Shown here: positions 1 through 64,000 of the stretch, one piece after another
Numbering within the stretch: the stretch's first letter is position 1
How the letters are laid out: every line of letters begins with the position of its first letter
Assembly: GCF_000373245.1 (NCBI RefSeq)
Contig: NZ_KB890758.1
Location: 125,977-189,976, forward strand
Origin: Echinicola pacifica DSM 19836
GTDB taxonomy: Bacteria > Bacteroidota > Bacteroidia > Cytophagales > Cyclobacteriaceae
Direction of reading: 5' to 3'
Length of the DNA: 64,000 nucleotides
Notes under the pieces: model-generated
Databases searched by the model: none
What the model saw: only the letters and a program-made list of their open reading frames with translations
Told to the model about the DNA's origin: nothing
Made by a program: the position numbers and the translations under genes

Positions 1-18
1 TTTTTAATCCCAAAAAGA

Positions 19-1032
19 TCAGGTAGAGAACCCTAGAAGATCCTTTATCATATTGGAGGAGCCCGTAAAGAAGGGGACGCGCTGATGGTGCCATTCCGGC
101 TGGATTCGTAGGATGGGTTGCGAGCCATCAATGGAGCTCCCGGATGCTTGCTCAGCAATCATCGCAAGAGCATTACACTCATACAAAAGACGGAGTTTTC
201 CATCTTGATACTGCTCGCTGGAGGGATACAGATAGATCCCTCCTTTGAGCAAATTCCTATGAAAATCACACACCAATGAACCCACATATCGGGTATTCAA
301 ATTATCCTTTTTGCAGGAGGACAAATAGGTCTTCACCTGATCAGGAAAGGATTCCCGTTGGTTTTCATTAATCGAATAATAATCCCCACTTTCTGGCTGA
401 GTGATCTTGGGATGAGAGAGAAAATACTCCCCAAGGGAAGGTTCATAAGTAAAGCCATTTACCCCGTCCCCAGTGGTATAGACCAGCATGGTGGATGCAC
501 CATAAAGAATATAGCCAGCGGCCACCTGGGCAGTGCCTGCCTGGAGAAAATCCTCCATGGTAAAGGCCTCGCCTGGCTTAGAAATCCGCCGGTAAACCGA
601 GAAAATCGTTCCCACAGAAATATTCACATCTATATTAGAGGATCCATCCAAAGGGTCAATAATAACAATATATTTGGCCTCCGGATGTCCCGTATCAATG
701 ATCCCCTCACGCTCCTCAGAGAGAATGGCACATACCTGCTCCCCTTTGATCAGGGCGCTGGTAAACCTGACATCGGCGATGACATCCAGCATCCGCTGCT
801 TTTCTCCATGAAAATTCTCCTCCTCCGTCATTCCATCTATGCCGCTGAGGCCCGCTCTATTGATCTCCCGACTGATGATCTTTGAGGCCAAAACGATATC
901 CCTGAGCAACTGGCTCAATTCTCCCTTCGCTGTTGGATGCTCGGTCTGGCGCTGCCCAATAAAGCGGTCAATGGTGGTCCCCACCGGATAGGAAAAGGAC
1001 TGGATGCTGGCATTTGACTTATGAACGAACAT
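19..1032 (-). CDS. fbp: Class I fructose-1,6-bisphosphatase
   Basis: Hydrolyses fructose-1,6-bisphosphate to fructose-6-phosphate and phosphate, the committed step of gluconeogenesis, in the cytoplasm. The 337-residue length is normal for class I enzymes. The metal-binding signature IIDPLDGSSNIDVN lies near residues 124-137, with the acidic loop SEERE at about 105-109 and the GGIYLYPSS substrate-binding stretch near the C-terminus. It starts 5 bases after the PPDK stop codon, so it should be the last gene of a three-gene operon with the dikinase and its regulator. This makes sense, because PPDK supplies PEP for gluconeogenesis. Family assignment is secure; allosteric behaviour cannot be read from the sequence. 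Confidence 0.96.
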   Translation of the reverse strand: MFVHKSNASIQSFSYPVGTTIDRFIGQRQTEHPTAKGELSQLLRDIVLASKIISREINRAGLSGIDGMTEEENFHGEKQRMLDVIADVRFTSALIKGEQVCAILSEEREGIIDTGHPEAKYIVIIDPLDGSSNIDVNISVGTIFSVYRRISKPGEAFTMEDFLQAGTAQVAAGYILYGASTMLVYTTGDGVNGFTYEPSLGEYFLSHPKITQPESGDYYSINENQRESFPDQVKTYLSSCKKDNLNTRYVGSLVCDFHRNLLKGGIYLYPSSEQYQDGKLRLLYECNALAMIAEQASGSSIDGSQPILRIQPEWHHQRVPFFTGSSNMIKDLLGFST

Positions 1033-1037
1033 CCGAT

Positions 1038-3686
1038 TTATTCTTTGGTAAACACTGCATTGGCTTGACTTTCCGCTTGGAGGGCTCCGGCTTGCCCTGC
1101 TGCAAAGCGGGCTTTGGGAATCCTAAAAGGGGAACAGGAAGCATAGTCCAGGCCAAGGGTATTTATGAATCTCAGCGACTCAGTATCTCCCGCCTGTTCT
1201 CCGCAGATCCCGATTTTTAAACTAGCATTTCCCTGCTTTCCTTTTTCTATGGCCATGCGCATCAGCGCTCCCACACCCTCCTGATCTAATTTCTGGAAAG
1301 GGTCATAGTCCAAAATCCCTTTTTCTCTGTACCTCCTAATGAATACCCCTGCATCATCCCGACTAAAGCCCATGGTCATCTGTGTCAGATCATTGGTACC
1401 AAAGGAGAAATAATCGGCATATTCTGCAATCTTATCTGCCACCACGCAGGCACGGGGCACTTCTATCATGGTGCCGATTTTCACATGCCCCAATTCCTGA
1501 TCTGGATCCAGCTCCGCCACGAGTCGTTCTACCAGAGTTCTGAGCTTTGCCAGCTCCAGTTCATTGCCCACCAGGGGAATCATGATCTCCGGTGTTGGCA
1601 CAAATCCCTCTTCTCTTTTAGCTTCCAAAGCGGCATTTATGATGGCTTTGGTTTGCATCTCGTAGATTTCCGGATAAGTCAAACCCAGCCGGCAGCCTCT
1701 CAATCCCATCATTGGGTTGACCTCATGAAGATCCTCCACCACTTTTTCTATTTGCTCAAAGGCCATACCTAAGGCTTTAGCCATTTCCTGGATTTCTTCT
1801 TTGCCCTTAGGCAAAAACTCATGCAATGGAGGGTCGAGCAGCCTGATATTCACGGGATAGGTTTCCATTATTTTGAATATGGCCTTGAAATCATCCTTCT
1901 GATAAGGATACAGCTTCTCTAGCGCGATCTTGCGTCCTTTCTCGGTGTCGGCCATGATCATCTCTCGCATATCAGTGATCCTATTGCCCTCAAAAAACAT
2001 ATGCTCCGTACGGCAAAGACCAATGCCTTTAGCTCCAAAACCCTTGGCTCTACTGGCATCAAACGGAGTATCTGCATTGGCCATAATGGTCAGCTTACTG
2101 AACTCATCGGACCAAGCCATCAGCTGGATAAAATCCTCGCTGATGCTGGAGGAAGTGGTTTCCATCTGTCCCAAATACACCTTCCCCGTTCTTCCATCCA
2201 GGGAAATAAAATCCCCTTCTTTCAGTTCGAGGTCGCCGATTCTCATTATTCGATTTTCTTCCTCTATCTCCAAGTCTATGCATCCAGAGATGCAGCATTT
2301 GCCCATTCCTCTAGCGACCACGGCGGCATGGCTGGTCATCCCGCCTCTGGCGGTCAGGACGCCATTGGAGGAGATCATTCCGCTGATATCTTCGGGGGAG
2401 GTTTCCATTCGGACCAGGATCACCTGCTTGCCTTCCTCCCGGGCTTTTTCGGCTGATTTCGCATCAAAAAACAATTGTCCTGTGGCCGCACCAGGGCTCG
2501 CAGGAAGGCCAATGGTCAGCTCCTTGGCGGCCGCCAGCTTTTCCTTATCAAACTCCGGATGCAATAATTGATCAATTTGATTGGCATCAAAATTCTTGAT
2601 CGCATCGACCTTTTTGATTATGCCGGCATTCACAAAGTCCACGGCAATCTTCACCGCTGCCGCAGCCGATCGCTTTCCATTACGGGTTTGCAAAAGGTAA
2701 AACTTGCCATTTTCGATCGTAAACTCTATGTCCTGCATATCTGAATAGTGGTTTTCGAGCAATTGGGCAGAGTCCACCAGCTCATCATATACCGCAGGAT
2801 TCTGCTCTTGAAGGCTTTGGATAGGCTTAGGCGTACGAATCCCTGCCACCACATCTTCCCCCTGAGCATTCATAAGGTATTCGCCATACAGGACATTTTC
2901 ACCTGTGGAAGGGTTACGAGTGAAGAGCACCCCTGTGCCGGAAGCATCACTTAGGTTCCCAAAGACCATCATCTGCACATTTACTGCGGTGCCGAGCTTA
3001 TCAGAAATGCTATTGATCCGGCGATATATTTTTGCTCTTTCATTATTCCAAGACCTGAATACCGCCTCGATGGCCGCATACATTTGTTCCTTTGGCGACT
3101 GCTCAAATTGTCTTCCTGTCTCCCTTAACACCAGCCTTTTATACTCCTGAATGATGGCGTGTAAATGATCCACAGACAGCTCCTGATCCGACTGGAGCCC
3201 ATCTCTTTCTTTGGTGTCCACCAATATGGATTCGAAATGATACATGGGGATCTCCAATACCACATTGCTATACATCTGGATAAAACGTCTATAACAGTCC
3301 AGCGAAAACCGCATGGACCCTGTACGCTCGCCCAGGTCTTTGACATTTTCGTCATTCAGGCCAAGGTTTAAGATCGTATCCATCATGCCTGGCATGGAGA
3401 TGACCGAGCCAGACCGTACAGATACGAGCAGGCAGGGAGAGCCGCCAAATGACTTCTCCACCTGTAGCTCCAGCTGGCTGACAGCCTCATCGATCTGGCT
3501 TCTTATCGCAGAGTTGATGGCATTATCGTCCTTGAAGTATTGATTGCAAGCCTCAGTGGTGATGGTGAATCCCGCAGGAACAGAGAGCCCAATATTCGTC
3601 ATCTCCGCCAGGTTTGCGCCCTTCCCGCCCAGGGTTTTCTTCATGGACTTATTGCCTTCGGCAAAATTGTAAACGTACTTATTCAT
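1038..3686 (-). CDS. ppdK: Pyruvate, phosphate dikinase
   Basis: Interconverts pyruvate, ATP and phosphate with PEP, AMP and pyrophosphate. All three domains are present in 882 residues: an N-terminal ATP-grasp domain beginning with GGKGANLAEM (21-29), a swivelling phosphohistidine domain with GGMTSHAAVVARG (448-460; catalytic His453, regulatory Thr451 two residues before it), and a C-terminal PEP/pyruvate TIM barrel containing GICGEQAGD with the expected Cys. The Thr-Ser-His arrangement is what PPDK regulatory kinases act on, and the regulator gene overlaps this one by 8 bases upstream. Direction in vivo cannot be decided from sequence, but the neighbouring fructose bisphosphatase favours PEP formation. 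Confidence 0.97.
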   Translation of the reverse strand: MNKYVYNFAEGNKSMKKTLGGKGANLAEMTNIGLSVPAGFTITTEACNQYFKDDNAINSAIRSQIDEAVSQLELQVEKSFGGSPCLLVSVRSGSVISMPGMMDTILNLGLNDENVKDLGERTGSMRFSLDCYRRFIQMYSNVVLEIPMYHFESILVDTKERDGLQSDQELSVDHLHAIIQEYKRLVLRETGRQFEQSPKEQMYAAIEAVFRSWNNERAKIYRRINSISDKLGTAVNVQMMVFGNLSDASGTGVLFTRNPSTGENVLYGEYLMNAQGEDVVAGIRTPKPIQSLQEQNPAVYDELVDSAQLLENHYSDMQDIEFTIENGKFYLLQTRNGKRSAAAAVKIAVDFVNAGIIKKVDAIKNFDANQIDQLLHPEFDKEKLAAAKELTIGLPASPGAATGQLFFDAKSAEKAREEGKQVILVRMETSPEDISGMISSNGVLTARGGMTSHAAVVARGMGKCCISGCIDLEIEEENRIMRIGDLELKEGDFISLDGRTGKVYLGQMETTSSSISEDFIQLMAWSDEFSKLTIMANADTPFDASRAKGFGAKGIGLCRTEHMFFEGNRITDMREMIMADTEKGRKIALEKLYPYQKDDFKAIFKIMETYPVNIRLLDPPLHEFLPKGKEEIQEMAKALGMAFEQIEKVVEDLHEVNPMMGLRGCRLGLTYPEIYEMQTKAIINAALEAKREEGFVPTPEIMIPLVGNELELAKLRTLVERLVAELDPDQELGHVKIGTMIEVPRACVVADKIAEYADYFSFGTNDLTQMTMGFSRDDAGVFIRRYREKGILDYDPFQKLDQEGVGALMRMAIEKGKQGNASLKIGICGEQAGDTESLRFINTLGLDYASCSPFRIPKARFAAGQAGALQAESQANAVFTKE

Positions 3687-4506
3687 AACTTCTTATGGTT
3701 TGGTTAGTGGTTAGTTTCATGATGATTTCGGCAGTTTCCTCCACCGCCTTATTGGATACGTCAATGATGGGACAGCCGAGTTTCTTCATCAGACTATCGG
3801 CAAGCTCCAGCTCTTCGAGTATCTGATGCATATCAGCATAGGCCGAGTCCCCAGCCACGCCCATATTCGTATTGCGCTCAGTCCTTATTTGACTTAGCCG
3901 ATCGGGGTGAATGGTGAGGCCTATTATTTTTTTGGGAGAAATCTTGAATATATGCGCAGGAATGCTGTGGACAGAAACCAGCGGAATATTGACCACCAGG
4001 TAGTTGTGGTAGGCCAGGTAAATACTCAGGGGCGTCTTGGAGGTCCTGGACACTCCGATCAATACTATATCAGCCTTCTGGAGGGAAGCCAGACTCCTGC
4101 CATCATCATTATTGATGGCAAATTCGATGGCATTTATCTTCTCAAAATACTTCTCGTCCAGCTGCCAGGAATAACTCGGCTGGTACACCGGAGGCATTTT
4201 TAGCACATTCCCCAGGGCCTTCACCATGGGAGCCAATACATCGAGAAACTGCACTCTGTATTTCAGGCCATTCATAATAAAAGCATCCCTGACCTCTATC
4301 AGAGAGGTGTTGAACACCACGATGGAGGGCTGATTGTCTTTGGCTTCAAGCACCGTCTCCAGGGCTTTGGCAGCACTCATCACATTGGGGATCTTCACTA
4401 CCTCATACTCTCGCTCAGTAAACCGTGAAGCCGCTAATTTTACAAGTGACTCCAAGCCCAAAAAGCTCATAGAATCGGAAGCGATATATATGGTGTACTT
4501 CGACAT
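3679..4506 (-). CDS. PPDK/PEP synthase regulatory protein (DUF299 kinase/pyrophosphorylase)
   Basis: Bifunctional regulator of the DUF299 family. It inactivates PPDK by ADP-dependent phosphorylation of the Thr near the catalytic His and reactivates it by Pi-dependent dephosphorylation. The family's P-loop-like motif GVSRTSKTP is intact at residues 151-159, and the 275-residue length is typical. Its last codons overlap the start of ppdK by 8 bases, which implies translational coupling with its target. Immediate linkage to a PPDK rather than to a PEP synthase indicates the PPDK-type activity. No convincing promoter motif was identified in the 460 bases upstream. Confidence 0.94.
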   Translation of the reverse strand: MSKYTIYIASDSMSFLGLESLVKLAASRFTEREYEVVKIPNVMSAAKALETVLEAKDNQPSIVVFNTSLIEVRDAFIMNGLKYRVQFLDVLAPMVKALGNVLKMPPVYQPSYSWQLDEKYFEKINAIEFAINNDDGRSLASLQKADIVLIGVSRTSKTPLSIYLAYHNYLVVNIPLVSVHSIPAHIFKISPKKIIGLTIHPDRLSQIRTERNTNMGVAGDSAYADMHQILEELELADSLMKKLGCPIIDVSNKAVEETAEIIMKLTTNQTIRSYE

Positions 4507-4969
4507 TCATAAGAAATTTATAACCCTTTTCCTTTATTAAATATCGTATTAAAAAAATAGAATATCTACTTATAATTTTCCATTTTCACATAAATTATTT
4601 GCTTTTCACCAGACCTATCCTTGCCATATTGCAAACAAACAACCAGTCCCCGTCAATATTTCACCAATATCCAAAAACCAATGAAAATTTTGTTTGTTTA
4701 AAAACACCATAAATCTATCGCTCTCATTATCAATACCTGAGGATTCTGGCTCCTATAGTAGTTGATATCTTTATTTGGTTTAGCGAAGATCTCGCTAAAA
4801 CAGCTTTTCAGGATCTTTGTACAAAATGATTCCCCTAGGCCTTGCACTTTTGAGGAGCTTTGATTGGTATTATTTACCAATCATGCCTTCCGTCTTTATG
4901 ACTAAATGTTCAGGCTAAAATTAGTACCTCACCCCTATCGCATTAGTTGGAAAATCAAATCAAAATAAA
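4507..4969. other. Intergenic region, 463 bp
   Basis: AT-rich spacer between the regulatory-protein start and the end of the GH29 gene. It must hold the promoter of the PPDK operon, but I could not place a clear Bacteroidota -33/-7 pair. A 60-codon minus-strand open frame here (4698-4880) has no recognisable features and is not called. Confidence 0.6.
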
Positions 4970-6754
4970 TCATTCTAATTTATCAAAGGGAGTCAATCTC
5001 ATTTCCTTAAGGCTAGCAGATTCTCTGTCCCCATCGATTAGGGATACGGTGAGCGTATGCTTTCCTGCCTGGTCAAATTTCAATAAGCCCATTTCAAAAT
5101 AAGCATATACCTCGGAGGAGTTTTGCTGATTTTGGACCAAATCACCTTCTTCATTCTCAATACGCCATACCAATCTGCCAGTTCCGGCATAGTTGAGATC
5201 CACCTGGTAATACCCGGGCTTCATCAGGTCCACTTCCCAGCTCACCTTTGCTTGATCCTTCCATTCATGAGCCTGCGTGATATGCTTCCATTCACCAAAC
5301 TTCTCCATCCATCTTTTTTCCTCGATGGCACAGTTTTCAGCTTTTGCAAAATCCACTAATAACTCAGTAGCATACACAGGATCCACGAAAGAACCCTGCT
5401 TCACGGCTAGTTCACCATCCAGAACCAGCTCCACCACCGAGATCATAGCCTCAGGACGGGTAGCCGGCAGCTTAATTCTTGCCCAACTGCCATTTGAGCT
5501 AGTTTCTAATCTCAGCAGCTCCCCTTCCACCCATAAGCCAGCCGAATGAATGGTATTCTGCATTCCCGGCAGATAAATCTCTCCGTCCTCCGGCCAATCA
5601 TAAATGCATAAGTTCAGTTTGCCCTCATTCACCGTAACATCTCCCCAAGGTAGGGCACGGCCCCAAGGAGAAGGATCTGCGGCATAGATTACTTGTGGAT
5701 ATCTGCTGATCCATTCCCCACCAGCCCGCAGGGAAAGCTGTGCTTCCTCGGGGATGGTACCATCCGGCTTAGGACCCACATTCAGCATATATGTCCCTCC
5801 TCTAGCCACCGTGGAGATGGTGGACTTCAGTATTCTTTTGGCACTTTTCCAGTTTTCATCGTACCAGGCATAGCCCCAGGAATCGTTGGTAACATCCACC
5901 GTCTCCCACAGACCACCCACATTCTGCACCGGGATATTCATGTCCCCAAGTGAGAGGTAATCCCCAAGATTATGCCCTGCACGCCCAGAAATCATAGCAT
6001 TGGGTTGATTTTCACGCACGACAGCCACCAGTTCTTCCACATACTTCTTCTCCATACTTCCCGGGGTATCAAACCACACCATGGCAATCTCCCCATATTG
6101 ACTGGTGATTTCCTTGACTTGTGGAAGGCACTTTTCTCTGAAATAATAATCAAATCCTACTTCTTTACCTTCACTATTGACTTTGGGGCCGCCATTTCCT
6201 CCAGGGAAAGTCCAATCCTGATTATGGGAATAATAAAAGCCAAAGCCCAAGCCCAAGTCATTACAGGCCTGCGCAAGTTCTTTCATGGGATCCCGGCCAA
6301 AAGGGCTAGCCTTTACGATATTAAAATCATTGACCTTGGAATCGTACATTGCAAAGCCATCATGATGCTTGCTCGTCACCACAATATACTTCATGCCTGC
6401 GTCCTTGGCCAGCTGGGCGATGGCCATAGCGTCAAAATTTACGGGATCAAAATTCCCAGCCTCCGCCATATACTCCTTAGCGGGTATATTGGCTCGACGA
6501 GGGTTCATGATCCACTCACTAATGCCATAATAGGTCCGCCCCTTCCACTCATTTCCAATTTCGGAATAAAGCCCCCAATGGATGAACATGGAATAATTAC
6601 TATCATCAAATAGCTCGGCTCTCTGTCCTATATCACTCCGTTTGATCATCTTTTGGTCCCCCCACATTTCTTCCATCCCTTCGGATTTTTGGGCCATTAG
6701 AAGCGTAGAACTGAGCAGGAATAATAATAGAATGATGCTGATGTGAAGTTTCAT
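4970..6754 (-). CDS. GH29 alpha-L-fucosidase, exported
   Basis: Glycoside hydrolase family 29. I chose the ATG at 6754 because it begins a clean signal peptide (MKLHISIILLLFLLSSTLLMAQ), giving 594 residues; the frame stays open 27 codons further upstream. The family core is visible in FIHWGLYSE, the SKHHDGFAMYDS stretch and the nucleophile segment AMVWFDTPGS, with Asp near residue 229. The C-terminal 130 or so residues look like a beta-sandwich accessory module. The enzyme should act in the periplasm or outside on alpha-linked fucose. It follows an ECF sigma gene by about 150 bases on the same strand and is not next to SusCD genes. Substrate linkage is not predictable from sequence. Confidence 0.9.
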   Translation of the reverse strand: MKLHISIILLLFLLSSTLLMAQKSEGMEEMWGDQKMIKRSDIGQRAELFDDSNYSMFIHWGLYSEIGNEWKGRTYYGISEWIMNPRRANIPAKEYMAEAGNFDPVNFDAMAIAQLAKDAGMKYIVVTSKHHDGFAMYDSKVNDFNIVKASPFGRDPMKELAQACNDLGLGFGFYYSHNQDWTFPGGNGGPKVNSEGKEVGFDYYFREKCLPQVKEITSQYGEIAMVWFDTPGSMEKKYVEELVAVVRENQPNAMISGRAGHNLGDYLSLGDMNIPVQNVGGLWETVDVTNDSWGYAWYDENWKSAKRILKSTISTVARGGTYMLNVGPKPDGTIPEEAQLSLRAGGEWISRYPQVIYAADPSPWGRALPWGDVTVNEGKLNLCIYDWPEDGEIYLPGMQNTIHSAGLWVEGELLRLETSSNGSWARIKLPATRPEAMISVVELVLDGELAVKQGSFVDPVYATELLVDFAKAENCAIEEKRWMEKFGEWKHITQAHEWKDQAKVSWEVDLMKPGYYQVDLNYAGTGRLVWRIENEEGDLVQNQQNSSEVYAYFEMGLLKFDQAGKHTLTVSLIDGDRESASLKEMRLTPFDKLE

Positions 6755-6906
6755 AGGGTTATTGATTAATTGATTAATAGAAATAGTGATTTTCTCAAAA
6801 TCTGTGTTGTAGGCTTCGCAATAGATGGATCTCAAGCGATTATCTTCCTGCGATCCATCTATTCATAGGACACTCAAGTCTGTACAAAGGGTGACAATAA
6901 GCCGAT

Positions 6907-7458
6907 TTATAAGAGGAAATTAAGGTTTAAGGATTCTTGCAGAGAAATACGGAGCTTTCCTTTGGCGCGAAGTAGCTGTGTCTTTACGGTATTCTCAGAG
7001 ACTTCCAGCTCCTGAGCGATATCACGAATGGACTTTTCGCTTAGGTATTTGAGTCTAAAGATCTCCGCCATCTTTGGCGGCAGAGCCTGGATGGTGGCTT
7101 CTATCTGACTGAGAATCTCCGAATCACCAAAATCCACATTGGAGTCATTGAGGCAGGCTTCCAGGTATAAAAGGTTATGCTTATCTCTGATCTTAAGGTT
7201 TCGAATATAATTCAAACACCTGTTTTTCACTGCCTTATAGAGATAGGATTTGAGAGAACTGTCTATGGTCAGAAACTCTGCTTTTTCCCATACATGTAAA
7301 AAAATGTTTTGGACGATGTCCTCACAGACTTTTTCGTCAAAGACAATGCCCTCCGCAAATCGGATTAAGCCAGAATAGTAGTCATGAAATACCGCTTCAA
7401 AAACAGCCTTATTTCGGTTTTGAATCTCTCTTAACAGTATTTTATCTTCGATATTCAT
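6907..7458 (-). CDS. ECF sigma-70 factor, no adjacent FecR
   Basis: RNA polymerase sigma factor of the Bacteroidota ECF type, 183 residues from the ATG at 7458 (the frame extends five codons further to a TTG). Region 2 is recognisable in YYSGLIRFAEGIVFDEK and VWEKAEF. Region 4 is in LPPKMAEIFRLKYLSEKS followed by the helix-turn-helix IAQELEVSENTVKTQLLRA. These sigmas are usually followed by a FecR anti-sigma gene; here the next gene in the same direction is the GH29 fucosidase and no FecR is present within several kilobases. It could pair with a distant anti-sigma or control the fucosidase directly. Confidence 0.9.
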   Translation of the reverse strand: MNIEDKILLREIQNRNKAVFEAVFHDYYSGLIRFAEGIVFDEKVCEDIVQNIFLHVWEKAEFLTIDSSLKSYLYKAVKNRCLNYIRNLKIRDKHNLLYLEACLNDSNVDFGDSEILSQIEATIQALPPKMAEIFRLKYLSEKSIRDIAQELEVSENTVKTQLLRAKGKLRISLQESLNLNFLL

Positions 7459-8272
7459 ACAGGAGAATGACAATAATTCTTACTAATTATATTTCTTAAT
7501 ACAGCAGAGTTGGAGCAAGCGACTTAGGAAAAACGTAGGCCTAAGGAATTCAAAATTTGAAATTCACTATGGTAAACTAACCAGAAATATCTCTAGTCCA
7601 AACTTTTGAAGCTAGATTTTGGCCTTTCAGGAAATACATCTAAAAAATTCTTCATTAGCAACCAATATATGTACTAAATTACTGCAATAATTAACATTTT
7701 AAAATAAATTAATCCCAATCCATTTATGAGAATTCCACTGACTTCCCTACTACTTTCCATGCATTCCACCTCCACAAAGAGGCTGGAAATATAAATAAAA
7801 TGGAGATTCACGGTGCCAATGTTTAGGCCAAAAAACCCTACCTATCCCTGCCTGATATTCTTACCGCCACAAGTGGTTAATCGATAAATGATAAGAAAGG
7901 GGTTAAGGGAGAATAAGGGATTGAGAAAAAATGCTGAGGTGGACTAAGAAAATCAATCAAAAGCGACTCCAGCGTTTTCAGCAAGGCGCTAATTGCAATT
8001 CTATAGGGGCATAAAAAAAACTCAGCCCAATCAAATTACCTTAACCTGAAATTAGCGAGAGAAAAAGCTAAATCCACTGGGTAATTTAAAATGGGCCAAG
8101 TCCTGATAGATTCGTATTGGAAATAAATAGCGAGTCTCAAAAAGGCAGTAATCAACAGCCAAATCCACTAAATACAGGCTGGTAAAACGTATTTGCTGCC
8201 TTTAGAATCACAGCTACAAAAAACCGTGAAGTATAAATCCCCTTAAATGGCTAGTTCCATTCAGTAGGGGTT
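7459..8272. other. Gene-free stretch, about 0.8 kb
   Basis: No credible open reading frame on either strand. The sequence is AT-rich with no strong inverted repeat that I could identify. It contains the upstream region of the ECF sigma gene at its left edge. I see nothing else to name. Confidence 0.5.
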
Positions 8273-8389
8273 CTAATCACGATCATTTTTTTCTTTTCTC
8301 TTGGCTTCCTTTGCAGCCCGTTTTTCTTTAAGGTTCTTTGCCGGCAGCTTCTTATCTGACTTGGCTTTTCCATCCTTTTCCTTAGACAT
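8273..8389 (-). CDS. Lysine-rich 38-residue protein
   Basis: A short frame from ATG at 8389 to TAG at 8273-8275, read directly from the sequence. The product starts MSKEKDGKAKSDKKLPAKNL and is almost entirely Lys, Glu, Ala, Asp and Arg, with no hydrophobic segment. About 18 of its 38 residues are Lys or Arg. It lies alone between the AraC-type regulator and a long non-coding stretch. The regular codon pattern and lack of any better frame suggest a real gene. I recall similar tiny Lys-rich proteins in related genomes but cannot confirm homology. Possible roles include nucleic-acid or ribosome binding, which is speculation from charge alone. Confidence 0.5.
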   Translation of the reverse strand: MSKEKDGKAKSDKKLPAKNLKEKRAAKEAKRKEKNDRD

Positions 8390-8612
8390 TTTTTCTGACT
8401 TTAGTAGGTAAATTTATTATAAAGAAATCTACCTAAATCCCCCCGCCCATCACTTACATCAATATTATTAAACTTACACAATTCACAGGTCAAGGGCTTG
8501 GCATTTTTTCCCGCGACCAGGGAGAAATGTCCTTACGCTATAGCAATAGGATGGTTTATGAGCGGATTCTGTTTATATGGATCCTAGGTGCTGAAAATTC
8601 GAATTTTGGTGA

Positions 8613-9173
8613 TTAGATATTTTCAAGATTTTCATCCCTTTTGCGTTTCAGTTTTTTATAAAATGAAGGCGTCAATCCTGTCACCTTCTTAAACTGATTG
8701 GACAAATGGGCGGCGCTGCTATAGTGGAGTTTATAGGATATTTCCGACAGCGTCAGCTCATCATAAAGCAGAAGTTCCTTAATACGTTCCACCTTATGGA
8801 GGATAATATACTGCTGGATAGTAATCCCTTTTACCTCCGAAAAAGTGTTGGCCAAATAGGTATAATCATAGCCCAGCTTTTCGCTTATATACTCCGAGTA
8901 ATTGGTCTTAGGCAGCTCCTCCTGATAGTGAATCATCTCAATGATGAGATTTTTAATTTTTTCGATGAGAATACTCTTTTTATCTTCCAGCAGCTCCAGC
9001 CCTGACTTCTGCAGGTTCTGTCCCAAAAGTAATCGATCTTCATTGCTTATTTCCTGCAAGATATCCACATACCCCAATTCAACCCCATAATGCTGAATCC
9101 CCATTTTATTCAGTTCTTCCGTCACCACCATCTTACACCTTAGGCTGACCATATATTTTATATATAGCTTCAT
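8613..9173 (-). CDS. AraC-type transcriptional regulator (short form)
   Basis: 186 residues. The C-terminal 100 match an AraC-type double helix-turn-helix domain: the first helix pair is around EYISEKLGYDYTYLANTFSE, and the second is the family signature LSEISYKLHYSSAAHLSNQF followed by KKVTGLTPSFYKK. The N-terminal 85 residues start MKLYIKYMVSLRCK and do not resemble a cupin sugar-binding domain, so this is a compact AraC-like protein rather than an arabinose-type sensor. The target is unknown; no operon partner lies within 400 bases on either side. Confidence 0.88.
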   Translation of the reverse strand: MKLYIKYMVSLRCKMVVTEELNKMGIQHYGVELGYVDILQEISNEDRLLLGQNLQKSGLELLEDKKSILIEKIKNLIIEMIHYQEELPKTNYSEYISEKLGYDYTYLANTFSEVKGITIQQYIILHKVERIKELLLYDELTLSEISYKLHYSSAAHLSNQFKKVTGLTPSFYKKLKRKRDENLENI

Positions 9174-9597
9174 ATTTTTAGTAAATGCATTCTTTATTAA
9201 ACCCTAAATCAATCGACAAATACACCATCCAATTCCACTACTTTTTAGTGGAGGGACTTTCTCAAAACGCCAATCATTGAATCTCGCCAGCTCCTTACCC
9301 GCAAAGCTCTTCCTCGGTTTAGGCTCTCATTTGGCTGAAATCCACTCCTAAAACCATTGAATATAGAAGCTAAACCCGCTGAGCGGAGGAGTATCCATCG
9401 GATGGATCGCTTTTATTTTTAGCGGAATAAATCTCATCTGGCAGTATTCTGACACTCTTATACAAGGTAGGCTAAAAATCAATGCCAGCTACAGAAAGCC
9501 GAAAAACTATATGGGATATATGTAACTATTTATCAAGTATTTGCAATATTGTTCTATCTATTTTTTTTAACCTTTATACCTATTCACAAAAAATGAA
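9174..9597. other. Intergenic region between divergent genes, 424 bp
   Basis: AT-rich spacer upstream of both the AraC-type gene (minus) and the small 72-residue gene (plus). It must contain promoters for both. I found no complete -33/-7 pair and no strong hairpin. Confidence 0.5.
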
Positions 9598-9816
9598 ATG
9601 ATCAAAGACTTTAAGCAAAACAGTTATAATCCTGGCGATTTGGTGTATGCAAGTGCCAATCCCACCTTAAAACTAATAATCAGGAGGTATATAGATACCA
9701 TATATTATTGCAAAACACCTGATTTTCCAGACCGAAAGGAGTTGGTGTATTTCGAAAGGGAATTTGTCCCTAATCCTGAACTTATCGAGAAGAATAACAA
9801 GAACCGAACAGTATAA
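9598..9816 (+). CDS. Small conserved hypothetical protein, 72 residues
   Basis: A hydrophilic small protein starting MIKDFKQNSYNPGDLVYASA. The central segment LKLIIRRYIDTIYYCKTPD and the following KELVYFERE read like a compact beta-strand-rich fold. I recognise the style from other Bacteroidota genomes but not a function. There is no signal peptide, membrane segment or catalytic motif. It is followed 175 bases later by a Cfa-like methyltransferase on the same strand. Confidence 0.65.
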   Translation: MIKDFKQNSYNPGDLVYASANPTLKLIIRRYIDTIYYCKTPDFPDRKELVYFEREFVPNPELIEKNNKNRTV

Positions 9817-9991
9817 ATTCCGCTAACCATTTTTCGGAGCTAAAGGTAAGATACCGGTTAAAAAACTTACTCCTAATGAGGGCCTGCTTAGAATCGCTAA
9901 TTTAACGTTTGAATCAAATACAAATGGATTTTAAGCAAGCCCTTTTATTTCTTACACATAATAAATAATACCAAAAACCCATTTTTCTGTT

Positions 9992-10900
9992 ATGGCAAAT
10001 GCAAAAGACCTCAATTTCACCTATTCTACCATAGATGAAATTTTTCGATTGAGTTTAGGTGAAACTGGCGATTACAGTGGCGCCAAATATGATGGAGATT
10101 TTTCCATGAGTCTAGAAGAAGCCCAGGCTGCCAAACATAAATTCATCGCCGACAGCCTAAACATCCGAAAGGGATCTAAAGTCCTCGACATGTGCTGCGG
10201 CTGGGGTCCATTCTCAAGGTATATCACCGATGAGCGTGGAGCCATAAGTACGGGACTGACCCTCTCCTCCGCTCAGGCTGCCGCCTGCCAGCGAAATGGT
10301 CTCAACGTCTTGGTAAAAGATTGCAAAACCGTCCTCCCTGAAGATTATGGTAAATTCGACGCAATCGTCTGCATCGGAGGACTGGAGCACTTCTGCTCTG
10401 TGGAGGAATGGAAAAATGGCAATCAAGAAACAATCTATCAGAATTTTTTCCAGTCTATTGCTGACCTATTGGAGCCAGGAGGCAGGGCTTATATCCAAAC
10501 GATGGTTTTTAGCAAAAATATGATTGACTATGAACTTCTGGATCTCAAAGCACCCAAAGGATCCGCAGAAAATGTCATGGCCTTAATGGTGGCGCAGTTT
10601 CCCGGATCTTGGCTTCCCTATGGAGATGAGATGGTCATTCGGAATGCCAGCCCTTATTTTAAGCTCATCTCAAAAAGTAGCGGAAGGCTGGATTATATCG
10701 AGACGATCAGCCAGTGGCGCCAGCGATTCAGGAAGTTCCATCCTAAAAAATACTGGCTATACCTCCGATTATTTTTATCGAATATCAATGACAAAGATTT
10801 TAAATATCAGATCGAGGTATTTAAGACCAGCCCCAATAAAATCTGTTTTGAAAAAGAGATTATGGATCATTTTCGGCTAGTTTTTGAAAAGACACCTTAA
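9992..10900 (+). CDS. Cfa-like SAM-dependent methyltransferase
   Basis: Class I SAM-dependent methyltransferase related to cyclopropane-fatty-acyl-phospholipid synthases and mycolic-acid-type methyltransferases. The SAM-binding motif I is KVLDMCCGWGPFSRY (about residues 60-74), followed by GLTLSSAQAAACQ, typical of the Cfa group, and a motif-II-like DAIVCIGGLEHF. At 302 residues it is shorter than bacterial Cfa (about 380), lacking the usual N-terminal extension. Substrate could be an unsaturated acyl chain or a small natural product; sequence alone does not decide. Confidence 0.82.
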   Translation: MANAKDLNFTYSTIDEIFRLSLGETGDYSGAKYDGDFSMSLEEAQAAKHKFIADSLNIRKGSKVLDMCCGWGPFSRYITDERGAISTGLTLSSAQAAACQRNGLNVLVKDCKTVLPEDYGKFDAIVCIGGLEHFCSVEEWKNGNQETIYQNFFQSIADLLEPGGRAYIQTMVFSKNMIDYELLDLKAPKGSAENVMALMVAQFPGSWLPYGDEMVIRNASPYFKLISKSSGRLDYIETISQWRQRFRKFHPKKYWLYLRLFLSNINDKDFKYQIEVFKTSPNKICFEKEIMDHFRLVFEKTP

Positions 10901-10922
10901 AATAAACCTTTTACCAAGGCTC

Positions 10923-10957
10923 TAAAAAGGCCCTTTCCTCCTAACGGGAAGGGCTAA
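10923..10957 (-). terminator. Terminator of the RelA/SpoT-domain gene
   Basis: Inverted repeat GCCCTTTCC (10930-10938) and GGGAAGGGC (10946-10954) with a 7-base loop. Read on the minus strand, the stem is followed by CTTTTTAGAG. It lies just after the stop of the minus-strand gene at 10965 and just downstream of the convergent methyltransferase gene, so it may serve both. Confidence 0.6.
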
Positions 10958-10964
10958 AAGTGCC

Positions 10965-11963
10965 TTATGGCCGAAGGCCTGTTTCCAGCAGTTGGATAAT
11001 CTCCAGCTGATCGGCACTGAGTATCTTCTCAAAGTCCCCCACCTGTGATAGGTGTAGGCAAAACTTGATGGCCATATATGGGCTAAAACTTAGCATGGTA
11101 AGCTTTTCTAATTGCTGTACTTTGATCAGGTTTTTATCCAAAGCCTCAAACAGCTCTCCTTCGGTAAAATCATCTTTCATCTCTAAGATCTCCTGGACGA
11201 AACTATCGACTTCTTCCTCCACAAAATTATACTCAGGAAAATGCTTCAGGGCCACGAACAAAAACCTAAAGACATCCAAGGCTTGGGCGGTTTCTATCTT
11301 CCCTCCCTTCTTCAGCCTCTTGTTGATCTTTAGTTCTTCCTGAATGATCCCCTTCTGAATACTCAAAAATTCATCATCGGCAATTTCAAATAAGGCTGAG
11401 AGCCGATTGATTCTGCGTTTTAGATGCTGAGGAATGCTTTTCTTATATTTGATTTTATGATCCAAAATACTCCAGGCATCCTGAATCACCGTACGCACCT
11501 GTAGCTCTATCGTAACACCCTTAAAAATATCTGCCCCTGGCACCTCTTTAAGACCATTTTTTAGCAATAGCTGCAGATGGAGACTTTTATAACCAAACTT
11601 ATCATCGGTCTTTTCTAATTGCCCCGTCTTATCAGATATATCCGTTTCTTTGAAGAACTTCTTAAGGTTTCGGCGGATTTCATACACCTCGTCCGAATAA
11701 AAACAGACCGCCCTTATTCCTATGATATCGGTGATATATTCCTGAATTCCATTGTCTATTTCCTGAGGCTCAATCATCGGAAGGTACTTCCTCCTAAACT
11801 TGGCAAGGCACTCCTCATAACTTTTCACCCTGCCCCGGACCATCTCCACTTTGGGAATGCCAGAGATAAGCTCACAAAAAAATTGGCGGGCAGCTTCATG
11901 ATGAACCAATCGATCCTTATACCAATTTTCAAACTCCTCTACCTTTTTATTTGCCAAACTCAT
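10965..11963 (-). CDS. RelA/SpoT synthetase-domain protein with C-terminal extension
   Basis: 332 residues. The first 210 carry the (p)ppGpp synthetase fold: a basic RVKSYEECLAKFRRKY segment, ITDIIGIRAVCFYSDEV, DDKFGYKSLHLQL and the signature TIELQVRTVIQDAWSILDHK, where the Glu-x-Gln-x-Arg-Thr motif is intact. There is no HD hydrolase domain, and no TGS or ACT domain, so it resembles a small alarmone synthetase. The remaining roughly 115 residues, from about IQKGIIQEELKINKR, form a helical extension I do not recognise. It could make (p)ppGpp or a related alarmone; some such domains act as toxins. It is transcribed alone. Confidence 0.82.
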   Translation of the reverse strand: MSLANKKVEEFENWYKDRLVHHEAARQFFCELISGIPKVEMVRGRVKSYEECLAKFRRKYLPMIEPQEIDNGIQEYITDIIGIRAVCFYSDEVYEIRRNLKKFFKETDISDKTGQLEKTDDKFGYKSLHLQLLLKNGLKEVPGADIFKGVTIELQVRTVIQDAWSILDHKIKYKKSIPQHLKRRINRLSALFEIADDEFLSIQKGIIQEELKINKRLKKGGKIETAQALDVFRFLFVALKHFPEYNFVEEEVDSFVQEILEMKDDFTEGELFEALDKNLIKVQQLEKLTMLSFSPYMAIKFCLHLSQVGDFEKILSADQLEIIQLLETGLRP

Positions 11964-12103
11964 CGCTTAGCTCCATTTTCTAAATACTTCACTCAATTAC
12001 AATTAATTATTACTTAAACAATAGTACCAAATCTACGCAATAACTAAGTACAGTACTTGGATTCTGCCTGCTATTATCTAAAAAACAGCCTTATTCAATC
12101 CCC

Positions 12104-12382
12104 TTATAGGTCCATATGAGTGAAGACTTTTTGCTTGCCAATGGAGAAGTATTTTCGGTCAAATTGATTTTTCACTATATAGACCTTATTGTCAAATACA
12201 TGCTCGTACCTACTTTCACTTACCACCACAAAGTCCAAACTCCTGCGCTGATCCTCCTTGATGATCGTATCGTAAATTATTATGTCAATCTCCTGATCAT
12301 TCACATAATACTTCTTTTCGGTAAACCGCTGATCCAAATTCTCATTATAGATATATCTTATTATTTCTTGAAACCTCTTCAT
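12104..12382 (-). CDS. Hypothetical protein, 92 residues
   Basis: Frame from ATG at 12382 (two codons inside a TTG start). The product is hydrophilic, starts MKRFQEIIRYIYNENLD and contains alternating strands such as YVNDQEIDIIIYD and DFVVVSES. No known domain is recognised. Composition and amphipathic pattern look protein-like, while the opposing plus-strand frame in the same span is hydrophobic and Leu/Ile-rich, as expected of a shadow. It lies at the left edge of the AT-rich accessory island. Confidence 0.5.
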   Translation of the reverse strand: MKRFQEIIRYIYNENLDQRFTEKKYYVNDQEIDIIIYDTIIKEDQRRSLDFVVVSESRYEHVFDNKVYIVKNQFDRKYFSIGKQKVFTHMDL

Positions 12383-12865
12383 CTCCAACCCTTTTAAAAT
12401 TATAATTTACTCCTATCCAAAAACTGCTTTGGTTCCTATAGCCGCATATGAGCCATTTCACTCAAATTTCCCCTTCACCTCAGCACCTCTTTATCTGCAC
12501 CCCAGCCTGCGATCAGCCCTCCTTCCACCTATCTTCTCCCAATACAATAGCATTCCTAAGGCAATATGAATCGTGGAGGTTTATCCTCTAAGTATCCTGT
12601 AAGTGCTGTCATGGCCCTAATGGCGAAGCGAGGCGATATCAAACACAAGTGGCCTGAGCTATTCTCAATAAAAAGGTCAGAGGCAAATCTACCCTTACCT
12701 ATTGCATATAAGCCCAATACCTTATAAGGTAAGGAATATATATCTATCAATCTTACATAAATGCGATGATAACTTATAGAAACCCTTGAATATACTCAGG
12801 GACGGGAAGATCCTGAAATCACAAAAAAAAAATCTCAAACACAGACCTTGGGATGCACTATCATG
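12383..12865. other. Intergenic stretch at island edge, with short palindrome
   Basis: No convincing gene. A perfect 14-base palindrome TACCTTATAAGGTA lies at 12718-12731. A 64-codon minus-strand frame (12556-12750) has no supporting features. Near the right end, two near-identical 18-19 base units (TTTATGGGGAAGCCTACA and TTTATGGGAGAAGCCTACA) lie in tandem at about 12869-12905. Confidence 0.4.
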
Positions 12866-13072
12866 CTATTTATGGGGAAGCCTACATTTATGGGAGAAGC
12901 CTACAATGTCAATTGAATCGGTTGAAAGAAAAATAACATCGTTAAATTTATTTTCGTTAATTATTGAGTCGAATTTTGAAGTCAATTTCGCGTAGTTTTC
13001 CATTTTTCCTTGTCCATTTCTTTGGCAAGAAGTTAAAAGGATTAAAGTCAAAATTATTAAACTGATTTTCAT
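12866..13072 (-). pseudogene. Truncated lipoprotein gene fragment
   Basis: From the ATG at 13072 the frame encodes a textbook lipoprotein signal, MKISLIILTLILLTSCQRN, with the lipobox Cys at residue 16. About 45 hydrophilic residues follow before the frame runs into a short tandem repeat and stops at 12866. The open frame continues upstream to 13195, but that part lies inside the attC-like inverted repeat and is not coding in style. The start is only about 25 bases from the GTTGGGC end of that repeat. It is most likely the 5' part of a gene whose remainder was lost; a genuine very small lipoprotein is possible. Confidence 0.45.
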
Positions 13073-13097
13073 TAATTGTACTGTGTTTTCAAATGAC

Positions 13098-13229
13098 GCC
13101 CAACGGTCTCGGGTATGAAACGAAGGGCATTTCGGAGCTGCATACCTGTCCACCGAGACAAAGCTTGCTAAGAACCGAAAACCTGGGGAAACCACTGTCC
13201 GCCTTATGTTTTTATACCCATTATTAGGC
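13098..13229 (-). repeat. attC-like imperfect inverted repeat
   Basis: A 132-base imperfect palindrome. On the minus strand it begins GCCTAATAATGGGTAT and ends ATACCCGAGACCGTTGGGC. The outer stems pair GCC-AA and GGGTAT-AAA, and the terminal GTTGGGC fits the integron core-site consensus GTTRRRY; the opposite end GCCTAAT is one base off RYYYAAC. Length falls in the attC range (about 57-141 bases). It lies between the stop of the OLD-like ATPase gene and a new gene start, as an attC would. No integrase is in the window, so this is a resemblance only. Confidence 0.4.
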
Positions 13230-13330
13230 TTTCGCGTTTTTTTTATTTTTCGTCAAAGCGTTGACAAAGACATATTCTTTTGCAATTTTGGATTGAGCGC
13301 TGTTATGTGCGGATTGCAAATGTGTATGGG

Positions 13331-15097
13331 TTATAACGAAGCATGTTGTCGAATTGAGTTTAATGCTTCTTCTATAAACGAAAGATTATTATCGCCTTTA
13401 TTAATCCAGTTAATAATGAACTCAATCTGTAATGTTTCTAAATGCTTTCTGTCACCATATAAAGCTTCACACAAGTTTATGAAGTAATCTTTGGCATCAC
13501 CATTCTTTATATTTTCATCGAGATTAGTTTCTTTTTTTTGAAAAGATTTTAGTTTTTCATTTGCCTTATCATCATCCCAAATAATTTCTTCAGGTATATT
13601 TTCAGGCAGATAAAAAACTCTCTCTTCGTAATATTTAAAATACTTTTTGAGAAGTTCTATTTTTTGGGGTTCATTGTCATTATTACCTCCATCAACATAG
13701 AAGTCTATTGAGCAATTTGTTTGAGTTTTTAATAGTGTTTTTAATTTAATTGAAGTGTCAATTTCATTATTTGGTAGTAAGGATAAATCAACATGATGTT
13801 CAATTTTTTTTTGGTCACCGTCAAATATTATGTACGGTAACCTTTCAAAATCTAAAAGTGTTGCGATTCGTTGTTTTAAGCTATCGGCACCCCCTGGAAG
13901 GTATTTTAGTTCGAAAGAATTCTTTATATCCTCACCCATTTTTGCCAACACTCTTTCAATGATGTTATATGCCAAACTGTCCTCCATTAATATTTGAGTC
14001 TTATCATGAGAAATATCTATTTCCAACTCATAGAGCGCTTCCTTTGGTTCTCTTTTGTTTTCTACATGAAACATTCCAATATTATTAGTAGAAAATACCT
14101 TTATTGAGTTAGAAGGCATTTTTTCAAGAAAAAATGGAGAGTGAGTCGAAATAATTATTTGAAGATGTTTCTTCTTACATTGCTCAATTAAATAGCTCAT
14201 TAAGCGTATTTGAGATCCTGGGTGTAATGATGTCTCAGGTTCATCCAATAATACCAGGCTGTTTTTTGGACAAGAGTGAATCTTATGAATTAATACAATA
14301 ATTGCCGTCTCACCGCTGCCTGCAAATGCCTCGGAATATTGTAAAACAGGAGATGAAAAACGGACAGAAAACCCCCAGTTTTTTAAAAATTTATGGTCTA
14401 AAATTTCTATTTCATTGTATTTCTTTCCAAGTACATATGAAATTGAGTCAATCTCACTTATTGTCAATTTTACAACGGGTTTATTTTTTATAGTCCGAAA
14501 ATGTTTGATTTCTTTACCTGTGTCAAAGGCCTCTTTGATACGACTGGAGTATCTTCTTACATAATCTTGTTTTGAATTTATTGAAGAACTTGAGTGGAAA
14601 GGCATGAAGTACATGAAGCTATCAAAAGCGCTTAATTCAGATCGAAAGTCAATATATTCAACGTTTCTTTCAATCGGTGAAAATCTCGTAGAAGTGTCCA
14701 TATTATACTTCTTGACGGGCCTTGAAGGCTCCCAATAATCAAGTTTGTTTTTTCGTTGCGCTCTTTGTTTTAAAACTTCAATAATCTCTCCATCTTCTTT
14801 ATATCCGTATATGAAGCAATTTCTATTATTTTTCAATTCATTAATAGGGTCAATAGCTGTTGAAAACCAAAAATCGGAAAGACTATGATTTAATGGGCAT
14901 CCATAGAGAGCCTGTAGAGTAGAGCTTTTACCTCCTCCATTTTTCCCAACAAAAAAAGAAATAGGATAATCAAAATTGATTAATGTGTTAGGCTCAAGGT
15001 TTCTAAATAAAGGGAATCTAATATATTCAATGTGTTTTTTAAACACATTACTATCTTTCATTGATTTTAATTTCTCTACTTCTTTAAGTGAAACCAT
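13331..15097 (-). CDS. OLD-like AAA ATPase with Toprim-type C-terminus
   Basis: 588 residues. The ABC/SMC-type ATPase half has Walker A GKNGGGKSS (51-59), a signature-like AFAGSGE, Walker B SLVLLDEPETSLHPG and the switch ISTHSPFFLE. The C-terminal half has Toprim-like features: ILMEDSLAYNIIERVL supplying an acidic residue, and YIIFDGDQKK supplying Asp-x-Asp. This is the architecture of overcoming-lysogenization-defect nucleases, found in GajA, PtuA-like and standalone anti-phage proteins. The ATG at 15097 directly abuts the TAA of the restriction-enzyme gene with no spacer, so the two should be co-translated. Codon usage is AT-rich like its two partners. Nuclease activity is inferred from fold only. 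Confidence 0.8.
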   Translation of the reverse strand: MVSLKEVEKLKSMKDSNVFKKHIEYIRFPLFRNLEPNTLINFDYPISFFVGKNGGGKSSTLQALYGCPLNHSLSDFWFSTAIDPINELKNNRNCFIYGYKEDGEIIEVLKQRAQRKNKLDYWEPSRPVKKYNMDTSTRFSPIERNVEYIDFRSELSAFDSFMYFMPFHSSSSINSKQDYVRRYSSRIKEAFDTGKEIKHFRTIKNKPVVKLTISEIDSISYVLGKKYNEIEILDHKFLKNWGFSVRFSSPVLQYSEAFAGSGETAIIVLIHKIHSCPKNSLVLLDEPETSLHPGSQIRLMSYLIEQCKKKHLQIIISTHSPFFLEKMPSNSIKVFSTNNIGMFHVENKREPKEALYELEIDISHDKTQILMEDSLAYNIIERVLAKMGEDIKNSFELKYLPGGADSLKQRIATLLDFERLPYIIFDGDQKKIEHHVDLSLLPNNEIDTSIKLKTLLKTQTNCSIDFYVDGGNNDNEPQKIELLKKYFKYYEERVFYLPENIPEEIIWDDDKANEKLKSFQKKETNLDENIKNGDAKDYFINLCEALYGDRKHLETLQIEFIINWINKGDNNLSFIEEALNSIRQHASL

Positions 15098-16177
15098 TTA
15101 TTTTAAGAATCTTATTTGCAGATTGAGTTTGAAGAACAACTCTTCATTTTCTGAGTAAACTTTGCCAAAGTCATGTCTTGTGCTACTTGCAGTTTCGAGT
15201 TTGGTATTTCCTATCAAATAGTCTTCAAACTCGTTTCTGTTGTAAATGTGGTAGCAAAGTATTTCACCATCGTCCTTTACAATTAGATAACCACCAGTAG
15301 CATCTAATTCTCCTGTCCAAACTTTGGAAGGCATCATCCCAAGAGCAATATCCGTTAAAAACTTTTTGATTTTATAGGTATAAAATGGGTGATTCGACTC
15401 ACTATCAAAATTGAGTGGATTCAATGCTGTTACCGAATCAAGTAAATCAACAGTCTTGGAATTGGAAGAGCTATAAAACTGATAAACGATTTGTGAGATT
15501 ATCGAAGGCAGAAGTGAGTCTATTAAAGTCAGGTTATTTCCAAAAACTGAACTTTCAGTTCTCATAAACTCTATACCATCTGAGTTTTCTCTGATTCGCT
15601 CAAGCCGATCTTTGATTTTACTTCTAGAATCAATTGAGTTGATTTCTGAGATTTGGCTTTCAGAAAGGTTTGGGCTTTTAATTCTATAGATAAAGTTGGT
15701 GGTTTTTCCTGCGTTTAACAGAGTCGAAGCACCACCTAATTGTGATTTTATACTAAATCCCAATTCAGGAGTTGTACCCGTTCGTTGGTCATGAATTACA
15801 ACTCTAATGTCACTTTTAACACTTGACCTTGCTTTGAGAGAAACACAACTGAATGAGTTGATATAGTTCTCAATCTCAGGAATACTGAATGTTGAAGAAG
15901 TTGTTTCTTTTAGTTTTGATAGTAGGAAAGCAGCTTTTTCACGAAAATCATTTATGGAAATTCTGAATTCTTCCTCATTTCCTGTTATGACAACCAAATC
16001 AGAATCATAGCTATATTGATAAGTGCCTTTCGATTCGTCTCTGAGAACTTTGATAATTGGGAAAATGAGGTTCTCGATTTTATTTAAATTGCTGTCTCCT
16101 GCAAATAAATTTCTGTCCGCTATGATTTTGAGGATAGTGTAAATCTCACTCCATTCACCTTTATTTCCTGTTAACAT
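15098..16177 (-). CDS. HpaII-family type II restriction endonuclease
   Basis: 359 residues, close to the length of HpaII. The opening GNKGEWSEIYTILKIIADR and NLNKIENLIFPIIKVLRDE match what I remember of the HpaII endonuclease family (recognition CCGG). Further family-like segments are ELGFSIKSQLGGASTLLNAG, NFIYRI and the C-terminal KVWTGELDATGGYLIVKDDG. The start overlaps the end of the methyltransferase gene by 17 bases, the usual R-M coupling. Predicted to cut CCGG when the site is unmethylated; the exact site needs experiment. No lesion is visible, so it appears functional. Confidence 0.8.
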   Translation of the reverse strand: MLTGNKGEWSEIYTILKIIADRNLFAGDSNLNKIENLIFPIIKVLRDESKGTYQYSYDSDLVVITGNEEEFRISINDFREKAAFLLSKLKETTSSTFSIPEIENYINSFSCVSLKARSSVKSDIRVVIHDQRTGTTPELGFSIKSQLGGASTLLNAGKTTNFIYRIKSPNLSESQISEINSIDSRSKIKDRLERIRENSDGIEFMRTESSVFGNNLTLIDSLLPSIISQIVYQFYSSSNSKTVDLLDSVTALNPLNFDSESNHPFYTYKIKKFLTDIALGMMPSKVWTGELDATGGYLIVKDDGEILCYHIYNRNEFEDYLIGNTKLETASSTRHDFGKVYSENEELFFKLNLQIRFLK

Positions 16178-17441
16178 ATTCCAATATTCTATTTACAATT
16201 TTCTCTGCTGTTGCCTGAATAACTGGAACAGCAACTGAATTACCAAATTGCTTATAAGCAGAAGCATCTGCAACTGGAATTATGTAATTGTCAGGAAACC
16301 CTTGAAGCCTTGCCCATTCTCTTGGAGTCATCTTCCTTATTCCTTTTCTGTTCACTTCACCTTTGATATGGGTTATAGGAGTAAAGTCCTCAAGTCGGTC
16401 GTCATAAACCAGATTGCGTTCTCTGCCCATTCCGCCACAAACTACAGCGTTTGCTGTTCCATCATCAGGAATGATTTCATAGCCAAAACCATTGCCCTTG
16501 CTTGCATGTCTCTCTTTGTGTTTAACTAGAGTGTTTAGATAGGTGTCCGATAGGTAGTATTTTACAGAAACCGTATTCTTTTCTTTAACATCTTCAAAAG
16601 ACACTCGTTGCTTTGGTGGTTTTGGATATTCAAATTCTTCTATCCCCAAGTCACTTCTAAATCCAACTATGAAAATTCTTTCACGATTTTGTGGAACGCC
16701 AAAATCTCTTGCGTTTAAAACCTTTGGTTCAGGGACAAAATATCCTAAGTCTTCTCGAAGGACGTTTAAGATCGTCTTTAAGGTTTTTCCTTTGTCATGG
16801 TTTCTTAACCCTTTGACATTTTCAAGAAATATTGCTTTTGGTCTTTTCCGCTTAATGATTTCTGCCACATCAAAGAACAGTGTTCCTCTAGTGTCTTCAA
16901 AACCACCTCGTCTTCCTGCAATTGAGAATGCCTGACATGGAAAACCTGCACACAAAACATCAAAATTGTCAGGAATAAATTTTTTAGTTTCCTCTTTGGT
17001 TATGTCCCCAAATGGTACTTCACCAAAGTTAGCCTGATAAGTTTTCTTTGCTTGCTCGTCCCATTCGCTGGTATAAACGCATTTTCCACCAAGGTTTTGC
17101 ATCGCAAGCCTAAAACCTCCAATTCCTGCGAATAAGTCAATGAATTTGAACTTTGGTTTGGCTGGAGCAGGGAAGGGGATTTCTTTTTGGAAGTCAAAAA
17201 TCATGTATTGTAAAGCTTCTTCAGCTGCTTTACTAGTAATTGTGTCTTCGGGGTATTTGTATTCTAAGGCTCGTTTAATATGGGTTAATGCTTCTTTTTT
17301 ATAAAAGGCTGAAACTCCATTTTCGTGATTGTGCAAGTAGTGAGTTAACGCAGCATTACCGTGTTCCGAAGCCTCAATCATTCTGATTTTGAATGCTTTT
17401 CCATTCACTTCCTCCACTGTAATCTTTTCCTTTAATTTCAT
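16161..17441 (-). CDS. C5-cytosine DNA methyltransferase (HpaII-type R-M)
   Basis: Methylates cytosine at C5. Conserved motifs are in order: motif I FIDLFAGIGGFRLAM (100-114), motif IV GFPCQAFS with catalytic Cys169, motif VI FLENVKGL, motif VIII PQNRERIFIVGF and motif X YKQFGNSVAVPVI near the C-terminus. An N-terminal extension of about 95 residues precedes motif I; I do not recognise it, and many compact enzymes of this class lack one. Overlap with a HpaII-like endonuclease gene predicts CCGG as target. A -7-type promoter box lies 36 bases upstream of the start. Confidence 0.92.
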   Translation of the reverse strand: MKLKEKITVEEVNGKAFKIRMIEASEHGNAALTHYLHNHENGVSAFYKKEALTHIKRALEYKYPEDTITSKAAEEALQYMIFDFQKEIPFPAPAKPKFKFIDLFAGIGGFRLAMQNLGGKCVYTSEWDEQAKKTYQANFGEVPFGDITKEETKKFIPDNFDVLCAGFPCQAFSIAGRRGGFEDTRGTLFFDVAEIIKRKRPKAIFLENVKGLRNHDKGKTLKTILNVLREDLGYFVPEPKVLNARDFGVPQNRERIFIVGFRSDLGIEEFEYPKPPKQRVSFEDVKEKNTVSVKYYLSDTYLNTLVKHKERHASKGNGFGYEIIPDDGTANAVVCGGMGRERNLVYDDRLEDFTPITHIKGEVNRKGIRKMTPREWARLQGFPDNYIIPVADASAYKQFGNSVAVPVIQATAEKIVNRILEYVNRK

Positions 17442-17476
17442 ATATCTACTTATCCTAATTTAATCTTGCAATATAC

Positions 17477-17484
17477 CAAAATTA
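17477..17484 (-). promoter_or_regulatory. Candidate -7 promoter box for the R-M operon
   Basis: TAATTTTG on the minus strand is an exact match to the Bacteroidota -7 consensus TAnnTTTG, 36 bases before the methyltransferase ATG. A TTTG-type -33 element is not evident at the expected distance, so this is only a candidate. Confidence 0.35.
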
Positions 17485-17604
17485 AGACTTTTTTCCTTGG
17501 GTCTGTCAGTCGAATTACTCACAATTTTATTCAGTCAGCGCGTTGGCAAAAAAGCAATGTGTGCGATAGCACTCTTTTCTTGTGTGTCGGCACTTTTACA
17601 TGAA

Positions 17605-17695
17605 GCCCAACACTTCTGGTTACAGCACTCCCACTACCCTATTGCGTCTATATTACGATTGTCCTCTGGGTGCTGGGGTTCTGCTGTGACTAAAT
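17605..17695 (-). repeat. Second attC-like inverted repeat upstream of the R-M operon
   Basis: GTTGGGC on the minus strand (17605-17611) is followed outward by an imperfect palindrome: TGGTTACAGCA...CCC...ACCC on the plus strand pairs with GGGTGCTGGGG...TGCTGTGACTA at 17668-17693. It shares the GTTGGGC end and orientation with the repeat at 13098-13229, and the two flank the three-gene R-M/OLD operon. The distal core site is not convincing, so support is weaker than for the first repeat. Confidence 0.3.
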
Positions 17696-17803
17696 TAAGA
17701 ATTTCGTCGATCCCGTCAAGCGGACTTTGTATGTTTTTGTTGTGAGGTAAGCAACTTGCGACCACTTGATGAGAGTCGAGCATTTTTGATTAGTTCTATG
17801 ATC

Positions 17804-17861
17804 ATTTTGTTCCTAGTTTAGGCAACAAAATCAGTTCAGTTATTTAAGCAGTTAGGAACAG
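17804..17861 (-). repeat. 58-bp dispersed repeat, copy A
   Basis: Matches 63628-63685 at 54 of 58 positions, same orientation. The copy has 8-base terminal inverted repeats, TGTTCCTA at 17808-17815 and TAGGAACA at 17853-17860, and an inner TTGTT/AACAA pairing. No obvious target-site duplication was seen. It lies in the AT-rich region beyond the R-M operon. Confidence 0.75.
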
Positions 17862-17925
17862 TTTTAGGGTTGATCAAACCTGCTATATGCTCTAGCAATC
17901 TTAATTTTTCAGCTGGCTTTTTATT

Positions 17926-18117
17926 TTACCATTTTATTAAAATAAAAAAAATTAGTTCTCGTATCATGAGAATAATCCCAGAACCTATCAGCATATAAAT
18001 CATAATTCTAAATTGGAAATCTATACACCAAAAATCCTCTTTTTGTTGACTCCTCTTTTGATTCCTAAATAAAAGAGTCCCGACAACAATCAATAGTAAG
18101 CTAATAGCAAAAACCAT
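17926..18117 (-). CDS. Small membrane protein, 63 residues
   Basis: Two predicted transmembrane segments, FAISLLLIVVGTLLF (about 3-17) and MIYMLIGSGIILMIRELIFF (about 39-58), separated by a polar loop containing RNQKRSQQKED. This hydrophobic-polar-hydrophobic pattern is more orderly than expected from a random AT-rich frame. No family is recognised. It lies between the end of a terminator and the 58-bp repeat in the accessory island. Could be a small gene cassette product or a chance frame. Confidence 0.4.
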   Translation of the reverse strand: MVFAISLLLIVVGTLLFRNQKRSQQKEDFWCIDFQFRIMIYMLIGSGIILMIRELIFFILIKW

Positions 18118-18147
18118 TTCCTATTTTATTAGAAAAATAATAAAGTT

Positions 18148-18190
18148 CCTAATATAAAAGCAAAAAGCCTGGCAATATGCGGGCTTTTGC
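18148..18190 (-). terminator. Terminator downstream of the 54-residue gene
   Basis: On the minus strand, GCAAAAGCC and GGCTTTTTGC form a stem around a 12-base loop, followed by TTTTATATT. It lies about 240 bases after the stop of the gene at 18426 and marks the right boundary of the accessory island. Confidence 0.6.
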
Positions 18191-18425
18191 ATTGATTACA
18201 TCTTAATACCTTCCTCCGTAGTCCTGTAAATTAAGATTCAGATCACCCAGAACTTCCTAATTATTGTTTTTATAGCGCTAAGCGGTGGGAATTATTCTCC
18301 GGCTAATATTAAAACTCATCCCAGATGGATAATAATCATCCTTCTGCCCCATCAGGCTTTTCTCATGAATTCTGGCAACGGCATCCGCTCACTTCACTCA
18401 TTCCACTTTACTCTTTATGCTATTT

Positions 18426-18590
18426 TTACCTACCTAGCATAAAATAGGGGTCGGTGTTTTCCGCTGAAATATCCCAGATACTTTCACCATTAAACCAAGC
18501 TTCCTTTTGGCGTACTCCGTTTTCCCAATACCGAAAATTCGCTTTTTGGCGATAGTCAGCATGGACTCGATCAGGGAATAGCAGTTTCAT
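18426..18590 (-). CDS. Small protein translationally coupled to beta-barrel gene
   Basis: A 54-residue frame from ATG at 18590 to TAA at 18426-18428, found by reading the sequence. Its ATG overlaps the TGA of the preceding gene as ATGA, a classic coupling. The product starts MKLLFPDRVHADYRQK and is rich in Trp, Tyr and charged residues, with no signal peptide. The composition (for example RYWENG, EAWFNGESIWD) looks like a real folded segment. I recognise no family. It may be a separate small partner of the upstream exported protein, or the tail of a once-longer gene. Confidence 0.45.
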   Translation of the reverse strand: MKLLFPDRVHADYRQKANFRYWENGVRQKEAWFNGESIWDISAENTDPYFMLGR

Positions 18591-19372
18591 TTAAAGGAGA
18601 ATACCAGTTTCACCTGAGTGGTGGCAATGGGGATATCTACGTTTCCGTATTCTATACTCTCGGTTTCATACTTCATGCTGACCGTTTGCTTAAAATAGTC
18701 CACCGCTAAGCCAATCGCCTTTCTCCGCAGGGTGACACCAAAACTAGGATATATTGACGGTTCGGAGGCCGAATCCAGAGGATTATCACCACCCACCATC
18801 GTAATATAATCGGTATCCCCTTCATAATAGTCCACGAGCATCGCATGCATGCCTATTCCTACCTGAGCTCTAAGGTCAATAACCAAGGCTTCCACGGCTT
18901 TTATGGAAATTACCGGCCCCAACTTAGAGGAAATGCTGAAATAATGAAAAGCCTCTTTGCTGATGGGGATTTGCTGCCTATGTGCGGCATAGGCGGTCCA
19001 GTCGAGTTCAGCGTAATTTGCCGAAATTATGGTCCAGTCCAAACCATATTTAATGATTCCCGAGCTCTTTTTGTTAAAATAGTAATTGCGTCCCAGCTCA
19101 AACACGTATCCGGTGCTTGCACCGAATTGTCCATTTTCGAGGTTTTGGATAGGTGATTGGGAAAAATTCATTTCATTTTCTGGAAATTGACTGATTCCTA
19201 CTCGGATATAGCCTTTCCTGAAGACATTTTCCTTCTTAGGAGCGTTTGCAATAGGGATTTCCTGAGCCTGAACGGGGAAAGCTGCTACTATCCCTAAAAG
19301 AATGCCAAATGCAGTGATCAAGGGCCCTTTTATGGAGATTGACCAAGGAGTGAAGTTTGTTTTCATGATCAT
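18587..19372 (-). CDS. Exported outer-membrane beta-barrel-like protein
   Basis: 261 residues with a signal peptide ending near VQAQE (about residue 37). The remainder alternates short hydrophobic and polar strands with many aromatic residues: KYGLDWTIISANYAELDW, FHYFSISSKLGPVIS, LRAQVGIGMHAML, and a final strand TTQVKLVFSFK ending in Phe-Lys. This is typical of small Bacteroidota outer-membrane barrel proteins of unknown function. An in-frame ATG two codons in (19366) is an equal start candidate. It ends in a 4-base overlap with a 54-residue downstream gene. Confidence 0.7.
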   Translation of the reverse strand: MIMKTNFTPWSISIKGPLITAFGILLGIVAAFPVQAQEIPIANAPKKENVFRKGYIRVGISQFPENEMNFSQSPIQNLENGQFGASTGYVFELGRNYYFNKKSSGIIKYGLDWTIISANYAELDWTAYAAHRQQIPISKEAFHYFSISSKLGPVISIKAVEALVIDLRAQVGIGMHAMLVDYYEGDTDYITMVGGDNPLDSASEPSIYPSFGVTLRRKAIGLAVDYFKQTVSMKYETESIEYGNVDIPIATTQVKLVFSFK

Positions 19373-19577
19373 AAATAATTAATGGTTGTACATTGTTTTT
19401 GAACTACCATTAATGATTATGCCTCAGGCAACGTAACCTATATCATCACTATTTTTTTTGCAATGCCTATTTTCTCACTTAGTTAAATATCCCAGCATCT
19501 ATCTCCTCATTCGTTCAAAGCCTCCATTTTGGGCACTTCCGCCACCACTTGTCCCTATTAGTTCTTGCTAAAAAATC

Positions 19578-19624
19578 AAAATGGCAAGGTGGGGGAAGTG
19601 AGCTTCCTTTTCCTTGCCATTTTT
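19578..19624 (-). terminator. Terminator after the FAD-oxidoreductase gene
   Basis: AAATGGCAAGG and CCTTGCCATTT pair around a loop that itself contains GGAAG/CTTCC. On the minus strand the stem is followed by TGATTTTTT. It lies 25 bases after the stop of the FAD-dependent oxidoreductase and so ends the SusCD operon. Confidence 0.75.
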
Positions 19625-19648
19625 AGATGTTAATATCTGTACAAGTTA

Positions 19649-21559
19649 TTAGCTATAACAGCGAACTTCAAAGACTCTCGCTAAGGGGTCACCATGGGTT
19701 TTTAGAATGGTTACTTTTATTTTGTCCACGATCTCGGAAGGAAATTCATTGGTAACTTTTCTATAATAATTCCCTCCATATAGCTTGGTAAACAGCTTGG
19801 TCCCTGCCAGGTAGCCTTCCACCTTATAGTCTGAGACCGTTTCTGGCTGCGGTCCTCTTACTTGTCCTTCCATGACCACCTTCTGACCCGATATCCGGAG
19901 GTATCGCTGCAAGCCGGTATCAAAGGTAAGTTCCATCTTGCTGAGCTGCACGGGACTGGTCCATGCGAGCTCCAGCCAGGGCTGGCCCTTCGACATTTCA
20001 GCCTGCCACTGATGAGAATTACCATCTTGTACGTCCCTATTTACCCCATCGATTAGATTGGCACCTGGTCCAGCACTGGTCTCATGGGAGACCATGACCT
20101 TGGCCTGCCTAGCATAATCTTTATTATCAGTATTATTCACCTGCAGCAGGGCCTGATCCTGTCTCAGCAATAGCTGCTGTAAGTCCTGAATATGGGTTCC
20201 TTTAGTCATAGCTTGAGCACTGAGCTTATGCTGCAAGGCAAAGGCCATGGCAGTACCTATCGCCTGCCCCAAGGCTGCACAGGTGGCCATCACCCGGGTG
20301 GAAGATAGGGCCACATGAGACACACTTATATTCCTGCCAGCCATCCAGAGGTTGTGAATATTTTTACTGTACAGGGTTCTCAAAGGGATATTATAAGGTG
20401 CCTTAATATGTACCGCCCGATTAGGCTTGATGGAGGTATCATCCATGCCCTCAGCGGGGTGATCATCCAGCGGCCAACCTCCATAGGCTACCCTATCGTC
20501 AAATTTCTTGGAGCTCTGAATATCATTTTGAGTCATGACATAATCTCCCAGCAGTCGGCGGCTTTCGCGCTTTCCAGGCACCATTCCCACCCAGGTCAAT
20601 GCCCAGTTGGCTGATTCAGGATAATTACCAGAGTTCTTTATATAATCCCATACGCCAAATAGCACCGCTAATAATTCATGCCTTAGCTCCCGGCCATCAT
20701 TAATGATATCATATTCACCAGCTAGCTCGAGCCACCAATAGCCATATTCCAGGGAATGGATATATCGGTACTCGAAATCCTTAAAGGTGTATTTTCGCGC
20801 CCAGGAAGGAGGGGTATAAGGCATAGGCTCATCAAATTGGTCTGCCATAAACAATAGGCTATTGCCCATCCCCACCTTATCTGCCACCTCTTGTCCGAGG
20901 GATTCATTATAGGTGGATTTGGCCTCTCTTCCACGCATATACTCTGCGCCTACCAAAGCGCCGAGGGTACCATCTCCGGTGCAGTCGGCAAACTGTCTCC
21001 CACGGATAGTGAGTATTTCCTCCGTTTGGGAGCTGAAGGTGGTCACTTGGCTAATGATCTTATCCTCCGCTTCCGCGTCAAATAGCATGGTGTCCAGAAG
21101 TAAGGTGATATTGGGCTCCGAAATCACCTTATTATAAAGTGTGAAATCCCAAAGTGGATAGGCCGTTTGGGGATTGGTCACCGCATCATCCAACATTAGT
21201 TCTTCTAATATACCAGTCTCGCGCCAGCCTGATTCCAGCACACTGGCACCGGATACGTGCATCCTTATCTCACTACTGGCATTTCCTCCCAATCGAGAAC
21301 GGTCATGGATAAGCACCACCTTTGCGCCATTTCTGGCTCCTGCGATGGCTGCACAGATTCCTGCCATCCCCGCTCCTACCACCACCAGGTCCACCTCGAG
21401 TGTGGCCCTTTTATAAATATCCATCTTCTCAGGAGCAGCTTGACGCTGCTGCCAGTGGTCTCCTGTGATATAACTTCCTTCAGGGCTAAATAAAAATGCA
21501 CCAGAACTCATCCCCAATGTCTTAAGGAAATCCCTACGTTTATTGTCTTTTTTCTTCAT
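19649..21559 (-). CDS. Tat-exported FAD-dependent oxidoreductase
   Basis: 636 residues. The N-terminus MKKKDNKRRDFLKTLGMSSG carries a twin-arginine motif (RRDFLK), so it should be exported folded with its cofactor. An FAD-binding Rossmann motif VVVGAGMAGICAA lies at about 59-71, followed by VVLIHDRSRLGGNASSEIR, characteristic of the PF12831-type FAD oxidoreductases common in glycan loci. The C-terminal 150 or so residues resemble a discoidin-like beta-sandwich (for example WLELAWTSPVQLSKMELTFD). It lies last in the SusCD operon, 6 bases after the gene for a protein with a covalent-flavin motif. Likely oxidises a sugar or derivative in the periplasm. Confidence 0.85.
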   Translation of the reverse strand: MKKKDNKRRDFLKTLGMSSGAFLFSPEGSYITGDHWQQRQAAPEKMDIYKRATLEVDLVVVGAGMAGICAAIAGARNGAKVVLIHDRSRLGGNASSEIRMHVSGASVLESGWRETGILEELMLDDAVTNPQTAYPLWDFTLYNKVISEPNITLLLDTMLFDAEAEDKIISQVTTFSSQTEEILTIRGRQFADCTGDGTLGALVGAEYMRGREAKSTYNESLGQEVADKVGMGNSLLFMADQFDEPMPYTPPSWARKYTFKDFEYRYIHSLEYGYWWLELAGEYDIINDGRELRHELLAVLFGVWDYIKNSGNYPESANWALTWVGMVPGKRESRRLLGDYVMTQNDIQSSKKFDDRVAYGGWPLDDHPAEGMDDTSIKPNRAVHIKAPYNIPLRTLYSKNIHNLWMAGRNISVSHVALSSTRVMATCAALGQAIGTAMAFALQHKLSAQAMTKGTHIQDLQQLLLRQDQALLQVNNTDNKDYARQAKVMVSHETSAGPGANLIDGVNRDVQDGNSHQWQAEMSKGQPWLELAWTSPVQLSKMELTFDTGLQRYLRISGQKVVMEGQVRGPQPETVSDYKVEGYLAGTKLFTKLYGGNYYRKVTNEFPSEIVDKIKVTILKTHGDPLARVFEVRCYS

Positions 21560-21565
21560 TACTTA

Positions 21566-22624
21566 TCAAAGATTTATCTCCAATTCTTCCATTATTTTAT
21601 AATCATCAAACTGCCACTCCTGCTGCCTACGACTCAAATAAGTCTTCAGCCGCTCTTTGAGCGCAGCGCTCATCCCCTTTTTATGCTGACTGAGTATCGC
21701 ATATATTTCTTTCCGGTCCTGACTCCCATTCCCCTCCAAAAGGGCGCTAATTTCTTCAAGGGAGGCGGTGCTGAGCGGCACCGTTAGCATCTTTGCATAA
21801 AAGGCATTTCTCAGCGGAGTCTTCAGGGAATCAAATTCCTCCACGACTTTTGCCACCGCAGCTTCCTGACTCCAAAACTCCACTCCTAGCGCTTGCATGG
21901 CTTGGATGGCCAGGTAATCATTCTCGCCAAAAATGAGGGAGAATAGCTGCCAATCTACCGATGCTGTGTGAGTTTCCTGTTCAGCCAAAATATGCCGTAT
22001 ATAAAACTCATTTCCTGATTTTAACATCGCCAATCGGAGCGATTCGTCCATAATCCCGGCGGTATAATGTAGCATGGCTTGCTTCACCCCGCCATTTACG
22101 ACATTCCACAGGGCATAGCAGGTGTACACCGCCCCGCTGACCACCTCCGTCTCGAAGGTCTTGCTGGTGGCTCCCGTCATCCCATCCACCTCCTTGGAAT
22201 AGACCATGCGACTCGTATCTATCAAATCGGTCATGGCATAATCCTGCAAGATGGACTCCGTATTTCCTATGATCCCCTTTAGCTTTTGATGATCCGCCGC
22301 ATCCAGGGGGACATGGTCAAACTTCGTCAGGGGAGCATCTTCATATTCCACATAATCCATAAAATTCCCCAACAGATCCCAGCGTACCTCCAGGTCCATT
22401 GGGTTACATAAGTTCTCCAGGCAAATGGGCATATGAAATTCCGCCCAATAATACTGGGGAATGCCCTGGTCAGAGACCATCAAATTGACGGATGTCGTAT
22501 ATCCTTCATAAAAAGTATGGTCAAATACCGCCGTAGAAGTCCCTTCTGACTTATGCTTCACGCTAAAAGCCGTCATCCATAAGGTCAGTATTAGTGCATA
22601 GATGGGGGTAGATCGCTTTATCAT
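21566..22624 (-). CDS. Exported protein with covalent-FMN motif
   Basis: 352 residues from the ATG at 22624 (the frame runs 10 codons further to a TTG). The hydrophobic start IYALILTLWMTAF is a signal or anchor. The segment EVDGMTGATSKT (about 145-156) fits the ApbE flavinylation motif Dxx(S/T)GA(S/T), in which the last Thr/Ser receives FMN, as in RnfG and NqrC. The rest is helical, with repeats of the kind NDYLAIQAMQALG and LRNAFYAKML. The next gene encodes a Tat-exported FAD oxidoreductase, so the pair may pass electrons outside the cytoplasm. No ApbE gene is in the window. Outside this motif I recognise no family. Confidence 0.6.
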   Translation of the reverse strand: MIKRSTPIYALILTLWMTAFSVKHKSEGTSTAVFDHTFYEGYTTSVNLMVSDQGIPQYYWAEFHMPICLENLCNPMDLEVRWDLLGNFMDYVEYEDAPLTKFDHVPLDAADHQKLKGIIGNTESILQDYAMTDLIDTSRMVYSKEVDGMTGATSKTFETEVVSGAVYTCYALWNVVNGGVKQAMLHYTAGIMDESLRLAMLKSGNEFYIRHILAEQETHTASVDWQLFSLIFGENDYLAIQAMQALGVEFWSQEAAVAKVVEEFDSLKTPLRNAFYAKMLTVPLSTASLEEISALLEGNGSQDRKEIYAILSQHKKGMSAALKERLKTYLSRRQQEWQFDDYKIMEELEINL

Positions 22625-22694
22625 GTCTGTGTAGAGATGCTGGCCAGCGGCCAATTTTACCTGACGCTGACCAGAAAACCCTCTTTACCATTCA

Positions 22695-24383
22695 TTAATA
22701 GCCCTGATTTTGGGTCAAATTGCTATTGATCAGTATTTCCTTGGTGGGGATCGGCCATAGGTACTGCTTAGAGGCATCAAACTGTCTATTAGATAATTGC
22801 TTGATGAGGCCCTGGTCTGCCATAGCGGAGAAATCGGGAATACCATTTTCATCGATTTCAGGCACAGAGGGGAAGAACCACAGCCCCTTGTCCACCACCT
22901 TAGTCTTCAGCTCTGCCAGATCCAGCAGGCCATAATCGGGTTGATTTAAGGCATCCTCAGCCACTCGCCATCGGATGAGATCCATATATCGCAGGCCCTC
23001 AAAAGCAAACTCCATCCTCCGCTCCATTCTCAGGATGCTCCTCAGCTCCTCCTGCGACTGGCTGCTGATCTCTGGATAGCTGCTGGCCTCGTCCACAGCA
23101 CTGCCATAGGCCCTGGCTCTCACCTGATTCATCGCGTCCAGCACCGTTTGGTCAATTTGATTCAGCTCTATAGACGCCTCAGCATACATCAATAGCACAT
23201 CGGCATATCGAATGATAATTGCACTATTCTCCGCACTAAAATCATCCACCCAAGTCTGATCAATACCTTTCTTCCATACTAAGCCGTTGAAGGAGGCGTA
23301 GAGCTGATTTCCCTTGGTATCATTATTCGCCTGATAGGCTCCAGTATTGAAGTTATAGACCCTGGTGGAGTCCGGATGTGGCTGGTACATGATGCCCAAA
23401 AATTCAGTTTGGAAAGGTACTATGGTATAGCCGCAGCGAGGGTCGCGATTTTGGAAGGGCTCATGGGGATCAAATACCGCTGACTCATCCACCGGCAATC
23501 CATCGGTGCATAGATAGGAAGCCAGAAGGTCCCAGGATGGATCATAGGCCGCATATCCTCCATTATTTCTAGGCAGATACCCGCGTACGCTTAGGTCGTA
23601 GTTCAAGGCCGTTGACCTTGGGATCGAAAATATCAACTCAGAGGCAGAGCGATTCTCAGGCAAAAACAAATCGCCATAATTAGGGAATAATTGATATTCT
23701 CCCAGATTAATACATGCCAGAGCGGCCTCACGGGCTATTTCCCAGTCCTCATTATATAAGGCCGCACGCGCCTTGAAGGCCAATGCCGCACCTTTGGTAC
23801 CTCTTTTTATCTCATCATTCGAATAGGTAACAGGAAGATGTGCTATCGCAAAATCAAAATCCTCATAAACGGCTTCCATCACGATATCCTTATTGGTCCG
23901 TCCCAGGGAATATGCCTCCTCCAGCTCCAAGACATCCTGGTAAAAGACCACATCCCCAAAGTGGGATACCAGTTTAGAATACTGGTAGGCTCTGGCAAAT
24001 CTGGCTTCTGCAATATATTGGTTCATCTTCTCCTCAGGGAGATTTATAGACGAGATTTCCAGATTGTGGATAATGGTATTTGCGCGGGAGATGCCCTTAT
24101 ACGCATTGGACCATAAGCCCTCCACTGTGCCCCATTCCCCATTGATGGTGGCCGAGGTGATGGCGGTCAAGGTTTCCCTATAAGTCCAGTCATCAGTCCA
24201 GTCCACCTGATCATTTCCCCAAAATACTGGCTTGTACAGGTCATTGATGGACATATTGATTTCCACTTCATTACTATACCAGTTTTCTGTGGATCCCTCC
24301 GATAATGGTGCCAAGTCAAGGTCATTACAAGCGGATATCGCTATAATACATCCTATTAAAATGATATAAATACTATTTTTCAT
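22695..24383 (-). CDS. SusD/RagB-family glycan-binding lipoprotein (locus 1)
   Basis: Outer-membrane surface lipoprotein that caps the partner SusC channel and binds glycan. ATG at 24383 chosen, giving MKNSIYIILIGCIIAISACND with lipobox Cys19; another ATG two codons earlier is possible. Family traits include helical TPR-like segments (IAEARFARAYQYSKLVSHFG), ADVLLMYAEASIELN, the conserved RMERRMEFAFEGLRYMDLIRW stretch, and the C-terminal YLWPIPTKEI. It starts 4-10 bases after the SusC stop, in the expected order. Confidence 0.94.
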   Translation of the reverse strand: MKNSIYIILIGCIIAISACNDLDLAPLSEGSTENWYSNEVEINMSINDLYKPVFWGNDQVDWTDDWTYRETLTAITSATINGEWGTVEGLWSNAYKGISRANTIIHNLEISSINLPEEKMNQYIAEARFARAYQYSKLVSHFGDVVFYQDVLELEEAYSLGRTNKDIVMEAVYEDFDFAIAHLPVTYSNDEIKRGTKGAALAFKARAALYNEDWEIAREAALACINLGEYQLFPNYGDLFLPENRSASELIFSIPRSTALNYDLSVRGYLPRNNGGYAAYDPSWDLLASYLCTDGLPVDESAVFDPHEPFQNRDPRCGYTIVPFQTEFLGIMYQPHPDSTRVYNFNTGAYQANNDTKGNQLYASFNGLVWKKGIDQTWVDDFSAENSAIIIRYADVLLMYAEASIELNQIDQTVLDAMNQVRARAYGSAVDEASSYPEISSQSQEELRSILRMERRMEFAFEGLRYMDLIRWRVAEDALNQPDYGLLDLAELKTKVVDKGLWFFPSVPEIDENGIPDFSAMADQGLIKQLSNRQFDASKQYLWPIPTKEILINSNLTQNQGY

Positions 24384-24392
24384 AGCCATAAA

Positions 24393-27300
24393 TTAAAATT
24401 GTACATTAAGTCCAAAAAGAAGCTGCGTGGTGATGGGGTAGCCGGTCGCGGCCACCTCCGGATCCCAGCCGCTCGGGTACTTGCTGACAGTCCAGAAATC
24501 TGAAGCACTGACATAAGTGCTCAGTCCTGCTAAGCCTATTTTGGTGACTAGCGGATCTGGAAGGGCATAGCGCAGCGTGATATTTTTGATGCGGAAATAT
24601 GCGCCATCAAACAGCCAATAATCCGACATCGACAGGTTGGCATTCTCATTTACCCGAGTAAGTCTAGGATAGTCCACCGCTTCATTTTGCTCTGCACTAT
24701 TATATTGGCTCCAATAATTCCCATCTAGGATGGCAGGGATATTCCCCCAGTTATTGGTCAGTGATCTCACCATGATAGGATCGATAAGGGAATTTTGTTT
24801 CCCCACTCCCTGGAAGGCCATATTTAGAGAAAATTGTTTATAGCTCGCCGAAAGGGTTCCACCATAGGTAAATCGTGGCAAGGAACCACCAAGCAGCTGC
24901 CGGTCGTATTCCGGAGAAATCAAGCCGTCCGGCACGCCATTTGGCCCACTGATGTCCACATATTTTATATCTCCGGGTTTTACATTGGAATTTATTGTGG
25001 CACTATTGTCCACCTCTTCCTGAGTCTGAAATAAACCGTCGGACACATAGCCATACCATTCGTTGAACTCACTGCCTTCCTTAGTGATCTGACTTCCTAG
25101 AAACTGGGTTCCTTTCAGGTCCCCCATGGTGGATTTTACATCGGACACATTGAAGGACAGGCCATATTGGAATTCTCCTACCTGATCTCGCCAGGCGGCT
25201 TGAAACTCCCAGCCCTTACTATTCATGGAGCCGGCATTCTGGTCAGGATTTTCATATCCCAGATAATCCGGAATCTCCAAGGCCAGGAGCATGTCCTTAG
25301 TTTTCTTATAGAAATAATCGGCAGTAATCTGAAGTTTATCTTCCAGGAAGTTGATGTCCACTCCTAGGTCATAGGATTCGGTGGTTTCCCAGGTGATATC
25401 GCGGATGGCATAGGCCGATTGCGCAGCGGTGGTCTCTGACACCACGTCATTGCCCCGCAAGAAAAGGGCATTGCCAAAACCTATACTCGCCTGATAGGGA
25501 TAATTCCCGATCCGCTCATTGCCCAGTTTCCCATAGGATGCCCTTAATTTCAGCAGAGAAAGGGTAGAATTATTTTGCAGGAAAGGCTCATTGGAGATTA
25601 CCCAGCCTGTCGATATTGAAGGGAAAGATCCCCATCGGTAATCGCTATAAAACCTGGAGGAACCATCCCTTCTCAGATTGGCCTGAAAGAAATACTTCCG
25701 ACGGTAATTATACATCACCCGCCCAAAAAACGAGCGGTAAGCACTTTCTGAAGCTCCTCCCGTATTATTTCTGTATTCTAGCGGACCTTGGTCCAGGTAG
25801 GGAAAAGAGGTCAATTGGTACTGATCCCGGGAGGCCGTCAGGTATTCGTCTGTGCTATAATAATTCTCAAACCCACCCAAAAAATCAAAAGCATGCCCTT
25901 CAAATTCCCTATTATAATTGGCAATCAGCTGGCTGGTATATCTTTCACCCTCATTTCTGGATTCCTGCAAGTAGGTGGTTTCGGTGCCTTCCACATAGCC
26001 TTCAAACAGCTGTGGATCATCGGCGGAGTAATAAGGAACTTGTTTGCGGAAAAACTTCCCCTTATCATACCTTAAATTTGGTGAGAACACCCCCGAAAGC
26101 GTAAGGCCATCCAGGGGCTTATAATCCAGGGACATCCGGCCACCCAGTGCGGTAAACTTGTCATCATCAAATCCCCCATACTTCATCTGTCCATAGATAT
26201 TGGTACCGGACTTTCCACTGGCAATCCTGCCGTCCTCCCAGGTAGCCGCATAGACTGGCGCAGATATCAGCATGACATACATAGGATCCACCGTCGGCTG
26301 AGTAGAGTTAGACATTTTATAATTTAGATCCACTTTGGCAGTCAGCTTTTCACTGATTTGGATATTATTATTTATCCTCGCCGTGACCCTATCATACTCA
26401 CGTCCTTCATATAAAGCACCGATCTTGTCATATCCAAAGGATGCATTGGTTTGGATAAATTTTGAGCCTCCTCTGATCGTTAATGAGTGGCTTTGTCTAG
26501 GCGCATTGTCCTTCATGATCAATCCCACCCAGTTGGTATTTGGGTACATATTCGGATTTTCGCGATGGAGCTGATCATAGTTATCGATCACCTCCTTGGG
26601 ATATACCGAGTACTCATTGTCATTACCATTGTCATTCCATCTCAGCTCATTGGTCATTTCCATATAGCGCTTCACACCGACGTACTCGGGGAGAGCCGTG
26701 GGTTTTTCCAGACCATAGTTGAAGTCATAGCTCATGCTGAAAGAGCCTTGTTCGGCCCTTTTGGTGGTGATCAAGATCACACCTGCTGCGGCACGTGAAC
26801 CATATATGGAGGCTGATGCGGCATCCTTGAGCACCGAAATATTTTCGATATCATTCGGGTTTACGTCATTTATATTATCAATGGGCACTCCATCCACGAT
26901 GATCAGCGGGCTATTATCACCGATGGTGGTGATGCCTCGGATCTTGATATCAGCGGTGCTTCCCGGAGCATTATTGCTTCGCGTGACGGTCACCCCAGAG
27001 ACTGCCCCCTGCAGGGCCTGAGAAACTTGCACGGTCTTCCTCGCCGCGATATCCTTGCCATCTATTGCCCCTACAGAACCTGTCAAATCCACCTTCTTTT
27101 GGGTTCCATACCCTACTACCACCACTTCATCCAGCTGCTTTTCGTCCTCCTCCAGGACTATCTCCAAAACACCCTGATTACCGACCAGCACCTCCTGCGA
27201 GATGAAGCCTACGAAGGAAATTACAAGGGTACTCCCCTCAGGAGCATCCAGAGAAAATCGCCCATCCAGGTCTGCGGCGGTTCCCACCGTCGTACCTTTC

Positions 27301-27761
27301 ACCAATACCGTCGCACCGGGAATAGGCTCTCCCTGCGGATTTTTCACCTGACCAGTTACCTTCACCTCCTCGCTTACCTGGGCTGGTACCGTCTTTGTCT
27401 TCACTTTCTTGATATCAATATCATGATTGACCTGACGAAAGGAAACCGAAACTTGCCTCGCCGCCTGATTTAGCAGGCCTTCTACTGTATCCGACCTTTT
27501 GGAAAAATGAAGTTTCTGACTGCCGTCAATATCATTGCTGTCATACGCAAACTGAAATGGGCTGTTTTCTTCCACCTGATTCAGAAAATCCTGGAAAGAA
27601 ATGTCACTGCCCGCAAGGGTTATTTTGACTTCATCGATGCGCTTAAACTGGGCGTTTACCTCGGAGGCAATTACCAGATTGATGAGCACCATTTGGATCA
27701 CAAACCCATAAATAAAGTACCTGGACAACATATATATTGTCTTTTGTAGTTTTAATTTCAT
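24393..27761 (-). CDS. SusC/RagA TonB-dependent receptor with STN domain (locus 1)
   Basis: Outer-membrane importer, 1122 residues. After the signal segment (about 1-38) comes an STN secretin/TonB signalling domain (about 45-115, including ISFQDFLNQVEENSPFQFAY), a carboxypeptidase-regulatory-like domain (about 130-210, TGQVKNPQGEPIPGATVLVK), then the plug with DEVVVVGYGTQKKVDLTG and the barrel, ending in a Phe (GLNVQF). The STN domain is the part that contacts a FecR anti-sigma, whose gene lies just upstream. Partner SusD follows directly. Confidence 0.96.
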   Translation of the reverse strand: MKLKLQKTIYMLSRYFIYGFVIQMVLINLVIASEVNAQFKRIDEVKITLAGSDISFQDFLNQVEENSPFQFAYDSNDIDGSQKLHFSKRSDTVEGLLNQAARQVSVSFRQVNHDIDIKKVKTKTVPAQVSEEVKVTGQVKNPQGEPIPGATVLVKGTTVGTAADLDGRFSLDAPEGSTLVISFVGFISQEVLVGNQGVLEIVLEEDEKQLDEVVVVGYGTQKKVDLTGSVGAIDGKDIAARKTVQVSQALQGAVSGVTVTRSNNAPGSTADIKIRGITTIGDNSPLIIVDGVPIDNINDVNPNDIENISVLKDAASASIYGSRAAAGVILITTKRAEQGSFSMSYDFNYGLEKPTALPEYVGVKRYMEMTNELRWNDNGNDNEYSVYPKEVIDNYDQLHRENPNMYPNTNWVGLIMKDNAPRQSHSLTIRGGSKFIQTNASFGYDKIGALYEGREYDRVTARINNNIQISEKLTAKVDLNYKMSNSTQPTVDPMYVMLISAPVYAATWEDGRIASGKSGTNIYGQMKYGGFDDDKFTALGGRMSLDYKPLDGLTLSGVFSPNLRYDKGKFFRKQVPYYSADDPQLFEGYVEGTETTYLQESRNEGERYTSQLIANYNREFEGHAFDFLGGFENYYSTDEYLTASRDQYQLTSFPYLDQGPLEYRNNTGGASESAYRSFFGRVMYNYRRKYFFQANLRRDGSSRFYSDYRWGSFPSISTGWVISNEPFLQNNSTLSLLKLRASYGKLGNERIGNYPYQASIGFGNALFLRGNDVVSETTAAQSAYAIRDITWETTESYDLGVDINFLEDKLQITADYFYKKTKDMLLALEIPDYLGYENPDQNAGSMNSKGWEFQAAWRDQVGEFQYGLSFNVSDVKSTMGDLKGTQFLGSQITKEGSEFNEWYGYVSDGLFQTQEEVDNSATINSNVKPGDIKYVDISGPNGVPDGLISPEYDRQLLGGSLPRFTYGGTLSASYKQFSLNMAFQGVGKQNSLIDPIMVRSLTNNWGNIPAILDGNYWSQYNSAEQNEAVDYPRLTRVNENANLSMSDYWLFDGAYFRIKNITLRYALPDPLVTKIGLAGLSTYVSASDFWTVSKYPSGWDPEVAATGYPITTQLLFGLNVQF

Positions 27762-27857
27762 AATTTTATGGTGTTAGATTTTAGTAATTTAATGAGGGTG
27801 ATCTTTACCAAGTGCTTCCCATTCCCCAATGCGGCACTTTGATAAAAATCACTTTGT

Positions 27858-27889
27858 GACCTGCCAAATTTATTTGGTAGGTCTTTTTT
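27858..27889 (+). terminator. Hairpin with U-tract between FecR and SusC genes
   Basis: GACCTGCCAAAT (27858-27869) and ATTTGGTAGGTC (27872-27883) form a 12-pair stem with one wobble, followed on the plus strand by TTTTTT. Both flanking genes read on the minus strand, so the U-tract points the other way. It may end a plus-strand transcript antisense to the SusC leader, or act as a structured barrier in the minus-strand transcript. Confidence 0.55.
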
Positions 27890-27923
27890 CTAGGAAGTAT
27901 TATGGTTATTCATTTTCATGGGT

Positions 27924-28958
27924 TTAGAATTTTAGTATTACTTTTTTTCCTTTGGTTTCAAACTCAAATTTTTCAATATATGCTATGCGATCCAGCACCC
28001 TTTCGAGACTGGCATTCTCAAAGGATATCGTGATATTCCAATCCCGATTCGGTCTTCCGACCACCTCTATCTCCACTCCATACCATTGCTCTATTTTCTC
28101 CAGCACCTGACCAAAGTCCTCATTCACAAATATCAACTGCCCTTCTTTCCAGCCATAGGTATTCTTAGCGTCAAATTCGCTGATCAGACTGCTTTGATCC
28201 TCTGCCGTAAATGCCAATTGCTCCCCGGGAATTAATTTATCCCTGGACTTGGTCTGTAGGTTTTCGACCTCCACTTTGCCAGTCACCAAAGCCACGCTGA
28301 CGGGCTCTTGCTCATAATTCCGGATATTGAAGGAGGTGCCCAAGGCTGTGGTCACCAGCGATGAAGAGACCACTCGAAAAGGCTTCCGGGCATCATGAGC
28401 CACTTCAAAAAACCCTTCACCCTTCAGCTCTACCCTACGCTCTTCACCATGAAACTGCTCAGGAAAGTATAATTCGCTTGCTCCATTCAGCCATACCATC
28501 GTCCCGTCCGGCAATCGGAAATTCAGACGCTCACCGGGATGGGTGCTCTTGCTTAAAGAAGCATAATAGATCTCCTCCGAAGGGCCCTTCTCAAAGGAAA
28601 CCAACGCGTATAATAATGCAATAAATAAGGTAAGCACGATAATCGCTGCCACTCTGTAAATCTGGGAAAACCATGCTCCTGCCATCTCAGAACCCTTATT
28701 TTTGTCCGGATTAGTATTGGGTTTGCCCTGATGATCCTCCTTAAGAATAGTGCTCAGCACCTCTTCCATCATTTCTGGCCGGGGGGACTTTTTCGCCACT
28801 TTTATGCCCAAAACTATTTCCCGCGCCAGTTTAAGGTCCTCTAATTTGGACGGGTTGGCTTTCAACCAGCTGCTCCAGTAAACCTCCAGATCCTGATCTG
28901 GATTCTTTACCCACCTTACAAACTCCGGGTTAGTTAAAAATTCTGATATTCGATTCAT
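27924..28958 (-). CDS. FecR-type anti-sigma factor (locus 1)
   Basis: 344 residues. Cytoplasmic N-terminal domain (about 1-95), one transmembrane helix YRVAAIIVLTLFIALLYALV (about 100-119), then the periplasmic FecR domain with the conserved LPDGTMVWLNGASELYFPE and GEGFFEVAHDARKPFRV. The C-terminal DUF4974 region has GQVLEKIEQWYGVEI. It should hold the ECF sigma encoded upstream and release it when the STN domain of the SusC receptor signals substrate. It lies 160 bases before the SusC start. Confidence 0.94.
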   Translation of the reverse strand: MNRISEFLTNPEFVRWVKNPDQDLEVYWSSWLKANPSKLEDLKLAREIVLGIKVAKKSPRPEMMEEVLSTILKEDHQGKPNTNPDKNKGSEMAGAWFSQIYRVAAIIVLTLFIALLYALVSFEKGPSEEIYYASLSKSTHPGERLNFRLPDGTMVWLNGASELYFPEQFHGEERRVELKGEGFFEVAHDARKPFRVVSSSLVTTALGTSFNIRNYEQEPVSVALVTGKVEVENLQTKSRDKLIPGEQLAFTAEDQSSLISEFDAKNTYGWKEGQLIFVNEDFGQVLEKIEQWYGVEIEVVGRPNRDWNITISFENASLERVLDRIAYIEKFEFETKGKKVILKF

Positions 28959-29403
28959 TTATTTACTATTCGCTCTTCTATAGGACTAAGACCAAAATCT
29001 TTTAAATGACACCTATATTTTTTAAGAATTTTCATATTTTTTCCCCTTCCCCAATCCCCCCTTCCCCTGCTCAAAAATGGAAAAGGCAAAATATAGAAAG
29101 AGCACCGGTGTACATTTGAGATTATAAAGGCCCTGATGCTGATATAGGGCTTTAAACTGGTAAAGATTTCGAAGTCTATTTTCAGCAAATCAGCATCTAT
29201 GCATCTGGCCTCTTCATCTTCGCAGATAGGGAGGCTTTATGTTTATTTTTAGTGGGGCCGCTGAGCTAGGGCTCAAAAAAAACTCGGCATACCAAGCAGT
29301 ATATACGATACGAAAAGTACTTATAAGGAAGACCCACCAGTTCCTAGTAATAGCAATAACAGGGAAATTGGGGAGGACGATTTGTAGATTATAGAGAGCA
29401 AGC
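28959..29403. other. Spacer between sigma and FecR genes, 445 bp
   Basis: Unusually long for a sigma/anti-sigma pair, which often lie within 100 bases. A 77-codon minus-strand frame overlapping the FecR start by four bases contains a Pro/Gly/Arg-rich segment and looks non-coding. I saw no strong hairpin. Confidence 0.5.
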
Positions 29404-30015
29404 TTATTGGATCACTTCTTTGAGGAAAGCCAAGGCTTTATAAAGTAAGTTTCGTGCAGATTTAATATTGGAAAGCCCCATGATCTGCTTGATTTCTTCA
29501 TAGGATAATTCCTCATAATAAAAATAATAGATTACCTCACGCTTGCGGGCGCTCAGCTGACTGATAGCCTTATTTAGCTTTTCCACCTGCTCGGTGTTCA
29601 GCTGACGGTCTATCATTAGCTGCTCATGAGAGTAAGAGACGGTAAAGGAATAATCATCCTTTAGTTCTACCAACTTGGAATACCAGGCTTTATTCTCCTT
29701 GATAATCCTTCGCTTTAGGGATTTGAATAAATAAAATTTGATATTATTGGTATCACTTAACCTTGCTCGGGATTTCCTCAAATCGATAAACAGCTCCTGA
29801 ACAGCATCTTTAACCAGGTTTTCGTTTGGGCTAAACATAGAGCCAAACTGAAATAAAACCTCGAAGTACTGCTTATAGATATATATAAATGCAGATTCAT
29901 TGCCTTCCTTAAATGACCTCCACAGGCTCAAGTCTTCCACCTTCCCAAGGTCGGTGCTTGGCTCGGGACACCAGTCTTTTTCTAACTGATTCTTATGCTT
30001 GTTCATTATGCCCAT
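29404..30015 (-). CDS. ECF sigma-70 factor (locus 1)
   Basis: 203 residues. Region 2 includes ESAFIYIYKQYFEVLFQFG and AVQELFIDLRKSR. Region 4 includes AISQLSARKREVIYYFYYEE followed by the helix-turn-helix EIKQIMGLSNIKSARNLLYKAL. It heads the operon or regulon for the following FecR, SusC, SusD and flavoproteins. A second in-frame ATG lies three codons in. Expected to drive transcription of susC when released by FecR. Confidence 0.93.
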   Translation of the reverse strand: MGIMNKHKNQLEKDWCPEPSTDLGKVEDLSLWRSFKEGNESAFIYIYKQYFEVLFQFGSMFSPNENLVKDAVQELFIDLRKSRARLSDTNNIKFYLFKSLKRRIIKENKAWYSKLVELKDDYSFTVSYSHEQLMIDRQLNTEQVEKLNKAISQLSARKREVIYYFYYEELSYEEIKQIMGLSNIKSARNLLYKALAFLKEVIQ

Positions 30016-30586
30016 GGTCAGACTTTGTTTTTCATTAGGATTCAGGAGCGAGCTCTATTCAAATTGCCTCCTATGCCCTGAGAGATTTCCTGAATCTTTA
30101 GGGCCAATTCTTTAGTGATTGGTCTAAAGGTTACTTTGGCCGGCGAGGTGGAAGTTATAACAGCAAACCAGAACTTCCTCAGCCAGGAATACCTACAACC
30201 GAGATCACAATTAAACAATTATTTAATAATAATTCAAAACTATACGAAACTTTTTATCTACAAATTATGAGTTTATCAGTCATTAATAGTTATAAAACCT
30301 TTCTTTTAACAAATAATAATAACTTAAAAAACCCATTATTCTTTTCTTATCTTCCCTATTACCCTCTCATTTGTTTGATTTGCCGAGAAAGGATGGGCTC
30401 AGTTAGGGAAATTCTCATGCTGAAAAAATAAGCAACATTTTCAATAACGGAAAACCGACATTTACTCAGGAATCAATCATAAAAATGAAAATGGGTAATA
30501 AAAAGAACTCAAATTCCGCTGATTAATATTAAAATTGTTTTTTTGAAGGTAAATTCAGGCTCCCAAACAGTAAAACTTTAGATCCG
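30016..30586. other. Divergent intergenic region, 571 bp
   Basis: AT-rich promoter region between the ECF sigma gene (minus) and the tricorn-like protease gene (plus). No open frame of note and no complete promoter consensus located. Confidence 0.5.
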
Positions 30587-33500
30587 ATGAAAAAACACTT
30601 TTCTGTACTAGTACTTTTCTTACTTTCGCTCTCTTCCATTGCTCAGGAGTCTGCCAAATGGATTCGCTATCCGGCCGTTTCTCCTGATGGCAGCACCATC
30701 ATCTTTGGATATATGGGCAATCTCTATCGCGTGGCATCTGAGGGAGGCGCAGCCATCCCGATCACCACGGGTGACCACTATGATATGCGTCCGGTATGGA
30801 GCCATGATGGCCAGACCATCGCATTTGCGAGTGACCGATACGGCAATTTTGATGTATATACCATGCCCGCGCAGGGCGGCATGCCCAGCAGGCTTAGCTT
30901 CCATTCAGCGGATGATTTCCCTTATGACTTCAGTCAGGACGATGCTGAGGTATTATTTGGTAGCGGCAGAGAGGCTCCAGCCGAAAGTGTCCGTTTTCCA
31001 GGCAAAGGCTATTGGCAGATATTATACACCGTCCCTGTTGGCGGTGGTCGCCCCATTCTGCTGACCGCCGCTGGAGCGGAAGAGGCACATTATAATTCCA
31101 CGGGAACCCAAGTGGTATTTCAAGATCGAAAAGGCTATGAGGACCCATGGAGGAAACACCATACCTCCTCGGTCACCCGTGATATCTGGATATACACGAT
31201 AGAAAATGAAGAGTATAAGCAGCTTTCCACCTTCAAGGGTGAGAACCGTGAGCCTGTATTTGCAGCCGATGATAAGGAGGTCTATTATCTAAACGAAAAA
31301 GATGGCACCCAAAACCTCTATAAAGCTTCATTGGAAGGCAATACAGAGGTCCAGCTCACCAGCTTCACCGATTTCCCGGTGCGCCACCTCAGCCTAGCTG
31401 ATGACAATACCGCGGTTTTTACCTGGAAAGGCGAAGTATATAAATTAGGGAAAGATGGCCAGGCCAGGAAGGTATCCATCCAAGTCATGGATGACGCCGC
31501 TTTCCAGGCTATCAAGCATCTGGACATCAGCAACCTAAGTGAATTTGCAGTGAGTCCTAATGGGAAAGAAATCGCCTTTGTAAATCGTGGTGAGGTCTTC
31601 GTCACCGGAATGGAAGACTCCCGCACCAAGAATATCACCAATAGTCCTGAACAAGAGCGAATGATAGAATGGTCCCCGGAGGGAGATGCCCTGATCTATT
31701 CAGGCGAGCGAGATGGCAGCTGGAATATCTATAAAGCGAGCATCCAGCGTAAGGAGGAAAAATACTTTTATACCTCCACCATCATCAATACCGAAGAACT
31801 GGTGGCCAGCCCTGCGGAGGAATTTCAAGCGCTATACTCTCCTGACGGCAAAAAAATCGCCTATGTAGAGGAAAGGAATACCCTCAAAGTCCTAACCTTA
31901 GACAGCAAAAAGACGGTAACCATATTGCCCAAAGGGCATAATCACAGCTATAGTGATGGGGACTGGGGATTCCGCTGGAGTCCCGACAGCAATTGGCTGC
32001 TGGTGGATGATGAAAAGGGCTATATGTTCTCCCAAAATGTAGCCTTGATCAAGGCCGATGGATCAGGAGAAATCAATTACCCCATCAATAGTGGCTTTGG
32101 TGAAAACGGTGCTAAATGGGCACTAGAAGGCAAAATGATGACCTACCTCAGTAGTCGGGATGGGAGAAAATCCCTAGCCAATCAAGGTAGCCGGGAATAT
32201 GATATTTTCGCAGTGTTCTTTGATCAGGAGGCATATGACCGCTATCAGATGAGCGAGGAGGATTTCAAATTGCTGGAAGACCTGGAAAAACAAGAGAAAG
32301 AAAAGGAGGAGAAAGAAGAGGAAGACAGTAAGAAGAAGGACAAGAAAAAAGAGGATGAAAAAGAGGAAAAGGCTCCTCTGGATCTGAATCTAAAACACCT
32401 CGATAATCGCAAGGTTAAACTTACTATCAATAGCTCCAGCATCAGTGACTATGTCCTCACCAAAGACGCCAGCAAGGTGTATTATCTTGCGGCATTCGAG
32501 AAAGGCTATGACCTCTGGGAAACCGAGCCGCGCACGCGATCCACGAAGATTCTCGCCAAACTCGGAGGCTCCCCAAGCGGCATAGCCATCAGTGATGATG
32601 ATAAAACCTTATACCTGAGCAACCACGGCAAACTCGTCAAGGTAAATACCAGCGATGGCAAGGTAAGTTCCATTGGGATGGATGGAGAGATGGCGCTAGA
32701 TGGCCCCGCCGAGCGTGACTATATCTTCCACCATATTTGGCGCCAGGTGCAGAAAAAATTCTATGACCCCACCCTTCATGGCATTGATTGGGAGATGTAC
32801 CGCGATGAATATGCTGCATTCCTTCCCCATATCAATAATAACTACGATTTCAGGGAGCTACTCAGCGAGATACTAGGTGAGCTGAATGCCTCACATACAG
32901 GTGGACGCTACTATCATAGCTCTCCAAATAGTGATCAAACGGCCTCTCTGGGGCTGCTATATGATGAAACCTATAAGGGCGATGGCATCAGAATCAGTGA
33001 GGTCATCCCTGCGGGACCACTGGACAATGCCGACAAAAAAATTAAGAAAGGGGATATCATTACCGCTATCAATGGGGTGGAGATTCCTGCTGAGGACAAT
33101 TGGAATAAGTACCTCAATAATATCGCTGGAAAAAATATCGTCTTGAGCATGCGCTCTGGAAGCCGAGATTTTGAGCAGACGCTAAAACCTGTAAGCCTGG
33201 GTGCCCAAAACCAATGGATGTACCAGCGCTGGGTCAATACGATGGACCATATGGTGGACTCCCTCAGTAATGGCAAACTGGGCTATGTCCATGTGAAAGG
33301 CATGAATGATGGCAGCTTCCGGGATGTCTATGAGACCGTATTAGGCAAGAATATGAATAAAGAAGCCCTCGTGGTGGATACCCGATTCAATGGGGGCGGC
33401 TGGCTGCATGATGATCTAAACACCTTCTTAAGTGGAAAAACCTATATGGAATTTTCGCCCCAGGGAGAGAAAGTCAAAGGCGGAGAGCCCATGTCCAGAT

Positions 33501-33829
33501 GGACTAAGCCCAGCATCGTGCTGATGAGTGAAGGCAATTATAGTGATGCATTTATCTTCCCCTTCATCTACCAGCAAAATGGGATCGGCAAACTCGTCGG
33601 TATGCCCGTGGCCGGCACCGGCACCGCAGTATGGTGGGAAAGACAAATCGACCCTTCTATCATCTTTGGTATCCCTATGATCGGCACCATGGGAACAGAT
33701 GGGGTCGTTACAGAAAATGTGGAGCTGGAACCCGACATCATTGCCCCACTGCCATATGAGGACTTCCTCAAGGGGACAGACTCCCAGCTGGAGACCGCCA
33801 TCCGTGAAATGCTAAAGGAAGTAAACTAA
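30587..33829 (+). CDS. Tricorn-like S41 protease, exported
   Basis: 1080 residues with a signal peptide (about 1-19, ending SIAQ). The first half is a WD40/TolB-like beta-propeller with repeats such as RPVWSHDGQTIAFASDRYGN and LYSPDGKKIAYVEER. Then come a very acidic and Lys-rich low-complexity stretch (about 565-597), a tricorn C1-type helical region, a PDZ domain (RISEVIPAGPLDNADKKIKKGDII) and the S41 peptidase core with SEGNYSDAFIFPF, where Ser986 is the likely nucleophile. It probably trims peptides in the periplasm. It stands alone, with its own terminator, and is not obviously tied to either glycan locus. Confidence 0.92.
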   Translation: MKKHFSVLVLFLLSLSSIAQESAKWIRYPAVSPDGSTIIFGYMGNLYRVASEGGAAIPITTGDHYDMRPVWSHDGQTIAFASDRYGNFDVYTMPAQGGMPSRLSFHSADDFPYDFSQDDAEVLFGSGREAPAESVRFPGKGYWQILYTVPVGGGRPILLTAAGAEEAHYNSTGTQVVFQDRKGYEDPWRKHHTSSVTRDIWIYTIENEEYKQLSTFKGENREPVFAADDKEVYYLNEKDGTQNLYKASLEGNTEVQLTSFTDFPVRHLSLADDNTAVFTWKGEVYKLGKDGQARKVSIQVMDDAAFQAIKHLDISNLSEFAVSPNGKEIAFVNRGEVFVTGMEDSRTKNITNSPEQERMIEWSPEGDALIYSGERDGSWNIYKASIQRKEEKYFYTSTIINTEELVASPAEEFQALYSPDGKKIAYVEERNTLKVLTLDSKKTVTILPKGHNHSYSDGDWGFRWSPDSNWLLVDDEKGYMFSQNVALIKADGSGEINYPINSGFGENGAKWALEGKMMTYLSSRDGRKSLANQGSREYDIFAVFFDQEAYDRYQMSEEDFKLLEDLEKQEKEKEEKEEEDSKKKDKKKEDEKEEKAPLDLNLKHLDNRKVKLTINSSSISDYVLTKDASKVYYLAAFEKGYDLWETEPRTRSTKILAKLGGSPSGIAISDDDKTLYLSNHGKLVKVNTSDGKVSSIGMDGEMALDGPAERDYIFHHIWRQVQKKFYDPTLHGIDWEMYRDEYAAFLPHINNNYDFRELLSEILGELNASHTGGRYYHSSPNSDQTASLGLLYDETYKGDGIRISEVIPAGPLDNADKKIKKGDIITAINGVEIPAEDNWNKYLNNIAGKNIVLSMRSGSRDFEQTLKPVSLGAQNQWMYQRWVNTMDHMVDSLSNGKLGYVHVKGMNDGSFRDVYETVLGKNMNKEALVVDTRFNGGGWLHDDLNTFLSGKTYMEFSPQGEKVKGGEPMSRWTKPSIVLMSEGNYSDAFIFPFIYQQNGIGKLVGMPVAGTGTAVWWERQIDPSIIFGIPMIGTMGTDGVVTENVELEPDIIAPLPYEDFLKGTDSQLETAIREMLKEVN

Positions 33830-33894
33830 AGATCCAGAGACCTATTCAAGGTGCATTTGCATCTCCAAAAGGCAGCATAATAACCAAAACAGCC

Positions 33895-33930
33895 ACCGCC
33901 CGCCAGATAATTTGGCGGGCGGTTTATTTT
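33895..33930 (+). terminator. Terminator of the tricorn-like gene
   Basis: Perfect 11-base stem ACCGCCCGCCA/TGGCGGGCGGT with loop GATAATT, followed by TTATTTTAT. It lies 66 bases after the stop codon. Confidence 0.9.
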
Positions 33931-34195
33931 ATCCACTTTCAGTAACACCCGCATGCGATCTCCGCATTCCACGGGCTATCCCTTCGGTAATATGGTTTCT
34001 AGGATCCTAGGCATTCTTAAGGAAGTAATTGGAAGTAGAGAGGCCAAAATGGCCTCCTATAGCTAAAGAGCCTTTTTATTCGCATTACTTTTCCTCTCGC
34101 TAGCCTGCTCAAACTGACTATTACCATTAGGATACATCAGTTGCTAGATTTTCCTGTTTTAGTTTTTTTAAGATTGCAGCTCGCTGCAAAGGTAT
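33931..34195. other. Spacer between terminator and Sde182-like gene
   Basis: Together with the terminator this makes a 366-base gap between convergent genes. No frame or strong structure stands out; a short GCAGC/GCTGC repeat lies near 34172-34183 without a U-tract. Confidence 0.45.
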
Positions 34196-35602
34196 TTATT
34201 CTGATGAGATGATCAGCCTTCTATAGCTGCTGAGACTAGGGCTGCCAGCGTCGCTGATCTCACATATGATATGAATGGACTTTCCCTGAGATGCTTTGGG
34301 CAGGTGGATATTGGCTTTTGGAGAAGTGGAGTTTTCTATCTCTACCTGCCCCGCATAAGTACCGGCTTCTGGAAGCTGCCACCATTTATAGTGCAGCTGA
34401 TCCCCATCAGGATCCGAGGAAGCGGAGCCATCCAAAATCAGACTTTCACCGCTTTTTGCAGATTCCTCAATGAGATCTATGCCCTTATGTCCATTTACGA
34501 TGGCGATTGGATTCCTATTTCCAGTTCCATTTGCAGCCCAATCCATACGCGCCACAAAATTATTGAAGGTAGCTTCATAAAAATACGCTTCGTACTTATT
34601 GCAGATTTCGTGTGGCCTTCCACTGGCATTGGTATAGGCTTCGCTTACCCTATCAGGGCCAGTTCCAAATTCAAAATACCCACCCCAGCTTACCTGACCG
34701 GGGATCATCGGGTCATTGAGGCCATTGGGCATGAGGTACAGGAAAGCAGGAGTATCTCCTTCCACCCCATATTTATACTTAGGATACACCTTTCCCAGAT
34801 GTCCCTTAGGCTGAATATGTTTTTCGTATTCCTCCCAATATTTTTTACCGGTGCCATTTTGATATTTCCAGGCACATTCATCCCATAAGTACATAAGGTC
34901 CTCCGAAAACTCCTTCCGCAACCACTGCTGGGCGCTGGTTTCAAAGGGTGTTCCCTCCTTATAATCTCTGTCCTGATCCGTAATCGCATAGGTGGGAATC
35001 TTATGCAGAAAGTCCCTTAGCTCAGCATCACTACGCTCCTGCCGGACTTCCCAGATGGCCTGGGCCAAGGTATTGCCGCCTCCCCACACGGTAATCCATA
35101 AGGGGCGTGGATCTTCCTCATCTGCCTGAGCGATGATCAGGTCACTCCCAGGACTGCTATTTCCCTCCCCGACAAATTTCATTCCTCGGGTTTTGCTACC
35201 AAACATGGTCCGTGACCTCAGATAAGCCGGGCTCGGCCAATACCCAATAGGTTGTACCGTTTCATCCTCCAGGAAGCCCGATTGACCGGAGCGTTTTAGC
35301 AAGTTCGGAAGATCCTTTTCATAGGCATCGATCGCATCATGGATCAGGTCGAAGAAATCCTCTCGTGTCTCCTCCAGGCTCCAGCCTGTGGTATAGACCA
35401 GCCCCTCTATCTCATATAAGTCGGCATGCACCATAAGCCGTACCAGGGATTCGCTATCGTCAGTTTCCCAGGTGGAGACATCTGTCAATATCACCAGTCG
35501 GGGCTTAAGGGTGGCCGTATCCTGATGGCTGCCAGGCTGGGCAATGGCAAATACATTGAGTCCTGCAATGAGGACTAAGGTTAAGATCAACTTGAATTTC
35601 AT
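34196..35602 (-). CDS. Sde182-like exported protein (DUF1593, nucleoside-hydrolase-like fold)
   Basis: 468 residues with a signal peptide (about 1-21, ending AIAQ). The N-terminal domain has the hydrolase-like opening PRLVILTDVSTWETDDSESL and ITVWGGGNTLAQAIWEV, matching the family once called DUF1593 and now named after the cellulose-binding protein Sde182. The C-terminal 110 residues form a beta-sandwich with DGSASSDPDGDQLHYKWWQL, a PKD-like signature. Such proteins are frequent in plant-polysaccharide loci. Whether it hydrolyses a glycoside or only binds is not settled. It is the last gene in the second xylan cluster. Confidence 0.82.
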   Translation of the reverse strand: MKFKLILTLVLIAGLNVFAIAQPGSHQDTATLKPRLVILTDVSTWETDDSESLVRLMVHADLYEIEGLVYTTGWSLEETREDFFDLIHDAIDAYEKDLPNLLKRSGQSGFLEDETVQPIGYWPSPAYLRSRTMFGSKTRGMKFVGEGNSSPGSDLIIAQADEEDPRPLWITVWGGGNTLAQAIWEVRQERSDAELRDFLHKIPTYAITDQDRDYKEGTPFETSAQQWLRKEFSEDLMYLWDECAWKYQNGTGKKYWEEYEKHIQPKGHLGKVYPKYKYGVEGDTPAFLYLMPNGLNDPMIPGQVSWGGYFEFGTGPDRVSEAYTNASGRPHEICNKYEAYFYEATFNNFVARMDWAANGTGNRNPIAIVNGHKGIDLIEESAKSGESLILDGSASSDPDGDQLHYKWWQLPEAGTYAGQVEIENSTSPKANIHLPKASQGKSIHIICEISDAGSPSLSSYRRLIISSE

Positions 35603-35697
35603 CGATGTGGGTTATTATGGATAAATGGATATTAGTTTTACTATTATTATTTATCTGATAGAAATAAATATACACAATAGATTGATTTTCAGCTAGG

Positions 35698-37647
35698 TCA
35701 TTCCTGAGTGATTTGGATTTCAAAGGGTCCCAATGGCAGTCCATTGGCTCCATAGACATTGGCTTTTTCGGGATTGTTAGCCCAGGCATAGCGGACCATC
35801 TTTGGTGAGGAGATGGGAGAAGTGAGAATAATTTGCTGGCCTTCTATACGGCCTTCGGCCCAATAATAGACCCCATTTTCGCCCGCCAGGGCAAAACCAC
35901 CAACAGCCTCAGCCTTTCTCGTCTGTAAACCTGAGCAGTCCTCAAAACCCAGGATAATCTGCCCCTGGTGAAGTATGGCAGAGGCGATGCCTGGACTTCC
36001 CAGATCACCTTTTTCGCCATATGCTACCCTCATGGCCTGCATAGCCAGGCGCGTCCCCACCGTCTCCTTGTCCAGTGGATGAATATCATTGGCCTCGCCA
36101 GCATCGATGGTCACTGCCATGCCCGTCGCCGGTACCTGAAGCACCTCCCGCTGGGCCTCCCTGAGCTCCGCCCAGCCCGACTGACTCGGCTGATCCACCG
36201 CCTGCATGAAATTCGGCAATTGAGCATAGATAAATGGTAAGTCCGGCTGGCCCCAGGCTGCTCGCCAGCCCGAAATAAGGGCTTCCATCTGTCGGGCATA
36301 GCTCGAAGGCTGGCCGGCATTCGACTCTCCCTGGTACCAGATCAGCCCTTTGATCGGCAGCTGCTGCAGGGGGCTGATCATGGCCTGATAGAGGCCCAGA
36401 GGTTTCCAGCGAATAAAAGTCTGCCCTGGAATGGGAGGCATCTCAGCCGTCTGAAGATAGCTCCATCCTGTGCTCAAATCATAAACCTCATCCCCCACGA
36501 TCAGCTCATAAGGTTTCCCTTTTACGAAACCTGGAATCCCCTGCTCACTCACTATCCGCAGCACAATGCTGTTCTTCCCCTTCTTCAGCACCGCCGCCGG
36601 CACCTCATAGCGTCGCGGTGGATATTGATAAGAGGTGCTGCCCACCAAGTGCCCGTTGACATAGGCCTCATCACTGTCGATGAGCCTTCCCAAAAGCAAT
36701 TTGGCATCCTCATCCCCTACTGAAGTCAGGTTTAGATCCTTCCTTACCCAATAGACGCCATTTGGAGCTTTGCCTTGGCTGGGCCGAAAGAGGTCCACCG
36801 AATCCATTTCCTGCCAGCCTTCAGTGGAAGTTTGAGGAGTGTAAAAGGCAGCTTCTGGCGAGGCAAGACCACTGTCCTTATGATTCAATTCCTCATGCCA
36901 GGCTTGTCTCTTTTGTCCCTCCTCTCGCTGGATGGCCTCTATCAGCGTAGAATCTTTAAATCTCATTGCTTCCTGATAATCCTTCGGAAAGGCCTTCAGT
37001 TCCTCGGATCGTAGCCATGACTGGATCGGCGAGCCCCCTACGCTGGCATTGACCAAGCCGATGGGGATACCATACTGCTGGTATAGCTGCTTCGCAAAGA
37101 AATAAGCCACAGCCGAAAAATCCTTCAAATAATCCGGGCCTGCCTCCACCCACTTTCCGCCCTGGGTATCTTCCTGCTCCTCACCAAAATCATAGGCATC
37201 AGGAACGTCAAAATACCGAATCTGCGGAACAGGATCTCGCTCAAATTCCTCTGGAAACATCGGCGCCACCCTCGCCATGGTCAGCTCCATATTCGACTGG
37301 CCGGAGCATACCCACAGGTCTCCAATCCAGATGTCCGACATATGGATCGTCTGGCCTTCACCATGAATAACCATCGATAAAGGCCCTCCGGCTGCCTGAG
37401 CTGGAATACTGATCTGCCACTTGCCTTCTTCCCCACTAATCGCAGTCCACTGCCGGCCTGCAAAATCAATATTCACTTCCTCCCCAGCTGCCGCCCAACC
37501 CCAAATAGGGATGGGCTGATCTCGCTGAAGCAGCATCCCATCACTATATAGATGTGGCAAAGTGACCTGGCCCAGCAGGCTGTAAACCCCAGTGATATAA
37601 ATCAGTATTAAGGCACTAAAACCGAATCTAGGAATACGCATTTTCAT
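35698..37647 (-). CDS. SASA-family carbohydrate O-acetylesterase
   Basis: 649 residues, exported (hydrophobic segment about 9-26). The SGNH-type nucleophile block VCSGQSNMEL has Ser118, and the second block GLIWYQGESNAG marks the oxyanion-hole region. The catalytic His would lie near NDIHPLDK. An inserted jelly-roll segment around 270-370 is usual for the long sialate-O-acetylesterase-like enzymes. In a xylan locus the expected job is to remove acetyl groups from xylan or its oligosaccharides. The family also contains sialate 9-O-acetylesterases, but no sialic-acid genes are nearby. Confidence 0.88.
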   Translation of the reverse strand: MKMRIPRFGFSALILIYITGVYSLLGQVTLPHLYSDGMLLQRDQPIPIWGWAAAGEEVNIDFAGRQWTAISGEEGKWQISIPAQAAGGPLSMVIHGEGQTIHMSDIWIGDLWVCSGQSNMELTMARVAPMFPEEFERDPVPQIRYFDVPDAYDFGEEQEDTQGGKWVEAGPDYLKDFSAVAYFFAKQLYQQYGIPIGLVNASVGGSPIQSWLRSEELKAFPKDYQEAMRFKDSTLIEAIQREEGQKRQAWHEELNHKDSGLASPEAAFYTPQTSTEGWQEMDSVDLFRPSQGKAPNGVYWVRKDLNLTSVGDEDAKLLLGRLIDSDEAYVNGHLVGSTSYQYPPRRYEVPAAVLKKGKNSIVLRIVSEQGIPGFVKGKPYELIVGDEVYDLSTGWSYLQTAEMPPIPGQTFIRWKPLGLYQAMISPLQQLPIKGLIWYQGESNAGQPSSYARQMEALISGWRAAWGQPDLPFIYAQLPNFMQAVDQPSQSGWAELREAQREVLQVPATGMAVTIDAGEANDIHPLDKETVGTRLAMQAMRVAYGEKGDLGSPGIASAILHQGQIILGFEDCSGLQTRKAEAVGGFALAGENGVYYWAEGRIEGQQIILTSPISSPKMVRYAWANNPEKANVYGANGLPLGPFEIQITQE

Positions 37648-37821
37648 TGAATTATCTTTTGGCTTATGATTATTAGGGTATGATCTGTATTGCTAATTTC
37701 ACTTTCCTGGCTCCGTAAAATCCTTCTTCACCTCAGTTCTCAATCCATCATCAGGCAGGAAAATACTTTATCCATCGCAAAATTGCTTTGTTCTAAATAA
37801 ATATCATTGACCTAAACAATA

Positions 37822-37856
37822 CTAAGTCTGCCCTCCTCAACAGAGAGCGGACTTAG
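37822..37856 (-). terminator. Terminator-like hairpin after the CE1 esterase gene
   Basis: CTAAGTC (37822-37828) and GACTTAG (37850-37856) form a stem with an inner CTC/GAG. On the minus strand it is followed by TATTGTTTAGG, a poor U-tract. It lies 5 bases beyond the esterase stop, so it may attenuate expression of the SASA-family gene. Confidence 0.4.
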
Positions 37857-37861
37857 CGGCT

Positions 37862-38710
37862 TTAGATAGGTTTGAATATTTTCTTGGCGAACCAATAAAG
37901 GTCATTTTTCCAAAGCTCATAATTATGGCCTCCTTCGGATAGGTGATATTCATGAGCTAGGTCAAGTTCTTCAAAGTATTCATGCCTGCTCTCGGCTATC
38001 GGCAGGAGGCGATCCTCCAGACCACTGCTGATCCATAGCAAATCCTGCATCTGCTGCTGTCTGGCCGCAAGGTGGACGAGCTCCTCCGGCGATTTGGTAT
38101 TGGGAGCGGGAGAAAAAGCCCCCAGCCAGGCAAATACATCAGGATGAGCCATCCCTATATTCAGCACCTGGCCAGCCCCCATGGAAGCACCGGCCAAGGC
38201 TCTGCTGCCCGAATCAGTGCAAACAGAATAGGCGGCTTCTACCGCCGGAAGGAGGCTGCCTAAAAGATCCTCCTCAAACTGCTCAAAAGAAGCCAGCTTC
38301 TCTGTGGAAAATAAATTGCCCAATGGCCGATCATCCTTCATAGCTCTACCATTGGGAAAAATCACAATCATTGGCTCCGCCTCCCCTTGATGAATCAGAT
38401 TATCTAGGATCATATGGGCTTGACCATCTATAAACCAGGAATATTCATCTCCACCGATGCCATGCAAAAGATATAGTACCGGATAAGTATGAGCTGGAGA
38501 GTATCCGGGAGGTGTATAAATCAGCGCTTTCCGCTCAGAGTTGAGAAGGGAGGAATAATACTTTAGGCTGTCAACTTTCCCTTTATTTATTCCGCTTGAG
38601 ACATCAAATCCACCTGGAGCAAGCCCCAATGCCTGCTGCCCCTTTTCCTTAATGGAGCTTATGACTAATCCCAAAGCGGTCAAAAATCCTGTCAGTAGTG
38701 CTATCTTCAT
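37862..38710 (-). CDS. CE1-type esterase (acetylxylan or feruloyl esterase-like)
   Basis: 282 residues from ATG 38710, chosen because it starts a signal-like segment MKIALLTGFLTALGLVIS; the frame runs 11 codons further upstream. Alpha/beta-hydrolase of the esterase-D/CE1 type: PVLYLLHGIGGDEYSW, the nucleophile elbow GASMGAGQ (Ser176), and the C-terminal EGGHNYELWKNDLYWF with the catalytic His. These enzymes release acetyl or feruloyl groups from xylan side chains. Placement between a GH43 and a SASA esterase in a xylan cluster supports that. The exact ester is not predictable. Confidence 0.85.
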   Translation of the reverse strand: MKIALLTGFLTALGLVISSIKEKGQQALGLAPGGFDVSSGINKGKVDSLKYYSSLLNSERKALIYTPPGYSPAHTYPVLYLLHGIGGDEYSWFIDGQAHMILDNLIHQGEAEPMIVIFPNGRAMKDDRPLGNLFSTEKLASFEQFEEDLLGSLLPAVEAAYSVCTDSGSRALAGASMGAGQVLNIGMAHPDVFAWLGAFSPAPNTKSPEELVHLAARQQQMQDLLWISSGLEDRLLPIAESRHEYFEELDLAHEYHLSEGGHNYELWKNDLYWFAKKIFKPI

Positions 38711-38900
38711 GTACTTAATGGTTAGGTTTATTGTTAATCGCAATTTCCAAAGCGCAGGAACCGATGAATACCTTCATTGATTTGACTTTGCTGGGTAGTA
38801 TCGGATCAAATGGCCTGGAAAAGGCTTTGTGTTGCAAATCCTTTTCTAGGCCAGATCCAAATAGTGGTTAGTGGTTTGTCTTATTTTCTGCTTCCTGCAC

Positions 38901-40004
38901 CTACTCTTGGGCTTTTAGCGGATCTATTTGTGCAATGCGGCCATCCTCTAAATGGGTAAGCTTGGCCAATTTTATATTTCTAAGGTAATTTTTACCAGAC
39001 AACTCGGTGTCATGATAGAATATATACCATTGATTTTCATACTCTACTATAGAGTGGTGATTGGTCCAGCCCTGGACAGGCAAGAGGATGACACCTTGGT
39101 AAGTAAAGGGCCCATAAGGGCTATCTCCTATGGCATAGACGATCTTATGAGTATCGCCTGTGGAGTAGGAGAAGTAGTACCTGCCCTTATACTTATGAAG
39201 CCAAGCGGCCTCAAAGAAGCGACGGTCATGATCCCCAGCGGTGATGGGATTACCTTCTGCGTCGAGAATCAGGACATCTTTTGACTCTTCGGCCAGCTCC
39301 ACCATATTCTCACTGAGCCGGGCCACCTGCGGGGCAATGGCAGGTTCATCGTCAGCCGGCTCATCATCATCGGGAGCATCTCCGGTGGATAGGTATTCCC
39401 CGGTTCGCCACTTCTGTAGCTGACCTCCCCATATACCGCCCCAATACATATAATAGGTGCCATCTTCATCTTCAAAAACGGCTGGATCCATCGAATAAGT
39501 CCCCTCTATCGGCCTTGGATAAGCCTCAAATGGTCCTGCCGGATTGTCCGCCACAGCCACTCCTATTTTGAAAATATCATCATGGTCTTTGGCGGGGAAA
39601 TAGAGGTAATATTTACCCGCCTTTTCTGCCGCATCCGGCGCCCAAAGCTGTCTTTTGGCCCAAGGCACCTGACTTAGATCAAGGACTTTTCCATGATTGG
39701 TAAGAGATCCATCGGGCGCTGATAAGGAGAAGACGTGATAATCTTTCATATCATACTGTGCTCCAGAATCATCCTCATCCACCACTGATTCCCGATCGTG
39801 GGACGGATAGATATAGATCTTCCCATCAAATACATGGGCTGAAGGATCCGCCGTATATATTTCACTGACCAATGGAGCACTTAGGTACTGAATACTATCA
39901 CTGTGCTCCTCGGTGAGTTCCTGGCTTTCCGTTGATTTCTGATTTTCACAGCCTATTAGGCAGAGACTGGAAAATAAAACCGTAAAAACTAAAGGCTGTT
40001 TCAT
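38901..40004 (-). CDS. GH43 glycosidase lipoprotein (likely beta-xylosidase)
   Basis: 367 residues from ATG 40004, giving the lipoprotein signal MKQPLVFTVLFSSLCLIGCEN with lipobox Cys19. Five-bladed-propeller GH43 features are present: general-base Asp in EIYTADPSAHVF, pKa-modulating Asp in YSMDPAVFEDEDG, and acid Glu in RFFEAAWLHKYKGRYYFSYS. An acidic insert DAPDDDEPADDEPA around residues 208-221 is unusual and probably a surface loop. With a GH10 xylanase immediately upstream, trimming of xylo-oligosaccharides or arabinose side chains is expected. Confidence 0.88.
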   Translation of the reverse strand: MKQPLVFTVLFSSLCLIGCENQKSTESQELTEEHSDSIQYLSAPLVSEIYTADPSAHVFDGKIYIYPSHDRESVVDEDDSGAQYDMKDYHVFSLSAPDGSLTNHGKVLDLSQVPWAKRQLWAPDAAEKAGKYYLYFPAKDHDDIFKIGVAVADNPAGPFEAYPRPIEGTYSMDPAVFEDEDGTYYMYWGGIWGGQLQKWRTGEYLSTGDAPDDDEPADDEPAIAPQVARLSENMVELAEESKDVLILDAEGNPITAGDHDRRFFEAAWLHKYKGRYYFSYSTGDTHKIVYAIGDSPYGPFTYQGVILLPVQGWTNHHSIVEYENQWYIFYHDTELSGKNYLRNIKLAKLTHLEDGRIAQIDPLKAQE

Positions 40005-40109
40005 CTTATTATTAGGGTATATTATGGTGTTTATGTTCAAAATTAATTACAGGCGAATGCTGCTTTTCTTCTGCGAGATACCTGCCGGACTATAGGGAAA
40101 TTGCAGGCA

Positions 40110-41240
40110 TTATAGGCCTCGGCTTAAGGTTTCCAGCATCTGCTCTATCTCTTTTTTGAGAGAATAATCCTCCTCAAATAATAAGGGATAGGCTGTTCGT
40201 CCGCGAATAGGCCAGTTATTTAGCCAGCTATCCTGATCTCTGATCCCCCACAGTGTCACTCTGGTGACCACTTCCTGATGCTTGCCAAATAATTCGAATA
40301 AGTCTGCGTATCGCTGAGCCAGCTTTATTCTTAGGTCTTCAGGAAGGCCATTTTTATAAGGGTTGAATTGGTCTTCGTATTGAAAATTATCATCAATATC
40401 CGCCCCACGTCTATTGGTTGGATTAGGAAGGACATCGATATCCAGCTCGGTAATCATCACCTTAAGGCCTTGGTCTGCGATTTTCTGAATGGAGGCTTCT
40501 ATCTCTGCAAGGGAAGGAGATTCCAGCCCATAATGACCTTGCATCCCAATGCCATCGATTCGGATTCCTTGCTCTTGCAGCTCGGAAGCCATCCTAAGTG
40601 CCGCATCTATTTTCGCTGGCTTCCAGAGATTATAGTCATTATAGTAAAGCTCAGCAGCAGGATCTGCCTGATGAGCCGTTTCAAAAGCAGTAGCGATAAA
40701 CTCCTTGCCAAGGCTATTGAACCAAGGGGAACTTCGGTACTCGCCCTGATCGGTAAAGGCCTCATTGACCACATCCCAGCCGTGGATTTTTCCGCTATAG
40801 CGGCCCACCACCGTGAGGATATGCTCTTTCATACGCTGGTTGAGAGTTGCTGCCTCTATGGGCTCGTTTGCTTCATCCCGGAAGACCCATCCAGGAGTCT
40901 GATTATGCCATACCAAGGTGTGGCCCAGTACAAAAGCATTCAGATCTGCTCCCAGAGCCACATACTCATCTGCTAATGAAAAATTATATTGCTCTGGACG
41001 AGGGTGAACCGACTGCCATTTCAGCAAATTTTCGGGGCTGATGCTACTAAAATGCCGGGAAAGAGTGGCTCTCACTTTGGGGTCTTTTCCCATGACATCG
41101 CGACCATTCAGGGCCGCACCTACCAAAAATTCCTTGCGGAATACCTCCGACACCGATATAGTGCTATTCTCAGCACTTGGATGCCCTAGCCCCATTACGG
41201 TAAGAAGGCTTAGAAAATTAATTATTAATGTGATCATCAT
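40110..41240 (-). CDS. GH10 endo-1,4-beta-xylanase, exported
   Basis: 376 residues, signal peptide about 1-19. The GH10 TIM barrel is complete without accessory modules: GHTLVWHNQTPGW, acid/base Glu160 in GWDVVNEAF, YYNDYNLW, GIGMQGHYGLESPS and nucleophile Glu265 in VMITELDIDVLP. It likely works in the periplasm on xylo-oligosaccharides delivered by the SusCD transporters. It is the first gene of the second, minus-strand xylan cluster and faces the plus-strand 7TM-DISM sensor gene across a 500-base divergent region. Confidence 0.95.
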   Translation of the reverse strand: MMITLIINFLSLLTVMGLGHPSAENSTISVSEVFRKEFLVGAALNGRDVMGKDPKVRATLSRHFSSISPENLLKWQSVHPRPEQYNFSLADEYVALGADLNAFVLGHTLVWHNQTPGWVFRDEANEPIEAATLNQRMKEHILTVVGRYSGKIHGWDVVNEAFTDQGEYRSSPWFNSLGKEFIATAFETAHQADPAAELYYNDYNLWKPAKIDAALRMASELQEQGIRIDGIGMQGHYGLESPSLAEIEASIQKIADQGLKVMITELDIDVLPNPTNRRGADIDDNFQYEDQFNPYKNGLPEDLRIKLAQRYADLFELFGKHQEVVTRVTLWGIRDQDSWLNNWPIRGRTAYPLLFEEDYSLKKEIEQMLETLSRGL

Positions 41241-41750
41241 GGTTAAATTGGATTATATGAAATTTGGGTTAATGAATGATTTGCCAAATCAATGGGGATA
41301 TTTAGGAAATCCTTCCAAACAAATGTAATAGAGCTTAAATCAAATAAAAAATACTCACTCACACCACAAGTACTTGAATTACAGATAGTTAATATAAATG
41401 TATTCGGTTAAATCGCAGGATTTACTGTTTCATCACGAAAGTCAAATTCCTGCTAAGCCGTATTTTAGCTATGATTTGGGTCTGAAGGAGCATGTCCTGA
41501 TTCATCTAAACGAAAAATCAATTGCACTTAAAGCAAACAATTGTAAATCAACTAATTACCATTAAAAAAATACTTTAAACAGGGTTTTTAAGTTCCTATA
41601 AACTGCGGTTAGCCCCAGCTAAAATAGAATAACTGGCAGGCTAGAGCATTTTTATTATGTATATTCACTAGGCAAAAAAACCAGTTTCTAACTGGAGCGT
41701 CCGTATTCCCAATTAACCAATAAATCCTAACTGTGCACACCAAAGAGTTG
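41241..41750. other. Divergent regulatory region between GH10 and the sensor gene
   Basis: About 500 AT-rich bases without a credible gene. It must contain the promoters of both the second xylan cluster (minus) and the sensor gene (plus). If the sensor protein binds DNA, this is the first place to look for its site. I saw no long inverted repeat here. Confidence 0.5.
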
Positions 41751-43646
41751 ATGTTGATAGCGAGAAAGCTACTTCTAGTTCCATGCTTGATCTTATTTTG
41801 CCTGCAGGTCAATGCGGGGGATGCGAGGACCTTCCAGATCACCGATCAGGAGGATTATGATGACATCATCCTTTCTATGGACTTCATGGTGGATCCCCGC
41901 AATGACCTGAACATTACTGAGGTAAGTTCGAGTGAGTTTGCAGGGCAATTTAAGCCTATTACCTATATCAATATTCTTTACGACAGTCTGGACCATGATA
42001 TATGGCTGCGCTTTAAGGTGTCCAATCAATCACAGAATCCTGCGCGCTCCTGGTATTTTGAATCCTGGGGATTTGATATTAATCAATTCACCTTTTTCTT
42101 CCCTGCTGCTGATGGCCGCTATATCGCCAATACCTCAGGCTATGATTACCCTTTTTTCCAAAGGAATATCACTCACAAAAATTTCAATTATTTCCTCGAT
42201 CTACGCCCAGGAGAGACCAAGACATATTACTTTAAGGTAAGGCGAGATTATCCCTTGGCTTTTAATTTTCATCTGCGAACCAATGAGAAATTTATTTCCC
42301 ATTCTTTGAATGAGTATTATTTATTGGGCATTTATTATGGCGTCTTATTATTGATACTGGTATTCAATATCTACCTCGTATATAAGCTACGGGACACCCT
42401 ATACCTTTATTTTGCGGGGCTAATTCTTGCCTGTATCTGGTTTTCACTGGGCCGCGACGGCTTGGCATTTCAGTATTTATGGCCCAATAGCCCGAGCTTC
42501 AACCCACTCACCGAAGGCCGGATCACCCAGCTGATGGTGGTGGTGGCCACCCTTCTCTTCTCCAATCGCTTTGTCCAGAAGTACAACACTAACCCAAAGA
42601 TGCTAAAGCTAACCTTGCTGGCAATTGGGTTAAAGGTAATTTTGTTTTTCTTACAGGACCGATGGATCCATATTGATGGTTTGGTATATATCGCCTTGAC
42701 CATATTCATCATGCTCATTCCTTTTTCGATGGGCTTATGGCTGCTCATAAAAGCCCGAATATATTCTTGGTCTTATTTGTTTGCCTATGCCTGTTTGATT
42801 TTGGTGATCATCAATAGCTATGCTATCATCATCGCCTTATTTGAGGATCAGGTTATCAATTGGTATTTTGTCCATCCGGTGATATTCCTGGAAGTGGTCC
42901 TTTTTTCGCTTTCTATATTCAATCAAATAAAGTTTCTGCAGGAGCAATATAAGATGGTCAGCGAGGAAAAAACCCAGGCATTGATTGAGAAAAACCGCCT
43001 TTCTGATGAGTTAAACAATAAACTTCAGGAGAAGGTCCGCGAGAGAACGGAGAAAATAGAGAATATGGCCTCCGATCTGGCGAGCAAAAATATAGAACTT
43101 CAGACCACCAATTTGAAATTGCAGGAACTCAACGTGCAAGTGAATCAGATCAATGACTTCCTACGGAAAAATAATGAGCAGCTAAAAACCAATATGGAGG
43201 AAGTTACCAAAAACCTCGCCTTAATGAAAGGTCTGGATTTTGAAAGCTTCAAGAACGTATTCCCCGACAAAGACAGCTGCCTTCAGTTCCTCTCCGAACT
43301 AAAGTGGAGGCATAAATTCCAATGCAAAAAATGCGGCTATAATAAATACGCCGCCGGGCCCAATCACGGCCGAAGGTGCAAAAACTGCAACTATTACGAG
43401 TCTCCAACGGTGGAGACCCTATTTCATAAATTGAAATTTCCGATCGAAAAAGCCTTTTATATCCTCTACCTCTCCAACCGCAAAGATGTGGACCTTACGC
43501 TAAACGAGCTATCCGATATCTTAGAACTCCGAAGGGAGACCTGCTGGGCTTTCAAGAATAAGATCAGTCAGGCCATGGAAAAGGTCGATCATAATAAGGA
43601 TCTTAGCGGCTGGGAGAATCTGGCCTTGGTGCATCTAGAAGGCTAA
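41751..43646 (+). CDS. 7TM-DISM sensor fused to coiled coil and IS1595-type zinc ribbon
   Basis: 631 residues from ATG 41751, which starts a signal peptide (MLIARKLLLVPCLILFCLQV); a GTG six codons earlier opens the frame. Residue numbers below count from that GTG. Extracytoplasmic 7TMR-DISMED2-like domain about 35-185, with WLRFKVSNQSQ and RPGETKTYYFKVRRDY. Seven helices, about 193-400. A long coiled coil, about 403-505. Then a zinc ribbon with Cys531, 534, 549 and 552 and a helical segment TLNELSDILELRRETCWAFKNKISQAM, matching the N-terminal region of IS1595-family transposases. No DDE catalytic domain follows. Probably a membrane-tethered regulator of the flanking xylan genes. Confidence 0.85.
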   Translation: MLIARKLLLVPCLILFCLQVNAGDARTFQITDQEDYDDIILSMDFMVDPRNDLNITEVSSSEFAGQFKPITYINILYDSLDHDIWLRFKVSNQSQNPARSWYFESWGFDINQFTFFFPAADGRYIANTSGYDYPFFQRNITHKNFNYFLDLRPGETKTYYFKVRRDYPLAFNFHLRTNEKFISHSLNEYYLLGIYYGVLLLILVFNIYLVYKLRDTLYLYFAGLILACIWFSLGRDGLAFQYLWPNSPSFNPLTEGRITQLMVVVATLLFSNRFVQKYNTNPKMLKLTLLAIGLKVILFFLQDRWIHIDGLVYIALTIFIMLIPFSMGLWLLIKARIYSWSYLFAYACLILVIINSYAIIIALFEDQVINWYFVHPVIFLEVVLFSLSIFNQIKFLQEQYKMVSEEKTQALIEKNRLSDELNNKLQEKVRERTEKIENMASDLASKNIELQTTNLKLQELNVQVNQINDFLRKNNEQLKTNMEEVTKNLALMKGLDFESFKNVFPDKDSCLQFLSELKWRHKFQCKKCGYNKYAAGPNHGRRCKNCNYYESPTVETLFHKLKFPIEKAFYILYLSNRKDVDLTLNELSDILELRRETCWAFKNKISQAMEKVDHNKDLSGWENLALVHLEG

Positions 43647-43862
43647 AGATGGACGAGTGGATTGTGCAGCGGATGCTCCTGGCACCATGAATCTTCCTTG
43701 GAAATATATCGGAACTGCCGCCACACACTTTATGCAGACCGCAGTACTCCCTTTCCGATTATACTTGCACTTATTTCAGCATCATGAAGCCAATTGCCCT
43801 TAGCCTCCCCTGATTCTGAACCTAGCTTTGGCCCAGCTGCTCGCTACGATACCAATATAAAA

Positions 43863-43928
43863 CAGGATCTTCCTGAGTCGATAAGCGCTTTTACTTCTCT
43901 TCATAAAAGTGCAGATAGGAAGATCCTG
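43863..43928. repeat. Nested long inverted repeat between convergent genes
   Basis: Outer arms CAGGATCTTCCT (43863-43874) and AGGAAGATCCTG (43917-43928) are a perfect 12-base match. Inner arms GCGCTTTTA (43885-43893) and TAAAAGTGC (43904-43912) pair with one G-T wobble around a 10-base loop. The whole folds into a 66-base two-stem rod. No U-tract follows on either strand. It lies 13 bases beyond the GH43 stop and 217 beyond the sensor stop, so a bidirectional terminator or RNA-stability element is plausible. Confidence 0.6.
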
Positions 43929-43940
43929 CCGCTAATGGCA

Positions 43941-45647
43941 TTATTTATCTGGCAATGCCTCATTGGATGTGGTGGCATATAAGCCGATCATATTTCCGGT
44001 AAATCCCCCAGCGACATTGGTAGAAAGGATATCTCCGGACACTCGGTCACCTAGTCGCAGAAAGTCCCCTCCGGGAAGAGCTATGCTAAATTCATAGGTA
44101 TCTCCATCGCCCTGCACCTTGAGGCGAACGGAGCCTGAATGGTTAATTTTTCGGCTGGCAAGGAGGACGGACTCCCCTTTTTCGGTCCTTTGCAAAACGA
44201 TATAATCCTCACCCTCGAAATGTGTAATGCCGAAGACATAATTGAAACTTTCACTCTGCAGGCAGGTTAAACCAGCCAGATCTTCTTTGGAAGAAGGTTG
44301 ATAGTCCATCGACGTTTCAAAGGTAAAGGCTTTATGCTGTTGACGATAAAATAAGGTGGAAGTGGGTTTGGCTTCCTGGATGGCAACATCAAAGGGCTGT
44401 ATCTGTAATCCACGCTGGGTAAGATGGACAAAAGCCTCTCGGGGTCCGCGAAGACCTATCCAGCGAAAATCAAGTGAAGAAGAGCTGAAATCCTCCTTAT
44501 AAGTAAAATTCCCGTTGGGAAAGAATCCATTCTTTCCAGTATTATTCTTAATGCCATAGGGCATTTTAAGCTTTGGTTCCAAGGGCACCAGACCATTGAC
44601 AAATACCGGGAAGTCTCCGGACCAATCCACGGGGAGGATAAAAGTTTCCCTGCCCGTAGTGACCCGGTTTTGGTCATTTGGGCGTACTCCCAAAAACACC
44701 CCGTAATACTGATCATCGGGTCCCTGGATCAAGTCAGCATGACCCGCCCAATCCACACTATTTGGTCTGTCTTTGGGGAAATGCCTTTGGGTGAGAATTG
44801 GGTTATTTGCCGCAGGCACAAATGGACCTGTGGGCTGATCGGCCACAAAAATCACCTCACTATGCCAGCCACCGGTGCCGCCCTCAGCGCACATCAGATA
44901 GTACTTACCCTTATGCTTGTATAAATGTGGGGCCTCGATCCATATCGGCTGCTTCGAAATATCCACCCCGCCATTTACAATTATTTTATCTGTTCCTGCT
45001 ATAATTTGATTCTTTTGCAGGTCATATTCCCAGATTTTTATTACCCTGTGCCCCTCGTATAGCGCCAGATCCGGAGCATCATTATGCACGATATAAGCCT
45101 TTCCATCCTCATCAAAAAACAAGGAAGGGTCTATGCCGTCAAACCCCAGTTTGATGGGAGCAGACCAGCCTTTTGCGGGATCCTTGGTACTCACCACGAT
45201 ATTACCTAAGCCGCCAGCCAGTACGGTGGTGATCATATAGAAAGTATCATTTTGCGGATTATATACGATTCCTGGAGCATATACCCCTCCACTTATCCCG
45301 GAACTACTCAAATCCATCTGTGAGGGTTTATCCAATACATGCCCAAGCTGGGTCCAATTTACCAGGTCCGTGGAATGAAAAATAGGCACCCCGGGAAACA
45401 TCGCAAAGGAAGAGCATACCATATAATAATCCTCGCCCTTCCGGGTGATGGCAGGATCCGGGTAACAGCCCTGAAGGATAGGGCTATAAAATTCGTCGGG
45501 ATCAAGAGGATAATCCTTATAGATCTGATCATTCCCCGTATAAGTCACCTGAGTGAATAGTGGCGAAGATTGATTTTGGCCGGAGGCCGTAAAAACCCCA
45601 AAAAGAAGGGTGAATAAGGCTATAAATTGTTTTTGAAGCTTTTTCAT
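43941..45647 (-). CDS. GH43 beta-xylosidase/arabinofuranosidase with C-terminal beta-sandwich
   Basis: 568 residues with a signal peptide ending near TASGQ (about residue 24). GH43 propeller signatures: base Asp in GCYPDPAITRKGEDYYMV, Asp in GFDGIDPSLFFDEDG, and acid Glu in IWIEAPHLYKHKGKYY. The C-terminal 190 residues, from about NFTYKEDFSSSSLDFRWIGL, form the concanavalin-like C2 module found in long GH43 enzymes. Likely removes xylose or arabinose from xylo-oligosaccharides. It follows the CBM-containing GH10 gene by 305 bases across a strong terminator, so it probably has its own promoter. Confidence 0.92.
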   Translation of the reverse strand: MKKLQKQFIALFTLLFGVFTASGQNQSSPLFTQVTYTGNDQIYKDYPLDPDEFYSPILQGCYPDPAITRKGEDYYMVCSSFAMFPGVPIFHSTDLVNWTQLGHVLDKPSQMDLSSSGISGGVYAPGIVYNPQNDTFYMITTVLAGGLGNIVVSTKDPAKGWSAPIKLGFDGIDPSLFFDEDGKAYIVHNDAPDLALYEGHRVIKIWEYDLQKNQIIAGTDKIIVNGGVDISKQPIWIEAPHLYKHKGKYYLMCAEGGTGGWHSEVIFVADQPTGPFVPAANNPILTQRHFPKDRPNSVDWAGHADLIQGPDDQYYGVFLGVRPNDQNRVTTGRETFILPVDWSGDFPVFVNGLVPLEPKLKMPYGIKNNTGKNGFFPNGNFTYKEDFSSSSLDFRWIGLRGPREAFVHLTQRGLQIQPFDVAIQEAKPTSTLFYRQQHKAFTFETSMDYQPSSKEDLAGLTCLQSESFNYVFGITHFEGEDYIVLQRTEKGESVLLASRKINHSGSVRLKVQGDGDTYEFSIALPGGDFLRLGDRVSGDILSTNVAGGFTGNMIGLYATTSNEALPDK

Positions 45648-45893
45648 AGTTGGTTATAGCGCCATCGTGATTTAAACGAACAGCAATTTCAGGGTCTAAA
45701 AGTTTAAATATGATTCTCAGGGTTTCATTTTCAAGGGCCCAACTGCCGAGTCTCTTTGGGCGCAGAATACCTGCAAAATATCCACCGAAATTTCTTTTGC
45801 CGCAGGCTCGCTATAGCTTTTGCAAATGCAATTATTTCTGATCAGACCAGCGGATTGGTTAGGAATAAATATGTCTTAGCTCCTATATAATAG
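45648..45893. other. Spacer upstream of GH43 gene
   Basis: With the adjoining terminator this is a 305-base gap. It should contain the promoter of the GH43 gene. Nothing else recognised. Confidence 0.45.
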
Positions 45894-45937
45894 GAAGAAA
45901 AAGACCGGCAGCGGACCACAAGTGCCTACCGCCGGTC
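45894..45937 (-). terminator. Terminator after the GH10-CBM gene
   Basis: On the minus strand GACCGGC and GCCGGTC pair around a 21-base loop and are followed by TTTTTCTT. It lies 16 bases past the xylanase stop and ends the long SusCD operon. Confidence 0.8.
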
Positions 45938-45952
45938 AAACCCCATTTTGAT

Positions 45953-48094
45953 TTACAATCCTTGCAGGCCTTCCACGAAGCCAGCATAAGCAGGCTTTCT
46001 GTTGAGCTGTTGGGTCCAGAGTCCCTGTCGCTCACCGGGCAGCCAATTGGCATCCTCCTTACTATCGGTAACCCCCCATATGGTGATGCCGTACTGCTGA
46101 TTTTTGGGCACATATTGATGGTACATGTCCACCACGTATTTATACATCTCCGATTGCTCTTCGAGGATCTCGGGGCTAGGGTTAGCGGTATTTACCCTTA
46201 CGTCTAGTTCTGAGACTTTGATCAATTTACCCGTGGCCGCAAGCATCTCAAACATCTTAGCGATATTTTGCTTATTTGAGTGGATTCCAATATGCATTTG
46301 AGTGCCGATGCCATCCACTTGGGCGCCCTGGGCCTCCAGGTAGGCCACATAGTCGATTAGTCCTTGGCACTTGTCGAGATTGTACTCCAGATTATAGTCG
46401 TTGATAAAATGGACATCCTCGGGGCTGCCATACTGGCGAGCAAGCTGGAAGGCCTTCACCGCATAGGCTTTGCCCATATAGTCCTGCCAAAAGAAATTGT
46501 CCGTCGGAAGATCAGATTTCCCAAGGCCTGTTTTCAGCTCATAAGGATTGCCGTCATCCATAGGTTCATTGACCACATCCCAGGTTTTCACATGACCTGC
46601 GCTGGCGGTGACCATTCCTTTGATCCATCGCTCGAGTTCCCCCTCTATAATTGCCTGCTTTTCCTCGGCTTCTTTGGGGACCAATATAGTTTCTCCTCCG
46701 GGCACCGAGGCGCTTTTGAGGACCACATTATCTATATAGACCGTGCCTGCAAACTCTCCATAGCTGATGATAAATCGGCCTCGGTCAGCTGCGCTCACGG
46801 TAATGGAGTATTCATATTGTTTCCACGAAGTGGTAATAAAAACCTGCCCAAAACCATCCGAAGAATAATCCGGACTCTGGAGTTCAGGTCTGATAATACC
46901 TTCGGCATCTCCCCTGGCCCAGAAGCTCAGGGTGTAGGTTTCTCCATTTTCTAAAGGCTCAGCAAATGAATATAAAGACTGCACGCCCCAGAAGCCACTG
47001 GTCAACGAAGGGTTGGACACAAAAAAGGCTTTGCCTGCCCCTCCATAGCCCATCCCATCCTCGGTGAGTCCGCGGGTGGAGTTATTGCCCCATCCTCCCC
47101 AAGCCTCACCGGCTTCGAAGTCCCCATTAGAAACAATATTTTGCACCCCGGCCTCTCCCTCAGGATCATACACATACATGGTATTTATATCGATCCAATA
47201 GCTCGTATTGGCAGTATATCCAAGGTCAAAATTTAGGCGAAAGGTCTCTGCTTCAAAACCGCTGATACGAAATCGGATTTCCTTCCAGGAGATTCCTGTT
47301 TGGAAGGTGGCAGAGGAATTTCCGCTGCCAGTCCAGTCCCTTTCTGAAGCATCCTCGCCCAGCAGCCCCTCGAAACTTATTCTTCCTTCTCCCTGTCCAT
47401 CAGACTTGATGAAGGCGATCAGTTCGTAGGTTTTGCTAGGGTCAATGGCTATATCAGGAGAGCTCAGCTGTAAGGAGCTTGGCTCCTCAGAAGAGGAAGC
47501 CTGCAAGAGGAAAGCACGTGCATCATCTCCCAGGCCTGCATTCTCCACTATAGAAACTGCTCCAGTGGTCTTCCAGCCTGAGAGATCTCCTTTTTTGGCG
47601 GAAGCAAGGTCCAGCTCATTGGCAATGGCCGGAGAACTCACCTCCAGCGGCTGCAAAAGCCGATTTAGGTATATTGCATTCTGGTTGCTATGCCAGCATA
47701 AGGTATGACCATATATGCTCGTTCCCGCTTCCGCGGCTGCCTCGAATAGGCTGTTTATACCCTCCATTTTGAGGGATCCATCGGACTGGACCACGGCGCC
47801 ATGCTTCATCCCATAGCCGACGGTGATTTCATCAAAGTTGCTATTGATCAATCTATACATCACGCCTTTGCTGGCATATTCCTGCAAATTCACGGCAGCC
47901 CCCAGCGTAAAATCCTGAGCGGAGGAATGGTCAAGGTAGGTTTTTAGGGGTTGGTAGCTATTCAGCTCCTCCTGGAGGGCTACGGATTCGGGTTTTTGGA
48001 CCTGGAAATCCTGACTGGCCATATCCTCTACGCAGGCGGAAAAGCAGCCCCCAATGGCTATAGCAAGGCCTATATTTAGGTATCTTTTGTTCAT
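45953..48094 (-). CDS. GH10 xylanase lipoprotein split by inserted CBM modules
   Basis: 713 residues, lipoprotein signal MNKRYLNIGLAIAIGGCFSA with Cys21. The GH10 barrel begins at about 55 (YGMKHGAVV, YGHTLCWHSNQN) and is interrupted at about 155-460 by two tandem beta-sandwich modules of the CBM4/CBM9-like type (each ending in an IDI/IDNV strand). It then resumes with acid/base Glu510 in TWDVVNEPMDD and nucleophile Glu629 in IKVSELDVRV. This layout is characteristic of Bacteroidota surface xylanases encoded next to tandem SusCD genes. It should cut xylan at the cell surface before import. Confidence 0.95.
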   Translation of the reverse strand: MNKRYLNIGLAIAIGGCFSACVEDMASQDFQVQKPESVALQEELNSYQPLKTYLDHSSAQDFTLGAAVNLQEYASKGVMYRLINSNFDEITVGYGMKHGAVVQSDGSLKMEGINSLFEAAAEAGTSIYGHTLCWHSNQNAIYLNRLLQPLEVSSPAIANELDLASAKKGDLSGWKTTGAVSIVENAGLGDDARAFLLQASSSEEPSSLQLSSPDIAIDPSKTYELIAFIKSDGQGEGRISFEGLLGEDASERDWTGSGNSSATFQTGISWKEIRFRISGFEAETFRLNFDLGYTANTSYWIDINTMYVYDPEGEAGVQNIVSNGDFEAGEAWGGWGNNSTRGLTEDGMGYGGAGKAFFVSNPSLTSGFWGVQSLYSFAEPLENGETYTLSFWARGDAEGIIRPELQSPDYSSDGFGQVFITTSWKQYEYSITVSAADRGRFIISYGEFAGTVYIDNVVLKSASVPGGETILVPKEAEEKQAIIEGELERWIKGMVTASAGHVKTWDVVNEPMDDGNPYELKTGLGKSDLPTDNFFWQDYMGKAYAVKAFQLARQYGSPEDVHFINDYNLEYNLDKCQGLIDYVAYLEAQGAQVDGIGTQMHIGIHSNKQNIAKMFEMLAATGKLIKVSELDVRVNTANPSPEILEEQSEMYKYVVDMYHQYVPKNQQYGITIWGVTDSKEDANWLPGERQGLWTQQLNRKPAYAGFVEGLQGL

Positions 48095-48115
48095 GTTTTC
48101 TGGCTTAAAGTCTCT

Positions 48116-49144
48116 TTATTGTTTTGCAACAGGTGAAAAAGTTTCTATGCCTACTCCTCGATCCCGAAGCACCAAGGTATCCACTGAGCTCAGTTTCATA
48201 TCAGCAAATTCAATTTCATAATCCAAATACAAGGCGTCTCTATCCTGATCTCCCCAGCTTGATTTCTCTCCATCCTTAATAAATTTCCCTGTGCCCTCGG
48301 CAGTATAATCTGCCGATGGTGAGGAAACTAAGCAGCTGCCGTCCTCCTCAAAAGTCAATAATAGGTCTGCCACCACCTCGTTACCATCTTTGCCCTTTGC
48401 CCGTAAGGGCAAGACCACCTGTGACAGCGACTGTGTTAGGAGCGAATTGATTTCATCGTCTTCCACAAATTCCTCATGGCGGATGATGGTGGTCTCCACG
48501 ACCGAGCCATCTTCATTCGTGATAATATCCCGACCCCTGCGGAGGTAATTACCATGCCAAGGGTTTATATATTTCAGGGCATATAAGGTAAAGTCCTTGG
48601 GCGCAGGAGCCCAATCGGCACTGATGGCCCGGCGGGGATTGTCCACTATTGGGATCCCTGAGAGCACCGAGTCCGCATTGTTGATCTGGGTGATTTTTAC
48701 GGGTAATACAAAGGTCTTCCTGATCGCCCGAGGGTCATTAAAGAAAGCCCCGGTCAATTGGATTTCTACTCCGCCGGCGACCTCTCCTTTAGGGATGGTG
48801 ATGGTCTCAGTACTGAGCTGATAATACTCTATCGGCAAGACCTCCACCTGATCTCCTCCCTCTTCAAAAAGGAGACCGGCAGCTAGAGACTCATCCACTT
48901 CTACCTGTACTGTGATATTATTCGGGGAGGCATACACCCCTCCCGTGCTAACCATGAGTTTGAACTTGCCCTCATTATCCAGAGAAGTATCAAAGAGGTC
49001 TTCGCCAAGAGTGATGGTCCTTACGGGAAACTGGTAGGCGAAATATACCGTTTGGTAATCGAAATTGGGAAAATCCCAATCTTGATTCTGGCAGGAGCTG
49101 AAAATCAGAACAAGCGCTAAGAGGGTATAAACTATATTTTTCAT
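48116..49144 (-). CDS. Surface glycan-binding lipoprotein (DUF1735/DUF5627-like)
   Basis: 342 residues with lipoprotein signal MKNIVYTLLALVLIFSSCQN (Cys18). The N-terminal half resembles the DUF1735 Ig-like domain (TVYFAYQFPVRTITLGED, GGVEIQLTGAFFNDP, TFVLPVKITQINNADSVLSG). The C-terminal half resembles DUF5627 (HGNYLRRGRDI, KDGNEVVADLLLTFEEDGSC). It occupies the position where xylan loci carry an accessory surface binding protein, between SusD and the surface xylanase. Binding to xylan is inferred from context; there is no enzymatic signature. Confidence 0.8.
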   Translation of the reverse strand: MKNIVYTLLALVLIFSSCQNQDWDFPNFDYQTVYFAYQFPVRTITLGEDLFDTSLDNEGKFKLMVSTGGVYASPNNITVQVEVDESLAAGLLFEEGGDQVEVLPIEYYQLSTETITIPKGEVAGGVEIQLTGAFFNDPRAIRKTFVLPVKITQINNADSVLSGIPIVDNPRRAISADWAPAPKDFTLYALKYINPWHGNYLRRGRDIITNEDGSVVETTIIRHEEFVEDDEINSLLTQSLSQVVLPLRAKGKDGNEVVADLLLTFEEDGSCLVSSPSADYTAEGTGKFIKDGEKSSWGDQDRDALYLDYEIEFADMKLSSVDTLVLRDRGVGIETFSPVAKQ

Positions 49145-49197
49145 ATTACTTTGAGTTTAAAGGCAAAACTTCCCATTCTATTGAGTGTCATTAATTA

Positions 49198-50976
49198 TTA
49201 CCAGCCGGAATTCTGCTGAAGGGCAGCAAATTTCAGGATCTCGCTATAGGGAACCGGGCCATAGATCATATAATCGGCATATACTCTATTTTCGACATTG
49301 ATCACGGCATAGTCGCTATCATTCATGATGCGGATTCCCTTGGCGGTTTCGGTAAGGCTCAGGTCCCACCTTCTCAGGTCCCAGAAGCGGAACCCTTCGA
49401 AGCTCAGCTCCAGTCTTCTTTCATTTCTGATTAAGTTTCTCATCGCCTCCTGGTCTCCTTTGATGGATTCCAGATAAGGGTCCCCATTGCTCAGGCCTAT
49501 GCCAGCTCTTTGGCGGATTGCCTTGATGACATCATAGGCCGAGAAAGAATAATTCCCCATCGCTGTGGGACCCCAAGCTTCGTTTGCGGCTTCTGCATAG
49601 ATGAGAAAAATCTCTGTGTACCGGATTCGAGGCTGGATATGTCTTTGCTGACTATTGGAGACGGGATCCAGGTTTACATCTTGGCGGAGGAGTTTGCGGA
49701 GGTAATAGCCCGTTCTGGTGGAAGACTCCACCTTATTTAGGCCATCATTAGTCTCTGAGTCCTGGGCGGTATCTATCACCTTATTGGAAGCGCCGGCGGT
49801 ACTGCCATTGACCACGATAAAGGCCTGAAGCCGAGGGTCGCGGCCCTGGTAAGGAGCCTCGGCAAGGTATCCGGAAGCGGGGTCTCCGATCGGGTAGCCG
49901 CTGGCCATTGGAAAGGCCTCCACCAGGTTTTGTGTGGGGTTTACGAGGCCCTCACCAAAGAGTGTAGGCGGAAAATTCTGGGCTTCCAGGGAGTTGTTGG
50001 CATCTCCAATGGTCGTTCTCCAGAGGATTTCCCTGGGATTTGCTCCACCACCGATATTATCGATTTCGGAGGTATTGGCATACCAGGTATGGCCTTGGGG
50101 ATCCATGCCGGACAGCCCGCCGATATCTGTCAGGATATCACCGGAATACTCCGCAGCTTCTGCCCATTTTGACTGATCCGATGAGAGGTTGAAGGCGGGG
50201 CTTGCCGCTAGCAGCGCCGCCTGAGCCTTGACGGCCAGGGCTATTCTTCCAGACAGCAACTGGATCGCATCATCGCCAAAAGCCCGATTATAATCACTCG
50301 CTTTGGCTCCGAGTTCACGGTATTGTGCGGGAACCAGAGCTTCATCATTGATATTCTGATAGTCCATTGGAAGCAGGGCTAAGGCCTGATCCACGTCTGT
50401 GTATAGTTGGTCCATACACTGCTCAAAGGTACTCCGAGGCTGGTTGAAGTCAGAGCTTACATTTTGAGATTGCAGGTTGATGGGGATGCCCAGGAGCTCC
50501 CCCCCGGCGACGCCTCCATGCGCTTGCAGCAAATAGTACATAAACAAGGCTCGGAGGCCATAAGCTTCGCCTTTGATACGATCGGAAAACATTTGATTTA
50601 CAGAAGGAATTTCCGAGAAATTCACCTCATCGATCTCTTCCAGCACCACATTGATGTACTGGATGGCAGACTGTGCGCTGGTCCATCGGTCCACGGGATT
50701 GGAGTTCGAGGCCCACTGACCAGTGGCCATATTCAGGTATCCATTGGTAAGGTCATTGCTGACGGCATCATCCGTGGCCATTTCGCTAAAGGACCAGCCA
50801 TTGGTGGGGATGCGTAGGTAGGCATTGATCAGCAGTCCCTGGGCGAGATTTGGTCTATAATAGATGTCATCCTTGCCCAGGATATTCTCCGGTGCCGGGT
50901 CAATAAAGTCATCACATGAAACGATCGGCAGCAGCAGTGAGACGTATAAGCAAATCTTGAAATATAACTTTTTCAT
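49198..50976 (-). CDS. SusD/RagB-family lipoprotein (xylan locus, second pair)
   Basis: 592 residues with lipoprotein signal MKKLYFKICLYVSLLLPIVS followed by Cys21. SusD features include GEAYGLRALFMYYLLQAHGG, TEIFLIYAEAANEAWGP, RNERRLELSFEGFRFWDLRRW and the final GPVPYSEILKFAALQQNSGW. It starts 14 bases after the stop of its SusC partner. Together they form the second of two tandem import pairs, an arrangement known for xylan loci. Confidence 0.95.
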   Translation of the reverse strand: MKKLYFKICLYVSLLLPIVSCDDFIDPAPENILGKDDIYYRPNLAQGLLINAYLRIPTNGWSFSEMATDDAVSNDLTNGYLNMATGQWASNSNPVDRWTSAQSAIQYINVVLEEIDEVNFSEIPSVNQMFSDRIKGEAYGLRALFMYYLLQAHGGVAGGELLGIPINLQSQNVSSDFNQPRSTFEQCMDQLYTDVDQALALLPMDYQNINDEALVPAQYRELGAKASDYNRAFGDDAIQLLSGRIALAVKAQAALLAASPAFNLSSDQSKWAEAAEYSGDILTDIGGLSGMDPQGHTWYANTSEIDNIGGGANPREILWRTTIGDANNSLEAQNFPPTLFGEGLVNPTQNLVEAFPMASGYPIGDPASGYLAEAPYQGRDPRLQAFIVVNGSTAGASNKVIDTAQDSETNDGLNKVESSTRTGYYLRKLLRQDVNLDPVSNSQQRHIQPRIRYTEIFLIYAEAANEAWGPTAMGNYSFSAYDVIKAIRQRAGIGLSNGDPYLESIKGDQEAMRNLIRNERRLELSFEGFRFWDLRRWDLSLTETAKGIRIMNDSDYAVINVENRVYADYMIYGPVPYSEILKFAALQQNSGW

Positions 50977-50990
50977 GGTCTTGGGTCTAT

Positions 50991-53900
50991 TTAAAATTTC
51001 GCTTTTAAACCGAGGTTATAAAATCTTGTTTGGGGAGCACTACCAACGTTCAGCTCCAGAATATCGCGATTTGGGGCGATGGTGAGCAGGTTGGCGGCAT
51101 TGACATAGAGATCGAGCCCCTTGAGGAAGCGCTGTCCAAACAGCTGCTCAGGGAAGGTATAGGAAACCTGTACCCGATCCAGATCAAAGCGGTTGGTGCT
51201 ATAAACCCAAAAGTCTGAGGACCTGAAATTATTCGTTCCACTCTGGGTGGTCAGGCGGGGGAAGCTGGCCTCCGCCTTAGTCTCTTCGGTCCATCTACCA
51301 CGGACAATTTCTGAGTATTTATCGTCACCATTGACCCAGAAATAATTGGAATTTCGCATTGCGAAGGCGCCACTTCTGAGTGTTCCCAAGGCGAAGAAGG
51401 TAAGGTTTTTGACTTTTGCTGATAGGTTAAAGCCCATCGTCAAAGGGGCGCCGGACCATCCGCCACGGCCAAGGTACACCTGGTCCTGGTCATTGACCAG
51501 GCCATCATTATTTTGGTCCTTATATTTGATATCTCCGGGCTTCACCTCGCCAAAAGCCTGGCTGGGGGAATTTTCGATATCATCTAGCCCCTCAAAAAAC
51601 CCAATCGCTTCCAAGCCCCAAATAGCATCCAGCGGTTTGCCTTCCCGCACCTGATAGCCATTTTCATAATTCTCTGATCGCTTGGAGGCCTGAGTGGAAT
51701 AGTAGAGGCCGGATATCCCCACATTCCAGTCCACCTGACCAATTTTCTTATGCAGATTCAGCTTAAAATCCAGGCCTTTTCGCAGGTCGTCATTATAGTT
51801 GACATAAGGTATCCAGGAAGACACCGGCCATCCGGTGGTAAAATAACTAGGGTAAAGAATATTGTTTTGAACAAAAAGCCCTGTCATCTTGGTCCAGAAA
51901 TACGATCCGCTGATGGTAATTAGGTTATTGAAGAATACCCCATCTACTCCCAGGCTGATTTCCTCCCTCTTTGGGAACGTCAGGTCGGGATTCTCTCCCC
52001 TTCGCACGTCAGTGGCGGTATTGTTAAGCCCATCCTTCCAGCTGTACCAAGAGCCATCATCAGTATAGATAGCTTCATACAGATAGTAATCATCGATATC
52101 CAGATCGGTATGCAAGATCCCACCCGAAACAGAAAGCTTCAGATCATCTATCACCGAGGACGATTTCAGGAAATCCTCTTCGCTAAGCCTCCAGGCGAGT
52201 GATAAGGTGGGAGAAAAGGCATCGCGATTTCCTTCCGCCAACCTTGCCGAATGAGAGAGGGCTCCGCTAAAGTCGGCATAGTATTTTTGCTTATAGCTAT
52301 AGCTTCCATAGACCCCCAGGGTGGCATTGCTTATCTTATGATAGATGCCTGATTCGGCCGTCTGGAAGCCATTGGCCACGAGCATAGCCGAGATCGTATG
52401 CACCCGATCGATCTGCTTGGTATAATTTAATTGGGCCGAAAAGGCCAAGGTTTGCCTAAACCAATTATCGTAAATATTCTGAGTGCGGGAGCTGGCATCC
52501 TGCCCATATTTTGTCAGACTGGCTATTTCATCTTCCCCATTATAATTGGTCCAAAAGGGCTGATATACGGCATATTCATTACTATAAGAGAGGTTATACC
52601 TAGTGGAATAATCCAAGCCAAATTGTCCGCTAAAGCTAAGCCCTTCCAGGAGGTTCTGAAGGTCTCCATTTAGTCCGGCATTGAACTGGAATTGTCTGCT
52701 GGTAAATTTATTGGATCCCCCTGCATAGATATCAGCGATAGGATTGGTCTGGTCCAGCTGAGTACCACCCAGCAGGTATTTCCCATCGATGATATGATCG
52801 CTGCTTTCCACATACGCAAGGGAAGCCTGATCGCTGTCATTGATCATATCGATGGGGATAAGGGGGGTAAATCGGTAAGGCCTTAGTCTGCTAGCCCCTC
52901 CCCAATAGTCTGTATTTACGCCTTTGCCATTATAGAAGATCGCCGAGGCATCTACCTTTGCCGAGATATACTCATTGAGGTCCAAGTCCACATTTCCGCG
53001 GATATTAAATCGCTCGGTGGCATTGTCCTGTGCCTGCCCAAAGTCCAATAAAGATCCCTGAGTCCAGAAACCCACATTGGTATAATACCGGGCACTTTCA
53101 TTTCCGCCAGAGATCTCCATCGTGGCATCATACCGGCTATAGGCTTCCTGCAGGTAGTCCTCCGAATAATAATCCACATTGGGGTAGCGGTAGGGGTTTT
53201 CGCCGGTTGAATACTGATAAATATCCTCCTGAGAATATAAAGGTGAAAGGCCATCATTGGTCCTCGCCTCATTATATAAGCTCATATACTCTGAGGAGCC
53301 CAGGTACTGCGGAAAACTCTTTGGGACGTGGATGCCTGCATTGGCACGAACCTGAATCTCCTGACGGCCGGTGACCCCTCTTTTGGTAGTGATCAGCAGT
53401 ACGCCTTTGGCCGCTCTGCTGCCATATAAGGCCAGGGCAGACACTCCTTTGAGGAAGGTAATTTGGGCGATTTCGGTGGGCATGACACTGCCAATATCTC
53501 TGGGAACACCATCCACGAGGGTAAGGTAACTGTCATTTCCCCATAGATTTCCATTATATCCTCCCACATACGCCTCCATCCCATCCAGCGGATAAGTAAG
53601 GTAGTTTTGGTCCAGGACTTCTGGCATATTGACATAATCTATGCCTCCGGAGAGCTCCCGCTTATCCTTGGTCTGAAAAGGCAGCTGCACCGTCTCCCCT
53701 TCTAAGTAGGGAAAAAGAACGATCTGCTGAAGATCCCGGCTTACTTGGAGCAGTTTGGTTTCGTAACCCGGGGCTTCCACTCCTAGGTAAGCATGAAGGC
53801 TCACCTCCAGCTCCACGATGCCCAAGGTGTCAGAAACTGCCGAATATTGGTCCTGATCACTGGTGGCTACCGCCCCGTAAATGGGCTCGCCCGTATTGGA

Positions 53901-54008
53901 AATGACCTTGGGACTAAGTGAAATTTTCGGATTACTCTGCGCTCTGGCCAATAAGGGCATGAAGAGAATCCATGCACAGCATATCCATTTTATATTTTTA
54001 GCGTTCAT
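50991..54008 (-). CDS. SusC TonB-dependent receptor without STN domain (xylan locus, second pair)
   Basis: 1005 residues, signal peptide about 1-23. There is no STN signalling domain; a degenerate carboxypeptidase-regulatory-like domain (about 28-100) leads into the plug, with TLVDGVPRDIG and FLKGVSALALYGSRAAKGVLLITTKRG, then the barrel ending FYNLGLKAKF. Lacking STN, it should not signal to FecR itself and probably depends on the upstream receptor pair for induction. Partner SusD follows directly. Confidence 0.95.
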   Translation of the reverse strand: MNAKNIKWICCAWILFMPLLARAQSNPKISLSPKVISNTGEPIYGAVATSDQDQYSAVSDTLGIVELEVSLHAYLGVEAPGYETKLLQVSRDLQQIVLFPYLEGETVQLPFQTKDKRELSGGIDYVNMPEVLDQNYLTYPLDGMEAYVGGYNGNLWGNDSYLTLVDGVPRDIGSVMPTEIAQITFLKGVSALALYGSRAAKGVLLITTKRGVTGRQEIQVRANAGIHVPKSFPQYLGSSEYMSLYNEARTNDGLSPLYSQEDIYQYSTGENPYRYPNVDYYSEDYLQEAYSRYDATMEISGGNESARYYTNVGFWTQGSLLDFGQAQDNATERFNIRGNVDLDLNEYISAKVDASAIFYNGKGVNTDYWGGASRLRPYRFTPLIPIDMINDSDQASLAYVESSDHIIDGKYLLGGTQLDQTNPIADIYAGGSNKFTSRQFQFNAGLNGDLQNLLEGLSFSGQFGLDYSTRYNLSYSNEYAVYQPFWTNYNGEDEIASLTKYGQDASSRTQNIYDNWFRQTLAFSAQLNYTKQIDRVHTISAMLVANGFQTAESGIYHKISNATLGVYGSYSYKQKYYADFSGALSHSARLAEGNRDAFSPTLSLAWRLSEEDFLKSSSVIDDLKLSVSGGILHTDLDIDDYYLYEAIYTDDGSWYSWKDGLNNTATDVRRGENPDLTFPKREEISLGVDGVFFNNLITISGSYFWTKMTGLFVQNNILYPSYFTTGWPVSSWIPYVNYNDDLRKGLDFKLNLHKKIGQVDWNVGISGLYYSTQASKRSENYENGYQVREGKPLDAIWGLEAIGFFEGLDDIENSPSQAFGEVKPGDIKYKDQNNDGLVNDQDQVYLGRGGWSGAPLTMGFNLSAKVKNLTFFALGTLRSGAFAMRNSNYFWVNGDDKYSEIVRGRWTEETKAEASFPRLTTQSGTNNFRSSDFWVYSTNRFDLDRVQVSYTFPEQLFGQRFLKGLDLYVNAANLLTIAPNRDILELNVGSAPQTRFYNLGLKAKF

Positions 54009-54053
54009 CTGTAAGATCTTTTTGTGGTTGACTAAACAAAATACCTGTGGATA

Positions 54054-55952
54054 TTACCATCCTGGATTTTGGTTAAACTCAGGGTATAAGGTGACATCAG
54101 ACACCTTGAGCGGCAGCCAATAATGTCGATCACTGAAGTTCCTTTCCAATAGCACCTGCTCGTGCATATTGATTATTTGGTTTTGGGAAGGATCAGCGGC
54201 GTCGAATTCCCCTGCCCGATCAAACTCAAAAGAAGTCTTCAGCGTATGGGGCTCCTCGGTCAGCAGCAGCCACCTCCTGAGGTCATTGAACCGATGGCTC
54301 TCAAAGGCCAGCTCCACGGCTCTTTCTCTTCTCAGCTCTTCCAAAAACACAGACGTAGAAGCGGTGAAGTCGCTATGAACAGCCGCCATATTCACCCGGT
54401 CCCGAAGGACGTTCACTGCGTCCACTGGGGTTTTAGAGTAGGTATTGGAGGTGGCGCTGGGGGAATTAAAGCCCATCAGCGTGGCCTCGGCATACATCAG
54501 GTAAATATCAGCCAGCCTCATATAGGGGACATTGATATGCAGAGAGCTGCCCCAATTATAGGCTCTATCGTATTTATTGGAGGTAAGAGGTTTAAATTTT
54601 GTACTTAGATAGCCCGTGCGACTTCCGGAAGCCACATCTCTATAGCTCCCGCCTTCATAGAGGTTGGCAAACCTGTTGACCTCTTCATTGGGATCAGGAA
54701 TCGCTCCCTGGATTACCTTCACCCCATCATAGACGATATCATGGTAGAAGCGCGGGTCTCTATCTTTCCACGGATGATTAGGGTCAAATCCCGAAACAGG
54801 ATCCGCCTTGCTGACGTCTGCGGGGAGAGGAAGTCCATTAGCCATGCCATAGTTAGCATGAATATAATTGGCCGTAGGGGCAAATAATGTAGCATCCCCA
54901 TCACTGATCACCCGAGGCATAAATTGCTTGGAGATCTGGTAATTGGTGGAGTTGGCGGAATAATAAGGTCCGCGAAAGATCGCCTCCGTGCCTCCTGGCA
55001 GGGCCCAGTTTTGCCCCGTGGTATAGAAATTAGTAGAATATTTGTCAAATGGCAGCAATTCATATTGAGTATCACCGCTCTCTACGAGACTCAGCAATTC
55101 CCCGAAAGCATTGGCCGCCAGGGTACAGTAAGCAGCATCATAAGTACTGCTACCGGTGGACACTTGGTTCATCAAAGGACTTCCTGCCCAGAGGTAATTT
55201 TTACCTAAATAGCCCAAAGCCATGATTTTATTTATTCTCAGCTGGTTTTTGCCAAGGGTCCTGCGTCCGGCTGTGGTATTGTCCCAGTCCACAGGAAGCA
55301 GTTGTGCTGCCCTGGCGAGGTCCTGCCCTATTCTGTCGGCACATTCATGATAGCTAAGCCTTGGCAGCTGGAGTTTCTCATCGCTCGGAAGGACATAATC
55401 CACATAGGGCAGCCCTCCGAAATATTGGATCAGCGAGAAATGAAACCAGGCTCTGAAAAATAGCAGCTGGCCTTCTATGAGTCTTCTCTCCTCCTCGGTG
55501 GCATCCACCATTTTGGAGAGATTTTCCAGGCCTAGGTTAGCCTTGCGTATGCCATACCAAGCCAGTGGCCATAGCCCCTTATTTTTGTGATCTTGGTCAG
55601 TATAAGCCCCCCCAGCATCCAGCCAGCTATCTCCTCCACCCATCTCGTTTTGCCAGGCCCAAAAATTACCTCGGTCGATATCATACGAAAGGTGAAATGT
55701 ACCTGCGGTGGATTCGATTTCATCCTCCCCCCAGTTCCAGGAGCTCGTCCAATACGAAAGCGTAAAATTGGGAATACACTGATAAAGTTCTTCAGTGTAG
55801 CCCTGAAAATTGGTGAAATTATGAAAGGCTGTTTCCTCAGAAATAATGGACTCGGGAGTTCTTTCCAAATAATCCTCACAAGAGGTGAAGGCCCATAAAA
55901 ACAGGGTACACATGCTCCCTCTCAAAATATTTTTTATATAGTTGCTTTTCAT
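54054..55952 (-). CDS. SusD/RagB-family lipoprotein (xylan locus, first pair)
   Basis: 632 residues from ATG 55952, which starts a lipoprotein signal (MKSNYIKNILRGSMCTLFLW, then AFTSC). A more distal ATG at 55979 would overlap the SusC stop by 14 bases and adds nine residues before the signal, so I prefer the inner start. Family traits: EGQLLFFRAWFHFSLIQYFG, LADIYLMYAEATLMG, RRERAVELAFESHRFNDLRRW, and the C-terminal HYWLPLKVSDVTLYPEFNQN. Confidence 0.95.
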   Translation of the reverse strand: MKSNYIKNILRGSMCTLFLWAFTSCEDYLERTPESIISEETAFHNFTNFQGYTEELYQCIPNFTLSYWTSSWNWGEDEIESTAGTFHLSYDIDRGNFWAWQNEMGGGDSWLDAGGAYTDQDHKNKGLWPLAWYGIRKANLGLENLSKMVDATEEERRLIEGQLLFFRAWFHFSLIQYFGGLPYVDYVLPSDEKLQLPRLSYHECADRIGQDLARAAQLLPVDWDNTTAGRRTLGKNQLRINKIMALGYLGKNYLWAGSPLMNQVSTGSSTYDAAYCTLAANAFGELLSLVESGDTQYELLPFDKYSTNFYTTGQNWALPGGTEAIFRGPYYSANSTNYQISKQFMPRVISDGDATLFAPTANYIHANYGMANGLPLPADVSKADPVSGFDPNHPWKDRDPRFYHDIVYDGVKVIQGAIPDPNEEVNRFANLYEGGSYRDVASGSRTGYLSTKFKPLTSNKYDRAYNWGSSLHINVPYMRLADIYLMYAEATLMGFNSPSATSNTYSKTPVDAVNVLRDRVNMAAVHSDFTASTSVFLEELRRERAVELAFESHRFNDLRRWLLLTEEPHTLKTSFEFDRAGEFDAADPSQNQIINMHEQVLLERNFSDRHYWLPLKVSDVTLYPEFNQNPGW

Positions 55953-55965
55953 TGGGGTCTCGATT

Positions 55966-58900
55966 TTAGAATGTAACATTTAGGCCAAGGTTAAATCGCC
56001 TTACGGTGGGATAAGTCCCTACATAGCCAGCAGAGGAGAAATTAGACTCTCGGTCGTCAGGCATATCGGTCCATAGCAATAGGTTATTGCCATTGAGGTA
56101 CATTCGCAAATTGCTTAAGCCTAAGCTCCTCACCCAGTCAGCCTGAAAGTTATAGGCGATTTCAGCATTCTTTAGCCTCAAATAAGAGCCATCATAGAGG
56201 TACCGCGTACCTGAATTATACCCAGCGGTTTGGGAAATCCATCTTGGCATGGGGGAGTCGGGATTGGAGATATCCTTATCCCAATACGTTCCTTCCTCAT
56301 ATACTCTATTTAGCCTGCTGGATAAACTGGTTAGTGGCACATCTCGATTCACATTGTTCACCCCATAAAACTGCACATAGAGGCTAAGCCCTTTCCATTC
56401 CACTCCTAAATTGGTGCTGAAAGTATTCTGAGGCACCCCCGAGAAACCATAGGGAGCAGAGTCAAAGGAATCTATCACCCCATCCCCATTAAAATCCACG
56501 ATATAATAATTGCCAGGCAATTTTGATAGATCATTGGAATTATGGGGGGTACTGGCATAGACCTCATCCCAGGTATTATAATATCCTGCGCTAATATGGC
56601 TTCGGTATTGGCCTAGCTGGTAGCCTTCGCTTTTCTGGTAGTCCACCTGGAGCTCAGGATCATCCCGGTCCAGCACCACATCCTGAGCATGGGTCATCGA
56701 AAAATCCCCCCATACTTTAATGCCATTCTCAAAACTGTGATTTAGGCCAAGGGTAAACTCAAAGCCCTCCGTCTCCACCCTACCCAAGTTGGCAGCGGGG
56801 GCCACCGCTCCATAATAGCTGGGAACAGACCGACCACTAGACATCAGGATATCTACCCTATTGTCCCGGAAGAGGTCCACACTACCCGTCAATCGCTCAT
56901 TGAACAAGCCAAATTCCATCCCGGCATTGTACTTATACACGGTCTCCCAGTGCACATTTGGGTTTCCGATGGTGCTCTGCTGGTACCAGGTATAGGGGCT
57001 GTCCTCCCCTTGCTCCCCGATCACGCCCAGCTGTGAATTGCCGCCGTAACTCCACTGATCCATAAAGAGGAACCTGCCGCCGATATTATCATCTCCCACT
57101 TCCCCATAAGAGGCCCGAAGTTTCAGCCGATCCACAAAATGGATGTTTTTCATAAATGCCTCCTCGGAGACATTCCAGCCGATTCCTCCGGAACTAAAAA
57201 AGGCAAAGCGGTATTCGGGTGAGAATTTTTCTGAGCCGTTATAAGCGCCATTATATTCCACCATATATTTATTTTTATAATCATAAGTTGCGCGGAAAAC
57301 CCAATCCTCCCGATAGCTAGGAATGACACTTCCGATGGCATCTTGCTGACGGTTCATCAGGCCCATCACGGAGTAATTATGGCGCTCGTCAATACTTCCG
57401 GCATAATTGAGCTGCAACTGATAAAAAACCCGACGCTGCGCTCCATCGACAGTTCCTCCTTCGGTCACCCAGGTCACCTCCTCGCGGAAGTCAAATCGGG
57501 TATTGGCATCCAGGGGATTGGTGTATAAGTGCTGGCCTGTCTGAGGGTCGATCCATTTGGTGAAGGTGTCATTATAGAGGTCATTGATCCCCCGGTCGTA
57601 TTCCTGAAAGGAATTATCCACTGCTAGTGTCCCGCGGAAGGACAAGCCCTTGGTGATCATGTCCAGGTCCTGCTCGAGGACAAAGTTGGTAGATAATCGG
57701 GTATTGGTGATGTACTCGACCCCACTTACTGCAAGATTTCGTACTGAATTCTGCGCTGCCACATTATCTGGCTGATAGACTCCCCAGGCGCCATCCGCAT
57801 ACTGAGGCATAAAGACATCCGGCGCATTTTGGTACACGGCATGCCAGTATCCACCGGGAAAATCATAAGCCCATGGAGCCTGTCTCACGCCATAACTCCC
57901 TCCCAGATTGACCAATAGCTTGGTGGAGGATGTCAATTGAAAATCCAGGTTACTTCGGAAGTTCAACCGATTGTAATTGAAGCCGGGATTATAGCCACGG
58001 TTATTATCAAAATCTCTAAACAAATCGCCTTCATTCTGGAAGTCCACACTTGCAAAGTATTTGGTGAATTCAGTTCCTCCCCGAATAGCCACATTGGCAT
58101 TATAGGCCATGGCATAGCTCTTAAATACGGCATCCTGCCAGTCCACATTAGGAAATCTTTCGGCTTCTTCCAGGTTTGCCGGATAGCGGTATTTCTCCCG
58201 AATGCTCTGAGGAATGATGTCATACCAGCTGTCGGGACTATTGGACAGCTCATATTCGATGGCTCTGTTTCTGACGCCGATCGCATCGTAGGAGTCGTAT
58301 TTACCGGGAAGCTTGGAGACCACTTTCATGGTCGAGCTGAAGTTTGCGGTGATCTCAGCCTTGCCCTCGCGTCCACGTTTTGTGGTGACGATGATCACGC
58401 CATTGGCTCCTCGAGAGCCAAATACTGCCGTGGCAGAGGCGTCCTTGAGAACCGATATAGATTCTACAGAGTTGATGTCCATTACATTAAAAAACTCTGG
58501 TCGCTCTACTCCATCCACGAGGATGAGCGGGGCATTGCCATTCCAGCTATTCTGACCACGAATGACGATCTGGGGCATCTCCTCCCCAGGGATCCCGGTG
58601 CTGGCAGTGGTGATGACACCTGGCAGGTTTCCGGTCAGGGCTTGCCCCACATTGGACACCCCACCGGTACGCTTGAGCACTGCGCCATCCGTCTGGGTCA
58701 CTGCCCCCACGATGGTTGCCTTTTTCTGTTCCGCATATCCGACCACGACCACTTCATCGAGTGATTGCAGGTCTTCTGCCAGAGCAATATTAATGGTCGC
58801 CTGAGCCCCCACGGTGATCTTCGTCTCCTGAAAGCCTACGAAACTGTACACAAGGACATCGCCCTCGTTTACCTTGATGGTATATTCCCCATCGATATTG

Positions 58901-59400
58901 GTGACGGTACCCTTGGTGGTCCCTTCGATGCGGACGGTCACCCCAGGGATGGGCATCCCATCTGCGGCAGAGGTCACCGTTCCCTTCACCTCTCCCAGTG
59001 CCATTTCCAGGTCACGCACAGGCTCCTCTCCGTTGTTTTTTCGGGTAATATGAATCGTATTGTCCACCCGGACAAACTTCAAGTTGGACTGACCCGAGAT
59101 TTCTCTAAGGACTTCCGAGAGCGCCATTTCCTTTGGGTGGAGGTTCAGCTTGATTTCGGCAAATGACACTTTGCCTTTATTATAACTAAACTGAAAATCG
59201 GTCTGCTGCTCCATTTGAGCGATGATATCGGCCAGGCCCGTGGATTGGGCATGAATGGTGACCGCCACTTGATCCAAACTTTTTAGTTGGGCTTTGCTAG
59301 TGTTTGCCATCAATACAGCTGTAAAAAATAACTGAAAGATAAAGGCGCACACAAAATATCTGGAAAGCATAATAAGTTGCCTAAGTATTGATTTTTCCAT
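55966..59400 (-). CDS. SusC TonB-dependent receptor with STN domain (xylan locus, first pair)
   Basis: 1144 residues. Signal segment about 1-37, STN domain about 42-120 (QSTGLADIIAQMEQQTDFQF), carboxypeptidase-regulatory-like domain about 135-215 (GTVTSAADGMPIPGVTVRIE), plug with LDEVVVVGYAEQKKATIVG, barrel ending RFNLGLNVTF. The STN domain matches the FecR gene upstream, so this receptor is the likely sensor that switches on the whole xylan operon when substrate is bound. Confidence 0.96.
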   Translation of the reverse strand: MEKSILRQLIMLSRYFVCAFIFQLFFTAVLMANTSKAQLKSLDQVAVTIHAQSTGLADIIAQMEQQTDFQFSYNKGKVSFAEIKLNLHPKEMALSEVLREISGQSNLKFVRVDNTIHITRKNNGEEPVRDLEMALGEVKGTVTSAADGMPIPGVTVRIEGTTKGTVTNIDGEYTIKVNEGDVLVYSFVGFQETKITVGAQATINIALAEDLQSLDEVVVVGYAEQKKATIVGAVTQTDGAVLKRTGGVSNVGQALTGNLPGVITTASTGIPGEEMPQIVIRGQNSWNGNAPLILVDGVERPEFFNVMDINSVESISVLKDASATAVFGSRGANGVIIVTTKRGREGKAEITANFSSTMKVVSKLPGKYDSYDAIGVRNRAIEYELSNSPDSWYDIIPQSIREKYRYPANLEEAERFPNVDWQDAVFKSYAMAYNANVAIRGGTEFTKYFASVDFQNEGDLFRDFDNNRGYNPGFNYNRLNFRSNLDFQLTSSTKLLVNLGGSYGVRQAPWAYDFPGGYWHAVYQNAPDVFMPQYADGAWGVYQPDNVAAQNSVRNLAVSGVEYITNTRLSTNFVLEQDLDMITKGLSFRGTLAVDNSFQEYDRGINDLYNDTFTKWIDPQTGQHLYTNPLDANTRFDFREEVTWVTEGGTVDGAQRRVFYQLQLNYAGSIDERHNYSVMGLMNRQQDAIGSVIPSYREDWVFRATYDYKNKYMVEYNGAYNGSEKFSPEYRFAFFSSGGIGWNVSEEAFMKNIHFVDRLKLRASYGEVGDDNIGGRFLFMDQWSYGGNSQLGVIGEQGEDSPYTWYQQSTIGNPNVHWETVYKYNAGMEFGLFNERLTGSVDLFRDNRVDILMSSGRSVPSYYGAVAPAANLGRVETEGFEFTLGLNHSFENGIKVWGDFSMTHAQDVVLDRDDPELQVDYQKSEGYQLGQYRSHISAGYYNTWDEVYASTPHNSNDLSKLPGNYYIVDFNGDGVIDSFDSAPYGFSGVPQNTFSTNLGVEWKGLSLYVQFYGVNNVNRDVPLTSLSSRLNRVYEEGTYWDKDISNPDSPMPRWISQTAGYNSGTRYLYDGSYLRLKNAEIAYNFQADWVRSLGLSNLRMYLNGNNLLLWTDMPDDRESNFSSAGYVGTYPTVRRFNLGLNVTF

Positions 59401-59475
59401 ACTTTGTAAGTGATTTTAGGTGCATAAAACTTAAAATTAGCCTTTGCCTGATTTGGCGATTGGTACAAAGGCTCC

Positions 59476-59502
59476 AGGCAGAAAAGATTTTCTTTTCTGC
59501 CT
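59476..59502. repeat. Perfect hairpin between FecR and SusC genes (xylan locus)
   Basis: AGGCAGAAAAG (59476-59486) and CTTTTCTGCCT (59492-59502) form a perfect 11-base stem around ATTTT. No strong U-tract follows on either strand. It occupies the same position as the hairpin at 27858-27883 in the other SusCD locus. Confidence 0.6.
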
Positions 59503-59540
59503 TACTTTCAGCTAGTATTTTTGTAAAACTTCATCATGGC

Positions 59541-60566
59541 TTACTGTTGTTTTGGGTTAGTTATTGTTATGTTTTTTTGGTCAATTTTATAGGTAAATTC
59601 TGAGGCAATACTGATTCCATCCAGGACATATTCCAGAGACTTATCCTGATAAATCCCCGAATAGGACCACAGACTGTCTAGCTCCATCTCAGCACTGATT
59701 TTCACTCCGTACCAGCGCTCCAGCTTGTCCACCAGCTGCAAAAACGAGTCATCCTTGAAAACCAGCGTTTTATCCTTCCATCCCAGCACTTCCACGGGAT
59801 CATATATGGAAGACCTTAGCTGCCCATAAGCATCCTTCACCAACAGCTCTTTGGGGCGGATGGTCGTTTCTTTTCCCGAGGCTTCTTTCAAGGCCAGGCT
59901 GCCTTCGACCAAGGCGATCGCCAGTTGATTCTGGTGGTTAGACACATTGAAGGTGGTGCCGAGTACGCGTACTTCATCCTGATCGGTATGAATGATGAAG
60001 GGCCTGGATTTATCTTCTTTGACACAGAAAAATGCTTCTCCGCTAAGGCTCAGCTCGCGGGTTTCGGAAGAAAAATCCTCCGGATATTCCAGCTTGCTAG
60101 AGGCGTTTAGGATGACGACCGTCCCGTCGGGAAGTTTAAAGGAACTCTTTTGGCCTGCAGGATTACATTTCACAATAATCCCCGGGGAAGGCGAGGAAGG
60201 ATGCTGCTCGCTAGTCACAAAATAACGGATACAGTAAAAGCTGGAAAAAACCACCAGCAGTATCGCCGCAACCTTATGCCAGGAGCTCCAATGAAAGCGG
60301 GTTCCTTTGCCAGATTCAGGCTCCTCACTTTTCTGTACAATGTTTTCATACAAATCAGTATAGGCTTTATCAGACAAAAAACTCTTGTCCTTATAGTCCA
60401 CAAAAAGAATAATCTGCCGGGCTTTTTGGATCAGCTGGATTTTTTCAGGATGCTCTGCAACCCATTTAATCCAAAAATGATCCGTCTCATCCCCCGGGTG
60501 CTTCACCCATTGGATAAAGAACTCATCATTCAGAAAATCTTCAATATCAAATTCGTCGTATTTCAT
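59541..60566 (-). CDS. FecR-type anti-sigma factor (xylan locus)
   Basis: 341 residues. N-terminal cytoplasmic domain, transmembrane helix KVAAILLVVFSSFYCIRYFV (about 93-112), FecR domain with FKLPDGTVVILNASSKLEYP and LSGEAFFCVKEDKSRPFII, and C-terminal DUF4974 with LVDKLERWYGVKI. It should sequester the sigma encoded 43 bases upstream and respond to the STN domain of the 1144-residue SusC. Confidence 0.94.
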   Translation of the reverse strand: MKYDEFDIEDFLNDEFFIQWVKHPGDETDHFWIKWVAEHPEKIQLIQKARQIILFVDYKDKSFLSDKAYTDLYENIVQKSEEPESGKGTRFHWSSWHKVAAILLVVFSSFYCIRYFVTSEQHPSSPSPGIIVKCNPAGQKSSFKLPDGTVVILNASSKLEYPEDFSSETRELSLSGEAFFCVKEDKSRPFIIHTDQDEVRVLGTTFNVSNHQNQLAIALVEGSLALKEASGKETTIRPKELLVKDAYGQLRSSIYDPVEVLGWKDKTLVFKDDSFLQLVDKLERWYGVKISAEMELDSLWSYSGIYQDKSLEYVLDGISIASEFTYKIDQKNITITNPKQQ

Positions 60567-60609
60567 ATATTATCCATCATCAAGGGCAGCAGCTCAGAGG
60601 CCATGCCCA

Positions 60610-61278
60610 TTAGACCTTAAATATTCCTTTTAATTTTCCCATCGCCCGGTACACGAGCGTTCGGGCAGTTTTCACTTCCTTAAAATCCATAATGGCTGCT
60701 ATTTCCTTATAGGATAGATCCTCCTGATACAGTAGAATAATGGCTTGTCTTTCGCGCTGCGATAGCTGGTTTAGGGCTATTTCTATTTCTTTTTTGCGCT
60801 CATCGCTAAACTCCTCTGCGATTAATTTGGTCTCGTGCGAGGCCTCTATATAGAATTGCTCCCCGCCGTCCATGGATACGAATGGCTCATTACCTTTTCT
60901 TCTGGCCTTGATCAACTTAAATAGCTCCCTGTGAAAAATCGTAAACAGGTATCCTTTGATGCTCGTCACATCTCCTAGCCGCTTCCGGCGCTTACGGATA
61001 TCCACAAACATCGATTGGAGGCAATCCCGGACCCACTCGTCCTCATGGCAGACTTGCATGCCATAATTGTATAAGTCGCCCACATACTTCCTATAAATAA
61101 AATTGAAGGCAGTCTCCTCGCCCTCTTTAAAGGACGCCCAAATCTCCCGGTCCGTTTTCTCGGTATAAACCACCATCACTTGGCTGTGCTGCATATACAA
61201 CACCTCAGTACTGGTAGATTTTGACTTGTTATTTTGGGACTTTTTCATTTTTAGTAAGAGGCAGTTTGCGCCATTCAT
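60610..61278 (-). CDS. ECF sigma-70 factor (xylan locus)
   Basis: 222 residues from the furthest ATG; inner ATGs at 61194 (residue 29) and 61176 are also plausible, since the first 40 residues are not conserved-looking. Region 2 includes TAFNFIYRKYVGDLYNYGM and CLQSMFVDIRKRRK. Region 4 includes ALNQLSQRERQAIILLYQED and the helix-turn-helix EIAAIMDFKEVKTARTLVYRAM. It heads the xylan locus, followed by FecR, SusC and SusD. Confidence 0.92.
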   Translation of the reverse strand: MNGANCLLLKMKKSQNNKSKSTSTEVLYMQHSQVMVVYTEKTDREIWASFKEGEETAFNFIYRKYVGDLYNYGMQVCHEDEWVRDCLQSMFVDIRKRRKRLGDVTSIKGYLFTIFHRELFKLIKARRKGNEPFVSMDGGEQFYIEASHETKLIAEEFSDERKKEIEIALNQLSQRERQAIILLYQEDLSYKEIAAIMDFKEVKTARTLVYRAMGKLKGIFKV

Positions 61279-61816
61279 TTATAAAGAGAAAAAAAGCCAG
61301 CAAAACAACCTCAACAAATCCAGTTTTTTCTACACTTTAGGCCAAAAAAAAAACAAACATACTGCAATAATTTACTTCCCCCATATAAAATCAAGGCAGA
61401 TCTACCACTATCCATAGATTCTATTTTCCGGATCTAATGATTAACTTTTAGTGGACCTTATCCCTGGGGCCAAACAAAATAATATAGGCCTCTACCTTAT
61501 AGAATCAATTACTTTTCCTACCTTTATGGCGAAGTCTCATGGCTTTTGACAAAAATTTACTACCAAAATATCATCAATGTTCATATCACTGCCTAAGTAG
61601 CGCCGCTGAAACCCTCTCCTAACAGGTTCTAAATCTGTTGTTCCAATTTTTAATTTATCACGGACTGCTGCTTTGTAGATGAATTAAATCAACTTTAGCA
61701 AACACATTTGCTGTATTCTACCCTCTTAAACATCACATTACCTTATCCCGGTATTTCACGGCTTATCATTAGCCTGAATGTAAACACCCCTATTTCATTT
61801 ATATTAGAATTCAATC
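61279..61816. other. Divergent intergenic region, 538 bp
   Basis: AT-rich spacer upstream of both the ECF sigma gene (minus) and the DEAD-box helicase gene (plus). No credible frame. The helicase could have a long leader, as cold-inducible helicases often do, but I see no specific structure to support it. Confidence 0.45.
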
Positions 61817-63040
61817 ATGACATATTATAGAAAAAAAAATAAATCCACTTCTGATACTCCACAAAAGCAAGGCAGACCTCAACAAGGCAGACCCCAACAA
61901 GGCCGGCCGCAACAAGCCAAAAACAAACGAGTATCTTCTTTAGATCCCAAAATGCTTGTGCAAAAAGCACAGGAAGGACGCCAGGAAGGCTTCCATACGG
62001 ACTCTTTGTTTAGCGATCTAAAGTTGGATTCCCGCTTACAAAAAAATATTGACTTGAAAGGCTATGAGTCGCTTACCATCATCCAGGAGCAGGCGATTCC
62101 GCCATTATTGGAAGGTAGAGATATCATGGCTATTTCTAGAACAGGCTCTGGAAAAACTGCCGCTTTCCTAATCCCCATCATCCTTCATGCCCTGCAAGAT
62201 CCGGGAAATTTCTCCGCTTTGGTCGTAGCTCCTACGCGGGAACTGGCGATTCAGATTGGTGAGGAGTTTGTCAGCCTGACCAAAGGCATGCAGCTTCGTT
62301 CCTCCACTTTTATTGGTGGCACTAATATCAATGGGAACTTGCAGCAATTGAAGAAGAAAGCACATCTGATCATAGGGACTCCAGGGCGTCTGCTGGATCT
62401 GGCAGCTCAGCGAGCGCTGGACCTTAGAAGAACCAACACCTTGGTTTTGGATGAATTTGACCGAATGCTGGACATGGGCTTTGTCAATGATGTAAAGAAA
62501 CTGGTCAAGCTAATCGGTCCTAGAGACCAGACCATGCTGTTCTCTGCAACATTAGATCCTGGCCAAAAGCAATTGATTTCTGGCTTATTGCAAGATCCAG
62601 TAGAGATCAAAGTAGATACTGGCGGATCTCCGCATCAATATATTGAGCAGGAGACAATCAAAGTCGCTGAGGACGATGACAAATTTGAAGTGCTGATGAA
62701 ACTCTTCAAAAATCCGGATATGGAGAAAATCATCCTCTTCACCGAAACCAAAAGACTAGCCGATCGTATCGCCAAGAAACTCATCAAATCGGGCATTACT
62801 GCCGGACAGATTCATGGTGATAAGTCCCAGAATTTCAGAAATAAGATCCTCAAGGATTTCAAATCTGGCGATATCAGGGTCTTGGTAGCTACTGATGTGG
62901 CCGCTAGAGGGATCGATGTGGCGGATGTGAGTCATGTCATCAATTACCAAATGCCGATGACCATGGACAGCTATATCCACCGTATTGGCCGTACAGGCCG
63001 TGCAGGGAAGCCTGGCCATGCCATCACCTTTGTCAATTAA
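61817..63040 (+). CDS. DEAD-box RNA helicase (DEFD variant)
   Basis: 407 residues. The N-terminal tail holds three GRPQQ repeats (about residues 19-33). The core has Q motif SLTIIQEQAIP, motif I SRTGSGKTAA, Ia PTRELAIQI, Ib GTPGRLLD, motif II VLDEFDRMLDMGF (Asp-Glu-Phe-Asp instead of DEAD), motif III SATLD, IV-V DVAARGIDVADV and motif VI HRIGRTGRAGKPG. The protein ends 10 residues after motif VI, without the usual closing helix or a C-terminal RNA-binding tail. Expected to remodel RNA, for example in ribosome assembly or cold adaptation. Confidence 0.92.
   Translation: MTYYRKKNKSTSDTPQKQGRPQQGRPQQGRPQQAKNKRVSSLDPKMLVQKAQEGRQEGFHTDSLFSDLKLDSRLQKNIDLKGYESLTIIQEQAIPPLLEGRDIMAISRTGSGKTAAFLIPIILHALQDPGNFSALVVAPTRELAIQIGEEFVSLTKGMQLRSSTFIGGTNINGNLQQLKKKAHLIIGTPGRLLDLAAQRALDLRRTNTLVLDEFDRMLDMGFVNDVKKLVKLIGPRDQTMLFSATLDPGQKQLISGLLQDPVEIKVDTGGSPHQYIEQETIKVAEDDDKFEVLMKLFKNPDMEKIILFTETKRLADRIAKKLIKSGITAGQIHGDKSQNFRNKILKDFKSGDIRVLVATDVAARGIDVADVSHVINYQMPMTMDSYIHRIGRTGRAGKPGHAITFVN
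61871..61915 (+). repeat. Three tandem 15-bp units in the helicase gene
   Basis: Three in-frame copies of about GGCAGACCTCAACAA encode Gly-Arg-Pro-Gln-Gln repeats in the disordered N-terminal tail. The units differ at a few silent positions. Copy number may vary by slippage. Confidence 0.85.
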
Positions 63041-63092
63041 TTTGATTTTATAATAGGTGCAAATTGCTTGCCCCTACTTTTATACCCCTTGG

Positions 63093-63144
63093 AAACCCTT
63101 GATACAGAATGCTCAGGCCTTCTAGATCAGGGGTTTTCTTTTTT
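63093..63144 (+). terminator. Terminator of the helicase gene
   Basis: AAACCCTTGAT (63093-63103) and ATCAGGGGTTT (63126-63136) form an 11-pair stem with one G-T wobble, followed by TCTTTTTT. It lies about 50 bases past the helicase stop. Confidence 0.8.
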
Positions 63145-63157
63145 ACCTCCAATTTGT

Positions 63158-63553
63158 CTAAAGTTCATTCCCAAATATCGATTCCATAATTAGGTAACCC
63201 ATCATTCTAGACTGTCTTCCATTTCCATTTGGAAAACAAGGAAGGGATACTATGCGATGTTTAAATCTTAAAGCTATTTCTTCAGGCGAAAAAGTTTTGT
63301 TTTCTATCCAATATTTAGTGTCGTCCAGTAACTATTTAAATTCAACCCCAATTTGGGTCCACTGAATTCAAATGTTTTTTCGGGTCTTTCTAAATTCGCC
63401 TGCCCATTACCATACTTTTTTGAGTAAGTCTTTATTAAACTTTTCAGTTAAAACTTTTTCAAGTTTGAAGTTTTTATGGATAGTCCATTCGACTGCGCTT
63501 TCAATGTATAATTGCTCAAATTCATCAAGTTCTCCTTGAGTAATAATTGACAT
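63158..63553 (-). pseudogene. Decayed Fic-domain gene (mobile mystery protein B type)
   Basis: From ATG 63553 the frame reads MSIITQGELDEFEQLYIESA and continues to about DLLKKYGN. The homologous reading then moves to another frame as WAGEFRKTRKNI, a stop, IQWTQIGVEFK, a second stop, then LLDDTKYWIENKTFSPEEIA and FKHRIVSLPCFPNGNGRQSR to TAG at 63158. The FPNGNGR core identifies a Fic AMPylation loop, but the position of the catalytic His is occupied by Pro or Cys. One frameshift, two stops and loss of the His make it non-functional. The family is the Fic protein I know as mobile mystery protein B. Confidence 0.75.
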
Positions 63554-63630
63554 TATTTTAAGAACCTGCTAGTTTCAGAAAAAGGTTGAAGCTTTTGATC
63601 CAACTGCTCAATTAAAAGTTTTCGCTGATT
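63553..63630 (-). pseudogene. Remnant of mobile mystery protein A gene
   Basis: The minus-strand frame QRKLLIEQLDQKLQPFSETS (about 63566-63627) resembles the N-terminus of the XRE-type partner usually encoded before the Fic gene. It then reads RFLK and ends TAA, overlapping the Fic-gene ATG as TAATG, the coupling expected for an intact pair. The helix-turn-helix middle is absent, so an internal deletion joined the two ends. The 5' end is lost where the 58-bp repeat begins. Confidence 0.55.
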
Positions 63631-63685
63631 TTGTTACTAGTTTAGGCAACAAAACCAGTCCAATTATTTAAGCAGTTAGGAACAG
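63628..63685 (-). repeat. 58-bp dispersed repeat, copy B
   Basis: Matches 17804-17861 at 54 of 58 positions in the same orientation. Its terminal inverted repeats are TGTTACTA (63632-63639) and TAGGAACA (63677-63684), with one mismatch. It overlaps the last codons of the 102-residue gene on one side and cuts into the remnant of the mobile-mystery-A gene on the other. Confidence 0.75.
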
Positions 63686-63984
63686 CCATAGCTGTTAAGA
63701 TTTAGTTCTATTTTCTCCCAAATTTTCATTATTGTATGGGTATTCTTTGATGCTGTTTCATATTCAAGTTTCCCCGTTATAGTCAATTCGTAGTTTTTCC
63801 CCTGTTTAATTATTAGTCCTTGTCTTGCAAGCCAAGAAATGGATGTTTGTAATTCTTTTTGAGTCGGAACAGCGTGATTAATTCCGTCTGCAACTGAAGA
63901 AATTCCACTAATGTCTGTCGGCTTAGTGTTGGTCGCCAAAGCGGTTGCTAAAAAAATCCAAGATATTGTCTGTAGGTCTGTCAT
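63676..63984 (-). CDS. Conserved hypothetical protein, winged-helix-like, 102 residues
   Basis: Starts MTDLQTISWIFLATAL. The segment TQKELQTSISWLARQGLIIK followed by GKNYELTITGKLEYE has the look of a winged helix: recognition helix, then a two-strand wing. The first 20 residues could be a buried helix. I recall related short proteins in Bacteroidota accessory regions but know no function. The final residues and stop lie inside copy B of the 58-bp repeat, so its natural C-terminus may have been altered. Confidence 0.65.
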   Translation of the reverse strand: MTDLQTISWIFLATALATNTKPTDISGISSVADGINHAVPTQKELQTSISWLARQGLIIKQGKNYELTITGKLEYETASKNTHTIMKIWEKIELNLNSYGCS

Positions 63985-64000
63985 TTTTAATTACGCATAA

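Follow-up and report, generated by a model that had tools for sequence, protein, structure and literature searches.

Why a membrane sensor should end in a domain of the kind found at the N-terminus of IS1595 transposases, and what such a protein would do beside a GH10 xylanase gene, are the questions raised by the gene designated here P0001. We consider it likely, at a probability of roughly 0.72, that P0001 is tethered to the membrane and regulates polysaccharide loci as a one-component system carrying a captured transposase DNA-binding domain, with DNA binding, ligand, and regulation all being inferred.

Domain anatomy of P0001 and its neighbors

A preliminary description, made from sequence alone, had claimed that P0001 consists of a 7TM-DISM sensor, a coiled coil, a four-Cys zinc ribbon, and IS1595-type helices with no catalytic domain, and that its divergent neighbor is a GH10 xylanase gene. 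Both claims held. The parts of P0001 are as follows.

41751..43646, + strand: P0001, the fused sensor gene, an open reading frame of 631 residues from ATG
41877..42278, + strand: 7TMR-DISMED2 periplasmic sensor domain (residues 43-176, Pfam 1.4e-24)
42312..42917, + strand: 7TMR-DISM_7TM membrane domain (residues 188-389, Pfam 8.8e-25)
42936..43217, + strand: long helix or coiled-coil linker (about residues 396-489)
43266..43394, + strand: IS1595-type zinc ribbon (residues 506-548; Cys 525, 528, 543, and 546 in ATG numbering)
43434..43610, + strand: helical HTH-like segment (residues 562-620, NF033547)

An alternative GTG start at 41733 would yield a protein of 637 residues, and the zinc-ribbon residues initially given as 531-552 fit that numbering. 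P0001 met the Pfam criteria for a 7TMR-DISM receptor and for a DISMED domain, with 88.3 bits for 7TMR-DISM_7TM against a cut-off of 29 and 87 bits for 7TMR-DISMED2 against a cut-off of 22. The linker was modeled as a helix spanning residues 367-489 in a low-confidence structure, and coiled-coil families were among the weak Pfam matches.

The profile search of the C-terminus that had been proposed as a check was carried out. For P0001 alone, the evidence for an IS1595-type C-terminus is suggestive: Zn_ribbon_IS1595 (PF12760) matched residues 506-548 with E 0.005, and the NCBIfam IS1595 transposase model (NF033547) matched residues 562-620 with E 3.3e-5, corresponding to model positions 3-62 of 215, both being under the cut-off. 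The relatives make the homology firm. The C-terminal domains of 23 relatives all matched the NCBIfam model, and 21 of the 23 matched PF12760 (E 0.01 or better for both), while the four zinc-ribbon Cys were invariant in all 23 aligned rows. Neither Pfam nor NCBIfam revealed a DDE catalytic domain in the P0001 open reading frame. No histidine kinase, receiver, or AraC domain was found with Pfam up to E 1, so P0001 is not a hybrid two-component system; nor were sigma or FecR domains found with Pfam, so it is not an ECF sigma or anti-sigma protein.

Structure prediction, also proposed as a check, did not settle the fold. With a ten-sequence alignment, the C-terminal domain alone was modeled at a mean pLDDT of 56 (pTM 0.41) and the full-length protein at 54; both models are too poor to use, and the values are too low to tell a rubredoxin-like from a DNA-binding fold. 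PDB sequence searches gave no significant match (lowest E values 0.34 and 0.13). The HTH segment (residues 553-612) proved to be the most conserved part of P0001, with a mean identity to nine orthologues of 94%, compared to 81% for the zinc ribbon, 70% for the coiled coil, 67% for the membrane part, and 53% for the sensor.

The window, that is, the whole stretch of 64,000 nucleotides that was analyzed, places P0001 among the following genes.

38901..40040, - strand: GH43 gene (PF04616)
40110..41240, - strand: GH10 xylanase, the divergent neighbor of P0001 (PF00331, 1.3e-92)
43941..45647, - strand: GH43 with GH43_C2 (domain matches)
45953..48094, - strand: GH10 with CBM_4_9 (domain matches)
49198..59400, - strand: two SusC/SusD-type pairs (domain matches)
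55966-59400, - strand: SusC1, within the SusC/SusD stretch
59541..61278, - strand: FecR-type anti-sigma and ECF-type sigma factor, upstream of SusC1 (domain matches)

The GH43, GH10, and SusC/SusD genes listed after 43646 thus lie on the far side of P0001 from the divergent GH10 gene. The middle SusC-like open reading frame, at 50991-54008, gave just a sub-cut-off Plug match. Elsewhere in the window, a second FecR/ECF-sigma pair adjoins another SusC/SusD-type pair (27924-30015), and a tricorn-like protease (PD40, Tricorn_C1, PDZ, and Peptidase_S41) and a Sde182-type cellulose-binding protein flank the xylan cluster (30587-35602).

Relatives of P0001 and the origin of its output domain

The gene had been put forward as an unusual one-component regulator, and this required correction. 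P0001 is no isolated oddity; it belongs to a large conserved family with full-length relatives across the Cyclobacteriaceae and the order. At E 0.001, a match to P0001 was present in 116 of 148 Cyclobacteriaceae genomes, many of these matching by the sensor only or the C-terminal domain only. Close orthologues were found in 20 of the 148, including the genome that supplied the window; the other 19 share 47-78% identity over nearly full length, and two genomes (G039 and G043) carry a second copy. Close relatives occur in Echinicola, Belliella, Rhodonellum, Arthrospiribacter, and Indibacter. Nearly full-length paralogues at 26-34% identity are found in many more genomes of the Cyclobacteriaceae, and the window's own genome carries one (G000:C2:681020-682783).

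A profile made from 23 C-termini matched 115 of 291 genomes of the order at E 1e-5 and 31 of 395 genomes of the phylum at E 1e-10, with up to 12 matches per genome, counts that take in transposases and partial open reading frames as well. Two fused proteins outside the order (L074 and L076) were identified by inspection. Plasmid records of Flammeovirga, Persicobacter, and Aureibacter gave eight matches at 25-29% identity that reach residue 607-630. Members in four plasmid records are annotated as "7TM diverse intracellular signaling domain-containing protein", a statement resting on the record annotation and not on translations.

The C-terminus of P0001 is homologous to the N-termini of IS1595 transposases. 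Four transposase-type open reading frames from related genomes (L096, L097, L098, and L107) matched it in tblastn searches with 45-46% identity and E values of 1e-29 to 1e-32, and in L097, at 46% identity, the same zinc ribbon is followed by DDE_Tnp_IS1595. Like IS1595 transposases (PF12760 with PF12762, NF033547), P0001 has the zinc ribbon and HTH-like domain, but these lie at the C-terminus of a receptor instead of the N-terminus and no DDE domain accompanies them; P0001 is therefore not an IS1595 transposase. When nine loci were used as tblastn queries against the whole window at E 0.01, no transposase match was obtained outside the P0001 C-terminus, and the window is thus without a catalytic (DDE) transposase remnant.

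A maximum-likelihood tree was made from 77 domains, which remained from 81 rows once duplicates and the partial rows L102 and L108 had been removed. All 52 fused domains fell into one branch (support 99/93) beside intact transposases, the neighboring branch holding five transposases and two partial open reading frames. Also within the fused-domain branch are L058, a copy truncated where its locus ends, and the stand-alone open reading frame L078. The tree was rooted at its midpoint, and the formal count of changes for the label "fused" is two because L058 carries another label. The same zinc-ribbon/HTH-like output was further found behind Reg_prop and Y_Y_Y domains (L105, L106, and L110), and the output domain is therefore portable.

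Several of these sequences have features of their own. L078, from a genome outside the class (G565), encodes only 151 residues of zinc-ribbon/HTH-like sequence and branches beside the fused domains. Genome G567 has nine copies of transposase-like open reading frames of 306-339 residues, and in two of its copies (L075 and L107) the usual VDETYVGG stretch is altered. The L097 and L098 transposase open reading frames have inverted repeats near their ends; these looked operator-like by eye only, and no such resemblance is claimed.

Linkage to polysaccharide loci and a candidate operator

We compared 23 orthologue loci, which represent 22 genomes, L040 and L123 being the same place. GH10 was present in 20 of the 23, being missing from the stretch examined in L038, L117, and L122, and GH43 in 15; genes for GH67, GH115, and esterases recur, and gene order and strand vary among genera. 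In whole genomes, no more than 2 kb separated the orthologue from a GH10 gene in 16 of 20 cases, and no more than 25 kb in 18; in the genomes G021 and G097 it lies near a contig end with GH10 on another contig. Each orthologue-bearing genome has one to six GH10 matches. GH10 was present in all 20 of these genomes versus 62 of the 128 others, although Fisher values for such comparisons ignore shared ancestry.

Linkage extends to more distant family members, there to loci for other sugars. We examined 21 further loci, namely that of the own paralogue and 20 selected among the better matches, hence not a random sample. SusC is the next gene downstream, on the same strand, in 14 of the 21 and is nearby in 17, and it was missing from L125, L134, L141, and L143. 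A GH144-like gene was labeled in 11 of the 21. The paralogue in the window's own genome is the first gene of a SusC-SusD-Laminin_G_3-Glycoamylase (PF10091) cluster, PF10091 being what we take to be GH144.

The spacer between GH10 and P0001 aligns poorly among Echinicola species save for a few short blocks, of which the clearest is common to a second genus (L112 and L116). It corresponds to a bipartite motif, an AAGCG-type half together with a palindromic TGAWWWTCA, of which the window has a degenerate copy with three mismatches to the 31-base pattern.

41520..41551, + strand: candidate operator, between GH10 and P0001

With up to five mismatches allowed, the bipartite pattern gave 22 matches in 1.03 Mb of xylan loci and none in 0.31 Mb of the other family loci, versus one and none for the reversed pattern used as a control; the xylan loci partly overlap, so that some sites are counted twice. 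All 20 inspected sites were intergenic, with eight between GH10 and P0001 (weakly in L119), 11 before SusC1, and one (L153) near an ECF-sigma gene. Sites on the SusC1 side lie 400-624 bp upstream of the SusC1 start. The palindromic half alone was hardly enriched (120 matches versus 88 for its reverse in the xylan loci, and 26 versus 31 in the other family loci), and only the bipartite motif is claimed.

Searching the 148 whole genomes with two mismatches yielded 21 sites in 19 genomes and none for the reversed control. The motif was present at this stringency in 16 of the 20 orthologue-bearing genomes versus three of the 128 others (the Fisher values again ignoring shared ancestry), and all ten perfect sites are on the contig of the orthologue, within 51 kb. 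The orthologue-bearing genomes without a site at two mismatches were G000, which is the window's own and has the degenerate site, G047, G021, and G097; one site in an orthologue-bearing genome sits on another contig (G040:C40). When the search was extended to 390 genomes, 242 of them new, there were 33 sites in 30 genomes and none for the reversed control. Among 11 loci from genomes not used for derivation, five sites lie upstream of a SusC1-like gene (35-75% identity over the piece in reach), four lie upstream of ECF-sigma/FecR, and those in L189 and L190 are near neither. The presence of P0001 was not established at these 11 loci, nine of which belong to P0001-bearing genera.

A regular arrangement was apparent when 17 loci with a SusC-side site were compared. 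Beyond the distal site, 12 of them have a second TGAWWWTCA, where 0.46 would be expected from plain letter shuffles, and 13 have ARCGCAA. A TAnnTTTG box, which we take to be the Bacteroidota -7 consensus, is found in 16 of the 17 at +191 to +193; in L200 it is at +202, and the second site is displaced correspondingly. The second site thus lies approximately 55 bp upstream of the -7-type box, from which we infer a place usual for activators. This arrangement comes from other genera and not from the window, where no convincing motif was seen by eye upstream of the SusC1 or ECF-sigma genes and the next-best site scored 11.9 versus 37.4. Nor was a clear motif seen by eye upstream of SusC1 in G047 and G111. 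An attempt to describe the second motif copy with a single pattern failed, giving one match with three mismatches.

The SusC1 upstream regions (for example, L150, L155, L161, L164, L166, and L177) include a leader of approximately 300 bases that separates the -7-type box from the SusC start. By eye, this leader opens with an ACCCAA...ATG that recurs among the loci and may encode a leader peptide. The ECF-sigma/FecR pair upstream of SusC1 is shared by the window and several same-genus genomes (L152, L204, L207, L208, and L209), and a tblastn search of the xylan stretches read from other genera was negative for it. Where the motif and the pair occur together outside the window, the motif is upstream of the sigma gene, which suggests layered or swapped control.

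Other family loci have a different motif, TTGNAATCAATGTTTTT, located 129-177 bp upstream of SusC in L126, L127, L129, L133, L136, and L140, and in L137 at two mismatches. With one mismatch there were six matches in 315 kb of the family loci versus one in 1.03 Mb of xylan loci, and with two mismatches eight versus ten. Genome-wide confirmation failed, as a 30-base pattern for these loci gave three sites in 148 genomes, only one of them at a family locus.

Proposed mechanism, rival explanations, and known systems

In our model, P0001 would be held in the inner membrane as a one-component regulator whose periplasmic 7TMR-DISMED2 domain is inferred to sense a xylan-derived sugar imported through SusC/SusD. 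The signal would cross the membrane helices and coiled coil to the cytoplasmic output, a zinc ribbon and HTH-like domain from an IS1595-type transposase minus its catalytic domain. The output would then bind the bipartite site of AAGCG-type half and TGAWWWTCA, the motif being shown and the binding inferred, and would activate xylan genes, as inferred from the distance of the second site to the -7-type box. Predicted targets in Echinicola are the divergent GH10 gene and P0001 itself, and elsewhere SusC1 or its ECF-sigma gene; relatives may regulate other polysaccharide loci alike, often GH144-type SusC/SusD loci. The anatomy, homology, single branch, linkage, and motif with its spacing are shown. 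The initial claim of a membrane-tethered one-component xylan regulator has only indirect support: the fusion is conserved in different genera, the tree shows a single capture branch, the genes are linked to loci for xylan and other polysaccharides, and a candidate operator accompanies the gene. That P0001 binds DNA and regulates these loci is still inferred.

A referee might object that the motif, SusC1, and P0001 travel together. A search of 18 genomes for SusC1 (identity of at least 64%) located it only in those bearing P0001, and a close SusC1 was absent from same-genus genomes without P0001 (G053, G095, G123, and G138); G021 and G097 have P0001 and no close SusC1. Since all three are passed on jointly, finding them together is no proof of binding of the motif by P0001. 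It is therefore conceivable, though we consider it unlikely, that P0001 regulates the locus and acts elsewhere, the motif being a leader element or belonging to another factor, such as a LacI-type or global sugar regulator. Besides the joint gain and loss, this explanation is favored by a LacI-family gene in six of the 23 orthologue loci and by the 400-624 bp between SusC1-side sites and the SusC start. Against it, one motif is found at unrelated promoters (GH10/P0001, SusC1, and ECF-sigma), and P0001 is the sole regulator-like gene in 23 of 23 loci, albeit these were chosen for having P0001. In addition, no usual transcription factor was found when ten proteins near SusC1-side sites were scanned; the ten include one HTH_38/rve transposase and one 110-residue open reading frame without a match.

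A zinc-ribbon/HTH-like end that no longer binds DNA, serving instead as a dimer or protein-interaction module that, for example, couples the sensor to a cytoplasmic partner, appears very unlikely. There are no DNA-binding data, the poor models leave the fold undecided, and the net charge of residues 491-612 is only +7, all of which leave room for this possibility. It is opposed by the HTH being the most conserved part of the protein, by the linkage to a conserved motif, and by reuse of the output behind Reg_prop/Y_Y_Y sensors. That a sensor gene was joined by accident to a decayed insertion sequence, with no resulting function, can be all but excluded. IS1595-type transposases do exist in related genomes, but the same architecture is kept in open frames across many genera and in one tree branch, the window is without a catalytic remnant, and the HTH is strongly conserved.

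Regulation by P0001 through the captured domain thus remains our preferred reading. We lean, with less assurance, toward a bolder version, in which a single capture of a DDE transposase DNA-binding domain in Cytophagales led to a whole class of membrane-tethered polysaccharide-locus regulators, having many copies per genome, at least two sensor types, and same-shaped operators that differ between paralogue groups. If true, this would give host-transposase fusion factors an equivalent in bacteria and would add a type of regulator beside SusR, HTCS, and ECF-sigma/anti-sigma systems. P0001 would exemplify, in a bacterium, the reuse of a transposase DNA-binding domain as receptor output, DNA binding being inferred, and a class of candidate glycan regulators would have been hidden behind a generic annotation name. 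The motif makes the DNA-binding claim directly testable.

Among known systems, SusR and SusR-like proteins of Bacteroides are single-chain membrane regulators with a periplasmic sensor and a cytoplasmic C-terminal DNA-binding end, and adjoin SusC/SusD (PMC3878776). P0001 resembles them in its architecture by domain matches, its SusC/SusD context, and two predicted boxes far apart, its orientation and DNA binding being inferred. SusR itself is described as having a DNA-binding domain unlike that of any known factor and, as predicted sites, direct repeats 67 or 77 bp apart (PMC3878776), whereas P0001 has an IS1595 transposase-type domain and boxes approximately 135 bp apart in the opposite order. 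Transmembrane transcription regulators (PMC10269533) likewise combine a membrane span and a DNA-binding domain in one chain, as inferred for P0001. The survey that covered them relied on a defined list of Pfam DNA-binding models (PMC10269533), and the words "transposase" and "zinc" are absent from its main text, from which we infer that the P0001 family was probably outside its scope. Proteins of mobile elements turned regulators are also known as TldR (PMC13418256) and the animal transposon-derived factors (PMC10027918); TldR is RNA-guided and the latter are eukaryotic, and neither is apparently a membrane receptor output, unlike P0001.

A DNA-binding output on a 7TMR-DISM receptor is already known, from proteobacterial genomes in which 7TMR-DISM is joined to the ChiS-family domain (PMC8092284). 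Both would be DNA-binding-type outputs, binding by P0001 being inferred, but the ChiS domain is an unrelated HTH variant, and the word "transposase" is absent from the text of that paper. A transposase-derived output was not found in print: the open-licence literature, supplements excluded, held no paper on 7TMR-DISM with a zinc-ribbon/IS1595 transposase-type output. The extracytoplasmic domains of 7TMR-DISM receptors are predicted to bind carbohydrates (PMC6107284), and P0001 shares with these receptors (PF07695/PF07696) the periplasmic DISMED2, the seven membrane helices, and a cytoplasmic output. It differs in that output, a transposase-type zinc ribbon and HTH-like domain, the common ones being histidine kinase, GGDEF, EAL, and PAS (PMC6107284). 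In L125 and L134, a family member and a second 7TMR-DISM protein, the latter ending in a histidine kinase, are arranged head to head; one type of sensor thus occurs with two outputs side by side.
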